Shown in pieces: positions 1-64,000 of a stretch of 64,000 nt of DNA (its first letter is position 1; the number at the start of each line of letters is the position of its first letter). The notes below the pieces were generated by a model. That model was not told where the DNA came from. It saw only the letters and a program-made list of their open reading frames with translations, and ran no database searches. The translations under genes were made by a program, and so were the position numbers. Source of the stretch: Chrysophaeum taylorii (lineage: Eukaryota; Sar; Pelagophyceae; Pelagomonadales; Pelagomonadaceae); NCBI GenBank assembly GCA_029834535.1, contig JAQMWT010000587.1, positions 1 through 64,000 on the forward strand, in the 5' to 3' direction.

Positions 1-790
1 TAGAGTATGGACTTCCTCGAAGGTGTCGACTGAGTATTCCTTTTTCAGGGCTTGCTGGAACTCACGACGTAGAGTTTCCGAAGTGCAAGTAATGACGACG
101 TCGTCTACTGAGAGCGTGCAAATTAGAAATGTAGCGTCAGCTTGGACTTTAGCGTAAATGCAGGTGTCTGTTCGAAATCGTGTAGCCCAATGAATCAAAG
201 AAGCCGTTTATGGTTTGATTCCAAAGGGCAGGGCTCTGACGTAATCCATAGAGAGATTTAAGTAGCTTTGGGAGACGACGGCCTTGGTATTTAGTATCTT
301 CGGGATCGAGAAGGTAAATGCCTTGTGGCAGTTTGACATAGACATGAGAATCGATGGGAGCTTGAACAAAAGCGTTAGGGACGTCGACATGGTAGACGGG
401 AAGTCGCAGATGAGCTGCTAGCGCCAAACACAACGGATGCCAGTAAGCTGTGCCATAGGGCTGAATGTGTTGAAAAATCGGTGCCCAGAGAGGCTAAGAA
501 TCCTCGTAGGACCAGGCGTGCTTTATGTTTAATGTACTGACCAGCAGCGTTGGTTTTTATACGTAGGACGAGGCGGGTGTCAATAGGCTTTGAGTTGACC
601 ATTGGCAGCGCTAGTTTAAAGCAGCCAAACTTAACAATATCAAAAATCTCTTGGAGATGGCGGCAACATAAGCTTTGCGATCAGCGTCTGAGAGACCTTT
701 GAGGCAGTTCAACTCATATTCATCAATTTTGATATCTTTGGCTTGAATCTTGTATTCGTCCGAACCAACCGTGCTGGGGTCATGAGTCGT
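1..790 (-). pseudogene. Copia-type reverse transcriptase (copy 1), partial
   Basis: Fragments of a copia RT are visible on the minus strand: KARLVLRGF at the N-terminal side, DVPNAFVQAPID with the first catalytic Asp, LKSLYGLRQSPALW, and SVDDVV for the catalytic VDD. The enzyme would copy element RNA into cDNA in virus-like particles. The frame is interrupted near 600, 480 and 180 by single-base differences from copy 2 or 3. The C-terminal part and RNase H are beyond position 1. Family assignment is certain; activity of this copy is unlikely as read. Confidence 0.88.
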
Positions 791-1790
791 CGTCAGATGA
801 GTAATTGCGTAAGAAGCGACATTATCGTGCAGATGAGCGTGATCGGGATCTTCGACGAGTTGAACAACTAGTAGAGGAGCATCACGGTGGGCCTCAATGT
901 AATGCGATTGCACGGTGATATAGTCTTCGATGGCGGAGATGAGGCTCGGAGGCACCATAAGAAGCGTCATTATGATCCAAAATGGAGTGCGTGAACAAAG
1001 CATAAACATATTGAGCGGGAGGAACTTGAAAGGCGAGCATGTTCAGAAATTAAATGAACGAGAGCTTGAGGAAGGTGAAAGTCTGCAAGGTTGACGTCGT
1101 CGCAGAAGTGAACATGAGGAGCATCAGGCGATGGTGGCTATGGCTCCTATGACACATAACTGAAGAGGACTGTGAAATCGTTTGGTGCACATGGTGATGA
1201 AGGGATGGTGTAAATTCCCTCTGGAGGTATAGCCGTCCAGTGGATGCCATGAGCAAGATGAAGGGAGTGGAGGGTGGGGTCGCAGAAAGTTATGTACTGC
1301 TTGGAGAGGTCATACTTGAAGTCGGCAAGCGTACCACCGGCTTGTTTATAAGCGGCAACAGTAGGCGAGGCAATACGAGTAAGAACATCCTTGAGATTGG
1401 TTTTGCGACGAGGCTGAGGGTGATGAGGACCACGGGTGAGACGGAGGACATCCTGGGAATAGAGAGACCGATAAGATGGTAAAAGTGGCAAAGTGTTGAA
1501 GACACTTCAGATGTAGGCGTGGTGGCGGAAGTAGCGGGTGCAGAAGCAGCTGGGGCACATGCGGGAGGGGAGAGGGAGCATGGGATGAGAAGAAGGAGTC
1601 CCCCTCTCATGGTCAGTGTCGGTAGGCATAGCATTCCCCCTCTGCGCCGCATCATTGGGGGTGCTGTGAACAGAGAAGGGAATGTCGGGTGAAGGTGGAG
1701 GTGGATGTTCATAATCAGGAGGAGATTTAGTAAGATGAGGAAAGTCAGTTTAGAGGAAACACGGACTTTGGCCGATTGACAGGACAACAT
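791..1790 (-). pseudogene. Integrase-RT linker domain (copy 1)
   Basis: This is a region of the polyprotein between integrase and RT. It starts with a Pro/Ser/Ala-rich low-complexity stretch and continues into a conserved block containing SPTVAAYKQAGGTLADFKYDL, also found in Copia-B at 53880-54060. No catalytic motif is recognised. In this copy it is split over at least three frames by one-base indels. It may be a structural or nucleic-acid-binding module, but that is inference. Confidence 0.6.
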
Positions 1791-2640
1791 CGGCTAAATG
1801 ATTAACATGGGGTGTTATATAAGGGTCCAGATGGATGACGTCTACAGTATCCCCAACACTCTCCCAAACTTCCGCAAAATCTAACAATATATGCCGCGTT
1901 TGGCTAATTGACGTTCAGCCTACAATGCTGTAAAAGCCCAAATGTAGGTTTATAGGACAATTATAAGGAGGAGATTATACGATTGGATGGCATAACCAAG
2001 GGGGGAACGCGGACATGTTAATACCATGTTCACACGAAAGGGGGTTGTAACATGCTGATAAATAGGTTTAAAGGAATCACAAAGATTTGTTTAGTTGTAC
2101 ATGAACACAAGTAGAGCCAAAATTGCGGACAAACTCAAGGGCGTTACAAAATTCGCTGGAGTTAGTGCTACGACAAAAGTACACTAAAAATTTTAGAAAT
2201 GAGACACTTAAAAACAATGATATGTCGAAAGGATCCCCATTCCGAGAGAAAGATACGTAACCACCGTCACATGCCCAGGCTTCACCAGGTTGAAAAATTT
2301 TTTCGAATGATGGTTGCTTGTAAGGTGATGGATGAGGAAAGCGTTTTTTATGAATCGTACAATCCACACAGAACTTACGGTAGGGTACGTCAGATGGGTG
2401 GTGTCCAGGACTGGCAATAACCTGAACAGCTTTTATAGCTTGAGAATCACTAGAATGGTGGATGTTGTGTGGTAGCTCGTTGTTGCGCATCTCGAAATGC
2501 AAGGGTGCCCCTGGCATGAACTTTCTTATCGAAGGGCGCATGCTTCTCATGGAGCTGTCTTGGCGTTATAAGAGGAATTTGTCTTTCTTTAGTAGATGAT
2601 ATATCTGCGGATGAGGTGTTAGAGAGAAGACATGAGCTAC
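1791..2640 (-). pseudogene. Copia-type integrase (copy 1), broken
   Basis: The minus strand encodes a gag-pre-integrase-like zinc region (paired His followed by C-V-D-C) and the integrase core start GEAWACDGGY, whose Asp is the first catalytic acid. The second acid, in a CDSFKPY context, follows in another frame. The C-terminal portion near 1800-1900 is degenerate in all three Copia-A copies. The enzyme family inserts cDNA into the genome. Frameshifts make this copy a pseudogene as sequenced. Confidence 0.75.
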
Positions 2641-4601
2641 TGAATCGAGATGAAAGATGGAAGTTCGTGGTTAGAAGCAAGATTATCACAACATGAGAGT
2701 TTTTTATTGGAGATGTAGAACATTGTAATGGAACTCTGGTGTAATATTAAGGATGTATCTGTTGGGAATATATTTGTGAAGAAGGTTGACCTATAGTTTT
2801 TGGTTAGAGAGGCATGATCAGGGTCAAACGATGGTGATAGCGTTAATTTACGCAAGTCATAGACAAGCTGACACAAATGTTTATAAATTATATGATATGT
2901 TCCAGCTGGAATAGCATTAGCGATTATATCACAGCATAGGTCCGGGGACAAAGACAAAAGAAAATTGATTTGGTGCGCTGTGAAGTTATTGGCGCGTGCC
3001 AATTCGCGAGTTGAGTAGTGTCGAATGCGATCGAGTCGTGGATCGTACACGAGCATATTAGCAAATCCACGAATGGTAGGAGTAGGAGTGTATATAGAAT
3101 GAACTTTGGCACCCATCTTCCTATCGCTTGATGTAATAAAGCCCAGATATCTGCTTTGGGACAGATGCATGTCACTTAAAGCAAACATTTTATCGATAAA
3201 TTCGAGACGATTTTCCTGAGGGTAGAAGACAAAAGAATCGTGAAATACAGGAGAAGTATAGGTGACCAGTGCTTGTACTAGACGACGCGTGTCTTGATTT
3301 TCATTATTATGATGGTATGCTTGGCAAAGCCAAAGAAAACCAGTAACAGGTTCGAGAGAAGCAGTCTTATCAATTCCGGCATCATGTGTTAGGAAGGTAT
3401 AGGTTTCGCCAAAAGCATTTATATGTGCCTGGTATTTAGAAGAGGAGTTAGAAACTGTTATGTCTCCGCCTGTATGTCTTCCACCGGTGATGTAAATGAT
3501 GGAGGAAGTAGAGGATTTATTTTAAAATAACCTGTGAGATGGTTGGTTAGATTCGATAGTTGTAATACGAAAGGACACAGGTAGTGTGATAGATTTAGGG
3601 AATAAGCGTCCCATAATATTGTAGAGGAGCACGAAAGCTTTGAGTTCAATAGGGATCTCATGCAAGCAAGTGGTTTTCTTGAATTAGTCAAGAATCCCAG
3701 GCGAAAGTTAGAAATGCCCTCCATTTCATCTTGACTGGGATGTTCGACTGTTTTATTAGAGTGCAGACGAAGGAACAGCATAGTTAAGGTTTCAAGCTCA
3801 GTCACAGTTAAGCGCACGGATCCTGTACGACTAAAATGTTGTAGGTTTTAGGTGTGGACACGAATGGTATGTCAGGAAAGACCTGCGTCCAAGGTTCGTC
3901 GACTATTAACTTGCGACTGATGGAATTAGCGTGGTCTGCAATGTCCAGAAAGGAAGTGACTCGTTTGTTAGGCCATGAAAGCAGATCAAGAGGGCCGGTG
4001 TTATATTTGCGTGCAACGAGGATCCATCTTTCTCTGGCTTGATAATCTCCACACAGATAGCATGGAAATCGGTCACATATATCCACCGTATAGTGCATCG
4101 TTGAGAAGATGAGATTAGCAACTCGTATATGGTCTTCATACGATGCGGAGTGTGGTGGTGTCATTTCCATGAAAAGAACGAGCGGCTTTAAAGCTCAAGT
4201 ACACTTAGAGCACTTGGAAACAAGGAATCATCCATATCACGCTCGAAGGTGGAAATGGATCTCCCATTGATTATGTTGCGATTTGTGCATGGTGATGTCA
4301 ATTCCACTATATCGGTGTAATATCGTGCACGTTCAACGTCCGATGCTCGATGGGGATATGTCAGAAACTTAGGTAGGGATGGGAAAACTTCGATGGAATT
4401 ACCAAAACGTCTTCGTAGCATGTGCGTGATATTGTCGTCGCTCTCAACAAGAACTTTAACATTGATGTTGATTTACAAGTCATTAGAAGCGCAAGCCAAG
4501 AAAGCAGGAGTGGACATCCCAGAGCAAAGTAGAGTTACAGTAGGTGTTCGTGGGCTAGGAGACGAAGTTGCTGTATGAAGCAAACGTGTGGTAACCTTGC
4601 G
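2641..4601 (-). pseudogene. DNA cytosine-5 methyltransferase domain (copy 1)
   Basis: Pieces in several frames preserve C5-methyltransferase motifs in family order: motif I (LLCSGMSTPAFL), motif IV with the catalytic Cys (TSPCTNRN), motif VI (EMTPPH), motif VIII (QARERW), motif IX (RHYSTRELAR) and motif X (ANAIPAGT). It lies between protease and integrase. A missing T near 4189, a shortened T-run near 3833 and changes near 3520 break the frame relative to copy 3 and to Copia-B. The family methylates cytosine in DNA using S-adenosylmethionine. Confidence 0.78.
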
Positions 4602-4604
4602 TCA

Positions 4605-5708
4605 TACGGGAGGTGGGAAGTGCTTGCGTATGTAAGGCAGCTGCGAATGCATTGACTCCAGGATGGTTTTAAGCCATGGGACGTAAATTGCGCGTTCCAT
4701 GAGGGTGGAATATAGTTTAAGCATTTCGCGTTGTTCATTAAAAGCACATAGTCTGAACTGTAGTGAGCGAAGTTCCATTTTACGCGCTTTTGCTTGTTAT
4801 AGCGAATAAATTGGTGGAGTAGGCGACAGGCTGCTGAGTCTAAACAAAGTAATCTTGACATTATCATCAATTTTACTCTGGATAGATGATTGTCCTTTAA
4901 ATTCAACTCCATAAAGATGTATACCAAGTTTATCTTCTCCCCATTGAGTCATACTGATGATGTGCAGATCGGGATCGTTATGGTCGTTTTGCTTGGGTAG
5001 GAAAAGCGCAACATCTAGCTTTACATATCCCACATTTGGGTGCTTTGGGAGAGCGGGAATGACAGTCCTTATAATCATAGCATGTGTGATACTCTGCATA
5101 TCCGTAGCAGTCTGGATAGCAGGTGATAAGGACTCGGGCAGCTTTACGATGTGGATAGGATCAGCATAACGTTTAAAGTTAATTATATGTTGAGAAGCAC
5201 ATGTGTCAGCATATCCTGGCGTAGTCATTAGCGGCAAATTGTACTCGTTGTACAGTTTAAGCATTGTTGCATAACAGGCATGTGTTGAGCTTTGACCAAA
5301 CACGTACTGTGTCATGAAACTTTGCGTTTGTTCGGAAGGCACAACGACGAGTGTAAAACCAGTGTTTAATTTTGGTAGCAACACAGGGGGATCTGTGCCA
5401 TCTTCATTATCTTCGTTGGGTAGATTATTGGGGAGCTCAGAGTGCGAGGAAGTTTCCCGAGCTTGACGACGAACGATAGCATTCTGAGCTTTAGCATTTA
5501 TGTGCTGCAATAGCGGCTGAGGGATGTTATCGATTTCATCATCTTTAATGGACAGAAAAGTGTGGAACATTTTCTCTGTATCAGCAGTCCCCTTCTGCTC
5601 CGCATCACTGGGGGGCGCTTCAGGAGCAGATGTTTCAGTTTGATACTTTTCTTCTGAAACATGAGATTCCTTATCGGCTTCTAAGAGGTTCACAATGGTA
5701 TTGGACAT
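4605..5708 (-). pseudogene. Copia-type aspartic protease region (copy 1)
   Basis: A 303-codon open stretch (minus, 5708 to 4797) contains YADTCASQ, the position of the retropepsin D-T/S-G triad but with Cys for Gly, followed by the copia protease tail pattern IISMTQWGEDKLG. A CAA-to-TAA change ends the frame at 4797; the other copies read on to a UGA at the equivalent of 4602-4604. Unlike copies 2 and 3, this copy keeps the N-terminal half of the region in one frame. Confidence 0.7.
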
Positions 5709-5803
5709 AGTATCAACTCGAGATAAGTAGAGATGAACTTGGGTGGCTTCGTCAGGATCTAAGGACTGTGTCGAAGCTTGAGAAGCGGTTGTCCAGAGGG
5801 TAC

Positions 5804-6922
5804 TCAGTAAGCTTTCATATCCTCCTGTACCATTTTAGAGTCGGTAGAGGGGTTGGGATTCGCTTCCTGTAATTTACCAAACAGGTGGCGAAGACGATCA
5901 ACTTGATAAGTAGCCCGGTCCATAAGAGACATATTAGAGCGTGCATTACGGTTAGAGGAGGGTGAGTAGACAGGACGATCGAAGCTGGTACCTTTGACGT
6001 TATAATTTGAAGGTGGACGATAGTACGACGTGTCACGAGGTAAAATTGTCGATGCTTTATCTTTTGCATTACGAAGCTTACGAGCGTTGAAGCCAGACTG
6101 TCCAGCTACAGTAGCTAACAACGAGTAAGCGTTGTTTAGAGAGTCGTGGGATTGATGAATAGTATCCATCAATAATACCTTAGGTGGCTTGGTAGCGGTA
6201 GTACCAGGGATGTAAGGGATCCAGGAAGCGGGTTTATCCAAGCGTCGGTTAGAGGAAAACTTTGTTTCATTGTATATCTTTAACAAGAACTCCAATAACG
6301 GACGAACGTCGTTAGGATCAACTAGCTTTAACAATTCAGGATCGTGAATCGAGTTGTTCCCAGAGCGTGTCTCGTAGAGTTTACACCATTCCAATAAAGA
6401 TTGAGAATAGCGCTCGTGATCCGAGGGATTAGCATATAGACGGTAGATCTCCTCGTGAGCTTTAAGAGTGATTATGGAGTTATTAAATTGGATTGATGCT
6501 TCATCATTATTTAATTGCTTTGCCTGAGATTGGAAAGCAAGGAGTTGTTCGACAAATACATGGGCATACCAATTAACATTTAAAGACATTGATTAAACTG
6601 AGATTTAAGCTCAGTAACATCTGTACAAGACACTGTCTCATAGTAATGGTTAAAAGCGTTACTGCACGTAGTTTATTAGGATGTGCAGTAAGTGCATATA
6701 TCTTCTTTGATTGAGGCCACATAGCGAGTGCTGGTTTGTCTTGTGATTCCAGATTAAAAATGTGTACAAGAAACCAGCATAAGTTTTGCAGTGTTTGATC
6801 CAGTCGGTATTAGAGAGACCTTGGTTGAGTTGTCTTGGAAACGCAATCCTGCGTTAATCTTATCAACGAGGATTTGTTCGTTTGTAGATATCCGTAGTGG
6901 ATATTGGTTTTTGTTTTGACAT
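5804..6922 (-). pseudogene. Gag (copy 1)
   Basis: This is a Gag-like protein of the Copia-A/B family. 261 codons are open at 6589-5804, beginning at an internal MSLNVNWYAHVF. The N-terminal part up to the likely ATG at 6922 is frameshifted by small deletions relative to copy 3. Homology to Copia-B Gag (47666-49390) is clear from NWY-HVF, FNARKLRN and RSNMSLMDR. No zinc knuckle is seen. The role, particle assembly and RNA packaging, is inferred from position. Confidence 0.7.
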
Positions 6923-7392
6923 GACTGTGACCTATTTAGGAATAGGTTATAGGATTGATAGACATATTCGACACATAAAATTAAGGGTTTCTCGAGTGTG
7001 GGTTATATGTACAGTACGCTATTTTAAGCGTGGGCTTATTTACAAGACCAAACAAATCAACATGCGATTTAAAAACAGGATGACTTGAGACTGAAGAATG
7101 GATTAATTCTCGAGCAGTCAGTCTTTTGTTGGGGAATAGAAGGAAAAACCCGTACAAGTTTCCGCGGCTTGTGTAGGAAAAAATTTAATTTTATTGGCTA
7201 TGCGAGTGCATATGACCAGTGACCGACCCAACTCGGTCACAAACCAAATTAACTGGTGGGCATATACCGTCACATAACAAATATGTACAGTAGACCACCG
7301 CCAAACACATTGTCGCATTGTACTCGTGATCAGGCGCAAATTGATCACTCCATTTATACGTACAACACAGTTGGGCTGACACACCTACGCAT
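6923..7392 (-). other. Untranslated leader of Copia-A copy 1
   Basis: About 470 bases lie between the primer-binding site and Gag ATG. It has short open stretches but none conserved as protein between copies. Packaging and dimerisation signals would be expected here, but none is identified. Confidence 0.55.
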
Positions 7393-7406
7393 CTGGGCCC
7401 ATAACC
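7393..7406 (-). other. Primer-binding site, initiator tRNA-Met anticodon arm
   Basis: On the minus strand GGTTATGGGCCCAG directly follows the LTR end ...CTCTCCA. It is complementary to the anticodon arm of eukaryotic initiator tRNA-Met, not to a tRNA 3' end. This is the half-tRNA priming arrangement known for Drosophila copia. Confidence 0.8.
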
Positions 7407-7775
7407 TGGAGAGATTTGACCCTCTCCGGGTACATGGTAGAGACTGCGTGCAGTCTTAGGCGTGTACAGACCATTCCGCTTGCCACATGCTACTACACAA
7501 GGTAGGGATTTAAGCCCTAACTCCTTAAGGACATTAGGTCCCATAGAAGCGTTTACACTGACAACGAGGAACGAAGCCTCTGTTAATTAAACAGAAAACC
7601 CCGTACCTGACGGTACGCACCTGGAGGCCTACTCCATGTTGGAAAAGAGCTTCAGACTGGGTTCTTCATAGTCATGAAATATAATTGCGGAAGGGTAAGG
7701 AAGGAAGGAAGGAACGAGGGAAAGCCGTATTACGGAGAGAAAACCCTCGTGTAGAGATAGGTGTGAAATGTTCCA
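7407..7775 (-). repeat. Putative 5' LTR of Copia-A copy 1
   Basis: The 3' boundary is fixed by the primer-binding site. The 5' boundary (TGGAAC...) is tentative, chosen because TGGA...TCCA gives short inverted termini and because the upstream methyltransferase reading frame of element D stops making sense there. The region is about 369 bases. No second LTR of this family lies in the window to confirm it. Confidence 0.55.
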
Positions 7776-9230
7776 GTGTCGCACACATAATAGTGTAGCT
7801 CTCTGGAATTATTCAGCTGGGTAGGTGGCGTTCATGAGCGTAACCTAAGGGGCAGCAAATTTTTGTTGCATATTCACACATATTCGGAGCCTCTGTGTTT
7901 GCGGGTGACTGAAACCAACAATCGCACGCGAGAGCTCATCAGAGTGGGCGTGATATCGCGGAAATTGGCGACATACACGTAAGGGTGTAAGCGCGCTATA
8001 TAAGAAATAATGGACGCCTCCTGTTCGATCAGCCACATCATGAGGCCAGCCATTTTGCACAGCTTCGTCGTCCAAGTAGTGGCCGTAACTCCCCGCCCAC
8101 ATCTCTGGATGTCAAGTTGCAGAGTGCTGAATGAACGCAGGGTGAGACGCGACACATCGACGATGACCATTCCGCTTCAGGCAAATAAGCCTTGATCAAT
8201 CGGAGGGTCGTGTCATATCGTCCGCAGAGCGTGTGCTGAACCACGTGTATCTTCGGAAAATTCTTCTGATGAATCTTGTTGGCAGCTTTTGAAGAGCCAA
8301 GAGCAAGGACGACTCGAAACGATCCCACACAACTCATTTGCTCGTTGCAGTCCTAAGTACTTCCTCCGGCCCCGCTAAAGAGCATCACAACCTTGCGATA
8401 CGTGACCGGCACCCAGTGGACCTTTTCAAACCTTCGCGAATCTCGCCTCTGTAACTTCTCGGCATTTCTTTTCCTCCTGTCAGTTCGTCGGTCGAAAGCG
8501 TCGTTACCGAGCGATTCTGACGAGAATTCTTCTTCATCGGCAGAAGGAGACGCTCTGCACCGAGCTCAAAAGCATCGGTTCGGGAGCCGCATCGCCTTGA
8601 GTCAGATGGTTTGCGACCGAAACAGTGAATGGTAGGTTAGCCTTGTTAGATTCGGCTTCACCATCCTTCGTTACATCGTCGACCGTCTCAGCATTCAGCT
8701 CGTCATCAAAACGAACAATATCGCCCAAAGCAAGAACTTCACCTTGAGTAATCACGGTCGGCACATCCTGGGTAGATGATATCGCCACTGAGCTGCGAAC
8801 TTATCATGATCCTCAGAGAAGAACACATTCCATCGACTACCCCGAGTTGCTCGTACCCATAAGACGTAGCAACAAAACTTGCCTGGTTTCAATGGGCTCT
8901 GAAAGAGCGACTGGCACGCAACGCAGTAGGTGCGCCCAGGCTCGACCTTCATCGTGCGCGCAGCATAGGCTATCACTTCATAGGCATCGCTGTTCGAACT
9001 TTGAGAAGGCGTAACTGGAGGGATTCCCAAGTCGTCGAAGCTCCCGCTCGTTTCGGCGGCTTCGCAATAAAGCGAGCGGACTGGTTCTCAACTGTGCTCA
9101 GGCTCTTTTGCATCGCACGGTGCTGTTGCACATAAACCTGAACTACCACGGGATTGCGCTCGTCATAAGTTGTTCTGAACGTCAAAATCGGAGAATCGAC
9201 TCGTCGATCCTGCACCTTAACTTCGCCCAT
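7776..9230 (-). pseudogene. Element D linker plus C5 methyltransferase (copy 1)
   Basis: The same region is read in one frame in copy 3 (43258-41775). Here it is cut into many short frames by one-base deletions. Recognisable pieces include the post-protease segment with ARTMKVEPGRTYCV, the RVVLALGSSKAANKIH stretch (motif II) and parts of the region after motif IV. Function would be cytosine methylation; this copy is not translatable as read. Confidence 0.7.
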
Positions 9231-10598
9231 AAGCGACTTGTGTGTGGAGAACGCAATGCGATTTCGCGGTTAGTCCACTATGGCTCACAGCACCCGAATA
9301 TCGCGCGCCCCCAGCAAAAATAGATGATTAGTATCGGCCACAATAGCAACCACTGGAACGGCCACGTCTCCGCAAGCGCAATTCGTATGCACCATTTGTG
9401 GATAGTCGTCTTATTCAATCCTGACCCATACAGAGTGCTCGACTGGAAGATGCCCCGGTCAGGATGATACTATCCTTTTCCAGTTTTTCGACCATCCCAC
9501 GACAAATATAGAGACATCAGCCATTCCATCCACGCCTAAAGTCGTTGCGAACTTCGGCCCGTCTCGTCGTCTGTAAATATGACCAACTATAAACGTAAGT
9601 GTACCAGGGTCCAAACAACCGATGGTGATGAGGTCTTGCTCGATCTTTTCCCCATCGCTCGGCGAAAGTGCAGTGTGATGACATCGTATCTCCGGTTTCG
9701 CATCGCCCGGCATCTGCATCGTCACCGATGCCATATCTGGCGTCTCACATCTCGCTCAATCTATATTGGCGCTCGCCGCTTCGGCTGGTTCCTCATTCCC
9801 CAGTTTCGCTGACAACAAATTCGACACTTCTCAATCGGAGGCACATATACTTCCTCCTTATCTCTGGCAATTGTCGTTTCTCGTCCATCAAATCGGACAT
9901 TCCCGTCAACTTCTCCTCCATCGGCGCCGCTGTCGTCTGCTCTGCAGCGACCAAAACTGTATCGGCCAAAACATCGGCTAAAACGGTCTCGGGGTAGGAA
10001 AGAAGACGTCGTTCCCGACGTCAACTCAAAAGGTCTAACGTCATCGTGAACTGCCCTGCAAGACATGCACATTGACGAATGGGGACACTGAACTGCGGCA
10101 GGGCTCGTCGGTCTCGTTCGAGTCTCCCCAGTAGTTTTGAGAATCCAAAGTGGCATCGATATTGTTCAATATGTAGATGGCCACCGAACGATCCGAGCGT
10201 TGCGTATTATGCTTGTTGAGCGATGGCTGCTCGCCACGCGGCATCGGCAACATCATCGGAGACTCGGCGGGCGCGCCGTCGGGTAAAAGACAACCCCGAC
10301 AATGGCGGCGCGTCGCATAGAGATTGGAAAGCGAAAGTTGCGCTCGAATGTCCCGAACTATCCTGATATCGGCCTCTGCCATATTCGTCATCGCGCTGTC
10401 GATGACGTCTGCGCCGGCGCGAATTGCGACTAGAGCTCCGGCTATGGCGGCGACGGCGGGGGCTCGGGCTTGTTTGAGGAGTATTGGCCTTCGATCAGGC
10501 TCTGCTTCGATGTCGGCGCGACGATCGTCTAGAAGGTGATCGTCCGTCTCGCTGTCGTGTAGAAGACGATTTGCTATCCTTGATACCTCTGACCTCGC
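9231..10598 (-). pseudogene. Element D RS-rich linker and protease (copy 1)
   Basis: The protease part is seen at 9734-9459: TLTFIVGHIYRRRDG, then TTLGVDGMADVS at the active-site position. Upstream (towards 10598) is the acidic/Ser-Arg-rich linker with the equivalent of the 230-base piece that copy 3 lacks. Several frameshifts are present. Confidence 0.6.
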
Positions 10599-12312
10599 TC
10601 ACCATGGTCGCCATTGTGGTTCCAAGTCGGTGAGGGCCGTTTGAATTTCATAGTTGTCCGATCCGCGGTGGCGTTCGCGTGACGCATCATCACGCTTCTC
10701 CCAATCGGAACGCGATATGGGTAGCTTCTTCTGCTTTCGAATGCGCTTCACATCGCACAGTGAACGATCCGGATCGCGGTTGCAAACCACGCGATTTCCG
10801 TGTTCATCTTCATCATGGATGGTCCAGAAGAATCCGCAGTCCTTGCACGTCTTCTTGCACCACCAAGAAGGATCTCGTAAGATCAGCGGATCCGTATTCC
10901 CAGACGGTTTATCCGCATCTTGCTTGGCTTGTTGATCGGAGGCCATAGCTCGACCTCCCCGCCCCGCGGCGGTTTATTCGATTTCGGATTAGAGGGCCTT
11001 GGTCCTTCTCCTCCATCAACTTTCGCGAGTCGTTCTCGAGCCGCGTAATAAGCGCCACCATCGACTTAAAAGTCAAGTAACTATCAGGATGTCCGCTCTC
11101 ATAGTCCGCACACGGGTCCTCAACTCCTTGATGTCAACCCACTGATACGGTCGAGGATATCGACATCATCCATCGTGCGCTGGACACGGAACAAAAGCCA
11201 GGGCTTCAGATTGAAATTTGCTACGACACGTTTGCACGTGCCGCTCCCCAGACTTCTTCGGAACTGAAGCCTGGGTGACCTTTCGGAGCTTGTCGAGCAG
11301 CTCCTGCTGCGTGCTCGGAGGCCTGCAGGTCGATATAAAGTAATCCAGAATTTTATCGCAATACGTCTATTAAGACGACGGATGCGACGAACCGAGGCTC
11401 CATGCTCTTCATCGTCAGCATCCAATTTCAAGTAAAACGACGGACCGTGCGGTAGCTCATCGCAAAGCCCTCGTATTTCCGCAAGTGCTCCTCAAAATTG
11501 CAACGGTGTCCCGTAGATGCACCGGTAATAAGTAACGTAATTTCTCGACCGAGTAATGGTCATCCGCTGTGCATGCATCACCGAATCCAAATTGAATTGC
11601 CGTTGATCTCGGCCGTCGATGACGAGTTTGAGGTTGTCAGGCTTCAAACTGGAAGTGGGGCGACGGGACCGGCTCAAGTTGGCCTTTTCGAAGGCGTCCG
11701 CAACTGTCTGCGATATTCCCCGCGATAATCCCCGTAATTTTCGTACCTTCATCCTCAGTTTCCGCCCTACCCTCAGTCTCCGTATCGACTCGGAGCGGAG
11801 GTTCATCCCCCGTTTCAGTGTTCCTTCGGTTCAGGCTGCCTCACGGGCGTTTGTCGGGTCGACTCACGGGTCGTTCGCGGCTACTCACGACGCACGTTCG
11901 GCTAACAATTCATCTCGTTCACGACGAAATCGTTCAACCTCTTCACGTGGGTCTTCGATGTCTCATCTCTTGCTGCAATGCGTCATTGGAGCTGTCGCCT
12001 GTCGAGTTGCTCTTCGCTTCAGCCCTTTCACGGCAAAACGCTCAGCTAATCGTTCATTTTCGCGACGTCTCCGCTCGAGGTCTTCACGAAGTCGACTTCG
12101 CTGCAGATCCGCGCTCAATCGTAACACGCTCGCCACGGTCCGGCGTCGTTGGACCAACGGCGAAAAATGGCAGTATCCGAGGCATCAGGGGGCAAGTCAG
12201 CAACGTCGACTGCCTCGGCCTCGTGTAATTCACCTTCCTCGCGGCCTATCTCAGGGGCGGCGGGAAGCACTGGAGGAGATTCATCCTCACGCACGTCTGC
12301 GTCTGTATCCAT
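10599..12312 (-). pseudogene. Element D Gag with cysteine motif (copy 1)
   Basis: The start ATG is at 12312 (MDTDADVRED). The frame soon breaks and resumes in pieces. The 3' segment at 10946-10599 stays open through WWCKKTCKDCGFFW, showing that the TAG found at this place in copy 3 is a nonsense change. The coiled-coil and capsid-like segments seen intact in copy 3 are present here in alternating frames. Confidence 0.72.
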
Positions 12313-12866
12313 ACTGTATCAAATGTCGATGAGAATCTCGAAACACGTCCGATCCAACACTGAAGTAATGCACGTTGATCCCAACAACGCTATCTGTCGC
12401 TGTGAAAACAGCACTCACGGAATTCCAACTGCCAAGTAATCCAAAATGCCCCAAAATGCCCGTGGGTACGATCCCACTGCTAACAGCTTCCGCCGTTCAG
12501 CTCTATCAAAATCAATTCCCGGGAGAATGCGCTGCGATTTCCAACTCGCACGCGTGTTCGTCGTCTCTCGAAACACGAACACAATAAAGTTCGCGTATAT
12601 TCTCAACGCAAACCGGTCCACTGGAACTCCGCGCTTGATCAGGGCACACGTACAAATCCGGACGACGTAATACAACATGTACGGCAGCACTCGCTCGTCG
12701 GCGACCGATGTAGTCGCACGATTCGTACCCACCACGCATGGCGGCACTGAAACCACCCGACACCCCAGACAGCGGGGGCACTCACCGACTCGTCCTAGAG
12801 CTCACTGAACGAGGAAAACACGGACTCGTCGGATATGCTCGCCACACACCTTGCCTACACTCACGA
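12313..12866 (-). other. 5' region of element D copy 1
   Basis: About 550 bases upstream of the Gag ATG are shared by all three D copies. This may be untranslated leader or part of an LTR; no partner LTR exists in the window. It ends at the 5-bp target site of Copia-B. Confidence 0.5.
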
Positions 12867-12984
12867 AGATGTGCAGAGAAATCTGCTGCCTCTTACCCTT
12901 ATCCGTCCGTTGAGAACGTGATCTCTTCCTTACCCCCTGTTCCTTCCTTTTCTACACAATCAAATAGTCCTCTGAGTTGTGCTT
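12867..12984 (+). repeat. Copia-B target site plus truncated LTR start
   Basis: AGATG (12867-12871) is followed by the first about 113 bases of the Copia-B LTR (TGCAGAG...). The match stops around GTTGTGCTT, a string also present at the edge of repeat R, where the sequence switches. It shows that copy 1 was duplicated after Copia-B had inserted. Confidence 0.8.
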
Positions 12985-13210
12985 CGGCAAGCAGCTGCTG
13001 CGAAGACTTAAGCCTACACTGGGGATCCTTATGCTGAGGGATGAGAAAATTGGTGGGGACGTGCATTAAGAGCAGAGATATTCCCTGACATCATCGCAAG
13101 TGCGTCCAAATTTGCAATGTTTAAGCAGGAAATACTCAGACTTTGATGTTTGCTCGAGTCTTGCTGGGTAAATAACTTTGTTATATACTCCTCATTGATG
13201 GTATGGGTCA
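12985..13210. repeat. Dispersed repeat R at centre of palindrome 1
   Basis: Roughly the first 190 bases match the reverse complement of about 30560-30735 at an estimated 85-90% by eye. It joins the truncated Copia-B LTR on the left to a truncated Copia-B gag on the right. No coding capacity is recognised. Confidence 0.65.
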
Positions 13211-13826
13211 TGCTGGTTTTCCAACACTTTCAAGATTAAAGTAAGTATGCAAGAATGTAGTGCTACGTGTTCTGATAAGTGTGCCAGTCAGCAGCAGTTA
13301 ACGAAAACATAGTAACAGGGCACGAACACGGGTGTCGAAAGTTAATGCTTTCGGGTGCGCGATTTAAGATTCGTTCTCTCTAAGAAACGGGCATTGATTT
13401 CAGGACGTAATGCCTGACTTCATAGTCGTAACAGACAGTAGCTAGCTGAGCTACTTCTGCATCAGGTAAGTTGGGAGCCGCGAAGCGCGCCATTCCTGAT
13501 ACTCAGGGGGGTACCATCAACAGCTAAACGGAGATCAGCAGCCCTATCGGTCTTCCATTCCAGGAAAACGCGATCGAGAATTCCACTGAGGATCTCGTAG
13601 TCCTTGCATGACCGAGTATATGCTTCGTACGAGTCGTACCGAGGGAAGGCATCAAGGCTGACTGGACCGTGGTAATTGATATGCTTGATTTGCAAGGATA
13701 CCTTGCGAGTCTGAAGCTGAAATCGATTTCATCGTTAGCAGAAACTCAACTACAGGAGCTCGAGCTTCAATATATCCGCCGCACCTGTGATCGCCTTGGT
13801 GCGGTTCGTGCTGCGTGTTCTGCCAT
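13211..13826 (-). pseudogene. Copia-B Gag fragment, 5' part only
   Basis: The minus strand matches the first about 630 bases of Copia-B gag (ATG at 13826; pieces such as YDSYEAYTRSCKDYEIL and WKTDRAADLRLAVD). It is cut at GGAAAACCAGCA, where repeat R begins. Frameshifts separate the pieces. Confidence 0.82.
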
Positions 13827-14338
13827 AGCAGTTGACGGGAACCTGTGGGTTCAGTCGCGCAGTTGACACTGTCTAGACATTCTAAGGGGGTCTGTCTATC
13901 GGGTGTCAATGTACACTCATCGTTTTCGATGGAAAGATGTCTATTTGACGACTGTGCAAGCTGTGAGTCCAGAGTAGTGTCGCTAAGCGTAGTCACCAGG
14001 CAGTTGGCTAGTTTTGGTGCTCGCGAGCTTGTTAGTGCATTGCCATGGAATGTACGAGTGGACGTACCCAAAACATTCCATAACATGTGTGCAAGAGTAC
14101 AGGTTAGCCAATTACACACACATCAACATTGACATGACAATGCCGATACTATGAACAGGTGCACACAAGGTTACACGATCACGCGTGCAAAATGTGTTAT
14201 ATACAGCCCAATGGTACGCGTTGTATTCACAAGCATGTTTACGTGGCGAGGCTGGGCCGGCGCGGTAACACCAATATTCTGCCAGGTTATGCACGTTTTA
14301 ACACACGGTTTCTCAGGAATCCGCCTGGGCCCATAACC
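13827..14338 (-). other. Copia-B leader and primer-binding site (fragment)
   Basis: This is collinear with 47146-47665. The primer-binding site GGTTATGGGCCCAG is at 14338-14325 on the minus strand, directly after the LTR. No gene is seen in it. Confidence 0.75.
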
Positions 14339-14646
14339 TGCAGAGCTTTTAGCAGTGGTAAGTCACCTGGGAAACCATCCCGTCTCATCATGAACGTCTG
14401 GAAGTATTTAATTGGGAATGAAAAGGTATGTTCCCCATATCCTCAGAACACGACAGGCGGCATCTAGAACTACACGAAAAGGTGAAGTGTATAGTGCTAC
14501 ATACCTCGGGACGCGCTAGACCATGATGATGAGTTTAAGCACAACTCAGAGGACTATTTGATTGTGTAGAAAGGAAGAGGCAGGGTAAGGAAGAGATCAC
14601 GTCTCTCAACGGACGGATAAGGTAAGAGGCAGCAGATTTCTCTGCA
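14339..14646 (-). repeat. Copia-B 5' LTR, second copy
   Basis: A 308-base LTR on the minus strand starts TGCAGAG and ends CTCTGCA, next to the target-site copy CATCT (14647-14651). It matches the LTRs at 46832-47145 and 58134-58450. Confidence 0.85.
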
Positions 14647-14651
14647 CATCT

Positions 14652-15215
14652 TCGTGAGCGCGAGCAAGGTGTGTGGCGAGCATATCCGACCCCGAGTCCG
14701 TGTTTTCCTCGTTCAGTGAGCAAGGACGAGTCGGTGAGTGCCCCCTTTGTCACCAGGGGGTCGAGAGTGGTTTATCTGTGCCGCCATGCGTGGTGGAGGA
14801 TACGAGATCGTGCGACTACATCGGTCGCCGACGAACGAGTGCTGCCGTACATGTTGTATTACGTCGTCCGATTTGTACGTGCGCCCTGATCAGCACGCGG
14901 AGTTCCAGTGACCGGTTTGCGTTGAGAATATACGCGAACTTTATTGTGTTCGTGCGTTCCGAGAGACGACGAACACGCGTGCGAGTTGGAAATCGCAGCG
15001 CATTCTCCCGGGAATTGATTTTGGTAGAGCTGAACGGCGGAAGCTGTTAGCGAGTGGGATCTTCACCCACGGGCATTTTGGGCATTTGGATTGCCAGCGG
15101 ATTGAATTCCGTGAGTGCTGTTTTCACAGCGACAGATAGCGTTGTTGGGATCAACGCATTACTTCGAGTGTCGGATCCGACGTGTTTCGAGATTCTCATC
15201 GACATTTGATACAGT
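14652..15215 (+). other. 5' region of element D copy 2
   Basis: Non-coding as far as can be seen; collinear with 12313-12866 and 46252-46826. Short open stretches here are not conserved in frame among the copies. Confidence 0.5.
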
Positions 15216-17143
15216 ATGGGACAGACGCAGACGTGCGTGAGGAAGAATCTCCAGTGCTTCGCCGCCCTGAGATAGGCCGCGAGGAAGGTGAATTAGAGAG
15301 GCCGAGGCAGTCGACGTTGCTGACTTGACCCCTGACGTGCCTCCGGATACTGCCATTTTTCGCCGTTGAGTCCAACGACCCCGGACCGTGGCGAGCGTGT
15401 TACGATTGAGCGCGGATCTGCAGCCCGAAGTCGACTTCGTGAAGACCTCGAGCGGAGACGTCGCGAAAATGAACGATTAGCTGAGCGTTTTGCCCGTGAA
15501 AGGGCTGAAGCGAAAGAGGAAGCGGCTCGACGAGAAGTTGATATGCTCAATGACGCATTGCAGCAAGAGATTGAGACATCGAAGACCCTACGTGAAGAGG
15601 CTGAACGATTTCGTCGTGAACGAGATGAATTGTTAGCCGAACGTGCGCGTCGTGAGAGTAGCCGCGAACGACCCGTGAGTCGACCCGAACCGGAAACGCC
15701 CGTGAGGCCGCCTGAACCGGAAAGGAACACTGAAATGGGGAATGAACCTCCGAGTCGATACGGAGACTGAGAGGGTAGGGCGGAAGCTGAGGATGAAGGT
15801 ACGAAAATTTTACGGGGATTATCGCGGGGAATATCGCAGACGGTTGCGGACGCCTTCGAAAAGGCCAACTTGAGCCGATCCCGTCGCCCCACTTCCAGTT
15901 CGAAGCCTGACAACTTCAAACTTGTCATCGACGGCCGAGATCAACGGCAATTCAATCTGGACTCGGGAGCGGTGATGCATACTTTAGCGGATGACCATTA
16001 CTCGGTCGAGAAATTACGTTACTTATTACCGGTGCATCTACGGGACACCGTTGCACCAATTTTTGAGGAACACTTGCAGAAATACGAGGAGCTCTGCGAT
16101 GAGCTACCGCACGGTCCGTCGTTTTACTTGAAATTGGATGCTGACGATGAAGAGCATGGAGCCTCGGTTCGTCGCATCCGTCGTCTTAATAAGACGTATT
16201 GCGATAAAATTCTGGATTACTTTAGATCGACTTGCCGACCTCCGAGCACGCAGCAGGAGCTGCTCGATAAGCTGCGGAAGGTCACCCAGGCTTCAGTTCC
16301 GAAGAAGTCTGGGGAGCGGCACGTGCAAACGTATTGTACCAAATTTCAATCTGAAGCCTTGGCTTTTTGTACCGTGTCCAGCCGCACGATGGATGATGTC
16401 GATATCCTCGACCAGCTTATCAGTGGGTTGACATCCAAGGAGTTGAGGACCCGTGTGCGGACTATGAGGAGCGGACATCCTGATAGTTACTTGACTTTAA
16501 GTCGATGGTGGCGCTTATTACGCGGCTCGAGAACGACTTGCGAAAGTTGATGGAGGAGGAGAAGGACCAAGGCACTCCTAATCCGAAATCGAATAAACCA
16601 CCGCGAGGGCGGGGAGGTCGAGCTATGGCCTCCGATCAACAAGCCAAGCAAGATGCGGATAAACCGTCTGGGAATAAGGATCCGCTGATCTTACGAGATC
16701 CTTTTCTTTTGCGGGGCAAGAGAACGTGCAAGCACTGCGGGTTCTTCTGGACCACTCACGATGAAGATGAACTCGGAAATCGCGTGGTTTGCAACCGCGA
16801 TCCGGATCGTTACTACTGTGCGATGTGGAAGCGTATTCGTAAGCAGAAGAAGCAACCCATATCGCGTTCCGATTGGGCGAAGCGTGATGATGCACCTCAT
16901 GCGAACGCCACGCGCGGATCGGAGCCTTCTAATGAAATTCAAACGGCCCTCACCGAGCTTGGAACCACAATGGCGACCATGGTGAGCGAGGTCAGACGCG
17001 TCAAGGATAGCAAATCGTCTTCTACACGACAGCGAGACGGACGATCACCTTCTAGACGATCGTCGCGCCGACATCGAAGTAAGAGCCCGGACCAAAAGGC
17101 CAATACCTCAAACCAGCCCGAGCCCCCGCCGTCGCCGCCATAG
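15216..17143 (+). pseudogene. Element D Gag (copy 2)
   Basis: The ATG at 15216 is shifted out of frame within a few codons relative to copy 3. Open pieces then cover the coiled coil (15366-15770, Arg/Glu heptads), the capsid-like region (15870-16550) and a basic linker plus cysteine motif TCKHCGFFW...VVCNRDPDRYYC (16505-17143). The cysteine motif has spacing unlike the usual CCHC knuckle. A stop at 17141-17143 precedes the RS-rich stretch. Role inferred: particle formation and RNA binding. Confidence 0.75.
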
Positions 17144-18400
17144 CCGGAGCTCTAGTCGCAATTCGCGCCGGCGCAGACGTCATCGACAGCGCGATGACGA
17201 ATATGACGGAGGCCGATATCAGGATAGTTCGGGACATTCGAGCGCAACTTTCGCGTTCCAGTCTCTATGCGACGCGCCGCCATCGTCGGGAGTTGTCTTT
17301 TACCCGACGGCGCGACCCGCCCGAGTCTCCGATGATGTTGCCGATGCCGCTGTGACGAGCAGCCATCGCTTGCAACAGGAGCATAATACCACCAACGCTC
17401 GGATCGTTCGGTGGCCATCTACATCGTATGTGGAAGCAATATCAGATGCCACTTTGGATTCTCAGCACTACTGGGGAGACTCAGACTCGGAGACCGACGA
17501 GCCGCAGGTTCCAGTGTCCCCCCATTCGTCAATGTGCATGTCTTGCAGGGCAGTTCACGATGATGACGTTAGACCTTTTGAGTTGACGTCGGGAACGACG
17601 TCTTCTTTTCCTACCCCCCCCCCCCGAGACCGTTTTAGCCGATGTTTTCGCCGATACAGTTTTGGTCGCTGCAGAGCAGACCACAGCGGCGCCGATGGAG
17701 GAGGAGTTTTGACGGGAATGTCCGATTTGATGGACGAGAAACGACGATTGCTAGAAGAGATAAAGGAGGAAGTATATGTGCCTCCGATTGAGAAGCGTCA
17801 GAATTTGTTGTCAGCGAAACTGGGGAATGAGGAAGCAGCCGAAGCGGCGAGCGCCAATATAGATTCAGAGGCGAGATGTGGAACGCCAGATGTGGCAGCG
17901 GTGACGATGCAGATGCCGGGCGATGCGAAACCGGAGATACGATGTCATCACACTGCACTTTCGCCGAGCGATGGGGAAAAGATCGAGCAAGACCTCATCA
18001 CCATCGGTTGTTTGGACCCTGGTACACTTACGTTTATAGTTGGTCATATTTACAGACGACGAGACGGGCCGAAGTTCGCAACGACTTTAGGCGTGGATGG
18101 AATGGCTGATGTCTCCTATATTTGTCGTGGGATGGTCGAAAAACTGGCAAAGGATAGTATCATCCTTGACCGGGGTGATCTTCCAGTCGAGCGCACCCTG
18201 TATGGGTCAGGATTGAATAAGACGACTATCCACAAATGGGTCGCATTACGAATTGCGCTCGCGGACGACGTGGCCGTTCCAGTGGTTGCCATTGTGGCCG
18301 ATACTAATCATCTATTTCTGCTGGGAGCGCGATATTCGGGTGTTGGGAGCCATAGTGGACTACCCGCGAAATCGCATTGCGTTTCTCCGCACACAAGTCG
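17144..18400 (+). pseudogene. Element D RS-rich linker and aspartic protease (copy 2)
   Basis: An open frame at 17352-18476 covers the linker and the protease. The active-site position reads GVDGMAD (Asp codon 18096-18098), i.e. D-G-M instead of D-T/S-G. The C-terminal signature NHLFLLGA corresponds to the retropepsin hydrophobic-hydrophobic-Gly motif. A 12-base C-run at 17614-17625 is four C in copy 1. A shift near 18330 moves the downstream part into another frame. Confidence 0.72.
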
Positions 18401-19815
18401 CTTATGGGCGCAAGAAGTTAAAGGTGCAGGATCGACGAGTCGATTCTCCGATTTTGACGTTCAGAACAACTTATGACGAGCGCAATCCCGTGGTAGTTCA
18501 GGTTTATGGGCAACAGCACCATGCGATGCAAAAGAGCCTGAGCACAGTTGAGAACCGAGTCTACGCTCGCTTGTGCAAGATTGAAGACCTCCAGCGTCCA
18601 CCGCCGAAACGAGCGGGAGCTTCGACGACTTCCCTCCAGTTACGCCTTCTCAAAGTTCGAACAGCGATGCCTATGAAGTGATAGCCTATGCTGCGCGCAC
18701 CATGAAGGTCGAGCCTGGGCGCACCTACTGCGTGGCAGTCGCTCTTCAGAGCCCATGGAAACCGGGCAAGTTTTCGTTGCTACGTCTTCTGGGTACGAGC
18801 AACTCGGGGTAGTCGATGGAATGTGTTCTTCTCCTGAGGATCATGATAAGTTCGCAGCTCGAGTGGCGATATCATCTACCCAGGATGTGCCGACCGTGAT
18901 TACTCAAGGTGAAGTTCTTGCTTTGGGCGATATTGTTCGTTTTGATGACGAGCTGAATGCTGAGACGGTCGACGAGTTAATGAAGGATGGTGAAGCCGAA
19001 TCTAACAAGGCTAACCTATCATTCACTGTTTGGTCGCAAGCCATCTGACTCAAGGCGATGCGGCTCCCGAACCGATGCTTTTGAGAGCCGGTAGAAGGTC
19101 TCCTTCTGCCGATAAGAAGAAGAATTCTCGTCAAGAATCGCTCGGTAACGACGCTTTTGACCGACGAACTGACGAGGAGGAAAGGAAATGCCGAGAAGTT
19201 ACAGAAGGCGAGATTCGCCGAAGGTTGAAAAGGTCCACTGGGTGCCGGTCACGTATCGCAAGGTTGTGATGCTCTTTAGCGGCGCCGGAGGAAGTACTTT
19301 AGGACTGCAACGAGCAAATGAGTTGTGTGGGACGTCGTTTCGAGTCGTCCTTGCTCTTGGCTCTTCAAAAGCTGCCAACAAGATTCATCAGAAGAATTTT
19401 CCGAAGATACACGTGGTTCAGCACACGCTCTGCGGACGATATGACACGACCCTCCGATTGATCAAGGCTTATTTGCCTGAAGCGGAATGGTCATCGTCGA
19501 TGTGTATCGCGTCTCCACCCTGCGTTCATTCAGCACTCTGCAACTTGACATCCAGAGATGGGCAGGGAGTTACGGCCACTACTTGGACGACGAAGCTGTG
19601 CAAATGGCTGGCTTCATGATGTGGCTGATCGAACAGGAGGCGTCCATTATTTATATAGCGCGCTTACACCTACGTGTACGTCGTCAATTTTCACGATATC
19701 ACGCCCACTCTGATGAGCTCTCGCGTGATTGTTGGTTTCCAGTCACCACTGCACTTGCAAGAGGCTCCGAAGATATGTGTGAATATGCAACAAAATTTGC
19801 TGCACCCTTAGGTTA
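18401..19815 (+). pseudogene. Element D linker plus C5 methyltransferase (copy 2)
   Basis: After the protease comes a segment with AARTMKVEPG and YEQLGVVDGM that resembles the beta-rich domain found after protease in many Gypsy-type polyproteins. The methyltransferase follows: motif I MLFSGAGGSTLG at about 19267, motif IV ASPPCVHSAL at about 19510, and the motif VIII region near 19690-19740. Motifs IX-X are absent because the Copia-A LTR begins. Three or more frameshifts break it here. Confidence 0.75.
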
Positions 19816-19879
19816 GCCATGAACGCCATTCACTCCAGCTGAATAATTCCAGAGAGCTACACTATTATGTGTGCGACAC

Positions 19880-20248
19880 TGGAACATTTTACACCTATCT
19901 CTACACGAGGTTTTCTCTCAGTAATACGGCTTTCCCTCGTTCTTCCTGTCCTTCCTTACCCTTCCGCAATCATATTTTTATGACTATGAAGAACCCAGTC
20001 TGAAGCTCTTTTCCAACATGGAGTAGGCCTCCAGGTGCGTACCGTCAGGTACGGGGTTTTCTGTTTAATTAACAGAGGCTTCGTTCCTCGTTGTCAGTGT
20101 AAACGCTTCTATGGGACATAATGTCCTTAAGGAGTTAGGGCTTAAATCCCTACCTTGTGTAGTAGCATGTGACAAGCGAAATGGTCTGTACACGCCTAAG
20201 ACTGCACGCAGCCTCTACCATGTACCCGGAGAGGGTCAAATCTCTCCA
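19880..20248 (+). repeat. Putative 5' LTR of Copia-A copy 2
   Basis: It ends at ...AATCTCTCCA immediately before the primer-binding site. The start at TGGAAC is tentative, as for the other copies. It contains two small hairpins (20038-20075). Confidence 0.55.
20038..20075 (+). other. Paired hairpins in the Copia-A LTR
   Basis: CGTACC-GTCA-GGTACG (20038-20053) and CTGTT-TAATT-AACAG (20061-20075) are perfect short stem-loops, conserved in all three copies. They may shape the R/U5 part of the RNA; this is inference. Confidence 0.45.
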
Positions 20249-20262
20249 GGTTATGGGCCCAG
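20249..20262 (+). other. Primer-binding site, initiator tRNA-Met anticodon arm
   Basis: GGTTATGGGCCCAG follows the LTR directly and is complementary to the anticodon arm of initiator tRNA-Met, as in Drosophila copia. Confidence 0.8.
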
Positions 20263-20735
20263 ATGCGTAGGTGTGTCAGCCCAACTGTGTTGTACGTATA
20301 AATGGAGTGATCAATTTGCGCCTGATCACGAGTACAATGCGACAATGTGTTTGGCGGTGGTCTACTGTACATATTTGTTATGTGGCGGTATATGCCCACC
20401 AGTTAATTTGGTTTGTGGCCGAGTTGGGTCGGTCACTGGTCATGCACTCGCATAGCCAATAAAATTAAAATTTTTTCCTACACAAGCCGCGGAAACTTGT
20501 ACGTTTTTTTTTTGCTCTTATTCCCCAGCAAAAGACTGACTGCTCGAGATTTAATCCATTCTTCATTCTCAAGTCATCCTGTTTTTAAATAGCATGTTGA
20601 TTTGTTTGGTCTTGTAAATAAGCCCACGCTTAAAATAGCGTACTGTACATATAACCCGCACTCGAGAAACCCTTAATTTTTATGTGTCGAATATGTCTAT
20701 CAATCCTATAACCTATTCCTTAATAGGTCACAATC
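20263..20735 (+). other. Untranslated leader of Copia-A copy 2
   Basis: A 473-base leader before the Gag ATG, with a T-rich stretch at about 20505-20515 that differs in length between copies. No conserved reading frame is seen. Confidence 0.55.
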
Positions 20736-21862
20736 ATGTCAAAACAAAGGCCAATATCCACTACGGATATCTACAAACAAGAACAAATCCTCGTTGATAA
20801 GATTAACGCAGGATTGCGTTTCCAAGACAACTCAACCAAGGTCTCTCTAATACCGACTGGATCAAACACTGCAAAACTTATGCTGGTTTCTTGTACACAT
20901 TTTTTAATCTGGAATCACAAGACAAACCAGCACTCGCTATGTGGCCTCAATCAAAGAAGATATATGCACTTACTGCACATCCTAATAAACTACGTGCAGT
21001 AATGCTTTTAGCTTACCATTACTATGAGACAGTGTCTTGTACAGATGTTACTGAGCTTAAATCTCAGTTTAATCGAATGTCTTTAAATGTTAATTGGTAT
21101 GCCCATGTATTTGTCGAACAACTCCTTGCTTTCCAATCTCAGGCAAAGCAATTAAATAATGATGAAGCATCAATCCAATTTAATAACTCCATAATCACTC
21201 TTAAAGCTCACGAGGAGATCTACCGTCTATATGCTAATCCCTCGGATCACGAGCGCTATTCTCAATCTTTATTGGAATGGTGTAAACTCTACGAGACACG
21301 CTCTGGGAACAACTCGATTCACGATCCTGAATTGTTAAAGCTAGTTGATCCTAACGACGTTCGTCCGTTATTGGAGTTCTTGTTAAAGATATACAATGAA
21401 ACAAAGTTTTCCTCTAACCGACGCTTGGATAAACCCGCTTCCTGGATCCCTTACATCCCTGGTACTACCGCTACCAAGCCACCTAAGGTATTATTGATGG
21501 ATACTATTCATCAATCCCACGACTCTCTAAACAACGCTTACTCGTTGTTAGCTACTGTAGCTGGACAGTCTGGCTTCAACGCTCGTAAGCTTCGTAATGC
21601 AAAAGATAAAGCATCGACAATTTTACCTCGTGACACGTCGTACTATCGTCCACCTTCAAATTATAACGTCAAAGGTACCAGCTTCGATCGTCCTGTCTAC
21701 TCACCCTCCTCTAACCGCAATGCACGCTCTAATATGTCTCTTATGGACCGGGCTACTTATCAAGTTGATCGTCTTCGCCACCTGTTTGGTAAATTACAGG
21801 AAGCGAATCCCAACCCCTCTACCGACTCTAAAATGGTACAGGAGGAAATGAAAGCTTACTGA
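20736..21862 (+). pseudogene. Gag of Copia-A (copy 2)
   Basis: The ATG at 20736 (MSKQRPISTTDIYKQ) opens a frame that must shift at about 20850 to join the 323-codon stretch ending at 21862. The shift is shared by all three copies, so it predates the duplications or reflects something not understood. Aligned features with Copia-B Gag: DW...YATFL-T-FNLES, NWY-HVFVE, FNARKLRN, RSNMSLMDR. After the TGA the homology continues in the -1 frame. No zinc knuckle. Function: presumed structural protein. Confidence 0.75.
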
Positions 21863-21957
21863 GTACCCTCTGGACAACCGCTTCTCAAGCTTCGACACAG
21901 TCCTTAGATCCTGACGAAGCCACCCAAGTTCATCTCTACTTATCTCGAGTTGATACT

Positions 21958-23063
21958 ATGTCCAATACCATTGTGAACCTCTTAGAAGCCGATAAGGAAT
22001 CTCATGTTTCAGAAGAAAAGTATCAAACTGAAACATCTGCTCCTGAAGCGTCCCCCAGTGATGCGGAGCAGAGGGGACTGCTGATACAGAGAAAATGTTC
22101 CACACTTTCCTGTCCATTAAAGATGATGAAATCGATAACATCCCTCAGCCGCTATTGCAGCACATAAATGCTAAAGCTCAGAATGCTATCGTTCGTCGTC
22201 AAGCTCGGGAAACTTCCTCGCACTCTGAGCTCCCCAATAATCTACCCAACGAAGATAATGAAGATGGCACAGATCCCCCTGTGTTGCTACCAAAATTAAA
22301 CACTGGTTTTACACTCGTCGTTGTGCCTTCCGAACAAACGCAAAGTTTCATGACACAGTACGTGTTTGGTCAAAGCTCAACACATGCCTGTTATGCAACA
22401 ATGCTTAAACTGTACAACGAGTACAATTTGCCGCTAATGACTACGCCAGGATATGCTGACACATGTGCTTCTCAACATGTAATTAACTTTAAACGTTATG
22501 CTGATCCTATCCACATCGTAAAGCTACCCGAGTCCTTATCACCTGCTATCCAGACTGCTACGGATACGCAGAGTATCACACATGCTATGATTATAAGGAC
22601 GGTCATTCCCGCTCTCCCAAAGCATCCAAATGTGGGATATGTAAAGCTAGACGTTGCGCTTTTCCTACCCAAGCAAAACGACCATAACGATCCCGATCTG
22701 CACATCATCAGTATGACTCAATGGGGAGAAGATAAACTTGGTATACATCTTTATGGAGTTGAATTTAAAGGACAATCATCTATCCAGAGTAAAATTGATG
22801 ATAATGTCAAGATTACTTTGTTTAGACTCAGTAACCTGTTGCCTACTCTACCAATTTATTCGCTACAACAAGCAAAAGCGCGTAAAATGGAACTTCGCTC
22901 ACTACAGTTCAGACTATGTGCTTTTAATGAACAACGCGAAATGCTTAAACTATATTCCACCCTCATGGAACGCGTAATTTACGTCCCATGGCTTAAAACC
23001 ATCCTGGAGTCAATGCATTCGCAGCTGCCTTACATACGCAAGCATTTCCCACCTCCCGTATGA
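21958..23063 (+). pseudogene. Copia-type protease region (copy 2)
   Basis: This opens at MSNTIVNLLEADKES; one A is missing near 22070 relative to copy 1, then the frame runs unbroken from 22095 to a UGA at 23061-23063. The active-site-like motif is D-T-C (codons 22458-22466) in YADTCASQ; the usual Gly is Cys. The downstream HIISMTQWGEDKLG matches the copia protease tail. The enzyme would cut the polyprotein; with Cys in place of Gly its activity cannot be assumed. Confidence 0.72.
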
Positions 23064-23066
23064 CGC
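23061..23066 (+). other. In-frame UGA-C between protease and methyltransferase
   Basis: The protease frame ends in UGA followed by C, and the methyltransferase continues in the same frame without an obvious start codon. The same UGA-C stands at 4604-4602, 38594-38592 and (UGA-CUA) at 50461-50463. UGA-C, and UGA-CUA above all, are known leaky contexts. Readthrough is a hypothesis. Confidence 0.5.
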
Positions 23067-24870
23067 AAGGTTACCACACGTTTGCTTCATACAGTAACTT
23101 CGTCTTCTAGCCCACGAACACCTACTGTAACTCTACTTTGCTCTGGGATGTCCACTCCTGCATTCTTGGCTTGCGCTTCTAATGACTTGCAAATCAACAT
23201 CAACGTTAAAGTTCTTGTTGAGAGCGACGACAATATCACGCACATGCTACGAAGACGTTTTGGTAATTCCATCGAAGTTTTCCCATCCCTACCTAAGTTT
23301 CTGACATATCTCCATCGAGCATCGGACGTTGAACGTGCACGATATTACACCGATATAGTGGAATTGACATCACCATGCACAAATCGCAACATAATCAATG
23401 GGAGATCCATTTCCACCTTCGAGCGTGATATGGATGATTCCTTGTTTCCAAGTGCTCTAAGTGTACTTGAGCTTTAAAGCCGCTCGTTCTTTTCATGGAA
23501 ATGACACCACCACACTCCGCATCGTATGAAGACCATATACGAGTTGCTAATCTCATCTTCTCAACGATGCACTATACGGTGGATATATGTGACCGATTTC
23601 CATGCTATCTGTGTGGAGATTATCAAGCCAGAGAAAGATGGATCCTCGTTGCACGCAAATATAACACCGGCCCTCTTGATCTGCTTTCATGGCCTAACAA
23701 ACGAGTCACTTCCTTTCTGGACATTGCAGACCACGCTAATTCCATCAGTCGCAAGTTAATAGTCGACGAACCTTGGACGCAGGTCTTTCCCGACATACCA
23801 TTCGTGTCCACACCTAAAACCTACAACATTTTAGTCGTACAGGATCCGTGCGCTTAACTGTGACTGAGCTTGAAACCTTAACTATGCTGTTCCTTCGTCT
23901 GCACTCTAATAAAACAGTCGAACATCCCAGTCAAGATGAAATGGAGGGCATTTCTAACTTTCGCCTGGGATTCTTGACTAATTCAAGAAAACCACTTGCT
24001 TGCATGAGATCCCCTATTGAACTCAAAGCTTTCGTGCTCCTCTATAATATTATGGGACGCTTATTCCCTAAATCTATCACATTACCTGTGTCCTTTCGTA
24101 TTACAACTATCGAATCTAACCAACCATCTCACAGGTTATTTTAAAAAATCCTCTACTTCCTCCATCATTTACATCACCGGTGGAAGACATACAGGCGGAG
24201 ACATAACAGTTTCTAACTCCTCTTCTAAATACCAGGCACATATAAATGCTTTTGGCGAAACCTATACCTTCCTAACACATGATGCCGGAATCGATAAGAC
24301 TGCTTCTCTCGAACCTGTTACTGGTTTTCTTTGGCTTTGCCAAGCATACCATCATAATAATGAAAATCAAGACACGCGTCGTTTAGTACAAGCACTGGTC
24401 ACCTATACTTCTCCTGTATTTCACGATTCTTTTGTCTTCTACCCTCAGGAAAATCGTCTCGAATTTATCGATAAAATGTTTGCTTTAAGTGACATGCATC
24501 TGTCCCAAAGCAGATATCTGGGCTTTATTACATCAAGCGATAGGAAGATGGGTGCCAAAGTTCATTCTATATACACTCCTACTCCTACCATTCGTGGATT
24601 TGCTAATATGCTCGTGTACGATCCACGACTCGATCGCATTCGACACTACTCAACTCGCGAATTGGCACGCGCCAATAACTTCACAGCGCACCAAATCAAT
24701 TTTCTTTTGTCTTTGTCCCCGGACCTATGCTGTGATATAATCGCTAATGCTATTCCAGCTGGAACATATCATATAATTTATAAACATTTGTGTCAGCTTG
24801 TCTATGACTTGCGTAAATTAACGCTATCACCATCGTTTGACCCTGATCATGCCTCTCTAACCAAAAACTA
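23064..24870 (+). pseudogene. DNA cytosine-5 methyltransferase domain (copy 2)
   Basis: The domain is about 600 codons and complete by motif content: motif I LLCSGMSTPAFL (about 23130), acidic VESDD (motif II position), motif IV with catalytic Cys (TGC 23376-23378) in TSPCTNRN, motif VI EMTPPH (about 23500), motif VIII QARERWILVARK (about 23625), motif IX DRIRHYSTRELAR (about 24630) and motif X IANAIPAGTY (about 24740). A long variable region between VIII and IX would be the target-recognition part. Breaks: one T missing at about 23474 (GAGCTTTAAAG), a T-run at about 23829, and a shift at 24140. Confidence 0.82.
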
Positions 24871-25049
24871 TAGGTCAACCTTCTTCACAAATATATTCCC
24901 AACAGATACATCCTTAATATTACACCAGAGTTCCATTACAATGTTCTACATCTCCAATAAAAAACTCTCATGTTGTGATAATCTTGCTTCTAACCACGAA
25001 CTTCCATCTTTTCATCTCGATTCAGTAGCTCATGTCTTCCTCTCTAACA

Positions 25050-25985
25050 CCTCATCCGCAGATATATCATCTCCTACTAAAGAAAAACAAATTCCTCTTA
25101 TAACGCCAAGACAGCTCCATGAGAAGCATGCGCCCTTCGATAAGAAAGTTCATGCCAGGGGCACCCTTGCATTTCGAGATGCGCAACAACGAGCTACCAA
25201 TTTTCACAACATCCACCATTCTAGTGATTCTCAAGCTATAAAAGCTGTTCAGGTTATTGCCAGTCCTGGACACCACCCATCTGACGTACCCTACCGTAAG
25301 TTCTGTGTGGATTGTACGATTCATAAAAACGCTTTCCTCATCCACATCACCTTACCAAGCAACCATCATTCGAAAAAATTTTTCAACCTGGTGAAGCCTG
25401 GGCATGTGACGGTGGTTACGTATCCGTTCTCTCAGAATGGGGATCCTTTCGACATATCATTGTTTTTAAGTGTCTCATTTCTAAATTGTCGTTAGTGTAC
25501 TTTTGTCGTAGCACTAACTCCAGCGAATTTTGTAACGCCCTTGAGTTTGTCCGCAATTTTGCTCTACTTATGTTCATGTACAACTCAAACAATTCTATTG
25601 TGATTCCTTTAAATCCTATTTATCTCAGCATGTTACAACCCCTTTTCGTGTGGAACATGGTATTAACATGTCCGCGTTCCCCCTTAGGTTACATGCCATC
25701 CAATCGTATAATCTCCTCCTTATAATTGTCCGAGAAACCTACATTTGGGCTGTTTACATGCATTGTAGGCTGAACGTCAATTAGCCAAACGCAGCATATT
25801 TTGTTAGATTTACGCGGAGGTTTGGGGAGTGTTATGGGATTACTGTGAATGACGTCATCCATCCTCGGACCCTTTAATAACACCCCATGTTAATCATTTA
25901 GCCGATGTTGTCCTTAATCCTGAAAACGGCCAAGTCCGTGTTTCCTCTAAACTGACTTTCCTCATCTTATTTCTAAATCTCCTCC
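25050..25985 (+). pseudogene. Copia-type integrase (copy 2), broken
   Basis: The zinc region at about 25200-25330 has paired His (FHNIHH) and CVDC. The core follows with a catalytic Asp context WACDGGY that is out of frame here because of one-base deletions at about 25330-25370. The distal core (residues around QSYNLL and LADVVLNPENGQV) is degenerate near 25740-25880. Compare the better copy in Copia-B at 52649-53590. Confidence 0.72.
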
Positions 25986-25989
25986 TGAT

Positions 25990-26957
25990 TATGAACAGCA
26001 TCCACCTCCCGCACCTTCACCCGACATTCCCTTCTCTGTTCACAGCACCCCCAATGATGCGGCGCAGAGGGGGAATGCTATGCCTACCGACACTGACCAT
26101 GAGAGGGGGACTCCTTCTTCTCATCTCCATGCTCCCTCTCCCGCTCCCGCATGTGCTCCAGCTGCTTCTGCACCCGCTACTTCCGCCACCACACCTACAT
26201 CTGAAGTGTCTTCCAACACTTTGCCACTTTTACCATCTTATCGGTCTCTCTATTCCCAGGATGTCCTCCGTCTCACCCGTGGTCCTCATCACCCTCAACC
26301 TCGTCGCAAAACCAATCTCAAGGATGTTCTTACTCGTCTTGCCTCGCCTACTGTTGCCGCTTATAAACAAGCCGGTGGTACGCTTGCCGACTTCAAGTAT
26401 GACCTCTCCAAGCAGTACATAACTTTCTGCGACCCCACCCTCCACTCCCTTCATCTTGCTCATGGCATCCACTGGACGGCTATACCTCCAGAGGGGAATT
26501 TACACCATCACTTCATCACCATGTGCACCAAGCGATTTCACAGTCCTCTTCAGTTATGTGTCATAGGAGCCATAGCCACCCATCGCCTGATGCTCCTCAT
26601 GTTCACTTCTGCGACGACGTCAACCTTGCAGACTTTCACCTTCCTCAAGCTCTCGTTCATTTAATTTCTGAACATGCTCACGCCTTTCAAGTTCCTCCCG
26701 CTCAATATGTTTATGCTTTGTTCACGCCCCACTCCATTTTGGATCATAATGACGCTTCTTATGGTGCCTCCGAGCCTCATCTCTCCGCCATCGAAGACTA
26801 TATCACCGTGCAATCGCATTACATTGAGGCCCACCTTGGTGATGCTCCTCTACTAGTTGTTCAACTCGTCGAAGATCCCGATCACGCTCATCTGCACGAT
26901 AATGTCGCTTCTTACGCAATTACTCATCTGACGACGACTCATGACCCCAGCACGGTT
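25990..26957 (+). pseudogene. Integrase-RT linker domain (copy 2)
   Basis: A Pro/Ser/Ala-rich stretch is followed by a block conserved with Copia-B (AAYKQAGGTLADFKYDL) and a His-rich acidic tail leading into RT. Two G-rich CAGAGGGGG-type tracts lie in the low-complexity part. No catalytic signature. The frame changes at about 26490 after loss of a G. Confidence 0.6.
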
Positions 26958-28661
26958 GGTTCGGACGAATACAAGATTCAAGCCAAAGATATCAAAATTG
27001 ATGAATATGAGTTGAACTGCCTCAAAGGTCTCTCAGACGCTGATCGCAAAGCTTATGTCGCCGCCATCTCCAAAGAGATTTTTGATATTGTTAAGTTTGG
27101 CTGCTTTAAACTAGCGCTGCCAATGGTCAACTCAAAGCCTATTGACACCCGCCTCGTCCTACGTATAAAAACCAACGCTGCTGGTCAGTACATTAAACAT
27201 AAAGCACGCCTGGTCCTACGAGGATTCTTAGCCTCTCTGGGCACCGATTTTTCAACACATTCAGCCCTATGGCACAGCTTACTGGCATCCGTTGTGTTCT
27301 GGCGCTAGCAGCTCATCTGCGACTTCCGTCTACCATGTCGACGTCCCTAACGCTTTTGTTCAAGCTCCCATCGACTCTCATGTCTATGTCAAACTGCCAC
27401 AAGGCATTTACCTTCTCGATCCCGAAGATACTAAATACCAAGGCCGTCGTCTCCCAAAGCTACTTAAATCTCTCTATGGATTACGTCAGAGCCCTGCCCT
27501 TTGGAATCAAACCATAAACGGCTTCTTTGATTCATTAGGCTATACACGATTTCGAACAGACACCTGCATTTACGCTAAAGTCCAAGCTGACGCTACATTT
27601 CTAATTTGCACGCTCTCAGTAGACGACGTCGTCATTACTTGCACTTCGGAAACTCTACGTCGTGAGTTCCAGCAAGCCCTGAAAAAGGAATACTCAGTCG
27701 ACACCTTCGAGGAAGTCCATACTCTCTTAGGCATGCGCATAACGCGTACAACTGATGGTTCTATATCACTGGACTGTCAGGCTAAACTTGATGCATTGTT
27801 CGAAGAGTACCCCATTTTAATGCAGTTACGTCCCACTTCCACACCGATGTCACCATCAACCACGTATAAAACTGGAGAGCCATCTTCTGATATGGACAAG
27901 TTCATCCTTCACACCTTCTCCACTCTACTCGGCAAGCTCACGTTTGTCCAATTGGCCTGTCGCCCCGATCTATCACAAAGTCTTAGTCGTTGCTCTCGAG
28001 GAATGCATAATCCAGCATTTCTACATGTTCAAGTACTAACAGGAACGCTCCGCTACTTGCGCAAGCCCGAAAATCGCAATCTTCGCCTCTGGTACTACTC
28101 TGGCTCTTCCGCTCTAATGGACCATCTTCGACTTCTTATCGGTAATCGTACTGACATGGCCACCATGTTGGATTACACTAAAGAACAAGTTAATTTAGGT
28201 AATTTCGATCCACTGGTCGCGTTCGTTGATGCCGACAATGCACCCTCTTATGAACAAGACCGCAAGTCTACAACCGGTTACGCTATCTTTTTGTTTGGTT
28301 CTCTCATCACTTGGAAGTCTAAGTTGCAGCCTATTGCGGCTACTTCTACGCATGAGAGTGAACTTATCGCCCTTAATATGTGTGCCGATGATGTGGTCTG
28401 GTTACGCAAATTGTTAACGGAAATGGCATTCGCTATAAATCCTCACTTCTATCTTCGCCAACCTTCAGGGAAAGACTTGCTACTAGATTATGATGCTCAT
28501 GACAATCCCCTCCCATCGGACATGTCGTTCATACGTAACAGTCCTATACTTGGAGACTCTGCCTCTGCTATTCATCTATCCAACAATCCCGACAGTGCGA
28601 CTAAGGCCAAAGCTATCAGCACACGCTGGTTCCGTATTCGCGACTACGTACAGTTAAAACG
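26958..28661 (+). pseudogene. Reverse transcriptase-RNase H (copy 2), 3' truncated
   Basis: After a shift at about 27250 (one T fewer than copy 3), a 470-codon frame (27292-28704) carries RT motifs DVPNAFVQAPID, LKSLYGLRQSPALW and SVDDVVI, then RNase H with DADNAPS, DRKSTTGY, WKSKLQPI, STHESELIA and GDSASAIHLSNNP. It is cut at 28661 in RIRDYVQLKR; the last codons of the open frame come from the neighbouring Helitron sequence. The RT active-site Asp residues are all present. Confidence 0.9.
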
Positions 28662-28667
28662 CATGGT

Positions 28668-29265
28668 CCCAGTAGTTCCCTATGGTGCGTGTAGACGCCG
28701 GTAGGGGGCTTATCGTATGTAACGTGGGAGTAGGGTGGAGTCGTCTGACCCAGATGAGTATATCTCAGGGATGCCGATCGACAGAGAGCCACGTAGAGAT
28801 GGACGGACGAGCAGAAGAGGACGCCGACCTCGCGGGGCGTGGCCTGGCTCTTGTTGATCGTTTGGCGTAGGCGGGCCTTAAGCGATACAGGTTGGAGGAC
28901 CTCGAAGTGACAACGACGACCGATCGTGTATGGTACCATTGCAGTGGCATGCGACGGGTCGGGTTGCGAAGACATTAAGCTCGCGATAAGTCAGCATGCC
29001 GTTGGTTGTCAGGAGTTGAAAACCCTGTAAAGAGCGGGCGTCGTCTTCGACCAACCTGATCAACCGAGAACTCCGACGCCTCATCTCCGGGAAAAAAGAC
29101 GCGGTCATGCGCGCGTTGTAGCATCGACAACATCGTTTCGACAGGGCGATAGCGCGCTGAAAGAGCCGCCACGGGTCGTGGAAATAGTCTGCGAGGTCGC
29201 CGTAGACGGCAGGGGATCACTGTCTGGCTAACTACGATCGCCACTCTCGCGCCTACCTGATCCTT
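28668..29265 (-). pseudogene. Helitron-type PIF1 helicase fragment 1
   Basis: On the minus strand, across frames: VYGDLADYFHDP, FFPGDEASEFS, LTTNGML, CNGT, then RLRQTINKSQ, PREVGVLF and LYVALCRSA. These match the C-terminal third of Helitron PIF1 helicases (the T-INKSQGQT and LYVALSR motifs V-VI). Only the C-terminal part exists; no Rep or upstream helicase motif is present. Confidence 0.68.
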
Positions 29266-29294
29266 ACCTAAATCGAGGGACAGACCAAACATCT

Positions 29295-29687
29295 GTCGAT
29301 TGGTAATTAGGACAAGTGCAGGCCAGTAAGTTCACCTACTCCCAATCTCCTAACCCCAGCATTTTCACCCCACTAGTTCACCGTCCCAATCTCTAACCCC
29401 AGTACAAATTCAGGTGTAAACTGATCTCTATAAGTTTAGCGTAAACCCAAACCCACTCACCCCACTCTCCTTTGGTTCGTCGCTCTCTTACCAGTCCAGC
29501 TGCTTTGATCACACGCCTTAGCTTTGAGTTTACCTAAAAGCCCGTAAGTTTGCACTTGGTCTCAATGGAGTTCACCTGGTCATAGTTCACCTAATCCCCC
29601 AATCTCAGCTTGTAATAAATTCCACCTGGTTCAATAGGTTGCCTGGTTTGACAGTTCACCTGGCCCCGACAGTTCACTTACAGTGCG
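29295..29687. repeat. Minisatellite related to GTGAACTTACTGG unit
   Basis: Degenerate repeats of (A)GTAAGTTCACCTGGT and CCAATCTCTAACCCC, the reverse complement of the 19-bp array at 31591 onward. At about 29462-29545 an 85-bp block is shared with 31745-31835, 32795-32870 and 58676-58765. Confidence 0.65.
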
Positions 29688-29855
29688 CGTGTAGACGCCG
29701 GGAGGGCTTATCGGCTGCGCAGCACGATGTGGGTAGATTGGGTCGTCGACTCAGAAGAGGATATCCTCAAAGGTTGCCGATCGACAGAGAGCCACGTAGA
29801 GCTGGACGTGGCAGAAGACGGGCTTGAGCAAGAGGACGCCGACCAGACAGACAAG
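29688..29855 (-). pseudogene. Helitron-type PIF1 helicase fragment 2
   Basis: A short minus-strand piece encodes VGVLLLKPVFCHVQLYVALCRSA, split by linkers, from the motif VI end of a Helitron helicase. It matches parts of fragments 1, 3 and 4. Confidence 0.6.
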
Positions 29856-30124
29856 ACAAACATCTGTCGATTGTGGAATTAGGACAAGTGCAGGCCGTAG
29901 TTCACTAGTCCAATACCAGCTTAGAAAGTTCACCTGGTCCCAGTAAGTTCACTAGTCCCAATCTCCAGCTTAGTAAGTTCGGCGTAAGCCATCAGGGCAG
30001 CAGGACCACCTGCCTGGCTCATAGATTTACAATCACTACCTAAATCGAGGGACAGACAAACAAACAAACAGACAAACAGACAAACATCTGTCGATTTAGT
30101 AGTTAGGATACGTACATGTGTTTT
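29856..30124. repeat. Minisatellite and ACAA/ACAG microsatellite
   Basis: GTTCACCTGGT-type units are followed at about 30050-30105 by (ACAA/ACAG)n inside a block that is repeated inverted at about 31060-31130. No gene. Confidence 0.6.
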
Positions 30125-30954
30125 CCGATACCAAACTCTTGATAGTTTACTAAACCCTTTGGAGCTCGCTCTTCAACCATTTCGCACGTTATAGAAACTA
30201 CAACAACCCATAGCTCAACAAGATGGTTAATCCTTACCACTTATTATATGCAATGACTTTAAACTAGCCCCTGCTATGTAAAGATACTGGCTCATTAAAA
30301 TGTGAAATGCAATGATGATATGGATATTCCTTTTAAGATGAATCCCACTAAAGCAGATGCTGCAGACAGCGCAATTCTACCCTGAACCACGTGAATAGTG
30401 GTGGTGCATGTTATATCACCTTTTAATGCTCTAACTCCAGCGTTGCTCAAACTAGTTCCACACTAATCGGAAGCATCAAACCTATTTGTCGGTGATAGGA
30501 CATAATCTGCGCCGTCACGCCAGGCACCCAAGGCAACTGTCCAACAACTGTCTAATCGCAAACATCGAGTCCTGAGCAAGCTCCTGCTTAAACATTTACC
30601 AAATTTGACGCACTTGCGATGATGTCAGGGAATATCTCTGCTCTTGGTGCGTCCCCACCAGGTACTCTGTCCCTCAGCCTTAAGGATCCCAGTGTAGGCT
30701 TAAGTCTTCGCAGCAGCTGCTGAAGCACAACAGACAGGTTTGTGGGTAACGTTCATCTTAGCTCATTGCTGTACATCAGCAGCGCATTCAGGTGCCGCTA
30801 TATCGTAAGTATTCGCTTTCACCGCTTTCCCACCCATTAAAGGGTTGTCAAAATTACATGTGGCGTGTACAAATGTTATAATAAAACCGAGATGCCAGAA
30901 TTTTGCCTTGTGCTCATCATATGTACTGAAGATGAGCTTAAAGCTGACAGGATA
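30125..30954. other. Core of palindrome 2 with repeat R
   Basis: About 830 bases are not repeated inverted in the flanks. No coding region is recognised. Positions about 30560-30735 are repeat R, inverted relative to the copy at 12985-13210. Confidence 0.55.
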
Positions 30955-31174
30955 CGCCGAACTTACTGGGGTTAGAGATTGGGACTAGGTGAACTTACTG
31001 GGACAGAGTGAGCTTTCTGGGGTTAGAGATTGGGACTGGGTGAACTTACTGGCCTGCACTTGTCCTAACTACGAATCGACAAATGTTTGTCTGTCTGTCT
31101 GTTTGTTTGTCTGTTTGTCCCTCGATTTAGGGTAAGGATCAGGTTGGCGCGAGAGTAAGGATCAGGTAGGCGCG
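30955..31174. repeat. Minisatellite and TGTT/TGTC microsatellite
   Basis: Units of GTGAACTTACTGG and GGGGTTAGAGATTGGGACT are followed by (TGTC/TGTT)n at about 31082-31125, the inverted counterpart of 29856-30124. Confidence 0.6.
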
Positions 31175-31590
31175 AGAGCCAGACAGTGATCCTCCAAGCC
31201 GTCTACGGCGACCTCGCAGACTATTTCCACGACCCGCGGCGGCTCTTTCAGCGCGCCATTCTCACGCCCCGTCGAAACGATGTTGTCGATGCTGACAACG
31301 CGCGCATGACCGCGGCCTTTTTTCCCCGGAGACGAGGCGTCGGAGTTCTTTTCGGCTGACTAGGCTGGGTCGGAAGACGACGCCTCGCTCGATCACCAAG
31401 AGCCAGGGCCAGACGCCCCGCGAGGTCGGCGTCCTCTTGCCCAAGCCCGTCTTCTGCCACGTCCAGCTCTACGTGGCTCTCTGTCGATCGGCAACCCCGA
31501 GGATATCCTCTTCTGAGTCGACGACTCCACCCTACCCCACACGTGCTGCGCAATACCGATAAGCCCCCTCCCGGCGTCTACACGCGCACT
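31175..31590 (+). pseudogene. Helitron-type PIF1 helicase fragment 3
   Basis: Plus strand: VILQAVYGDLADYFHDP, VVDADNARMTAAFF, then a jump (internal deletion) to SQGQTPREVGVLL and LYVALCRSA. It has the same end sequence as fragments 1 and 4, opposite in orientation to fragments 1-2. Out of frame in places. Confidence 0.68.
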
Positions 31591-32049
31591 GTAAGTGAAC
31601 TTACTGGGGCCAGGTGAACTTACTGGAACCAGGTGAACTTACTGGAACCAGGTGAACTTACTGGGGTTAGAGATTGGGATTAGGTGAACTAAGTGACCAG
31701 GTGAACTTACTGAGACCAAGTGCAAACTTACGGGGCTTTTAGAATAAACTCAAAGCTTAGCGGCGTGTGCGGATCAAAGCAGCTTAGATTGGCGGGGGTG
31801 AGAGCGACGAACTCAAAGGAGAGTGGGGTGAGTGGGTTTGGGTTTACGCCGAACTATAGAGATTGGGTTTACACCGAATTTACTGGGGTTAGAGATTGGG
31901 ACTAGGTGAACTTAATGGGGTGAAAATGCTGGGGTTAGAGATTGGGAGTAGGTGAACTTACTGGCCTGCACTTGTCCTAATTACTAATCGACAGATGTTT
32001 GTCTGTCCCTCGATTTAGGGTAAGGATCAGGTAGGCGCGAGAGTAAGGA
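31591..32049. repeat. 19-bp minisatellite array
   Basis: At 31595-31665 at least three tandem AGGTGAACTTACTGGAACC units are seen, then interspersed GGGGTTAGAGATTGGGACT. Includes the shared 85-bp block at about 31745-31835. Confidence 0.7.
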
Positions 32050-32660
32050 TCAGGTAGGCGCGAGAGCCAGACAGTGATCCTCCAAGCCGTCTACGGCGAC
32101 CTCGCAGACTATTTCCACGACCCGTGGCGGCTCTTTCAGCGCGCCATTCTCACGCCCCGTCGAAACGATGTTGTCGATGCTGACAACGCGCGCATGACCG
32201 CGGCCTTTTTTTCCCGGAGACGAGGCGTCGGAGTTCTTTTCGGCTGACTAGGCTGGGTCGGAAGACGACGCCTCGCTCTTTACAGTAGAGTTTTCAACTC
32301 CCTGACAACCAACGGCATGCTGACTTTGATCGCGAGCTTAATGTCTTCGCAACCTCGACCCGTCGCACGGCCACTGCAACGGTACCAGATACATGATCGG
32401 TCGTGTCGTTGTCACCGAGGCTCCTCCAACCTGTATCGCTTAAGGCCCGCCTACGCCAAACGATCAACAAGAGCCAGGGCCAGACGCCCCGCGAGGTCGG
32501 CGTCCTCTTTCCCAAGCCCGTCTTCTGCCACGTCCATCTCTACGTGGCTCTCTGTCGATCGGCATCCCCGAGGATATACTCATCTGGGTCGACGACTCCA
32601 CCCTACCCCACACGTGCTGCGCAATACCGATAAGCCCCCTACCGGCGTCTACACGCGCAC
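32050..32660 (+). pseudogene. Helitron-type PIF1 helicase fragment 4
   Basis: The most complete fragment on the plus strand: VILQAVYGDLADYF, VVDADNARMTAAFF, LTTNGML, then TINKSQGQTPREVGVLF, VFCHVHLYVALCRSA and ILIWVDDSTLP. These are the C-terminal helicase motifs of Helitrons, spread over frames by indels. Helitrons transpose by rolling-circle replication; only this tail is present. Confidence 0.72.
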
Positions 32661-32984
32661 TATAGGTGAACTTACTGGGACCACGTGAACTTACTGGGGT
32701 TTGAGATTGGGACTAGGTGAACTGAGTGACCAGGTGAAACCGGGACCAGGTGAACATACTGGGGTTTTTAGAGTAAAGGGTTTTTAGAGTGAACTCAAAG
32801 GTTGGCGGCGCGTGCGGATCAAAGCAGCTTAGATTGGCGGAGGCGAGAGCGACGAGCTCAAAGGAGTTGGTGTGAGCTAGGTCAACTTACTGACCAGGTG
32901 AACTTATATGAAACTTACTGGGACCAGGTGAACTTACTGGGGTTAGAGATTGGGACTAGGTGAACTTACTGGCCTGCACTTGTA
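32661..32984. repeat. Minisatellite adjoining Copia-A copy 3
   Basis: Repeated GTGAACTTACTGG and TTAGAGATTGGGACTAG units, abutting the truncated RNase H end of copy 3 at 32985. Confidence 0.65.
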
Positions 32985-34720
32985 CGTTTTAACTGTACGT
33001 AGTCGCGAATACGGAACCAGCGTGTGCTGATAGCTTTGGCCTTAGTCGCACTGTCGGGATTGTCGGATAGATGAATAGCAGAGGCAGAGTCTCCAAGTAT
33101 GGGACTGTTACGTATGAACGACGTGTCCGATGGGAGGGGATTGTCGTGAGCATCATAATCTAGTAGCAAGTCTTTCCCTGAAGGTTGGCGGAGATAGAAG
33201 TGAGGATTTATAGCGAATGCCATTTCCGTTAGCAATTTGCGTAACCAGACCACATCATCGGCACACATATTAAGGGCGATAAGTTCACTCTCATGCGTAG
33301 AAGTGGCCGTAATAGGCTGCAACTTAGACTTCCAAGTGATGAGAGAACCAAACAAAAAGATAGCGTAACCGGTTGTAGACTTGCGGTCTTGTTCATAAGA
33401 GGGTGCATTGTCGGCATCAACGAACGCGACCGGTGGATCAAAATTACCTGAATTAACTTGTTCTTTAGTGTAATCCAACATGGTGGTCATGTCAGTACGA
33501 TTACCGATAAGAAGTCGAAGATGGTCCATTAGAGCGGAAGAGCCAGAGTAGTACCAGAGGCGAAGATTGCGATTTTCGGGCTTGCGCAAATAGGGGAGCG
33601 TTCCTGTTAGTACTTGAACATGTAGAAATGCTGGATTATGCATTCCTCGAGAGCAACGACTAAGACTTTGTGATAGATCGGGGCGACAGGCCAATTGGAC
33701 AAGCGTGAGCTTGCCGAGTAGAGTGGAGAAAGTGTGAAGGATGAACTTGTCCATATCAGAAGATGGCTCTCCAGTTTTATACGTGGTTGATGGTGACATC
33801 GGCGTGGAAGTGGGACGTAACTGCATTAAAATGGGGTACTCTTCGAACAATGCGTCAAGTTTAGCCTGACAGTCCAGTGATATAGAACCATCAGTTGTAC
33901 GCGTTATGCGCATGCCTAAGAGAGTATGGACTTCCTCGAAGGTGTCGACTGAGTATTCCTTTTTCAGGGCTTGCTGGAACTCACGACGTAGAGTTTCCGA
34001 AGTGCAAGTAATGACGACGTCGTCTACTGAGAGCGTGCAAATTAGAAATGTAGCGTCAGCTTAATCTTTAGCGTAAATGCAGGTGTCTGTTCGAAATCGT
34101 GTATAGCCTAATGAATCAAAGAAGCCGTTTATGGTTTGATTCCAAAGGGCAGGGCTCTGACGTAATCCATAGAGAGATTTAAGTAGCTTTGGGAGACGAC
34201 GGCCTTGGTATTTAGTATCTTCGGGATCGAGAAGGTAAATGCCTTGTGGCAGTTTGACATAGACATGAGAGTCGATGGGAGCTTGAACAAAAGCGTTAGG
34301 GACGTCGACATGGTAGACGGGAAGTCGCAGATGAGCTGCTAGCGCCAGAACACAACGGATGCCAGTAAGCTGTGCCATAGGGCTGAATGTGTTGAAAAAA
34401 TCGGTGCCCAGAGAGGCTAAGAATCCTCGTAGGACCAGGCGTGCTTTATGTTTAATGTACTGACCAGCAGCGTTGGTTTTTATACGTAGGACGAGGCGGG
34501 TGTCAATAGGCTTTGAGTTGACCATTGGCAGCGCTAGTTTAAAGCAGCCAAACTTAACAATATCAAAAATCTCTTTGGAGATGGCGGCGACGTAAGCTTT
34601 GCGATCAGCGTCTGAGAGACCTTTGAGGCAGTTCAACTCATATTCATCAATTTTGATATCCTTGGCTTTGAATCTTGTATTCGTCCGAACCAACCGTGCT
34701 GGGGTCATGAGTCGTCGTCA
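32985..34720 (-). pseudogene. Reverse transcriptase-RNase H (copy 3)
   Basis: Two open stretches in one frame (34708-34061 and 33913-32966). The RT part keeps KARLVLRGF, GTDFFNTFSPM (intact here, shifted in copies 1 and 2), DVPNAFVQ and YGLRQSPALW. A GTCCAA-to-GATTAA change at about 34061 creates a stop. RNase H motifs DADNAPS, DRKSTTGY and STHESELIA are intact. It is cut at 32985. Confidence 0.9.
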
Positions 34721-35659
34721 GATGAGTAATCTCGTAAGAAGCGACATTATCGTGCAGATGAGCGTGATCGGGATCTTCGACGAGTTGAACGACTAGTAGA
34801 GGAGCATCACCAAGGTGGGCCTCAATGTAATGCGATTGCATGGTGATATAGTCTTCGATGGCGGAGAGATGAGGCTCGGAGGCACCATAAGAAGCGTCAT
34901 TATGATCCAGAATGGAGTGGGGCGTGAACAAAGCATAAACATATTGAGCGGGAGGAACTTGAAAGGCGTGAGCATGTTCAGAGATTAAATGAACGAGAGC
35001 TCGAGGAAGGTGAAAGTCTGCAAGGTTGATGTTGTCGCAGAAGTGAACATGAGGAGCATCAGGCGATGGGTGGCTATGGCTCCTATGACACATAACTGAA
35101 GAGGACTGTGAAATCGCTTGGTGCACATGGTGATGAAGTGATGGTGTAAATTCCCCCTCTGGAGGTATAGCCGTCCAGTGGATGCCATGAGCAAGATGAA
35201 GGGAGTGGAGGGTGGGGTCGCAGAAAGTTATGTACTGCTTGGAGAGGTCATACTTGAAGTCGGCAAGCGTACCACCGGCTTGTTTATAAGCGGAAACAGT
35301 AGGCGAGGCAGGACGAGTAAGAACATCCTTGAGATTGGTTTTGCGACGAGGTTGAGGGTGATCAGGACCACGGGTGAGACGGAGGACATCCTGGGAATAG
35401 AGAGACCGATAAGATGGTAAAAGTGGCAAAGTGTTGGAAGACCCTTCAGATGTAGGTGTGGTGGCGGAAGTGGCGGGTGCAGAGGCAGCTGAAGCACATG
35501 CGGGAGCGGGAGAGGGAGCATGGGGATGAGAAGAAGGAGTCCCCCTCTCATGGTCAGTGTCGGTAGGCATAGCATTCCCCCTCTGCGCCGCATCATTGGG
35601 GGTGCTGTGAACAGAGAAGGGAATGTCGGGTGAAGGTGCGGGAGGTGGATGCTGTTCAT
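34721..35659 (-). pseudogene. Integrase-RT linker domain (copy 3)
   Basis: The longest version of the linker: one open frame from 35570 to 34647 contains the Pro/Ala-rich start, PLLPSYRSLYSQDVLRL, the AAYKQAGG-like block (here SAYKQAGG) and a His/Asp-rich tail. Homologous to Copia-B 53700-54320. No known enzyme motif; it is conserved between two families, so probably functional. Confidence 0.62.
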
Positions 35660-35739
35660 AATCAGGAGGAGATTTAGAAATAAGATGAGGAAAGTCAGTT
35701 TAGAGGAAACACGGACTTGGCCGTTTTCAGGATTAAGGA

Positions 35740-36780
35740 CAACATCGGCTAAATGATTAACATGGGGTGTTATATAAGGGTCCGAGGATGGATGACGTCA
35801 TTCACAGTATCCCCTAACACTCCCCCCAAACCTCCGCGTAAATCTAACAATATATGCCGCGTTTGGCTAATTGACGTTCAGCCTACAATGCTGTAAAATC
35901 CCAAATGTAGGTTTCTCGGACAATTATAAGGAGGAGATTATACGATTGGATGGCATGTAACTAAGGGGGGAACGCGGACATGTTAATACCATGTTCCACA
36001 CGAAAGGGGGTTGTAACATGCTGAGATAAATAGGGTTTAAAGGAATCACAATAGATTTGTTTGAGTTGTACATGAACATAAGTAGAGCAAAAATTGCGGA
36101 CAAACTCAAGGGCGTTACAAAATTCGCTGGAATTAGTGCTACGACAAAAGTACACTAACTAAAATTTAGAAATGAGACACTTAAAAACAATGATATGTCG
36201 AAAGGATCCCCATTCAGAGAGAACGGATACGTAACCACCGTCACATGCCCAGGCTTCACCAGGTTGAAAAATTTTTTCGAATGATGGTTGCTTGGTAAGG
36301 TGATGTGGATGAGGAAAGCGTTTTTTATGAATCGTACAATCCACACAGAACTTACGGTAGGGTACGTCAGATGGGTGGTGTCCAGGACTGGCAATAACCT
36401 GAACAGCTTTTATAGCTTGAGAATCACTAGAATGGTGGATGTTGTGAAAATTGGTAGCTCGCTGTTGCGTATCTCGAAATGCAAGGGTGCCCCTGGCATG
36501 AACTTTCTTATCGAAGGGCGCATGCTTCTCATGGAGCTGTCTTGGCGTTATAAGAGGAATTTGTCTTTCTTTAGTAGGGGATGATATATCTGCGGATGAG
36601 GTGTTAGAAAGGAAGACATGAGCTACGGAATCGAGATGAAAAGATGGAAGTTCGTGGTTATGAGCAAGATTATCACAACATGAGAGTTTTTTATTGGAGA
36701 TGTAGAACATTGTAATGGAACTCTGGTGTAATATTGAGGATGTATCTGTTGGGAATATGTTTGTGAAGAAGGTTGACCTG
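35740..36780 (-). pseudogene. Copia-type integrase (copy 3)
   Basis: The zinc region (FHNIHH...CVDC) and first catalytic Asp (WACDGGYVSV) are in one frame together with the methyltransferase C-terminus (37511-36159). The second Asp context CDSFKPYLSQHV is seen at about 36045 in another frame. The distal core is degenerate as in the other copies. Confidence 0.75.
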
Positions 36781-36789
36781 TAGTTTTTG

Positions 36790-38591
36790 GTTAGAGAGGC
36801 ATGATCAGGGTCAAACGATGGTGATAGCGTTAATTTACGCAAGTCATAGACAAGCTGACACAAATGTTTATAAATTATATGATATGTTCCAGCTGGAATA
36901 GCATTAGCGATTATATCACAGCATAGGTCCGGGGACAAAGACAAAAGAAAATTGATTTGGTGCGCTGTGAAGTTATTGGCGCGTGCCAATTCGCGAGTTG
37001 AGTAGTGTCGAATGCGATCGAGTCGTGGATCGTACACGAGCATATTAGCAAATCCACGAATGGTAGGAGTAGGAGTGTATATAGAATGAACTTTGGCACC
37101 CATCTTCCTATCGCTTGATGTAATAAAGCCCAGATATCTGCTTTGGGACAGATGCATGTCACTTAAAGCAAACATTTTATCGATAAATTCGAGACGATTT
37201 TCCTGAGGGTAGAAGACAAAAGAATCGTGAAATACAGGAGAAGTATAGGTGACCAGTGCTTGTACTAAACGACGCGTGTCTTGATTTTCATTATTATGAT
37301 GGTATGCTTGGCAAAGCCAAAGAAAACCAGTAACAGGTTCGAGAGAAGCAGTCTTGTCGATTCCGGCATCATGTGTTAGGAAGGTATAGGTTTCGCCAAA
37401 AGCATTTATATGTGCCTGGTGTTTAGAAGAGGAGTTAGAAACTGTTGTGTCTCCGCCTGTATGTCTTCCACCAGTGATGTAAATGATGGAGGAAGTAGAG
37501 GGTTTTTTCAAAATAACCTGTGAGATGGTTGGTTAGATTCGATAGTTGTAATACGAAAGGACACAGGTAATGTGATAGATTTAGGGAATAAGCGTCCCAT
37601 AATATTATAGAGGAGCACGAAAGCTTTGAGTTCAATAGGGGATCTCATGCAAGCAAGTGGTTTTCTTGAATTAGTCAAGAATCCCAGGCGAAAGTTAGAA
37701 ATGCCCTCCATTTCATCTTGACTGGGATGTTCGACTGTTTTATTAGAGTGCAGACGAAGGAACAGCATAGTTAAGGTTTCAAGCTCAGTCACAGTTAAGC
37801 GCACGGATCCTGTACGACTAAAAAATGTTGTAGGTTTTAGGTGTGGACACGAATGGTATGTCAGGAAAGACCTGCGTCCAAGGTTCGTCGACTATTAACT
37901 TGCGACTGATGGAATTAGCGTGGTCTGCAATGTCCAGAAAGGAAGTGACTCGTTTGTTAGGCCATGAAAGCAGATCAAGAGGGCCGGTGTTATATTTGCG
38001 TGCAACGAGGATCCATCTTTCTCTGGCTTGATAATCTCCACACAGATAGCATGGAAATCGGTCACATATATCCACCGTATAGTGCATCGTTGAGAAGATG
38101 AGATTAGCAACTCGTATATGGTCTTCATACGATGCGGAGTGTGGTGGTGTCATTTCCATGAAAAGAACGAGCGGCTTTAAAAGCTCAAGTACACTTAGAG
38201 CACTTGGAAACAAGGAATCATCCATATCACGCTCGAAGGTGGAAATGGATCTCCCATTGATTATGTTGCGATTTGTGCATGGTGATGTCAATTCCACTAT
38301 ATCGGTGTAATATCGTGCACGTTCAACGTCCGATGCTCGATGGAGATATGTCAGAAACTTAGGTAGGGATGGGAAAACTTCGATGGAATTACCAAAACGT
38401 CTTCGTAGCATGTGCGTGATATTGTCGTCGCTCTCAACAAGAACTTTAACGTTGATGTTGATTTGCAAGTCATTAGAAGCGCAAGCCAAGAATGCAGGAG
38501 TGGACATCCCAGAGCAAAGTAGAGTTACAGTAGGTGTTCGTGGGCTAGGAGACGAAGTTGCTGTATGAAGCAAACGTGTGGTAACCTTGCG
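36790..38591 (-). pseudogene. DNA cytosine-5 methyltransferase domain (copy 3, best Copia-A copy)
   Basis: The frame is open from after the UGA (38592) to about 37815, covering motif I LLCSGMSTPAFL, motif II-like VESDD, motif IV TSPCTNRN with the catalytic Cys, VLELLKPLVLFMEMTPP (motif VI) and motif VIII QARERWILVARK. A T-run (six T; five expected from Copia-B) ends it. Then come 98 codons and a 450-codon frame with motif IX DRIRHYSTRELAR and motif X IANAIPAGTY, fused to the integrase N-terminus. It would act on element or host DNA with S-adenosylmethionine. Confidence 0.85.
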
Positions 38592-39697
38592 TCATACGGG
38601 AGGTGGGAAGTGCTTGCGTATGTAAGGCAGCTGCGAATGCATTGACTCCAGGATGGTTTTAAGCCATGGGACGTAAATTACGCGTTCCATGAGGGTGGAA
38701 TATAGTTTAAGCATTTCGCGTTGTTCATTAAAAGCACATAGTCTGAACTGTAGTGAGCGAAGTTCCATTTTACGCGCTTTTGCTTGTTGTAGCGAATAAA
38801 TTGGTAGAGTAGGCAACAGGTTACTGAGTCTAAACAAAGTAATCTTGACATTATCATCAATTTTACTCTGGATAGATGATTGTCCTTTAAATTCAACTCC
38901 ATAAAGATGTATACCAAGTTTATCTTCTCCCCATTGAGTCATACTGATGATGTGCAGATCGGGATCGTTATGGTCGTTTTGCTTGGGTAGGAAAAGCGCA
39001 ACGTCTAGCTTTACATATCCCACATTTGGATGCTTTGGGAGAGCGGGAATGACAGTCCTTATAATCATAGCATGTGTGATACTCTGCGTATCCGTAGCAG
39101 TCTGGATAGCAGGTGATAAGGACTCGGGCAGCTTTACGATGTGGATAGGATCAGCATACCGTTTAAAGTTAATTACTTGTTGAGAAGCACATGTGTCAGC
39201 ATATCCTGGCGTAGTCATTAGCGGCAAATTGTACTCGTTGTACAGTTTAAGCATTGTTGCATAACAGGCATGTGTTGAGCTTTGACCAAACACGTACTGT
39301 GTCATGAAACTTTGCGTTTGTTCGGAAGGCACAACGACGAGTGTAAAACCAGTGTTTAATTTTGGTAGCAACACAGGGGGATCTGTGCCATCTTCATTAT
39401 TTTCGTTGGGTAGATTATTGGGGAGCTCAGAGTGCGAAGAAGTTTCCCGAGCTTGACGACGAACGATAGCATTATGAGCTTTATCATTTATGTGCTGCAA
39501 TAGCGGCTGTGGGATGTTGTCGATTTCATCACCTTTAATGGGCAGGAAAGTGTGGAACATTTTCTCTGTATCAGCAGTCCCCCTCTGCTCCGCATCACTG
39601 GGGGGTGTTTCAGGAGCAGATGTTCAGTTTGATACTTTTCTTCTGAAACATGAGATTCCTTATCGGCTTCTAAGAGGCTCACAATGGTATTGGACAT
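38592..39697 (-). pseudogene. Copia-type protease region (copy 3)
   Basis: The 322-codon frame 39560-38592 contains YADTCASQ (D-T-C) and IISMTQWGEDKLG and ends at the conserved UGA. The N-terminal part (39697 onward) is out of frame through loss of one T at about 39624. Confidence 0.72.
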
Positions 39698-39792
39698 AGT
39701 ATCAACTCGAGATAAGTAGAGATGAACTTGGGTGGCTTCGTCAGGATCTAAGGACTGTGTCGAAGCTTGAGAAGCGGTTGTCCAGAGGGTGC

Positions 39793-40919
39793 TCAGTAAG
39801 CTTTCATTTCCTCCTGTACCATTTTAGAGTCGGTAGAGGGGTTGGGATTCGCTTCCTGTAATTTACCAAACAGGTGGCGAAGACGATCAACTTGATAGGT
39901 AGCCCGGTCCATAAGAGGCACATTAGAACGTGCATTGCGGTTAGAGGAGGGTGAGTAGACAGGACGATCGAAGCTGGCACCTTTGACGTTATAATTTGAA
40001 GGTGGACGATAGTACGACGTGCCACGAGGTAAAATTGTCGATGCTTTATCTTTTGCATTACGAAGGTTACGAGCGTTGAAGCCAGACTGTCCAGCTACAG
40101 TAGCTAACAACGAGTAAGCGTTGTTTAGAGAGTCGAGGGATTGATGAATAGTATCCATCAATAATACCTTAGGTGGCTTGGTAGCGGTAGTACCAGGGAT
40201 GTAAGGGATCCAGGAAGCGGGTTTATCCAAGCGTCGGTTAGAGGAAAACTTTGTTTCATTGTATATCTTTAACAAGAACTCCAATAACGGACGAACGTCG
40301 TTAGGATCAACTAGCTTTAACAATTCAGGATCGTGAATCGAGTTGTTCCCAGAGCGTGTCTCGTAGAGTTTACACCATTCCAATACAGATTGAGAATAGC
40401 GCTCGTGATCCGAGGGGTTAGCATATAGACGGTAGATCTCCCCGTGAGCTTTAAGGGTGATTATGGAGTTATTAAATTGGATTGATGCTTCATCATTATT
40501 TAATTGCTTTGCCTGAGATTGGAAAGCAAGGAGTTGTTCGACAAATACATGGGCATAACAATTAACATTTAAAGACATTCGATTAAACTGAGATTTAAGC
40601 TCAGTAACATCTGTACAAGACACTGTCTCATAGTAATGGTAAGCTAAAAGCATTACTGCACGTAGCTTATTAGGATGTGCAGTAAGTGCATATATCTTCT
40701 TTGATTGAGGCCACATAGCGAGTGCTGGTTTGTCTTGTGATTCCAGATTAAAAAATGTGTACAAGAAACCAGCATAAGTTTTGCAGTGTTTGATCCAGTC
40801 GGTATTAGAGAGACCTTGGTTGAGTTGTCTTGGAAACGCAATCCTGCGTTAATCTTATCAACGAGGATTTGTTCTTGTTTGTAGATATCCGTAGTGGATA
40901 TTGGTTTTTGTTTTGACAT
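39793..40919 (-). pseudogene. Gag of Copia-A (copy 3)
   Basis: The ATG at 40919 opens 88 codons; a 323-codon stretch in another frame (40764-39793) holds the main body. The shift point matches that of copies 1 and 2. Ends in MVQEEMKAY followed by TGA. Confidence 0.75.
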
Positions 40920-41390
40920 GATTGTGACCTATTAAGGAATAGGTTATAGGATTGATAGACATATTCGACACATAAAAATTAAGGGTTTCTCGAGTGCGGG
41001 TTATATGTACAGTACGCTATTTTAAGCGTGGGCTTATTTACAAGACCAAACAAATCAACATGCTATTTAAAAACAGGATGACTTGAGACTGAGCAATGGA
41101 TTAATTCTCGAGTAGTCAGTCTTTTGTTGGGGAATAGGAGGAAAAACCCGTACAAGTTTCCGCGGCTAGTGTAGGAAAAAATTTAATTTTATTGGCTATG
41201 CGAGTGCACATGACCAGTGACCGACCCAACTCGGCCACAAACCAAATTAACTGGTGGGCATATACCGCCACATAACAAATATGTACAGTAGACCACCGCC
41301 AAACACATTGTCGCATTGTACTCGTGATCAGGCGCAAATTGATCACTCCATTTATACGTACAACACAGTTGGGCTGACACACCTACGCAT
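40920..41390 (-). other. Untranslated leader of Copia-A copy 3
   Basis: Same as in the other copies; no conserved reading frame recognised. Confidence 0.55.
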
Positions 41391-41404
41391 ATGGGCCCAT
41401 AACC
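41391..41404 (-). other. Primer-binding site, initiator tRNA-Met anticodon arm
   Basis: GGTTATGGGCCCAT on the minus strand; the last base differs from copies 1 and 2 (G to T), otherwise the same initiator tRNA-Met anticodon-arm complement. Confidence 0.75.
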
Positions 41405-41774
41405 TGGAGAGATTTGACCCTCTCCGGGTACATGGTAGAGGCTGCGTGCAGTCTTAGGCGTGTACAGACCATTTCGATTGCCACATGCTACTACACAAGG
41501 TAGGGATTTAAGCCCTAACTCCTTAAGGACATTATGTCCCATAGAGGCGTTTACACTGACAACGAGGAACGAAGCCTCTGTTAATTAAACAGAAAACCCC
41601 GTACCTGACGGTACGCACCTGGAGGCCTGCTCCATGTTGGAAAAGAGCTTCAGACTGGGTTCTTCATAGTCATGGAAATATAATTGCGGAAGGGTAAGGA
41701 AGGAAGGAAGGAACGAGGGAATGCCGTATTACGGAGAGAAAACCCTCGTGTAGAGATAGGTGTGAAATGTTCCA
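41405..41774 (-). repeat. Putative 5' LTR of Copia-A copy 3
   Basis: A 370-base region between the methyltransferase frame of element D and the primer-binding site. TGGA...TCCA termini; 5' limit tentative. Confidence 0.55.
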
Positions 41775-43258
41775 GTGTCGCACACATAATAGTGTAGCTC
41801 TCTGGAATTATTCAGCTGGAGTAGGTGGCGTTCATGAGCGTAACCTAAGGGTGCAGCAAATTTTTGTTGCATATTCACACATATCTTCGGAGCCTCTTGC
41901 AAGTGCAGTGGGTGACTGGAAACCAACAATCGCACGCGAGAGCTCATCAGAGTGGGCGTGATATCGTGAAAATTGACGACGTACACGTAAGGGTGTAAGC
42001 GCGCTATATAAGAAATAATGGACGCCTCCTGTTCGATCAGCCACATCATGAAGCCAGCCATTTTGCACAGCTTCGTCGTCCAAGTAGTGGCCGTAACTCC
42101 CCTGCCCACATCTCTGGATGTCAAGTTGCAGAGTGCTGAATGAACGCAGGGTGGAGACGCGATACACATCGACGATGACCATTCCGCTTCAGGCAAATAA
42201 GCCTTGATCAATCGGAGGGTCGTGTCATATCGTCCGCAGAGCGTGTGCTGAACCACGTGTATCTTCGGAAAATTCTTCTGATGAATCTTGTTGGCAGCTT
42301 TTGAAGAGCCAAGAGCAAGGACGACTCGAAACGACGTCCCACACAACTCATTTGCTCGTTGCAGTCCTAAAGTACTTCCTCCGGCGCCGCTAAAGAGCAT
42401 CACAACCTTGCGATACGTGACCGGCACCCAGTGGACCTTTTCAAACCTTCGGCGAATCTCGCCTTCTGTAACTTCTCGGCATTTCTTTTCCTCCTTGTCA
42501 GTTCGTCGGTCGAAAGCGTCGTTACCGAGCGATTCTTGACGAGAATTCTTCTTCTTATCGGCAGAAGGAGACGCCTTCTGCACCGAGCTCAAAAGCATCG
42601 GTTCGGGAGCCGCATCGCCTTGAGTCAGATGGCTTGCGACCGAAACAGTGAATGGTAGGTTAGCCTTGTTAGATTCGGCTTCACCATCCTTCGTTACATC
42701 GTCGACCGTCTCAGCATTCAGCTCGTCATCAAAACGAACAATATCGCCCAAAGCAAGAACTTCACCTTGAGTAATCACGGTCGGCACATCCTGGGTAGAT
42801 GATATCGCCACTCGAGCTGCGAACTTATCATGATCCTCAGGAGAAGAACACATTCCATCGACTACCCCGAGTTGCTCGTACCCATAAGACATAGCAACAA
42901 AAACTTGCCCGGTTTCAATGGGCTCTGAAAGAGCGACTGGCACGCAGTAGGTGCGCCCTGGCTCGACCTTCATCGTGCGCGCAGCATAGGCTATCACTTC
43001 ATAGGCATCGCTGTTCGAACTTTGAGAAGGCGTAACTGGAGGGACTCCCCAAGTCGTCGAAGCTCCCGCTCGTTTCGGCGGTGGACGCTGGAGGTCTTCA
43101 ATCTTGCACAAGCGAGCGTAGACTCGGTTCTCAACTGTGCTCAGGCTCTTTTGCATCGCACGGTGCTGTTGCACATAAACCTGAACTACCACGGGATTGC
43201 GCTCGTCATAAGTTGTTCTGAACGTCAAAATTGGAGAATCGACTCGTCGATCCTGCAC
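41775..43258 (-). pseudogene. Element D linker plus C5 methyltransferase (copy 3)
   Basis: One open frame of about 495 codons. The first 200 residues are a post-protease domain (ARTMKVEPGRTYCVPVAL, YEQLGVVDGM, ITQGEVLALGDIV). Then come a charged spacer and the methyltransferase: motif I VVMLFSGAGGSTLG, motif II-like LALGSSKAANKIH, motif IV IASPPCVHSAL with the catalytic Cys, WLIEQEAS at the motif VI position, and LMSSRVRLLVSS (motif VIII). The sequence enters the Copia-A LTR before motifs IX and X, so the enzyme is C-terminally truncated. Confidence 0.82.
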
Positions 43259-43792
43259 CTTTAACTTCTTGCGCCCATAAGCGACTTGTGTGTGGAGAAA
43301 CGCAATGCGATTTCGCGGTTAGTCCACTATGGCTCACAGCACCCGAATATCGCGCGCCCCCAGCAAAAATAGATGATTAGTATCGGCCACAATAGCAACC
43401 ACTGGAACGGCCACGTCGTCCGCAAGCGCAATTCGTAATGCTACCCATTTGTGGATAGTCGTCTTATTCAATCCTGACCCATACAGGGTGCGCTCGACTG
43501 GAAGATCACCCCGGTCAAGGATGATACTATCCTTTTCCAGTTTTTCGACCATCCCACGACAAATATAGGAGACATCAGCCATTCCATCCACGCCTAAAGT
43601 CGTTGCGAACTTCGGCCCGTCTCGTCGTCTGTAAATATGACCAACTATAAACGTAAGTGTACCAGGGTCCAAACAACCGATGGTGATGAGGTCTTGCTCG
43701 ATCTTTTCCCCATCGCTCGGCGAAAGTGCAGTGTGATGACATCGTATCTCCGGTTTCGCATCGCCCGGCATCTGCATCGTCACCGATGCCAT
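43259..43792 (-). pseudogene. Element D aspartic protease (copy 3)
   Basis: GVDGMADVSYI stands at the active-site loop and NHLFLLGARDIRVL at the C-terminal hydrophobic-Gly motif. Two stop codons (after RVL and in the IVD*PRNR stretch) separate it from the methyltransferase frame; copy 2 reads G and Y there, so the ancestral polyprotein was probably continuous. The D-G-M triad is atypical. Confidence 0.68.
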
Positions 43793-44739
43793 ATCTGGCG
43801 TTCCACATCTCGCCTCTGAATCTATATTGGCGCTCGCCGCTTCGGCTGCTAAAAGAAGACGTCGTTCCCGACGTCAACTCAAAAGGTCTAACGTCATCAT
43901 CGTGAACTGCCCTGCAAGACATGCACATTGACGAATGGGGGGACACTGGAACCTGCGGCTCGTCGGTCTCCGAGTCTGAGTCTCCCCAGTAGTGCTGAGA
44001 ATCCAAAGTGGCATCTGATATTGCTTCCACATACGATGTAGATGGCCACCGAACGATCCGAGCGTTGGTGGTATTATGCTCCTGTTGCAAGCGATGGCTG
44101 CTCGTCACAGCGGCATCGGCAACATCATCGGAGACTCGGGCGGGTCGCGCCGTCGGGTAAAAGACAACTCCCGACGATGGCGGCGCGTCGCATAGAGACT
44201 GGAACGCGAAAGTTGCGCTCGAATGTCCCGAACTATCCTGATATCGACCTCCGTCATATTCGTCATCGTAATGTCGATGACGTCTGCGCCGGCGCGAATT
44301 GCGACTAGAGCTCCGGCTATGGCGGCGACGGCGGGGGCTCGGGCTTGTTTGAGGAGTATTGGCCTTTCGATCAGGGCTCTTGCTTCGATGTCGGCGCGAC
44401 GATCGTCTAGAAGGTGATCGTCCGTCTCGCTGTCGTGTAGAAGACGATTTGCTATCCTTGATACCTCTGACCTCGCTCACCATGGTCGCCATTATGGTTC
44501 CAAGCTCGGTGAGGGCCGTTTGAATTTCATTAGAAGGCTCCGATCCGCGCGTGGCGTTCGCGTGACGCATCATCACGCTTCTCCCAATCGGAACGCGATA
44601 TGGGTAGCTTCTTCTGCTTTCGAATGCGCTTCCACATCGCACAGTAATAACGGTCCGGATCGCGGTTGCAAACCACGCGATTTCCGTGTTCATCTTCATC
44701 ATGGATGGTCCAGAAGAATCCGCAGTCCTTGCACGTCTT
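43793..44739 (-). pseudogene. Element D cysteine motif and RS-rich region (copy 3)
   Basis: The cysteine motif TCKDCGFFW...VVCNRDPDR follows the TAG at 44742-44740. An RS-rich stretch (SPSRRSSRRHRSKSPDRK, then Arg/His runs) and an acidic stretch (DSDSETDEP) come next. About 230 bases present in copies 1 and 2 are deleted near 43850. RS domains often bind RNA or splicing factors; the role here is unknown. Confidence 0.6.
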
Positions 44740-46251
44740 CTAGCACCACCAAGAAGGATCTCGTAAGATCAGCGGATCCGTATTCCCAGACGGTTTATCC
44801 GCATCTTGCTTGGCTTGTTGATAGGAGGCCATAGCTCGACCTCCCCGCCCTCGCGGCGGTTTATTCGATTTCGGATTAGGAGGGCCTTGGTCCTTCTCCT
44901 CCATCAACTTTCGCGAGTAGTTCTCGAGCCGCGTAATAAGCGCCACCATCGACTTAAAAGTCAAGTAACTATCAGGATGTCCGCTCCTCATAGTCCGCAC
45001 ACGGGTCCTCAACTCCTTGGATGTCAACCCACTGATAAGCTGGTCGAGGATATCGACATCATCCATCGTGCGGCTGGACACGGAACAAAAAGCCAGGGCT
45101 TCAGATTGAAATTTGGTGCAATACGTTTGCACATGCCGCTCCCCAGACTTCTTCGGAACTGAAGCCTGGGTGACCTTCCGCAGCTTGTCGAGCAGCTCCT
45201 GCTGCGTGCTCGGAGGTCGGCAAGTCGATCTAAAGTAATCCAGAATTTTATCGCAATACGTCTTACAAAGACGACGGATGCGACGAACCGAGGCTCCATG
45301 CTCTTCATTGTCAGCATCCAATTTCAAGTAAAACGACGGACCGTGCGGTAGCTCATCGCAAAGCTCCTCGTATTTCCGCAAGTGTTCCTCAAAAATTGGT
45401 GCAACGGTGTCCCGTAGATGCACCGGTAATAAGTAACGTAATTTCTCGACCGAGTAATGGTCATCCGCTAAAGTATGCATCACCGCTGCCGAATCCAAAT
45501 TGAATTGCCGTTGATCTCGGCCGTCGATGACGAGTTTGAAGTTGTCAGGCTTCAAACTGGAAGTGGGGCGACGGGATCGGCTCAAGTTGGCCTTTTCGAA
45601 GGCGTCCGCAACCGTCTGCGTTATTCCCCGCGATAATCCCCGTAAAATTTTCGTACCTTCATCCTCAGCTTCCGCCCTACCCTCAGTCTCCGTATCGACT
45701 CGGGGCGGAGGTTCATTCCCCGTTTCAGTGTTCCTTTCCGGTTCAGGCTGCCTCACGGGCGTTTCCGGTTCGGGTCGACTCACGGGTCGTTCGCGGCTAC
45801 TCTCACGACGCGCACGTTCGGCTAACAATTCGTCTCGTTCACGACGAAATCGTTCAACCTCTTCACGTAGGGTCTTCGATGTCTCAATCTCTTGCTGCAA
45901 TGCGTCATTGAGCATGTCGCCTTCTCGTCGAGCTGCTTCCTCTTTCGCTTCAGCCCTTTCACGGGCAAAACGCTCAGCTAATCGTTCATTTTCGCGACGT
46001 CTCCGCTCGAGGTCTTCACGCAGTCGACTTCGGGCTGCAGATCCGCGCTCAATCGTAACACGCTCGCCACGGTCCGGCGTCGTTGGACTCAACGGCGAAA
46101 AAATGGCAGTATCCGGAGGCACGTCAGGGGGCAAGTCAGCAATGTCGACTGCCTCAGCCTCGTGTAATTCACCTTCCTCGCGGCCTATCTCAGGGGCGGC
46201 GGGAAGCACTGGAGGAGATTCATCCTCACGCACGTCTGCGTCTGTATCCAT
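44740..46251 (-). CDS. Element D Gag (503 codons, ends at a nonsense TAG)
   Basis: ATG at 46251. Residues 1-60 are acidic and Pro-rich; about 65-160 form an Arg/Glu-rich coiled coil (ERRRRENERLAERFARERAE); about 215-430 are a capsid-like helical region (NFKLVIDGRDQRQFNL, YLLPVHLRDTVAPIFEEHL); the tail is basic (PPRGRGGRAMAS). It ends in PSWWC followed by TAG, which is AAG in copy 1. Long for a Gag, with an unusual N-terminal coiled coil. Family level (LTR-retroelement Gag) is inferred from position before protease and the capsid-like region. Confidence 0.72.
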   Translation of the reverse strand: MDTDADVREDESPPVLPAAPEIGREEGELHEAEAVDIADLPPDVPPDTAIFSPLSPTTPDRGERVTIERGSAARSRLREDLERRRRENERLAERFARERAEAKEEAARREGDMLNDALQQEIETSKTLREEVERFRRERDELLAERARRESSRERPVSRPEPETPVRQPEPERNTETGNEPPPRVDTETEGRAEAEDEGTKILRGLSRGITQTVADAFEKANLSRSRRPTSSLKPDNFKLVIDGRDQRQFNLDSAAVMHTLADDHYSVEKLRYLLPVHLRDTVAPIFEEHLRKYEELCDELPHGPSFYLKLDADNEEHGASVRRIRRLCKTYCDKILDYFRSTCRPPSTQQELLDKLRKVTQASVPKKSGERHVQTYCTKFQSEALAFCSVSSRTMDDVDILDQLISGLTSKELRTRVRTMRSGHPDSYLTFKSMVALITRLENYSRKLMEEKDQGPPNPKSNKPPRGRGGRAMASYQQAKQDADKPSGNTDPLILRDPSWWC

Positions 46252-46826
46252 ACTATATCAAATGTCGATGAGAATCTCGAAACACGTCCGGATCCAACAC
46301 TCGAAGTAATGCACGTTGATCCCAACAACGCTATCTGTCACTGTGAAAACAGCACTCACGGAATTCCAATCCGCTGGCAATCCAAAATGCCCCAAAATGC
46401 CCGTGGGTAGCGATCCCACTCGCTAACAGCTTCCGCCGTTCAGCTCTATCAAAATCAATTCCCGGGAGAATGCGCTGCGATTTCCAACTAGCACGCGTGT
46501 TCGTCGTCTCTCGGAACGCACGAACACAATAAAGTTCGCGTATATTCTCAACGCAAACCGGTCCACTGGAACTCCGCGTGCTTGATCAGGGCACACGTAC
46601 AAATCCGGACGACGTAATACAACATGTACGGCAGCACTCGCTCGTCGGCGACCAATGTAGTCGCACGATCTCGTGTACTCCACCACGCATGGCGGTACTG
46701 AAAAACCACTCCCGACACCCTGGTGACAAAGGGGGCACTCACCGACTCGTCCTAGAGCTCACTGAACGAGGAAAACACGGACTCGGGGTCGGATATGCTC
46801 GCCACACACCTTGCTCACACTCACGA
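46252..46826 (-). other. 5' region of element D copy 3
   Basis: 575 bases upstream of the Gag start, conserved in all copies; untranslated leader or LTR part. No clear gene. Confidence 0.5.
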
Positions 46827-46831
46827 AGATG
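46827..46831 (+). repeat. Target-site duplication of Copia-B, left
   Basis: AGATG, repeated at 58451-58455. Five-base duplications are normal for copia integrases. Confidence 0.9.
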
Positions 46832-47145
46832 TGCAGAGAAATCTGCTGCCTCTTACCCTTATCCGTCCGTTGAGAACGTGATCTCTTCCTTACCCTGCCT
46901 CTTCCTTTCTACACAATCAAATAGTCCTCTGAGTTGTGCTTAAGCTCATCATCATGGTCTAGCGCGTCCCGAGGTATGTAGCACTATACACTTTACCTTT
47001 TCGTGTAGTTCTAGATGCCGCCTGTCGTGTTCTGAGGATATAGGGAACATACCTTTTCATTCCCCGAATTAAATACTTCCAGACGTTCATGATGAGACGG
47101 GATGGTTTCCCAGGTGACTTACCACTGCTTGCTAAATGCTCTGTA
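46832..47145 (+). repeat. Copia-B 5' LTR
   Basis: 314 bases, starting TGCAGAG and ending CTCTGTA; the 3' LTR ends CTCTGCA, giving 7-bp inverted termini. A handful of differences from the 3' LTR indicate a fairly young insertion. Confidence 0.92.
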
Positions 47146-47160
47146 GGTTATGGGCCCAGG
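47146..47160 (+). other. Primer-binding site, initiator tRNA-Met anticodon arm
   Basis: GGTTATGGGCCCAGG starts on the first base after the LTR and is complementary to the anticodon arm of initiator tRNA-Met (half-tRNA priming). Confidence 0.85.
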
Positions 47161-47665
47161 CGGGTCCCTGAGAAACCATGTGTTAAAACGTGCACGTAAC
47201 CTATGGGTATTGGGCTGTTACCGCGCCGGCCCAGCCTCGCCACGTAAACACGCTTGTGAATACAACGCCATTACCATTGGGCTGTATATAACACATTTTG
47301 CACACGTGATCGTGTAACCTTGTGTGCACCTGTTCATAGTATCGTATTGTCATGTCAATGTTGATGTGTGTGTAATTGGCTAACCTGTACTCTTGCACAC
47401 ATGTTATGGAATATTTTGGGTACGTCCACTCGTACATTCCATGGCAATGCACTTAACAAGCTCCTTGAGAGCACCAAAACTAACCAGCTGCCTGAGTGAC
47501 TACGCTTAGCGACACTACTCTGGACTCACAGCTTGCACAGTCGTCAAATAGACATCTTTCCATCGAAAACGATGAGTGTACATTGACACCGATAGACAGA
47601 CCCCCTTAGAATGTCTAGACAGTGTCAACTGCGCGACTGAACCCACAGGTTCCCCGTCAACTGCT
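47161..47665 (+). other. Copia-B leader
   Basis: 505 bases before the Gag ATG. Contains TATATAA at about 47284-47290, which could be a downstream promoter element or chance. Upstream in-frame codons are open from 47576 but without ATG. Confidence 0.5.
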
Positions 47666-50458
47666 ATGGCAGAACACGCAGCACGAACCGCACCCAAGGC
47701 GATCACAGGTGCGGCGGATATATTGAAGCTCGAAGCTCCTGTAGTTGAGTTTCTTAACGATGGAAATCGATTTCAGCTTCAGACTCGCAAGGTATCCTTG
47801 CAAATCAAGCATATCAAGCAATTACTACGGTCCAGTCATGCCGATGCCTTCCTCGAGTACGACTCGTACGAAGCATATACTCGGTCATGCAAGGACTACG
47901 AGATCCTCCGGAATCAAATTCTCGATCGCGTTTTCCTGGAATGGAAGACCGATAGGGCTGCTGATCTCCGTTTAGCTGTTGATGAATTGCCCCCTGAGTA
48001 TCAGGAATGGCATTTCACCAACGAAGCTTTCCCCAACTTACCTGATGCAGAAGTAGCTCAGCTAGCTACTGTCTGTTACGACTATGAAGTCAAGGCATTA
48101 CGTCCTGAAATCAATGCCCGTTTCTTAGAAGAGGAACGAATCTTAAATCGCGCGCACCCGAAAGCATTAGCTTTCGACACCCGTGTTCGTGCCCCTGTTA
48201 CTATGTTTTCGTTAACTGCTGCTGACTGGCACACTTATCAGAACACGTATGCTACATTCTTGCATACTTACTTCAATCTTGAAAGTGTTGGAAAACCAGC
48301 ACTTGCGGCCTGGCCCGCCATCAATGAGGTATATAACAAAAGTTATTTACCCAACAAGGCTCGAGCCATTATGCTCATCGCCTTTAGTCACTACGAGTCT
48401 GTTACGACTACTGATGTGTCCTATTTGAAACAGCAATTTAACTCTGTTGTTTATAATCCTAACTGGTATGTCCATGTGTTTATCGAAGATGTCCTAGCAT
48501 TTAGGCAAATCTCTTACCAACTTAACCAGGAAGAGACTGACCTTCAATTCGACTTTGGTGCTCTTTGGTACTCTTGTAGAACAATTTATGAAGAGATACA
48601 TCGGCATTATGTCGATAACACCAGCAACAATCGTTACGATCGTGGTTGGGTAGATTGGTGTTATATGTATGAAACCCTATCTTCATCTCGGCCTGTGCCA
48701 GAAGCTGAACGATTGTGTCACCCTACCAACCCTAGCTACATTTTAGAATACGCATTAGACTTATACAATGTAGTATCAAATGGGTCGAACAAAAGACGCT
48801 TAGAACGCCCCGTTTCTTGGCAACCCTATGTCGAAGGTTTATCATCTCAACCAAAGCCAAAGTTACTACTTACAAATACGCTGGATTTAGCAGACAAAAG
48901 TCTGACTCAAACTGCTAACACACTCGCCTTCATCACTGCGTCTCAACCTGGTACATCTTCCACGTTTAATGCTAGACGCTTGCGTAACTCTAATGATGCT
49001 CGCCAGCCTTTCTCTCGCAGCGACTTATCGTACTACCGTTCTGGTGATTCTTATGTCACCAAGAAAACTACAGGACAGTCCCATGATCGCCCAATTTACC
49101 CCCGCACTTTTGACAGGTCCTCTCGGTCTAACATGAAATTATTAGATCGAACAAATCACACCTTAAACACCCTGCGAGAACAGTGTAGTGAACTTACGAA
49201 GCATGTGACAGATAATGATACCACGGCTCAGCTACAACAGAATATCAACAAGTTATTTGAGACTCTATTACAATCAGCTGACATTCTGTCAACGACATCT
49301 GAGGACAACAGTAATTTACTTCGTCTAAACGAACAACTCATGTTTGCAGAAGACATCATTTATGATGTAGACGTTCATCTATCCTCGACCGAAAAGTCGT
49401 TAAACTACGTGGAGCCACAACATCATACTGTTGTTACTGCTCCCACCCCAAAGGCAACTCCTCCTACTACAGACACGAAGAATCCCCCCAACACACAGGG
49501 TAATCCTTCCAATAGTGTGCCTAACCTCTTTCCTGCTTCCGCCATCTCGGCTTTACCACCAGCGTTACTGTCCTCGCTATCTTCACAGGTCCAATCTGCC
49601 CTCAACTTACCACCACAAGCCGAAACCAAAAGGGATGCCGATCATACTTCGCTATCGTCATTTGATGAAAAGCACGGCATGGCTGATGAGGCTGACGAAC
49701 CATCACCACCTGTTCAACCGACTATCATTCCAACGAATCTGCTATTGCTGGAGAACTTCTTCACGGCCAGCCTCTCCACCACTTGCACACACTCGGAAAA
49801 CGCCTTCCTCACCAACTACATGAAGGTAAACAGTGTCCCTCCACATTGTTCTTTTCTATATTTTGACTCTTGTGCTACCATCTCATTGATGTCCACTTAC
49901 GATTTTGCAATACCCAATCATATTATTCCACTGGACTCCAAATACGCGCCGATTGTTATTCAAACAGCCACTGGACAACAACGTGCCTCACACATGATGT
50001 TAACACGCAACATCGTTGTTCCCCTACCAGATCATCCACAAGTTGGCTATGTTAAGATCGACTTCGCTTTACGTCTTCAGCCAGTGCACGACCGACATCT
50101 CGCTATCCTGAGCATGCTCGAGTGGAACCAGACGAACCTGACCACTGTGTTCAATGATCGAGCTGAGCCAAAGCTCAGCGCTGTCACAAGCCGCATAGAC
50201 AAAGATGTACGTATTCCCATACACTACATAGCAGCTAATTTACCTGCTCTTCCTTGTCTCACCTACAACATCGCTCGCGACAAGCAACTCGAACTTCGTT
50301 CCCTCGCATTTCCCCTCAAGCGATACCAAACAGGGATCTACTTGCATACTACAACTACCTACTCCAAAGAGTTTTACCAGATCGCCCGTGGATTCGCCCT
50401 TTGGTTCTCAATCTTCGGAAACATAACAAGTTTGATCAGCAAAATACGCAGCCATTAA
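47666..50458 (+). CDS. Copia-B Gag-protease polyprotein
   Basis: 930 codons from the ATG at 47666 (MAEHAARTAPKAITG), chosen because the frame above has no earlier ATG. Residues 1 to about 575 are Gag, mostly helical with no zinc knuckle, ending at TEKSLNY (49388-49408). A Pro/Ser-rich spacer follows, then the protease with FDSCAT (D-S-C; Asp codon 49865-49867) instead of D-S-G, QTATGQQRAS as flap region and LAILSMLEWN at the copia protease tail. The last about 40 codons are probably frameshifted: frame 1 from about 50340 aligns better with Copia-A and ends at UGA 50461-50463. Confidence 0.85.
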   Translation: MAEHAARTAPKAITGAADILKLEAPVVEFLNDGNRFQLQTRKVSLQIKHIKQLLRSSHADAFLEYDSYEAYTRSCKDYEILRNQILDRVFLEWKTDRAADLRLAVDELPPEYQEWHFTNEAFPNLPDAEVAQLATVCYDYEVKALRPEINARFLEEERILNRAHPKALAFDTRVRAPVTMFSLTAADWHTYQNTYATFLHTYFNLESVGKPALAAWPAINEVYNKSYLPNKARAIMLIAFSHYESVTTTDVSYLKQQFNSVVYNPNWYVHVFIEDVLAFRQISYQLNQEETDLQFDFGALWYSCRTIYEEIHRHYVDNTSNNRYDRGWVDWCYMYETLSSSRPVPEAERLCHPTNPSYILEYALDLYNVVSNGSNKRRLERPVSWQPYVEGLSSQPKPKLLLTNTLDLADKSLTQTANTLAFITASQPGTSSTFNARRLRNSNDARQPFSRSDLSYYRSGDSYVTKKTTGQSHDRPIYPRTFDRSSRSNMKLLDRTNHTLNTLREQCSELTKHVTDNDTTAQLQQNINKLFETLLQSADILSTTSEDNSNLLRLNEQLMFAEDIIYDVDVHLSSTEKSLNYVEPQHHTVVTAPTPKATPPTTDTKNPPNTQGNPSNSVPNLFPASAISALPPALLSSLSSQVQSALNLPPQAETKRDADHTSLSSFDEKHGMADEADEPSPPVQPTIIPTNLLLLENFFTASLSTTCTHSENAFLTNYMKVNSVPPHCSFLYFDSCATISLMSTYDFAIPNHIIPLDSKYAPIVIQTATGQQRASHMMLTRNIVVPLPDHPQVGYVKIDFALRLQPVHDRHLAILSMLEWNQTNLTTVFNDRAEPKLSAVTSRIDKDVRIPIHYIAANLPALPCLTYNIARDKQLELRSLAFPLKRYQTGIYLHTTTTYSKEFYQIARGFALWFSIFGNITSLISKIRSH
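49387..49407 (+). other. T-x-x-S-L-N-Y motif 1 (Gag/protease boundary)
   Basis: Encodes TEKSLNY in frame with Gag-protease; one of five near-identical 21-base copies in Copia-B. Confidence 0.6.
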
Positions 50459-50460
50459 CC

Positions 50461-50466
50461 TGACTA
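50461..50466 (+). other. UGA-CUA before the methyltransferase
   Basis: In-frame with the methyltransferase and homologous in place to the UGA of all Copia-A copies (RKH...UGA alignment). UGA-CUA is a classical readthrough context. Confidence 0.5.
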
Positions 50467-51668
50467 CTTTCACGCCCAGTGTTTCTCTCACAAGAGTCCA
50501 ATCTCCGCAAACCCTCTGTCATGTTACTTTGTTCTGGTTTGTCAACTCCGGCGTTCCTGTCTCAAGCCACTAATGACTTAGGCTTAAATATCAATGTAAA
50601 AGTTGTTGTTGAGTCTGATGATACGCTTGTTCGTATGTTACGCTACCGTTTCCCTACTGTATTATTATTTGAATCTCTCCCCGCCTATATTAACCATCTT
50701 CACCTAATTTCACCAGAGGAAAGGCGCACATTCTATTGTGATATGATTGAGATTACTTCTCCCTGCACAAACAGGAATCTACTAAAGCAGCATAAGACAG
50801 AAGACTTACACAGCCTGCTGGACGATTCTCTTTTCGACAGCATGCTGTCTGTCATCAAGTTACTCCAGCCCTTGGTACTACTGGCTGAGATGACGCCTCC
50901 GCATAAGTACTGTCATCAAGACCACATCACAGTGGCCAACCTTATCCATGCAACACTTGATTACTGTGTCGATGTTGTTGACAGGTTCCCAACCTACCTC
51001 TGTGGCGACTACCAATCTAGAGAAAGATGGATATGCGTCGCACGCAGATATTCTACTGGACCAATTAAGCTATTATCGTGGCCAATCCTCCATCCACGCC
51101 CCTTCCTAAAGATCGTGGATGATCTACAAGCTATTCCCAAGCGTCTTTGGCTACCTAAACACGTATCCAAAGACTGGATCCGGGTGTTCCCCGATCCTCC
51201 ATATATCCCCGTTCCGAAAACGTTTGCACCTTACTCTCGCACAGGTTCTGTTCAGCTTACTATGGCTGACCTTGAATCCCTCAATATGTTACTGCCTTGC
51301 CTTCACTCACAACGGCTCACGAGCAACGTACTCACTCTGTTCAATCCGAGTGTACTTATCATCAGCTGTGCTTTAAACACTCCTCTATGGAGCCGCTGCC
51401 CAATGCAACCTACCGTATACACGTCAAGGTTTTTACAATCCTCTATAACTTGCTTGCCAGCTTACACTAACTCACCCACTCCTGTGTCTTATTACACAAC
51501 CGTTTTCGAAACTAACCAACAGTCACACAGGTTACTACTTACAACCTCATCAACATCACATAACTCCCACTTCTTAACTGGTGGCCACCACTCTGATGGC
51601 AACCCCATAGAGAACGCCACCACCAAATATCATGCTTTTATTGACGCGTTTGGAAGCACGTATACGTT
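50461..51668 (+). pseudogene. DNA cytosine-5 methyltransferase, N-terminal part (Copia-B)
   Basis: Open frame with motif I MLLCSGLSTPAFL (about 50524), motif II-like VVESDD, motif IV ITSPCTNRN with the catalytic Cys (about 50760), motif VI AEMTPPH (about 50886) and motif VIII QSRERWICVARR (about 51015). It aligns with Copia-A through DAFGSTYTF, then the sequence flips strand at about 51669. The frame reads on to 51921 into inverted DNA, so the native C-terminus is lost from this strand. Confidence 0.85.
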
Positions 51669-52355
51669 CACGTTTCTGCTTCCGACATTCCCCGCGACCG
51701 GGACAGGTCCATATATTTGGAGCCGTGGTGGAAGCTTGGTCAACGGTCATGAAATTGGATACATAGGATTTCTTCGTCACGGCAGCAGTATGTTAGAAGG
51801 TAGGGTCCAACACAAGGGATTTAATATCGGCAACGAGGAGCGAGAGGTGCTTGTACAGAGTGCTGTAAGTACCGGCAGGCAGAGCATTGCTGAGCATGTC
51901 ACAGCAAAGGTCATGGCGTAGAGACAAGAGGAAGGATTCCTGTTGTTTGGTGTGGTTGTTAGCACGAATCAACTCCGGTCGAGTGGGGTAGCGTAATTTC
52001 CCGTTGCGGGGGTCAAGTAAAATAATATTGGCGTACCCTCGAACGGTGGGCAATGGAGCATGCATGGAGTGGATTTTAGAGCCAAGTTTGCGGTCACTTC
52101 CACGAAGGTACCCTATATAGCGACTATGAGATAAGTGGTGATCTTCCAGAGCAAAATGAGAATCCTTGTAGTCGAAAGAGTTGTCGGTGGCCTTGTAGGT
52201 AAGGCAGCCAGGCATCACAAGAGAGCATCTGGACAAGAGCTTTTGTATGGCGGTGCCATAGGTGGCAGCGGAGCCAACTTGGGGAAGGGCTTGGACTATC
52301 CACAAGTAACCCGTAAACGTGCAGCACAGATACCTTGTCTTTGGCTCAATCTTTT
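51669..52355 (-). pseudogene. Inverted segment: methyltransferase C-terminus (motifs IX-X)
   Basis: The minus strand encodes VTCGYLW-like start, HHLSHSRYIGYLRGSDRK, PTVRGYANIILLDPRNGKL, motif IX RYPTRPELIRANN and motif X LSNALPAGTYSTLYKHL, the direct homologue of Copia-A 24300-24900 but in reverse. On the plus strand, homology to Copia-A resumes at about 52355. This is a roughly 0.69 kb inversion within the element. Confidence 0.85.
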
Positions 52356-53590
52356 ATGATGTCTATTTCCAGCAACTGCTTGACCGAAATGTCGTTAAAC
52401 TATATATCTTCGTCCTACGAAGATACTCTCGCTACTCGTGATGATGAGGATGCACCTCCAAGTGACCCTGCTGCGCACCAGGATGACGACGCACCGCCTC
52501 CCCCTGCCTTAGACACCGAACTCAAGTTCGATGTTCGGCGCAAGCGGCGTATTCCCGCTCATCCCATTCCTCGTAAGTCCGTAAGTCCCTCGCACACGGA
52601 TCTACCGAATATCTCAATGCCAAAGAACGTGCCAATCGCTTCCACCGCGTGCGTCACTGCCCCGAAAACGTCGCTGCCAAGGCCCCCAACGTACTTGCTC
52701 GCCCTGGATTCTCTGCTTCTGACATACCATATCGCGACTTATGCACCGACTGCTTCGCACACAACAAGCGCCACCCACACAAGCATTTCAATGCGACCAA
52801 GCCTTCTTTTGAGCAAACTCACAAAGCCGGCGAAGTCTGGGCGTGCGACGGCGGCTATGTGACAATCCCATCCGAATGGGGAGGCTTCACACATATCATC
52901 GTCTTCAAGGAACTCATTTCGAAATTTCTCTTGGTGTACTTTACACGCGCCACCAACGCCACGGAGTTCACTCAATCTCTGGATTTTGTGTATGACTTCT
53001 GTCGTACACAACTCAACGTGCACATGCGCACCCTCTACTCCGATGCCTTCGAGCCCTACTTTAGCCAGCACATTACCTCCCCGTCCGCGTCGATAAGGGC
53101 TTCAACTCATCGCCTTCCCGCCGTACATGCACCACTTTAACTTTGAAGTTGAGTCCGCCATCGGTTTCATCGCCTCCGCCTCCTCAACTCGCCTTCGTTC
53201 TCTCCTTAATGCTCACTATCGTGGCGCCAAGATCGTGGAACCAGCCATCATGTTTCCGTGGGCGGTGATACACACCGTTCAAAGCTACAACCTTCTCCCG
53301 AACGCCACGCTCGAGCGCATTCATCATGCTATCCTGAGTCCGCAACAGCTACTCTACAACCAACTCAACACTCCCCAACATGACATGCTCAAGATTTTTG
53401 GCGCTGAATGCTACCTTTTATTGGAGCCCCATGAACACCACAAGTGGGAACCGTGCCGCCGCAAATACTTATATCTCTGTTGCGCCAACGCGCAAAACCC
53501 GCTCGTCTCCCCACGCGTCGACCATCTCGCTGACGTCGTCCTCAACCCTGAAAACGGACAAATTCGTGTTTCGTCCAAGCTGCAATTCCT
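52356..53590 (+). pseudogene. Copia-type integrase (Copia-B)
   Basis: After LTEMSLNY (52383) come an acidic spacer and the zinc region (FHRVRH...CTDC, 52640-52760). The core has WACDGGYVTIPSEWGG (first catalytic Asp), NATEFTQSLDFVYDF and TLYSDAFEPYFSQH (second Asp). A shift at about 53100 moves to the next frame, which continues with FPWAVIHTVQSYNLLP, IFGAECYLLL and LADVVLNPENGQI. The catalytic Glu position is uncertain. Best integrase of the window. Confidence 0.82.
52382..52402 (+). other. T-x-x-S-L-N-Y motif 2 (before integrase)
   Basis: Encodes TEMSLNY, in frame with the acidic spacer preceding integrase. Confidence 0.6.
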
Positions 53591-54548
53591 CTACATGCTT
53601 CAGCATCCTACTCCTGATCCTGAACTTGCTCCTCCGCCTCACGCTCCTCCCGCGCCTTTCTCGCTCACACCCCGCGCCGCTATCCAAGACCATGTCATTC
53701 AGAGGGGGACACGGACTCCTCATCCTCAGAGGGGGCACTCCCCACCTCCTTCAGCTCCTTCTTCGTCCCCTGCTCCTGCTTCTTCTCCCTCTTCTGACAC
53801 TCTCGCCGACGATTCTGGCTCTATGTCACCGCCGCCCTTGCTTCCTTTTTACAAAGACCTTTTTGCACAAGATGAACTCATTCTTGTCCCAGGTTCCAAA
53901 CAACCCCACACCCGCGAGGCAACTTCTATGAAAAACATCCAAGCCCGGCTGCAAGCGTCTACTATTGGTGCTTACAAAGCCGCTGGTGGCAAACTCGCCG
54001 ATTTCCGCTGGGATCTTCGCCACCACTTTCTTACGTTCAAGTCTCCCGCCCTCTCCGCCCTTCATCTCAATGGCGGTATCCTCTGGTCTGGTATCTGCTC
54101 AGAGGGGGAACATGCGTTGTTAGCTCGTCTTCTTCTCCCGTTGCGCACTGACTTACTTGCCCGCTACCCGCACGTCGATGGTTACTTCGCCCACGCCAAG
54201 TGCGCATCCAGCATTCCAGCTGCAACCTTTTTAACTGCTGATGGTTCACCTACGTGCCCCATTCCTCAGCCCCTTTTATCTGCGTTCACTGAACACGCTA
54301 CCTTTGGCACTTCTTCCTTATAATATGCACTTACGTACCTGGCGCCGACCAGCTTTATTGATCACAACTCCTCCGAGTTTGGCGCTACTTCTGCACCTCT
54401 GGCTGACTTGGAGGAATACCTTCTGGTCTCTACAGAGTTTATCACCCAGGTCTTGCACACCGAACCTACTATCCATATTCAACTGGAATCTGCTTCTCCT
54501 ACTCCTACTGACGCTGTTTCCGCTTATCCCGAAGTTGCGCACACTGCC
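53591..54548 (+). pseudogene. Integrase-RT linker domain (Copia-B)
   Basis: Low-complexity Pro/Ser/Ala region with three CAGAGGGGG tracts, followed by the conserved block GAYKAAGGKLADFRWDL and a Leu-rich tail. A TAA at 54321-54323 interrupts the frame, which then continues in the same phase (SSL*YALTY) into RT; Copia-A has a codon there (VYALF). Confidence 0.65.
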
Positions 54549-56441
54549 TCGACCGCAACGTCGCTAAACTATAATTCACCAGCCATTGTTGGTCCTGACG
54601 AATATAAGGTCCAAGAAGCGGACGTTTCCATTGACGAATATAAACTTAAGTGCCTCCACGGTTTGTCGCCTGAAAACAGGCACGCCTACCTCAAGGCCAT
54701 CGCCAAGGAACTCCACGACATTATCCGCTTTGGCTGCTTCAAACTTTCCTTACCCGACGGTGTCTCTCGTCCTATTGACAGCAGGATGGTGCTGAAGATT
54801 AAAACAGACTCTGCAGGCAAATACGTTAAGCACAAGGCTCGCCTCGTGCTACGTGGCTTCCTAGCATCTCTTGGCGCCGATTTCTTTGGCACCTTCAGCC
54901 CCATGGCCACAATGACCGCAATCCGGGTACTACTAGCTATTGCAGCATACAAGCAATTGCCTGTCTACCATGCAGACGTCCCGAACGCCTTCGTTCAGTC
55001 TGACATTGATGCCAACGTCTATGTTCAGTTACCAGACGGCATCAAGCTTATCGACCCCGATGACGCTAAGTACAAGGGCCGACGTCTACCGAAACTGCTG
55101 AAGTCACTTTATGGACTTCGGCAATCACCATCTCTTTGGAACAAAGAGATAGACGGCTTCTTCCGTAGCCTTGGCTACAAACGCCTGCATTCGGACTCTT
55201 GCCTATATGCTCGAGTATCCGCACATGCTAAGTTCGTCGTATGCAGTCTGTCTGTAGACGACATTGTTATTGTGTCCAATGACGACCCTCTTCGTACTGA
55301 GTTACAGGATGCCCTCCACAAACGGTATGCTGTAGAGCAGTTTGAACCTGTCCATACCCTCCTAGGCATGCGCGTGTGTCGCACATCTGACGGTTCCATT
55401 TCTCTGGATGTGCAAGCCAAGCTGGATGAACTCTTCGCTGATCACCCAGTCTTGCAGCAACTGACCCCGCTTAAATATCCTATGTCATCGTCCTTCAAGT
55501 ATAAAGATGGCACTCCCAGCTCTGAAACAGAGTTGTACATCAATTCGCACTTTGCCACTCTCCTTGGCAAGCTGGTGTTCATGCAAGTTGCCTGCAGACC
55601 TGACTTCTCGCAAGCCTTGGGCAGATGTTCGCGTGGTATGCATGCACCCACGTATGTTCACGTCCAAATGCTAGAGCATTTGCTTCGCTACCTCAAGAAG
55701 CCGGAAAACCGCTCACTTCGCCTCTGGTTCCATCCTAAAGGTAATGCCATTGAAGCTCACCTTCGCACTGTCTCCGCTAATCGAATTGATCTATCCACTG
55801 TGGTCGACTACCAACCGCAGGATGTATCTACTGGACAGTTTGATCCCTTAGTTGCCATGGTTGACGCTGACAACGCCCCTTCCTTAGCACAGGAAGATAG
55901 GAAATCTACCACCGGGTTTGTCTTCTATCTTTTCAACTGCCTTATTGGTTGGAAAAGCAAACTTCAACCGATTGTCTCCTGCTCAACTCACGAAGCTGAG
56001 TTGATTGCCCGCAGTATTCGTGCTGATGAAGCTGTTTGGCTACGCAAGCTGCTGTTGGAACTCTCCTTTGTCGTCAACCCGACCTTTTACGTCAATAATG
56101 CTAATGGTGAGAACACCGCTGACCCTGTTGACTCTGATGACAATGACAACCCAATTGCTGAAGATATGCGCTTCATCAGAAGCCTACCACTCTTGTCTGA
56201 CAATGCTGCCGCTGTTCACACCTCTAATAACCCAGATGGGTCTTCTCGATCCAAGGCACTGTCGACCAGATGGTTTAAGATCCGTGAGTACATATCGCTA
56301 CAGAAAATACGAGTCCATCATGTTCCCGGCAAGCTAAACGTGGCGGATGGTTTTACAAAGCCACTTGCTGCTGAGTTCTCCACTTTTCGCTCTCTACTCG
56401 GTATGCATCATGCCTCTGACGACAAGCCTTTACAGGATTGA
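54549..56441 (+). CDS. Reverse transcriptase-RNase H (Copia-B), intact domain
   Basis: Open from 54324 to 56441; begins at the boundary motif TATSLNY. RT motifs: KARLVLRGF, FGTFSPMATMTAIR, DVPNAFVQSDID (first Asp), LKSLYGLRQSPSLW and SLSVDDIVI (catalytic VDD). RNase H: DADNAPSLAQEDRKSTTGF (first Asp), GWKSKLQPIVSCSTHEAELIA (Glu), SDNAAAVHTSNNP (Asp) and ADGFTKPL. This is complete copia RT-RH, with all acidic residues present. Ends DDKPLQD with UGA. Confidence 0.93.
   Translation, partial: STATSLNYNSPAIVGPDEYKVQEADVSIDEYKLKCLHGLSPENRHAYLKAIAKELHDIIRFGCFKLSLPDGVSRPIDSRMVLKIKTDSAGKYVKHKARLVLRGFLASLGADFFGTFSPMATMTAIRVLLAIAAYKQLPVYHADVPNAFVQSDIDANVYVQLPDGIKLIDPDDAKYKGRRLPKLLKSLYGLRQSPSLWNKEIDGFFRSLGYKRLHSDSCLYARVSAHAKFVVCSLSVDDIVIVSNDDPLRTELQDALHKRYAVEQFEPVHTLLGMRVCRTSDGSISLDVQAKLDELFADHPVLQQLTPLKYPMSSSFKYKDGTPSSETELYINSHFATLLGKLVFMQVACRPDFSQALGRCSRGMHAPTYVHVQMLEHLLRYLKKPENRSLRLWFHPKGNAIEAHLRTVSANRIDLSTVVDYQPQDVSTGQFDPLVAMVDADNAPSLAQEDRKSTTGFVFYLFNCLIGWKSKLQPIVSCSTHEAELIARSIRADEAVWLRKLLLELSFVVNPTFYVNNANGENTADPVDSDDNDNPIAEDMRFIRSLPLLSDNAAAVHTSNNPDGSSRSKALSTRWFKIREYISLQKIRVHHVPGKLNVADGFTKPLAAEFSTFRSLLGMHHASDDKPLQD
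54551..54571 (+). other. T-x-x-S-L-N-Y motif 3 (linker/RT boundary)
   Basis: Encodes TATSLNY, directly before the IVGPDEYK start of the RT region. Confidence 0.6.
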
Positions 56442-56458
56442 AGATGCCTAACTCTAGT

Positions 56459-56479
56459 GACCGCAACGTCGTTAAACTA
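56459..56479 (+). other. T-x-x-S-L-N-Y motif 4 (after RNase H)
   Basis: Same frame as RT-RH, 18 bases beyond its UGA; reads TATSLN followed by TAG in place of Tyr. Confidence 0.55.
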
Positions 56480-57348
56480 GCCCTGGCCTTACCTCCTTTT
56501 GCCACAAATTTTTGTACGCGTGCGAGTGTCGCTCATGTCTTTTCTTGGCACTCCCGTGGCCGCGGCATCTCCCTAGTCGGTTGAAGGACAGTCCCTTCTC
56601 GCTCTCCACGGCCGAACCTTCCCCCAGGTTGTCGCAAAAGCAACGAACCATGACTGCTACTACTGCTACCACACTGGCTGCTGCGGTTGCACTCTCTCCT
56701 TGAGAACTTATGTGTCCCGTCACCCCATTTCTCTCTTCTTTTATGCGAGTGGAACTCACACTGCCCTATGAGTCTACTGACTTTTCATTGTTTGTAGACC
56801 TGACCACATTCATATCCATGCGCTTACCCATTACTATACCTTGGGAGGCTGCTCCTGCTATTGCTTCTATTGGTTGCCACAGAGGCCCCAAACGCGAACG
56901 TTTCATTTGTCGCTTTCCTTTTTTTGTACGCAGTGCCTCAATGACCGTGGACAACCGACTTTCCTAGTCTCGACCACGTACAGTTCCAAGGCACAAACAC
57001 CTCGTGAACTCCCCACTGAAGTGCTGAGTCACCTCAACACGGACGACCATAAGAAGAATGGTCATACCCCCATTTCTGCTATTACCACGAACATTTGCTG
57101 TGCTCGTCACAACACCGTTCAGTTTACTTGTGACTCTTGTTCGAACACAGAGTCGCAAAGCTCAGACTATGCAGGCCATCCATTCAGCATTTGATTACTA
57201 CTGTTGCTCAATCGCGTGTACAACATCTTGACGACTACACATCATCCTCTGATGATACAGAACCGCTATCACTCCGGGATGTAATGTTCGGCCACACTTA
57301 TACTCAGGCAGAACATTAAGACTTCCTGCGCCCCTTTTTTTTAACGTT

Positions 57349-57640
57349 GACCGAAACGTCGTTAAACTACTCACACTCCACGCTAGACGCTACTCTGGAG
57401 ATATCTTCGCCATCGTTACCTACGTCTTCTGCTTCGCTTGCTGATTTCGACATCTTGTGTCAACAAGTCGACCAACTCCAGGAAACTCTTCGAATCTATA
57501 TTACCGAGGCTGCCATTGCTTCAATCACCTCCCTGGAGAACCGGCTCTTCCCTCCTACAGCCAACACCCACGTGTTACTAATAACACTGTACAAGATCAC
57601 AGAGCTCTTGTCTCGCTTAACACTCACCGCTCATGACTAA
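57349..57640 (+). pseudogene. Possible 3' ORF after motif 5 (Copia-B)
   Basis: About 97 codons beginning with the fifth motif copy, TETSLNY, and continuing as a probable coiled coil (QQVDQLQETLRIYITEAA, SLENRL). The motif at its start suggests that it was once the last piece of the polyprotein. No family recognised; no ATG at the start. Confidence 0.4.
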
Positions 57641-58126
57641 CATGCTGCCAACCACTCCTCCCCGGACGATCACCCCCTTCATCTACGTGACAAGTTGCTC
57701 TCATGCTTCAGAGCATTCTGTCCGCTCTCATGTGATTCTGAAGACTCTTCTATCTTCGTTCGCCAAGCCCAACTTTTTTTTTTGAAAAAAGAAAACCAAC
57801 TGGACACCTTTCAACTAGATTTTCTTTCGCCATCCATACTGAATGCTCTACTTGCACTCACCCTTCTCTTGGCACCACATCATTCAGCTATTGGTTTTCA
57901 CCACCTTACAGCAGAAGCTGACGACGATTGATAATCCTAACACACTGTCTGTTGTATCTGTGTCTCTTAATGTTCTGTTCAAAAGGGTCAAATCGACCTA
58001 TACTCTTGATGCTTCTTCGTATGTGACCTCTGCGACCATCAAGACTGTATTCTCCTTTTTTCTTTCCTTCATCATCATCTTTCTCAAGAGATGTTCTATA
58101 GACGCACCTTGCGCTTAAGACATCTC

Positions 58127-58133
58127 GAGGGGG
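58127..58133 (+). other. Polypurine tract of Copia-B
   Basis: GAGGGGG immediately before the 3' LTR; the expected plus-strand primer position. Confidence 0.75.
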
Positions 58134-58450
58134 TGCAGAGAAATCTGCTGCCTCTTACCCTTATCCGTCCGTTGAGAACGTGATCTCTTCCTTACCCTGC
58201 TTCTTCCTTTCTACACAATCAAATAGTCCTCTGATTTGTGCTAAAGCTCATCATCATGGTCTAGCGCGCCCCGAGGCATGTAGCACTATATCCTTTTTTA
58301 CCTTTTCGTGTAGTTCTAGATGCCGCCTGTCGTGTTCTGAGGATATAGGGAACATAGCTTTTCATTCCCCGAATTAAATACTTACAGACGTTCATGATGA
58401 GACGGGATGGTTTCCCAGGTGACTTACCACTACTTGCTAAATACTCTGCA
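58134..58450 (+). repeat. Copia-B 3' LTR
   Basis: 317 bases, TGCAGAG...CTCTGCA, near-identical to 46832-47145, followed by the target duplicate AGATG (58451-58455). Confidence 0.92.
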
Positions 58451-58792
58451 AGATGGAGAGACGGTATATGATAGCAAGAATGCTACAAGAATACTACAAG
58501 AATGCTTCTCACAAGAGAGAGGTATGATGTCACTAGGAAGGTGGGGGAAAGGCGTCCCGTTGAACGGGTATCAAGCCTCGAGAAGGGAGGGTAAGCCTTA
58601 GCGGTCAGGAGTTGCTGCCACAAGGCTAACGCCTTGCCGTCCTTACACCTTACACCCCTTACGCCCTCCCACCCCACTCTCATTTCAGCTCGACGCTCTC
58701 ACCCCCGCCAAGTAAGCTGCTTTCATCAGCACACGTTCGCTAACCTTTGAGTTTACTCCTAAACCCTGGATAACGATCGATATTTTAGGTCT
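58451..58792. other. Target duplicate and flanking non-coding DNA
   Basis: Right AGATG copy at 58451-58455, then sequence that was contiguous with element D before Copia-B inserted. Short tandem AAGAATGCTACA-like units at about 58475-58508. Positions about 58676-58765 match the 85-bp block of the Helitron-associated repeats (29462-29545). No gene. Confidence 0.6.
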
Positions 58793-60355
58793 TTAAATGT
58801 CGACTGCTAAGAGGGGGGTGTGTGTCGGGAGCATGAAGAATGTGGGTGGGTTTGTGGGGTATGAGGGATGTGCCTGACGGGCGGAGATAAGCACGCGGGA
58901 CCAGTCGGGGTCATCGCCGAGGCGTGGGGCAGGCGAAGAGAGGACGGGCCCCGCCCGTAGGTCGTACGCATGCTGCCGCCGGACGTATGTGCGACGAAGG
59001 GTGACGTCCTGCTGGGATCGGGCGGCCTGGGTGGGGTTCCCCGAGGCGGCGACATGGGTGAGGGCGGTGAGGGCACAGCGAGCCCGGCCTAATGCGTTGG
59101 CGATCCCCCACTCACGGTAGATGCGGCGAGTTTGGGCCGCCTTTGCCTCTGTGAAGTTGGCGCAGCCGCTTGTCACCCAGGTTCGCGCAGCGATGCGCTC
59201 TGCGCATGTTTGGGGGAGAGCGTGGCACGCCGCGCTGGCCTCACCGAAGGCACCAAAGACGAGGCCGGCGACGGTGCCGTAGCTACGTAGCCGCTGTTCG
59301 ACAGGGCCCAAGAAGCCAGGCGGTGGTGCTGTACCCGGCTGGGGGATGATGGCGTCGATGCCGCGGGCGTGAGCGAGGTATTCGGAGTGGACTTGCGCTG
59401 CGCGCCGATCGACAGGCGACGGGTGGGAGGGATGGAGGGCGTGGGCGGTGTACAACGAACCCCAAGCGAGGGTTTTGATGTCGTAGAGTTGCTCCTTGTT
59501 GTCGAGCGTGGTGAGGATGTCTGGGACGACTTGACGTCGGGCGAGATTGCCTCGGTACCGGCCGTAGAGGCGCGTGCGAATGGTAGGGGCGACGACGTCA
59601 GCAAAGATGCCGAAAACCTCGGACAGGGCTGGGATGCCGGCCTCTTTGACGCTGCCGTGGGCGCAGTCGAGCTGGCCGTCATGCCAGGTGGTCCGCGCTC
59701 CTCCGCGGTTGACAAGGTTGGCCTGCGTGAGAAGCACCTTGCCGTGAGCGTCGAGAACGACGTCAGTGCCCCGAATGCGAGTGCCCACGAGGCCCAAACA
59801 AGCTGGAGAGGGGTAGCCAAAGTACTGGGCACACATCTCAGCCCAGCAGCGGTTGGGGATTTGAAGGGCGGAGCTGGGCCACGAGCTGATGAACGTGGTC
59901 GAGAAGCGATCCCATGAGGACGCCGCTACTCGAAGTGCTTCGGTGATGGGAAGGGTGGCCGCAAGGCGCTGGAGTGCAGTGGCCCGAGCTGTCTCGCGCT
60001 GGGAGGTTAGAGCACGCTGGAGTTGGGGTATGAGCACGGGTGTCGAGATGGTGGGGTCGACGAGGACGCCCATGGAGACGAATTCGTGGGAGAGAGGACC
60101 GTCGACGAGATGAACGTTGGCGGGGTCGCCGGAACCAGCGCCGCCGTGGGAAGCCAGCGTGGTACGGAGATCAGCCCGAAGTCCGTCCCACGCAGTCTCG
60201 AGTGCTCGCCCCAGGCGGCAACCGGATGCGAGGAGGTGGTGTTTTAGGTCTTGGTAAATCAAACCAGAAGTCAGGATAAGGAAATGACAGTTTTCCTTCA
60301 GGTACGTACCGAAGTGCCGAACGATTCCGAACGTTATGAGGAAGGGCGTCGGCCC
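58793..60355 (-). pseudogene. Retroelement ORF tail with PD...DxK nuclease-like domain
   Basis: The minus frame is open from a TAG at about 60357 to the stop at 58793, over 500 codons with no ATG in the first 90, as expected for a 5'-truncated copy. Visible: WHDGQLDCAHGSVKEAGIPA, VPDILTTLDNKEQLYDIKTL (a PD...D-x-K arrangement), EYLAHARGID, GPVEQRLRSYGTVAGLVFGAFGEAS. The layout resembles the restriction-like endonuclease tail that follows RT in many algal and protist non-LTR elements. RT itself is absent. A host nuclease gene is the alternative. Confidence 0.5.
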
Positions 60356-60613
60356 CTAGGCCGGGTCGACCCGCATTTACGGCTTCAATCGTGGGCGAGA
60401 ACCTGCACGTGTGGCAGTAAGAGGTCGCCGCTGCGGGCTGCCGCGGGCCCGTCCCGTGGCCGCCCTATTAAAGGAGGTCGCGACGCTATTGGCCAGCTTA
60501 TCGCCGAGTCGTCGACGTGCGGTTCCATGGGGAGCTCTGGGGCTCACGTGTCTGTGGATTTTGCGCTCCGTAGGTCTCTCTCGCACACGCGCGAAAGATA
60601 GAGAGAAATATAT

Positions 60614-61426
60614 CTACGGATACAATGGTCTTTGCCCATCTCTGGAGCTTTTTGCCGCCGCGTGTCTCGAGCGGACGACGAAGGTGGCCGTGATGGTCAG
60701 GAGCAAGCAGAGGGAGGCACAGACATCACTCTGGAAGCAAAACTCGCGGACCAGCTTGGGGAACGGTAAGGTGTTCCACAACCACGCGGTGCTCGTGGCG
60801 TTGTCGATGTTCTCCGCGTAAAACAAGCTAACGAAGTCGCGAACGTCGGGGGTGCCGTCGTCGAGCTTGGGGGTGTTGATGGTGGCGGCGAGGCCCACGA
60901 CGTGGTTGTGAACGCCGATGGCCGCGGCGATGCGAGCGAGGAGTTGGCCGACGTCCGACTTGACGGACGGCAGGCTGTGACCGACGAGCCAGGCCGTGGT
61001 AAGACTGTGGGTCAAGTCCATGGCTGCAAACTCGGCGGACTTGTTGAGCGCGGGGCTCATTTGCCTTAGCCAAGACGTCAGCACGTGGATGCGCGAGTTC
61101 CACCATAACGACGCGGCCAGAAACACCAGAACCGCCACGTCGCGGTGGCCCCGCCAGGCAAGTGCGAGAGCGGACCTGCGGGTCGAATGTCAGTTTCGAC
61201 GAAAACAACGCGCGACTCACAAATGCGTCATGGAAGCGACAAAATGAAACCACCGCCACCACAAGGGACTCGCATCCGGCTCGAGGTAGGTCTCCACCGT
61301 CAACTGAGACAACCAGCACGCAGCGCTCACTGCACAGACGGCCAGCGCTCCCCGGACGATCTTTTGCATCTCCGCCGATCTTAAGGTTGACGTCGCGTCG
61401 TCCGCGAAATTGAGGCAAAGTTCCAT
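60614..61426 (-). CDS. Hypothetical multi-pass membrane protein, two exons
   Basis: Exon 1 is 61426-61221 (ATG MELCLNFADD; in-frame TAG upstream at about 61477) and exon 2 is 61175-60614; the 45-base intron restores one frame of 255 residues. Hydrophobic segments at about residues 24-45, 55-77, 82-105 and 225-243 predict at least four membrane helices; Trp-rich stretches WWRWFHF and ASLWWNSRIHV lie between them. C-terminus basic. No family recognised, so no function is proposed. GC-rich codon use unlike the transposons suggests a host gene. Confidence 0.6.
61176..61220 (-). other. Predicted 45-nt intron
   Basis: Donor GTGAGT at 61220, branch-site-like CTGAC about 11 bases before the acceptor CAG at 61176. 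Unspliced, the frame hits TGA straight after MTHL; spliced, it continues as SALALAWRG in a membrane segment. Confidence 0.6.
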
Positions 61427-63310
61427 AATTTCTAAGTATGGAAAAGTAACTGGTTGCCACAAAGTGCGTTCGCTCTAGACCGAAAAGGTCGTACGCGAGT
61501 TCAACGCGCCGCGGGCCTGCGAGGACGGTTCTCGCCGCCTCTGCCGAAGCCGACACACACGGGTCTCTGGACGAGGAGGACACGCGGGCCTAGGTGGAAT
61601 GCTGTCGGTGGTCGAAGTTGAAATCTGGATCGCTGAGCGCGTCGGTGATTCAAGTGCGCTCCCACGCTAGTGAGTACCCGCAAGGACGAGTACGGTCTGC
61701 TGCGCCATCCGACGGTCTCGTTTTTTCGACCGCCCATTGGAAGAAGAACAGCGACGTGGCCTCGCGCTCCTGACGGCCGCGTCCCACAACCTCGACGATG
61801 ACCGAAACACCTCCGTAGGCGACGACGACGCAACCGACAGCGTCGACGTCAACGAAACCGAACACGACGTCCACTACCGTTATCACAACCCGCAGGAAGA
61901 ATCCACTGTCAACCTTCGTCGCCATATTTTCACTCGATCGAAGACACGGCCTTCTTCCCCTCCTAATCCTCTTCTTCCTGCGTGGGCTTCGACTTCCTCT
62001 TGCACCTTTGACACCGCAGGGCCCTAAATCTCGTCTTTTAAAAAGGGCAACAACAACATCAAGAGACAACACGAGCGCAATACTCAGAAGTCTCGGCCAT
62101 AGTCCCACATCGCCCTTGTCGATTTTGCCATCTATTCGCGTTTGGCCCGCGATGTGTGGGTTTTCGAAGAAGAAAGCACCAACTATCAAATTCACATCAC
62201 CAACATTTTTTTTTTTTTTTAATGGCGAGTACGACGCTCCACGTCATAAGGTGACGGCGCTCCACGGTGATAAGAGCCATCTCATTATAAAATTTGGTTA
62301 CGGCGGCTGGACGGCGGCTCGATCTCGCGATCCCACGGTCGTCGCCAAGAGCCACAAAACTACCATCATCACGAGCGTCATCTTGTTGCGCCATTGTGCA
62401 CGTCGTTGTTGCTATACGCGACCTGGCGAGGATTGCCATCATCGCCGAAAGCTGGGAATCATTGGTCTTGTTTATTATCCAATGTGGTGTCTGTTTTCGC
62501 TTTCGGAGTCGTTTTCCACAGATATTCCAGAACAACACAATATCATTACGCGCCTGCTTCATCAAGAGAAACAAAAAACTTTTTCTCGTGGTAAAAAAAA
62601 CGACTACGACTGACAAGGCAATGAGATCGTAGCTTTCCGAACAAAATGCGCCCCGCGATCGTCGCAAAATATGAGGAGAGCCCCGGTCTTGTTCGCGGGC
62701 GAATTCGATCAGACACGCGACGAGGGCGTCTTTTGCGATGCCCACGCGTAAGGCTTCATCGACAAACGGGGGGTAGGCCGGCATGGCGCGGTTATTTATG
62801 CTCAACGAGCAGCCTGTGGCGTGGGCTGCACGCGAGAGAACCTCGCGGAGGACGACAGTGCCCGATTGGATCACCGGCCAACGCCGCGCCGTGTCGAAGA
62901 TCCCCAAGTCCCAAGAGACGGAGCGTGCCTATTTCGGTCGTTGGCACATCGGCTTTAGGGAGTCGTCGCCCTCATTACGCACTCGCCTCTTGGTCACGAG
63001 ATTGAGAAAAACCTGGAAAACTTCGTTTCTCGAAGTCGTGTGGAGGTCAGCAGCAAAGTGGGGCGACCACGCGACGTTGCAATGCCCTGCTGATTATTTT
63101 TGCACGCGGCTAGAAATCACCTCCTAGCGCGAGATACCGACGGTCGTCTATCAAAACCCCGAAAATACGCCCAGATCGACACAAACGAAGCAGGTGAGTC
63201 AATCATCGCGAGCTAATCGTTACAACGCAGCCACACGATGTGACTCTCGTTTCTTGAAATTCCGGGTGGGGTAAACGTTACAGACTCGCGGCCGCCACTA
63301 TACGCAACAT
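61427..63310. other. Region without a confident gene
   Basis: Open frames overlap on both strands (for example minus 62907-62197, 236 codons from a non-ATG start, with IFDTARRWPVIQSG and AQQDDARDDGSF; plus 61737-62027, acidic; plus 62783-63127 from an ATG). None shows a family motif or clear splice structure. A T15 tract lies at about 62206-62220. One of the frames may be an exon of an unrecognised host gene. Confidence 0.3.
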
Positions 63311-63523
63311 ATGTTAGCGCGACCGATTTCTTTCGCGCGCCGGTCGGTTGAGCCCCATTGCGTGATATCCAGCAACATCGCCACACTGCGTCTCATTCTC
63401 CATTATGAGTCCGTCAAACCCACCTTGTCGCCGAGCTCCGAGACCAAGTGGGACGAGGGTCCGAGCGCCTATCCCACTTTTCAACTGCGTGTCCGTTCCT
63501 CGCCGAACGGTGCCTTTCGCTAG
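63311..63523 (+). other. Upstream ORF in frame with GLDH
   Basis: ATG at 63311 and 70 codons to TAG at 63521-63523, in the same phase as the GLDH start 21 bases later. Its start, MLARPISFARRSVEPHC, is Arg-rich without acids, like a mitochondrial presequence. It is either a uORF or a 5' coding exon joined by unrecognised splicing. Confidence 0.3.
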
Positions 63524-63544
63524 ACATTATCATTCGAGTCAACA

Positions 63545-64000
63545 ATGAGTCAGAGATGGCGTCTTAGTTTTCTGGGGCGCGCGGCTGCCCTTGGCTGTGC
63601 GACGTGGTATCCGGCGGCGTTGCTCGATGATGAAGAGGAGATCGTGAACTGGTCGGGGACCCACGCATGCCGGCCGCGCGTCGTATACGCGCCCGAGTCG
63701 ACGTCGGAGGCGGCGGCGATCGTCGCCAAGCATCACGCCGAGCGTCGGCCCGTCCGGCCGTGCGGGTCGGCGCTGTCGCCCAACGGGCTCGCATTCTCGG
63801 AGGCCGGCATGCTCAACATGGCGTTGTGCGACCGCGTCTTGGAAGTTGACGCCGAGCGGCGGCTCGTGCGCGCGGAGGCTGGCGCGCGCGTCGAGCAGGT
63901 GCTGGAGGCGTTGGCGCCGCACGGACTGACGCTCGAGAACCTCGCTTCCATAGCCGCGCAGCAGATCGGGGGCTTCGTGCAGGTGGGCGCCCACGGCACG
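63545..64000 (+). CDS. GLDH: L-galactono-1,4-lactone dehydrogenase, 5' part
   Basis: 152 codons, running off the window. First in-frame ATG after the TAG at 63521, in context CAACAATGA. Residues 1-27 are a short Arg-containing hydrophobic lead (SFLGRAAALGCATWYPAALL), then NWSGTH (35-40), RPCGSALSPNG (71-81), LEVDAERRLVRAEAGARVEQVLEAL and ASIAAQQIGGFVQVGAHGT (134-152), which closely follow the plant enzyme's FAD-binding (VAO-type) domain. Leu77 occupies the place of the covalent-flavin His, as in plant GLDH, and Ala in VGAHG is the residue linked to low oxygen reactivity. The enzyme makes ascorbate in the mitochondrial inner membrane with cytochrome c as acceptor. Confidence 0.88.
   Translation, partial: MSQRWRLSFLGRAAALGCATWYPAALLDDEEEIVNWSGTHACRPRVVYAPESTSEAAAIVAKHHAERRPVRPCGSALSPNGLAFSEAGMLNMALCDRVLEVDAERRLVRAEAGARVEQVLEALAPHGLTLENLASIAAQQIGGFVQVGAHGT

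Follow-up and report, generated by a model that had tools for sequence, protein, structure and literature searches.

The window examined here, a 64,000-nucleotide stretch of DNA from the pelagophyte Chrysophaeum taylorii (Stramenopiles, Ochrophyta), holds one retrotransposon bounded by a pair of long terminal repeats (Copia-B), three copies of a second family (Copia-A) and three fragments of a gypsy-type element (Gypsy-D). The initial annotation had reported the motifs of a DNA cytosine-5 methyltransferase (C5-MTase or DNMT), in the order I to X, in Copia-B and in all three Copia-A copies, and the domain was located where it had been placed (Table 1). The genome that we searched comprised 70.8 Mb in 697 contigs; the published assembly of the species is given as 71 Mb in 702 contigs, and the words "repeat", "transpos" and "retro" are absent from the main text of the paper describing it (PMC10366177).

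Copia-B is delimited by LTRs of 314 bp (46832–47145) and 317 bp (58134–58450) that are about 96% identical, and by a 5-bp target site duplication, AGATG, at 46827–46831 and 58451–58455. Tested for membership of the Copia superfamily, the elements matched RVT_2 far above the cut-off, while the matches to rve and SH3_retrovirus were weak and below the cut-off but correctly placed; in the open frame of another Copia-B copy (L041), rve reached E=0.008, also under the cut-off. The annotated position of the methyltransferase between protease and integrase stands for the domain itself, but the putative protease was recognised by a short motif and its position: in Copia-B a D-S-C motif, and in the Copia-B and Copia-C frames, for which the Pfam scan gave no protease match, D-[TSG]-x motifs where a protease would be expected. 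Motifs IX–X lie, as had been described, on an inverted minus-strand segment (52317–51796), which is 94% identical to the equivalent part of L041, where it stands in line. Adjoining the 3′ LTR, a 520-aa frame at 58793–60355 (minus strand) has no Pfam match and resembles by eye the endonuclease-like C-terminal region of a LINE, and the start of a host gene at 63524–64000 (plus strand) matches FAD_binding_4 (E=2.6e-19) and looks by eye like L-galactonolactone dehydrogenase.

For the Copia-A copies no LTR pair was detected within the window. The three copies had been counted as separate instances of the domain, a count that did not survive comparison of their breakpoints: all three adjoin a Gypsy-D fragment at an identical 5′ junction (7808/19847/41807), and copies 2 and 3, whose 3′ sides lie in the window, cease to match each other at the same point (28661/32985). 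The window contains inverted segmental duplications (1–28661 / 32985–48366) in which Gypsy-D, Copia-A and partly the 5′ end of Copia-B were carried together. Since these breakpoints are shared and lie inside long inverted duplications, the copies are not independent evidence; we rejected three independent witnesses, and the copies are probably one insertion multiplied by inverted segmental duplication. Between two of them, 28710–32960 consists of tandem and inverted short repeats with units of 8, 12, 16, 19 and 23 bp. All four window copies (three Copia-A, one Copia-B) are interrupted within the C5-MTase domain, and Copia-A/B copies with long open frames are found elsewhere in the genome.

Table 1. 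Coordinates of retrotransposon features in the window
Feature	Position	Strand	Remarks
Copia-A copy 1 C5-MTase	2808..4550	-	disrupted; element part from window edge to about 7808
Copia-A copy 1 in-frame TGA	4602..4604	-	
Gypsy-D third fragment	7733..12318	-	beside Copia-A copy 1
Gypsy-D second fragment	15256..19910	+	beside Copia-A copy 2
Copia-A copy 2 in-frame TGA	23061..23063	+	
Copia-A copy 2 C5-MTase	23115..24856	+	disrupted; element part about 19848-28661
Copia-A copy 3 C5-MTase	36795..38540	-	three pieces with frame changes, pieces stop-free; element part about 32985-41806
Copia-A copy 3 in-frame TGA	38592..38594	-	protease/DNMT boundary
Gypsy-D fragment	41807..46257	-	gag-like frame 44740-46257, C5-MTase core 41813-42421; interrupted by Copia-A at 41807
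Copia-B element, LTR to LTR	46832..58450	+	LTR pair and target site duplication
Copia-B gag and protease frame	47576..50458	+	960-aa open frame
Copia-B TGA (TGA-CTA)	50461..50463	+	directly 5′ of DNMT frame; window copy out of frame just upstream
Copia-B C5-MTase, motifs I, II, IV, VI, VIII and start of recognition region	50506..51672	+	motifs, alignment; core fold from Copia-B copy L041
Copia-B C5-MTase, motifs IX-X	51796..52317	-	inverted segment, breaks window copy
Copia-B integrase	52577..54323	+	two overlapping frames; SH3_retrovirus E=6e-5, just under cut-off
Copia-B reverse transcriptase and RNase H	54324..56441	+	RVT_2 E=3.9e-42

The domain spans about 540–580 residues between the protease-like region and the integrase, and full-length Copia-A and Copia-B domains share about 48% protein identity. 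In a MAFFT alignment built without reference to motifs, 12 columns are invariant across Copia-A, Copia-B and a further group of the same genome, Copia-C; they include the motif I Phe, motif II Glu, motif IV Pro-Cys, motif VI Glu and motif VIII Arg. The catalytic residues (alignment positions P86, C87, E128 and R174) are thus unchanged across families of 17–20% identity. The annotated motif VI stands as regards its Glu and fails as regards the full E-N-V, which is present in Copia-C and reads E-M in Copia-A/B, the Asn having been lost. Hand-counted distances in Copia-A (C to E 41, E to R 44/46) resemble the HhaI values (38 and 44/46). Motif X is ANAVP in the majority of Copia-C rows long enough to include it and NAIPAG or NALPAG in Copia-A/B, and a recognition region of about 260–380 residues is retained between the core and motif X.

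The Pfam search that had been proposed as a check, with the profile PF00145, found Copia-A/B in only one of 18 sequences (E=0.14) and Copia-C in 18 of 18, a set that had been picked by the same profile. Likewise, a profile of Copia-A/B alone matched no C5-MTase in the PDB, whereas the joint core profile of all three groups did (best 5.6e-7), with top matches of the HhaI/DNMT1 type; among its 55 PDB matches at E≤1 there was no DNMT3A/B chain, only DRM2 at 0.12. Direct comparison of Copia-A/B with Copia-C by hhalign scored 28.2, a value that does not stand clearly above those from shuffled columns, where one or more of 60 shuffles reached 31.4. An AlphaFold2 (AF2) core model of L041 has a fold like that of DNMT1 and HhaI, a class I methyltransferase core, although its alignment included Copia-C rows and the fold is hence not independent of the homology between Copia-A/B and Copia-C; a model of the full-length Copia-C domain was unusable (pLDDT 28.8). 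Because Copia-A/B are too divergent for Pfam, homology was shown through Copia-C, and by this route the window domain is confirmed as a C5 cytosine methyltransferase. Queried with the Copia-C domain or with the alignment of it, the protein database gave no match among the best 7991 and 7996 candidates, respectively. As to the origin of the domain, pattern matches in viral contigs (147) and prokaryote contigs (51) yielded no confirmed case.

Scoring the best 148 of 954 candidates for Copia-A, 88 of 1743 for Copia-B, 80 of 777 for Copia-C, 150 of 869 for Gypsy-D and 123 of 474 for PF00145, we found at least 148 Copia-A, at least 88 Copia-B, at least 80 Copia-C and at least 150 Gypsy-D places in the genome. 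By hand count, 112 of these best 148 Copia-A matches are free of in-frame stops, and among the matches listed the Copia-A and Copia-B domain copies range from 74% to 100% identity. Linkage to reverse transcriptase was counted with 150 RT matches, 148 Copia-A rows, 88 of 90 Copia-B rows (the second pieces of C481 and C32 were left out) and no Copia-C rows: a Copia-A or Copia-B DNMT match lies 2–7.5 kb upstream on the same strand for 53 of the 150 listed RT matches, against one lying downstream and two on the opposite strand.

The earlier proposal that the domain has been kept through divergence was borne out within Copia-A and within Copia-C, where dN/dS is well below 1; between Copia-A and Copia-B the synonymous sites are saturated. 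For a Copia-A pair, dN/dS was 0.03 in the core, 0.07 in the recognition region and 0.06 in motifs IX–X (dS 0.7–1.2), with 0.03 in the integrase, equal to the DNMT core, and 0.20 in the linker; the copies had been chosen for long frames, which selects against stops and cannot alone give 0.03. Two more diverged Copia-C pairs gave 0.09–0.14 in the DNMT parts, 0.04–0.05 in the integrase and 0.19–0.27 in the linker, so that within Copia-C constraint on the DNMT is weaker than on the integrase. Values were higher in the close Copia-C pair L015/L021 (core 0.24) and over the whole domain (0.10–0.46 in Copia-C pairs, 0.20–0.48 in young Copia-B pairs). These substitution ratios show the domain to be under purifying selection.

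Predicted frames in copies of all three groups show the DNMT between a protease-like region and the integrase, and joined in a single reading frame to the integrase and the reverse transcriptase: 1952 residues in a Copia-C copy, 1691 in Copia-B (with the whole RVT_2 match) and 1464 in Copia-A (with the first part of RVT_2 only). A TGA precedes the domain, about 17–20 codons before motif I, in 17 of the 18 Copia-A/B loci examined, namely five of five Copia-A, which include the three window copies that are probably one event, and 12 of 13 Copia-B; the thirteenth Copia-B locus (L038) has a stop at that site and another stop after it. The context is TGA-CGC or TGA-CAC in Copia-A and TGA-CTA in the 12 Copia-B loci. 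TGA followed by C, and TGA-CTA especially, is a leaky stop context. Over the stretch examined, the protease frame continues as far as this stop, save in the window Copia-B, L041 and L042, where it is interrupted just upstream. Separate initiation of the DNMT is unlikely in Copia-A because the first Met past the TGA falls inside motif I; in Copia-B, where a Met stands directly before motif I, it is possible. No marked RNA structure was found 3′ of the UGA in one Copia-A and one Copia-B locus. Together, the position and context of this codon suggest that the DNMT product of Copia-A/B arises by UGA readthrough, and its retention before the domain suggests that the dose of DNMT is controlled. Readthrough was rejected for Copia-C: in frame P0006 the domain is continuous with the protease motif. 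Among Copia-C loci with a protease motif, the nearest upstream stop is TGA-CTA in six of 11, but more stops interrupt the frame that precedes it.

Gypsy-D is a second carrier of a C5-MTase core. The window core has motifs I and IV and matches PF00145 at E=0.001, its 19 bits falling short of the required 22, and its relatives L045 and L046 stand just above that cut-off (22.2 and 23.5 bits), with RVT_1 following downstream; the gag was recognised by eye and has no Pfam match. Genome frames that hold the core reach up to 3067 residues. Between two subfamilies, of which the second is represented by one copy, the core is 83–87% identical and a longer stretch 67–69%, with a core dN/dS of 0.04–0.06 at a dS near 2. 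Compared with the Copia domains, it gave no hhalign match and z at most 2.5; it is closest to Dnmt2 (z 4.9), and Dnmt2 chains make up three of its five PDB matches (E 0.06–0.97). As it has no clear kinship to the Copia domains and is most like Dnmt2, the Gypsy-D enzyme is probably a capture independent of that in Copia.

The host itself carries a DNMT5-type gene with an SNF2 domain and a Dnmt2 (L011 on C621 and L012 on C634). These two account for the host share of 57 listed PF00145 places, of which 38 are Copia-C (19 were opened and all match the domain; 19 coincide with a Copia-C match or are no more than 1 kb from one) and 17 are unplaced; further host DNMTs may exist, among the unplaced places or as split genes. 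The Copia cores are nearer to the host DNMT5 (z 3.2–5.5) than to Dnmt2 (z 1.0–1.7). DNMT5 is described as a maintenance activity in Cryptococcus, and in the pelagophyte Aureococcus heavy linker methylation is connected with it; Pelagophyceae are also reported to have DNMT6 (PMC9998398). CpG observed/expected ratios indicate mild depletion in the Copia copies (0.89–1.06, against 1.23–1.37 at host loci); Gypsy-D lies at 1.17–1.27 and a stretch of non-Copia repeats within the window at 0.94. Comparison between copies revealed no clear excess of transitions at CpG over other contexts in the three Copia groups (Copia-A 0.024 vs 0.021–0.024, Copia-B 0.071 vs 0.043–0.070, Copia-C 0.052 vs 0.039–0.079), and some excess in Gypsy-D (0.068 vs 0.036–0.048).

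The explanation that we favour, and hold to be reasonably probable, is that a Ty1/copia lineage captured a C5-MTase and has retained it as a functional component of Pol that methylates the element's own cDNA, in Copia-A/B by way of the UGA-readthrough product. The capture probably preceded the split between Copia-A/B and Copia-C. Selection on the catalytic residues argues for an enzyme predicted to be active, and the location of the DNMT in Pol points to a function inside the virus-like particle; this suggests that the elements mark DNA themselves rather than only being marked and silenced by the host, and by analogy with other elements methylation of the cDNA before integration is plausible. 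In such a scheme, ribosomes translating Copia-A/B would halt at the leaky UGA after Gag-protease and occasionally read through it, yielding a minor Gag-PR-DNMT-INT-RT product from which the protease would release the DNMT inside the particle. There it would add methyl groups to cytosines of the double-stranded cDNA just synthesised, the new copy would thus already be methylated on integration, and the host DNMT5 could maintain the mark laid by the element through cell division. The element might benefit by passing as native methylated DNA, or by reducing the harm done to the host for as long as the copy remains. The CpG data count against this scheme, depletion being slight and the three Copia groups showing no clear surplus of CpG transitions.

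An active C5-MTase could instead have an RNA substrate, such as the RNA of the element or its tRNA primer, in the manner of Dnmt2, a possibility raised for the DNMTs of SymbioLINE elements by the authors who described them (PMC5890265). The weak CpG decay would fit a substrate other than DNA, as would the likeness of the Gypsy-D core to Dnmt2; we nevertheless think this unlikely, given that the Copia cores lie nearer to DNMT5 and that the long recognition region, retained and under selection, is presumably more typical of a DNA enzyme. Action on host chromatin, either at the integration site or genome-wide, by which the element would make or recognise targets or alter silencing, strikes us as improbable to a similar degree. 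The copies number in the hundreds, the domain adjoins the integrase, and uncontrolled methylation of the host by retrotransposons is discussed for Symbiodinium (PMC5890265), but the Pfam scans contained no chromatin reader domain.

Readings in which the domain has no enzymatic role fare worse. If catalysis had been lost and the domain served as a nucleic-acid binder or structural spacer, the missing Asn of motif VI in Copia-A/B and the broken state of every window copy would be accounted for; such a loss is very unlikely, however, with Pro-Cys, the Glu residues of motifs II and VI and the motif VIII Arg unchanged despite the divergence between families, motif X kept, and the Copia-A core constrained as strongly as the integrase. 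Hardly credible is an origin of the motifs by chance in a divergent Pol insert, or an unused relic of capture: the negative Pfam and PDB profiles of Copia-A/B alone would fit either, but chance words are contradicted by the invariant columns, dN/dS, the joint PDB profile and the fold, and passenger sequence was rejected on dN/dS of 0.03–0.14 at the larger divergences. A bolder extension of cDNA methylation by the Copia enzyme is that in an alga of the DNMT5 type retrotransposons would act as the de novo methyltransferases, seeding marks on their cDNA and perhaps on the host genome as well, and DNMT5 would only copy their marks, the host pattern then depending on its parasites and the Copia-A/B dose being set by UGA readthrough; we give this little credence, because the list of host DNMTs may be incomplete and DNMT6 has been reported in Pelagophyceae.

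These elements extend the range of retrotransposons armed with DNMTs to the stramenopiles and to Ty1/copia, the same genome probably holding a second capture, by Ty3/gypsy, and such capture appears as a recurrent event, not an oddity of two lineages. With a small genome (71 Mb), growth in the laboratory and copies of 74%–100% identity that provide natural controls, C. taylorii makes it testable why transposons carry an enzyme that silences transposons. If the host has only the maintenance enzyme DNMT5 and Dnmt2, the elements would be a possible source of new methylation in such lineages.

According to a 2018 study, DNMT-bearing retrotransposons are known as LINE and DIRS elements in Symbiodinium and as Gypsy elements in Klebsormidium, the abundant Copia elements of Symbiodinium are stated to lack any DNMT domain, two SymbioDIRS-Dnmt3 copies methylate CG de novo in yeast, and methylation of cDNA before integration has been proposed for DIRS elements (PMC5890265). 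A 2025 paper places DNMT3 members in "LTR Copia and DIRS", citing the 2018 paper, which names Gypsy (PMC12344493); this wording may be a slip, and it could hide a real Copia case. The literature reached, outside which lay many subscription papers and bioRxiv, held no recognisable report of a Copia or pelagophyte DNMT carrier. Ty1/copia is thus probably a new carrier of a selected C5-MTase and, with Gypsy-D, one of two new captures.

The view of the initial annotation that the arrangement is separate from the dinoflagellate (LINE, DIRS) and charophyte (Gypsy) cases agrees with the RVT_2 carried by Copia-A, -B and -C. A close counterpart is KnitGypsy-Dnmt3 of Klebsormidium nitens, which is also an LTR element whose Pol polyprotein includes a C5-MTase evolving under purifying selection, but is Ty3/gypsy with a Dnmt3-class enzyme, whereas the elements described here are Ty1/copia in a stramenopile with PDB matches of the HhaI/DNMT1 type (PMC5890265). 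Gypsy-D, with RVT_1, shares a gypsy-type backbone with KnitGypsy, a likeness at the level of the backbone. SymbioDIRS-Dnmt3 likewise has its DNMT in Pol, but is a tyrosine-recombinase DIRS element with a Dnmt3-class enzyme, and SymbioLINE-Dnmt is similar in being an orphan DNMT lineage in a many-copied retrotransposon but differs as a LINE whose DNMT lies in the ORF upstream of RT (PMC5890265 for both). Sola1 of Ectocarpus is another mobile element of a stramenopile alga with a DNA methyltransferase, and also a ParB-like domain, but is a DNA transposon whose enzyme is encoded by a separate gene and predicted to make N4-methylcytosine or N6-methyladenine (PMC12477816). DNMT5, finally, is present in the host and belongs to the same catalytic family as the Copia domain, but it resides in a host gene and carries SNF2 at its C terminus, and neither is true of the Copia domain.
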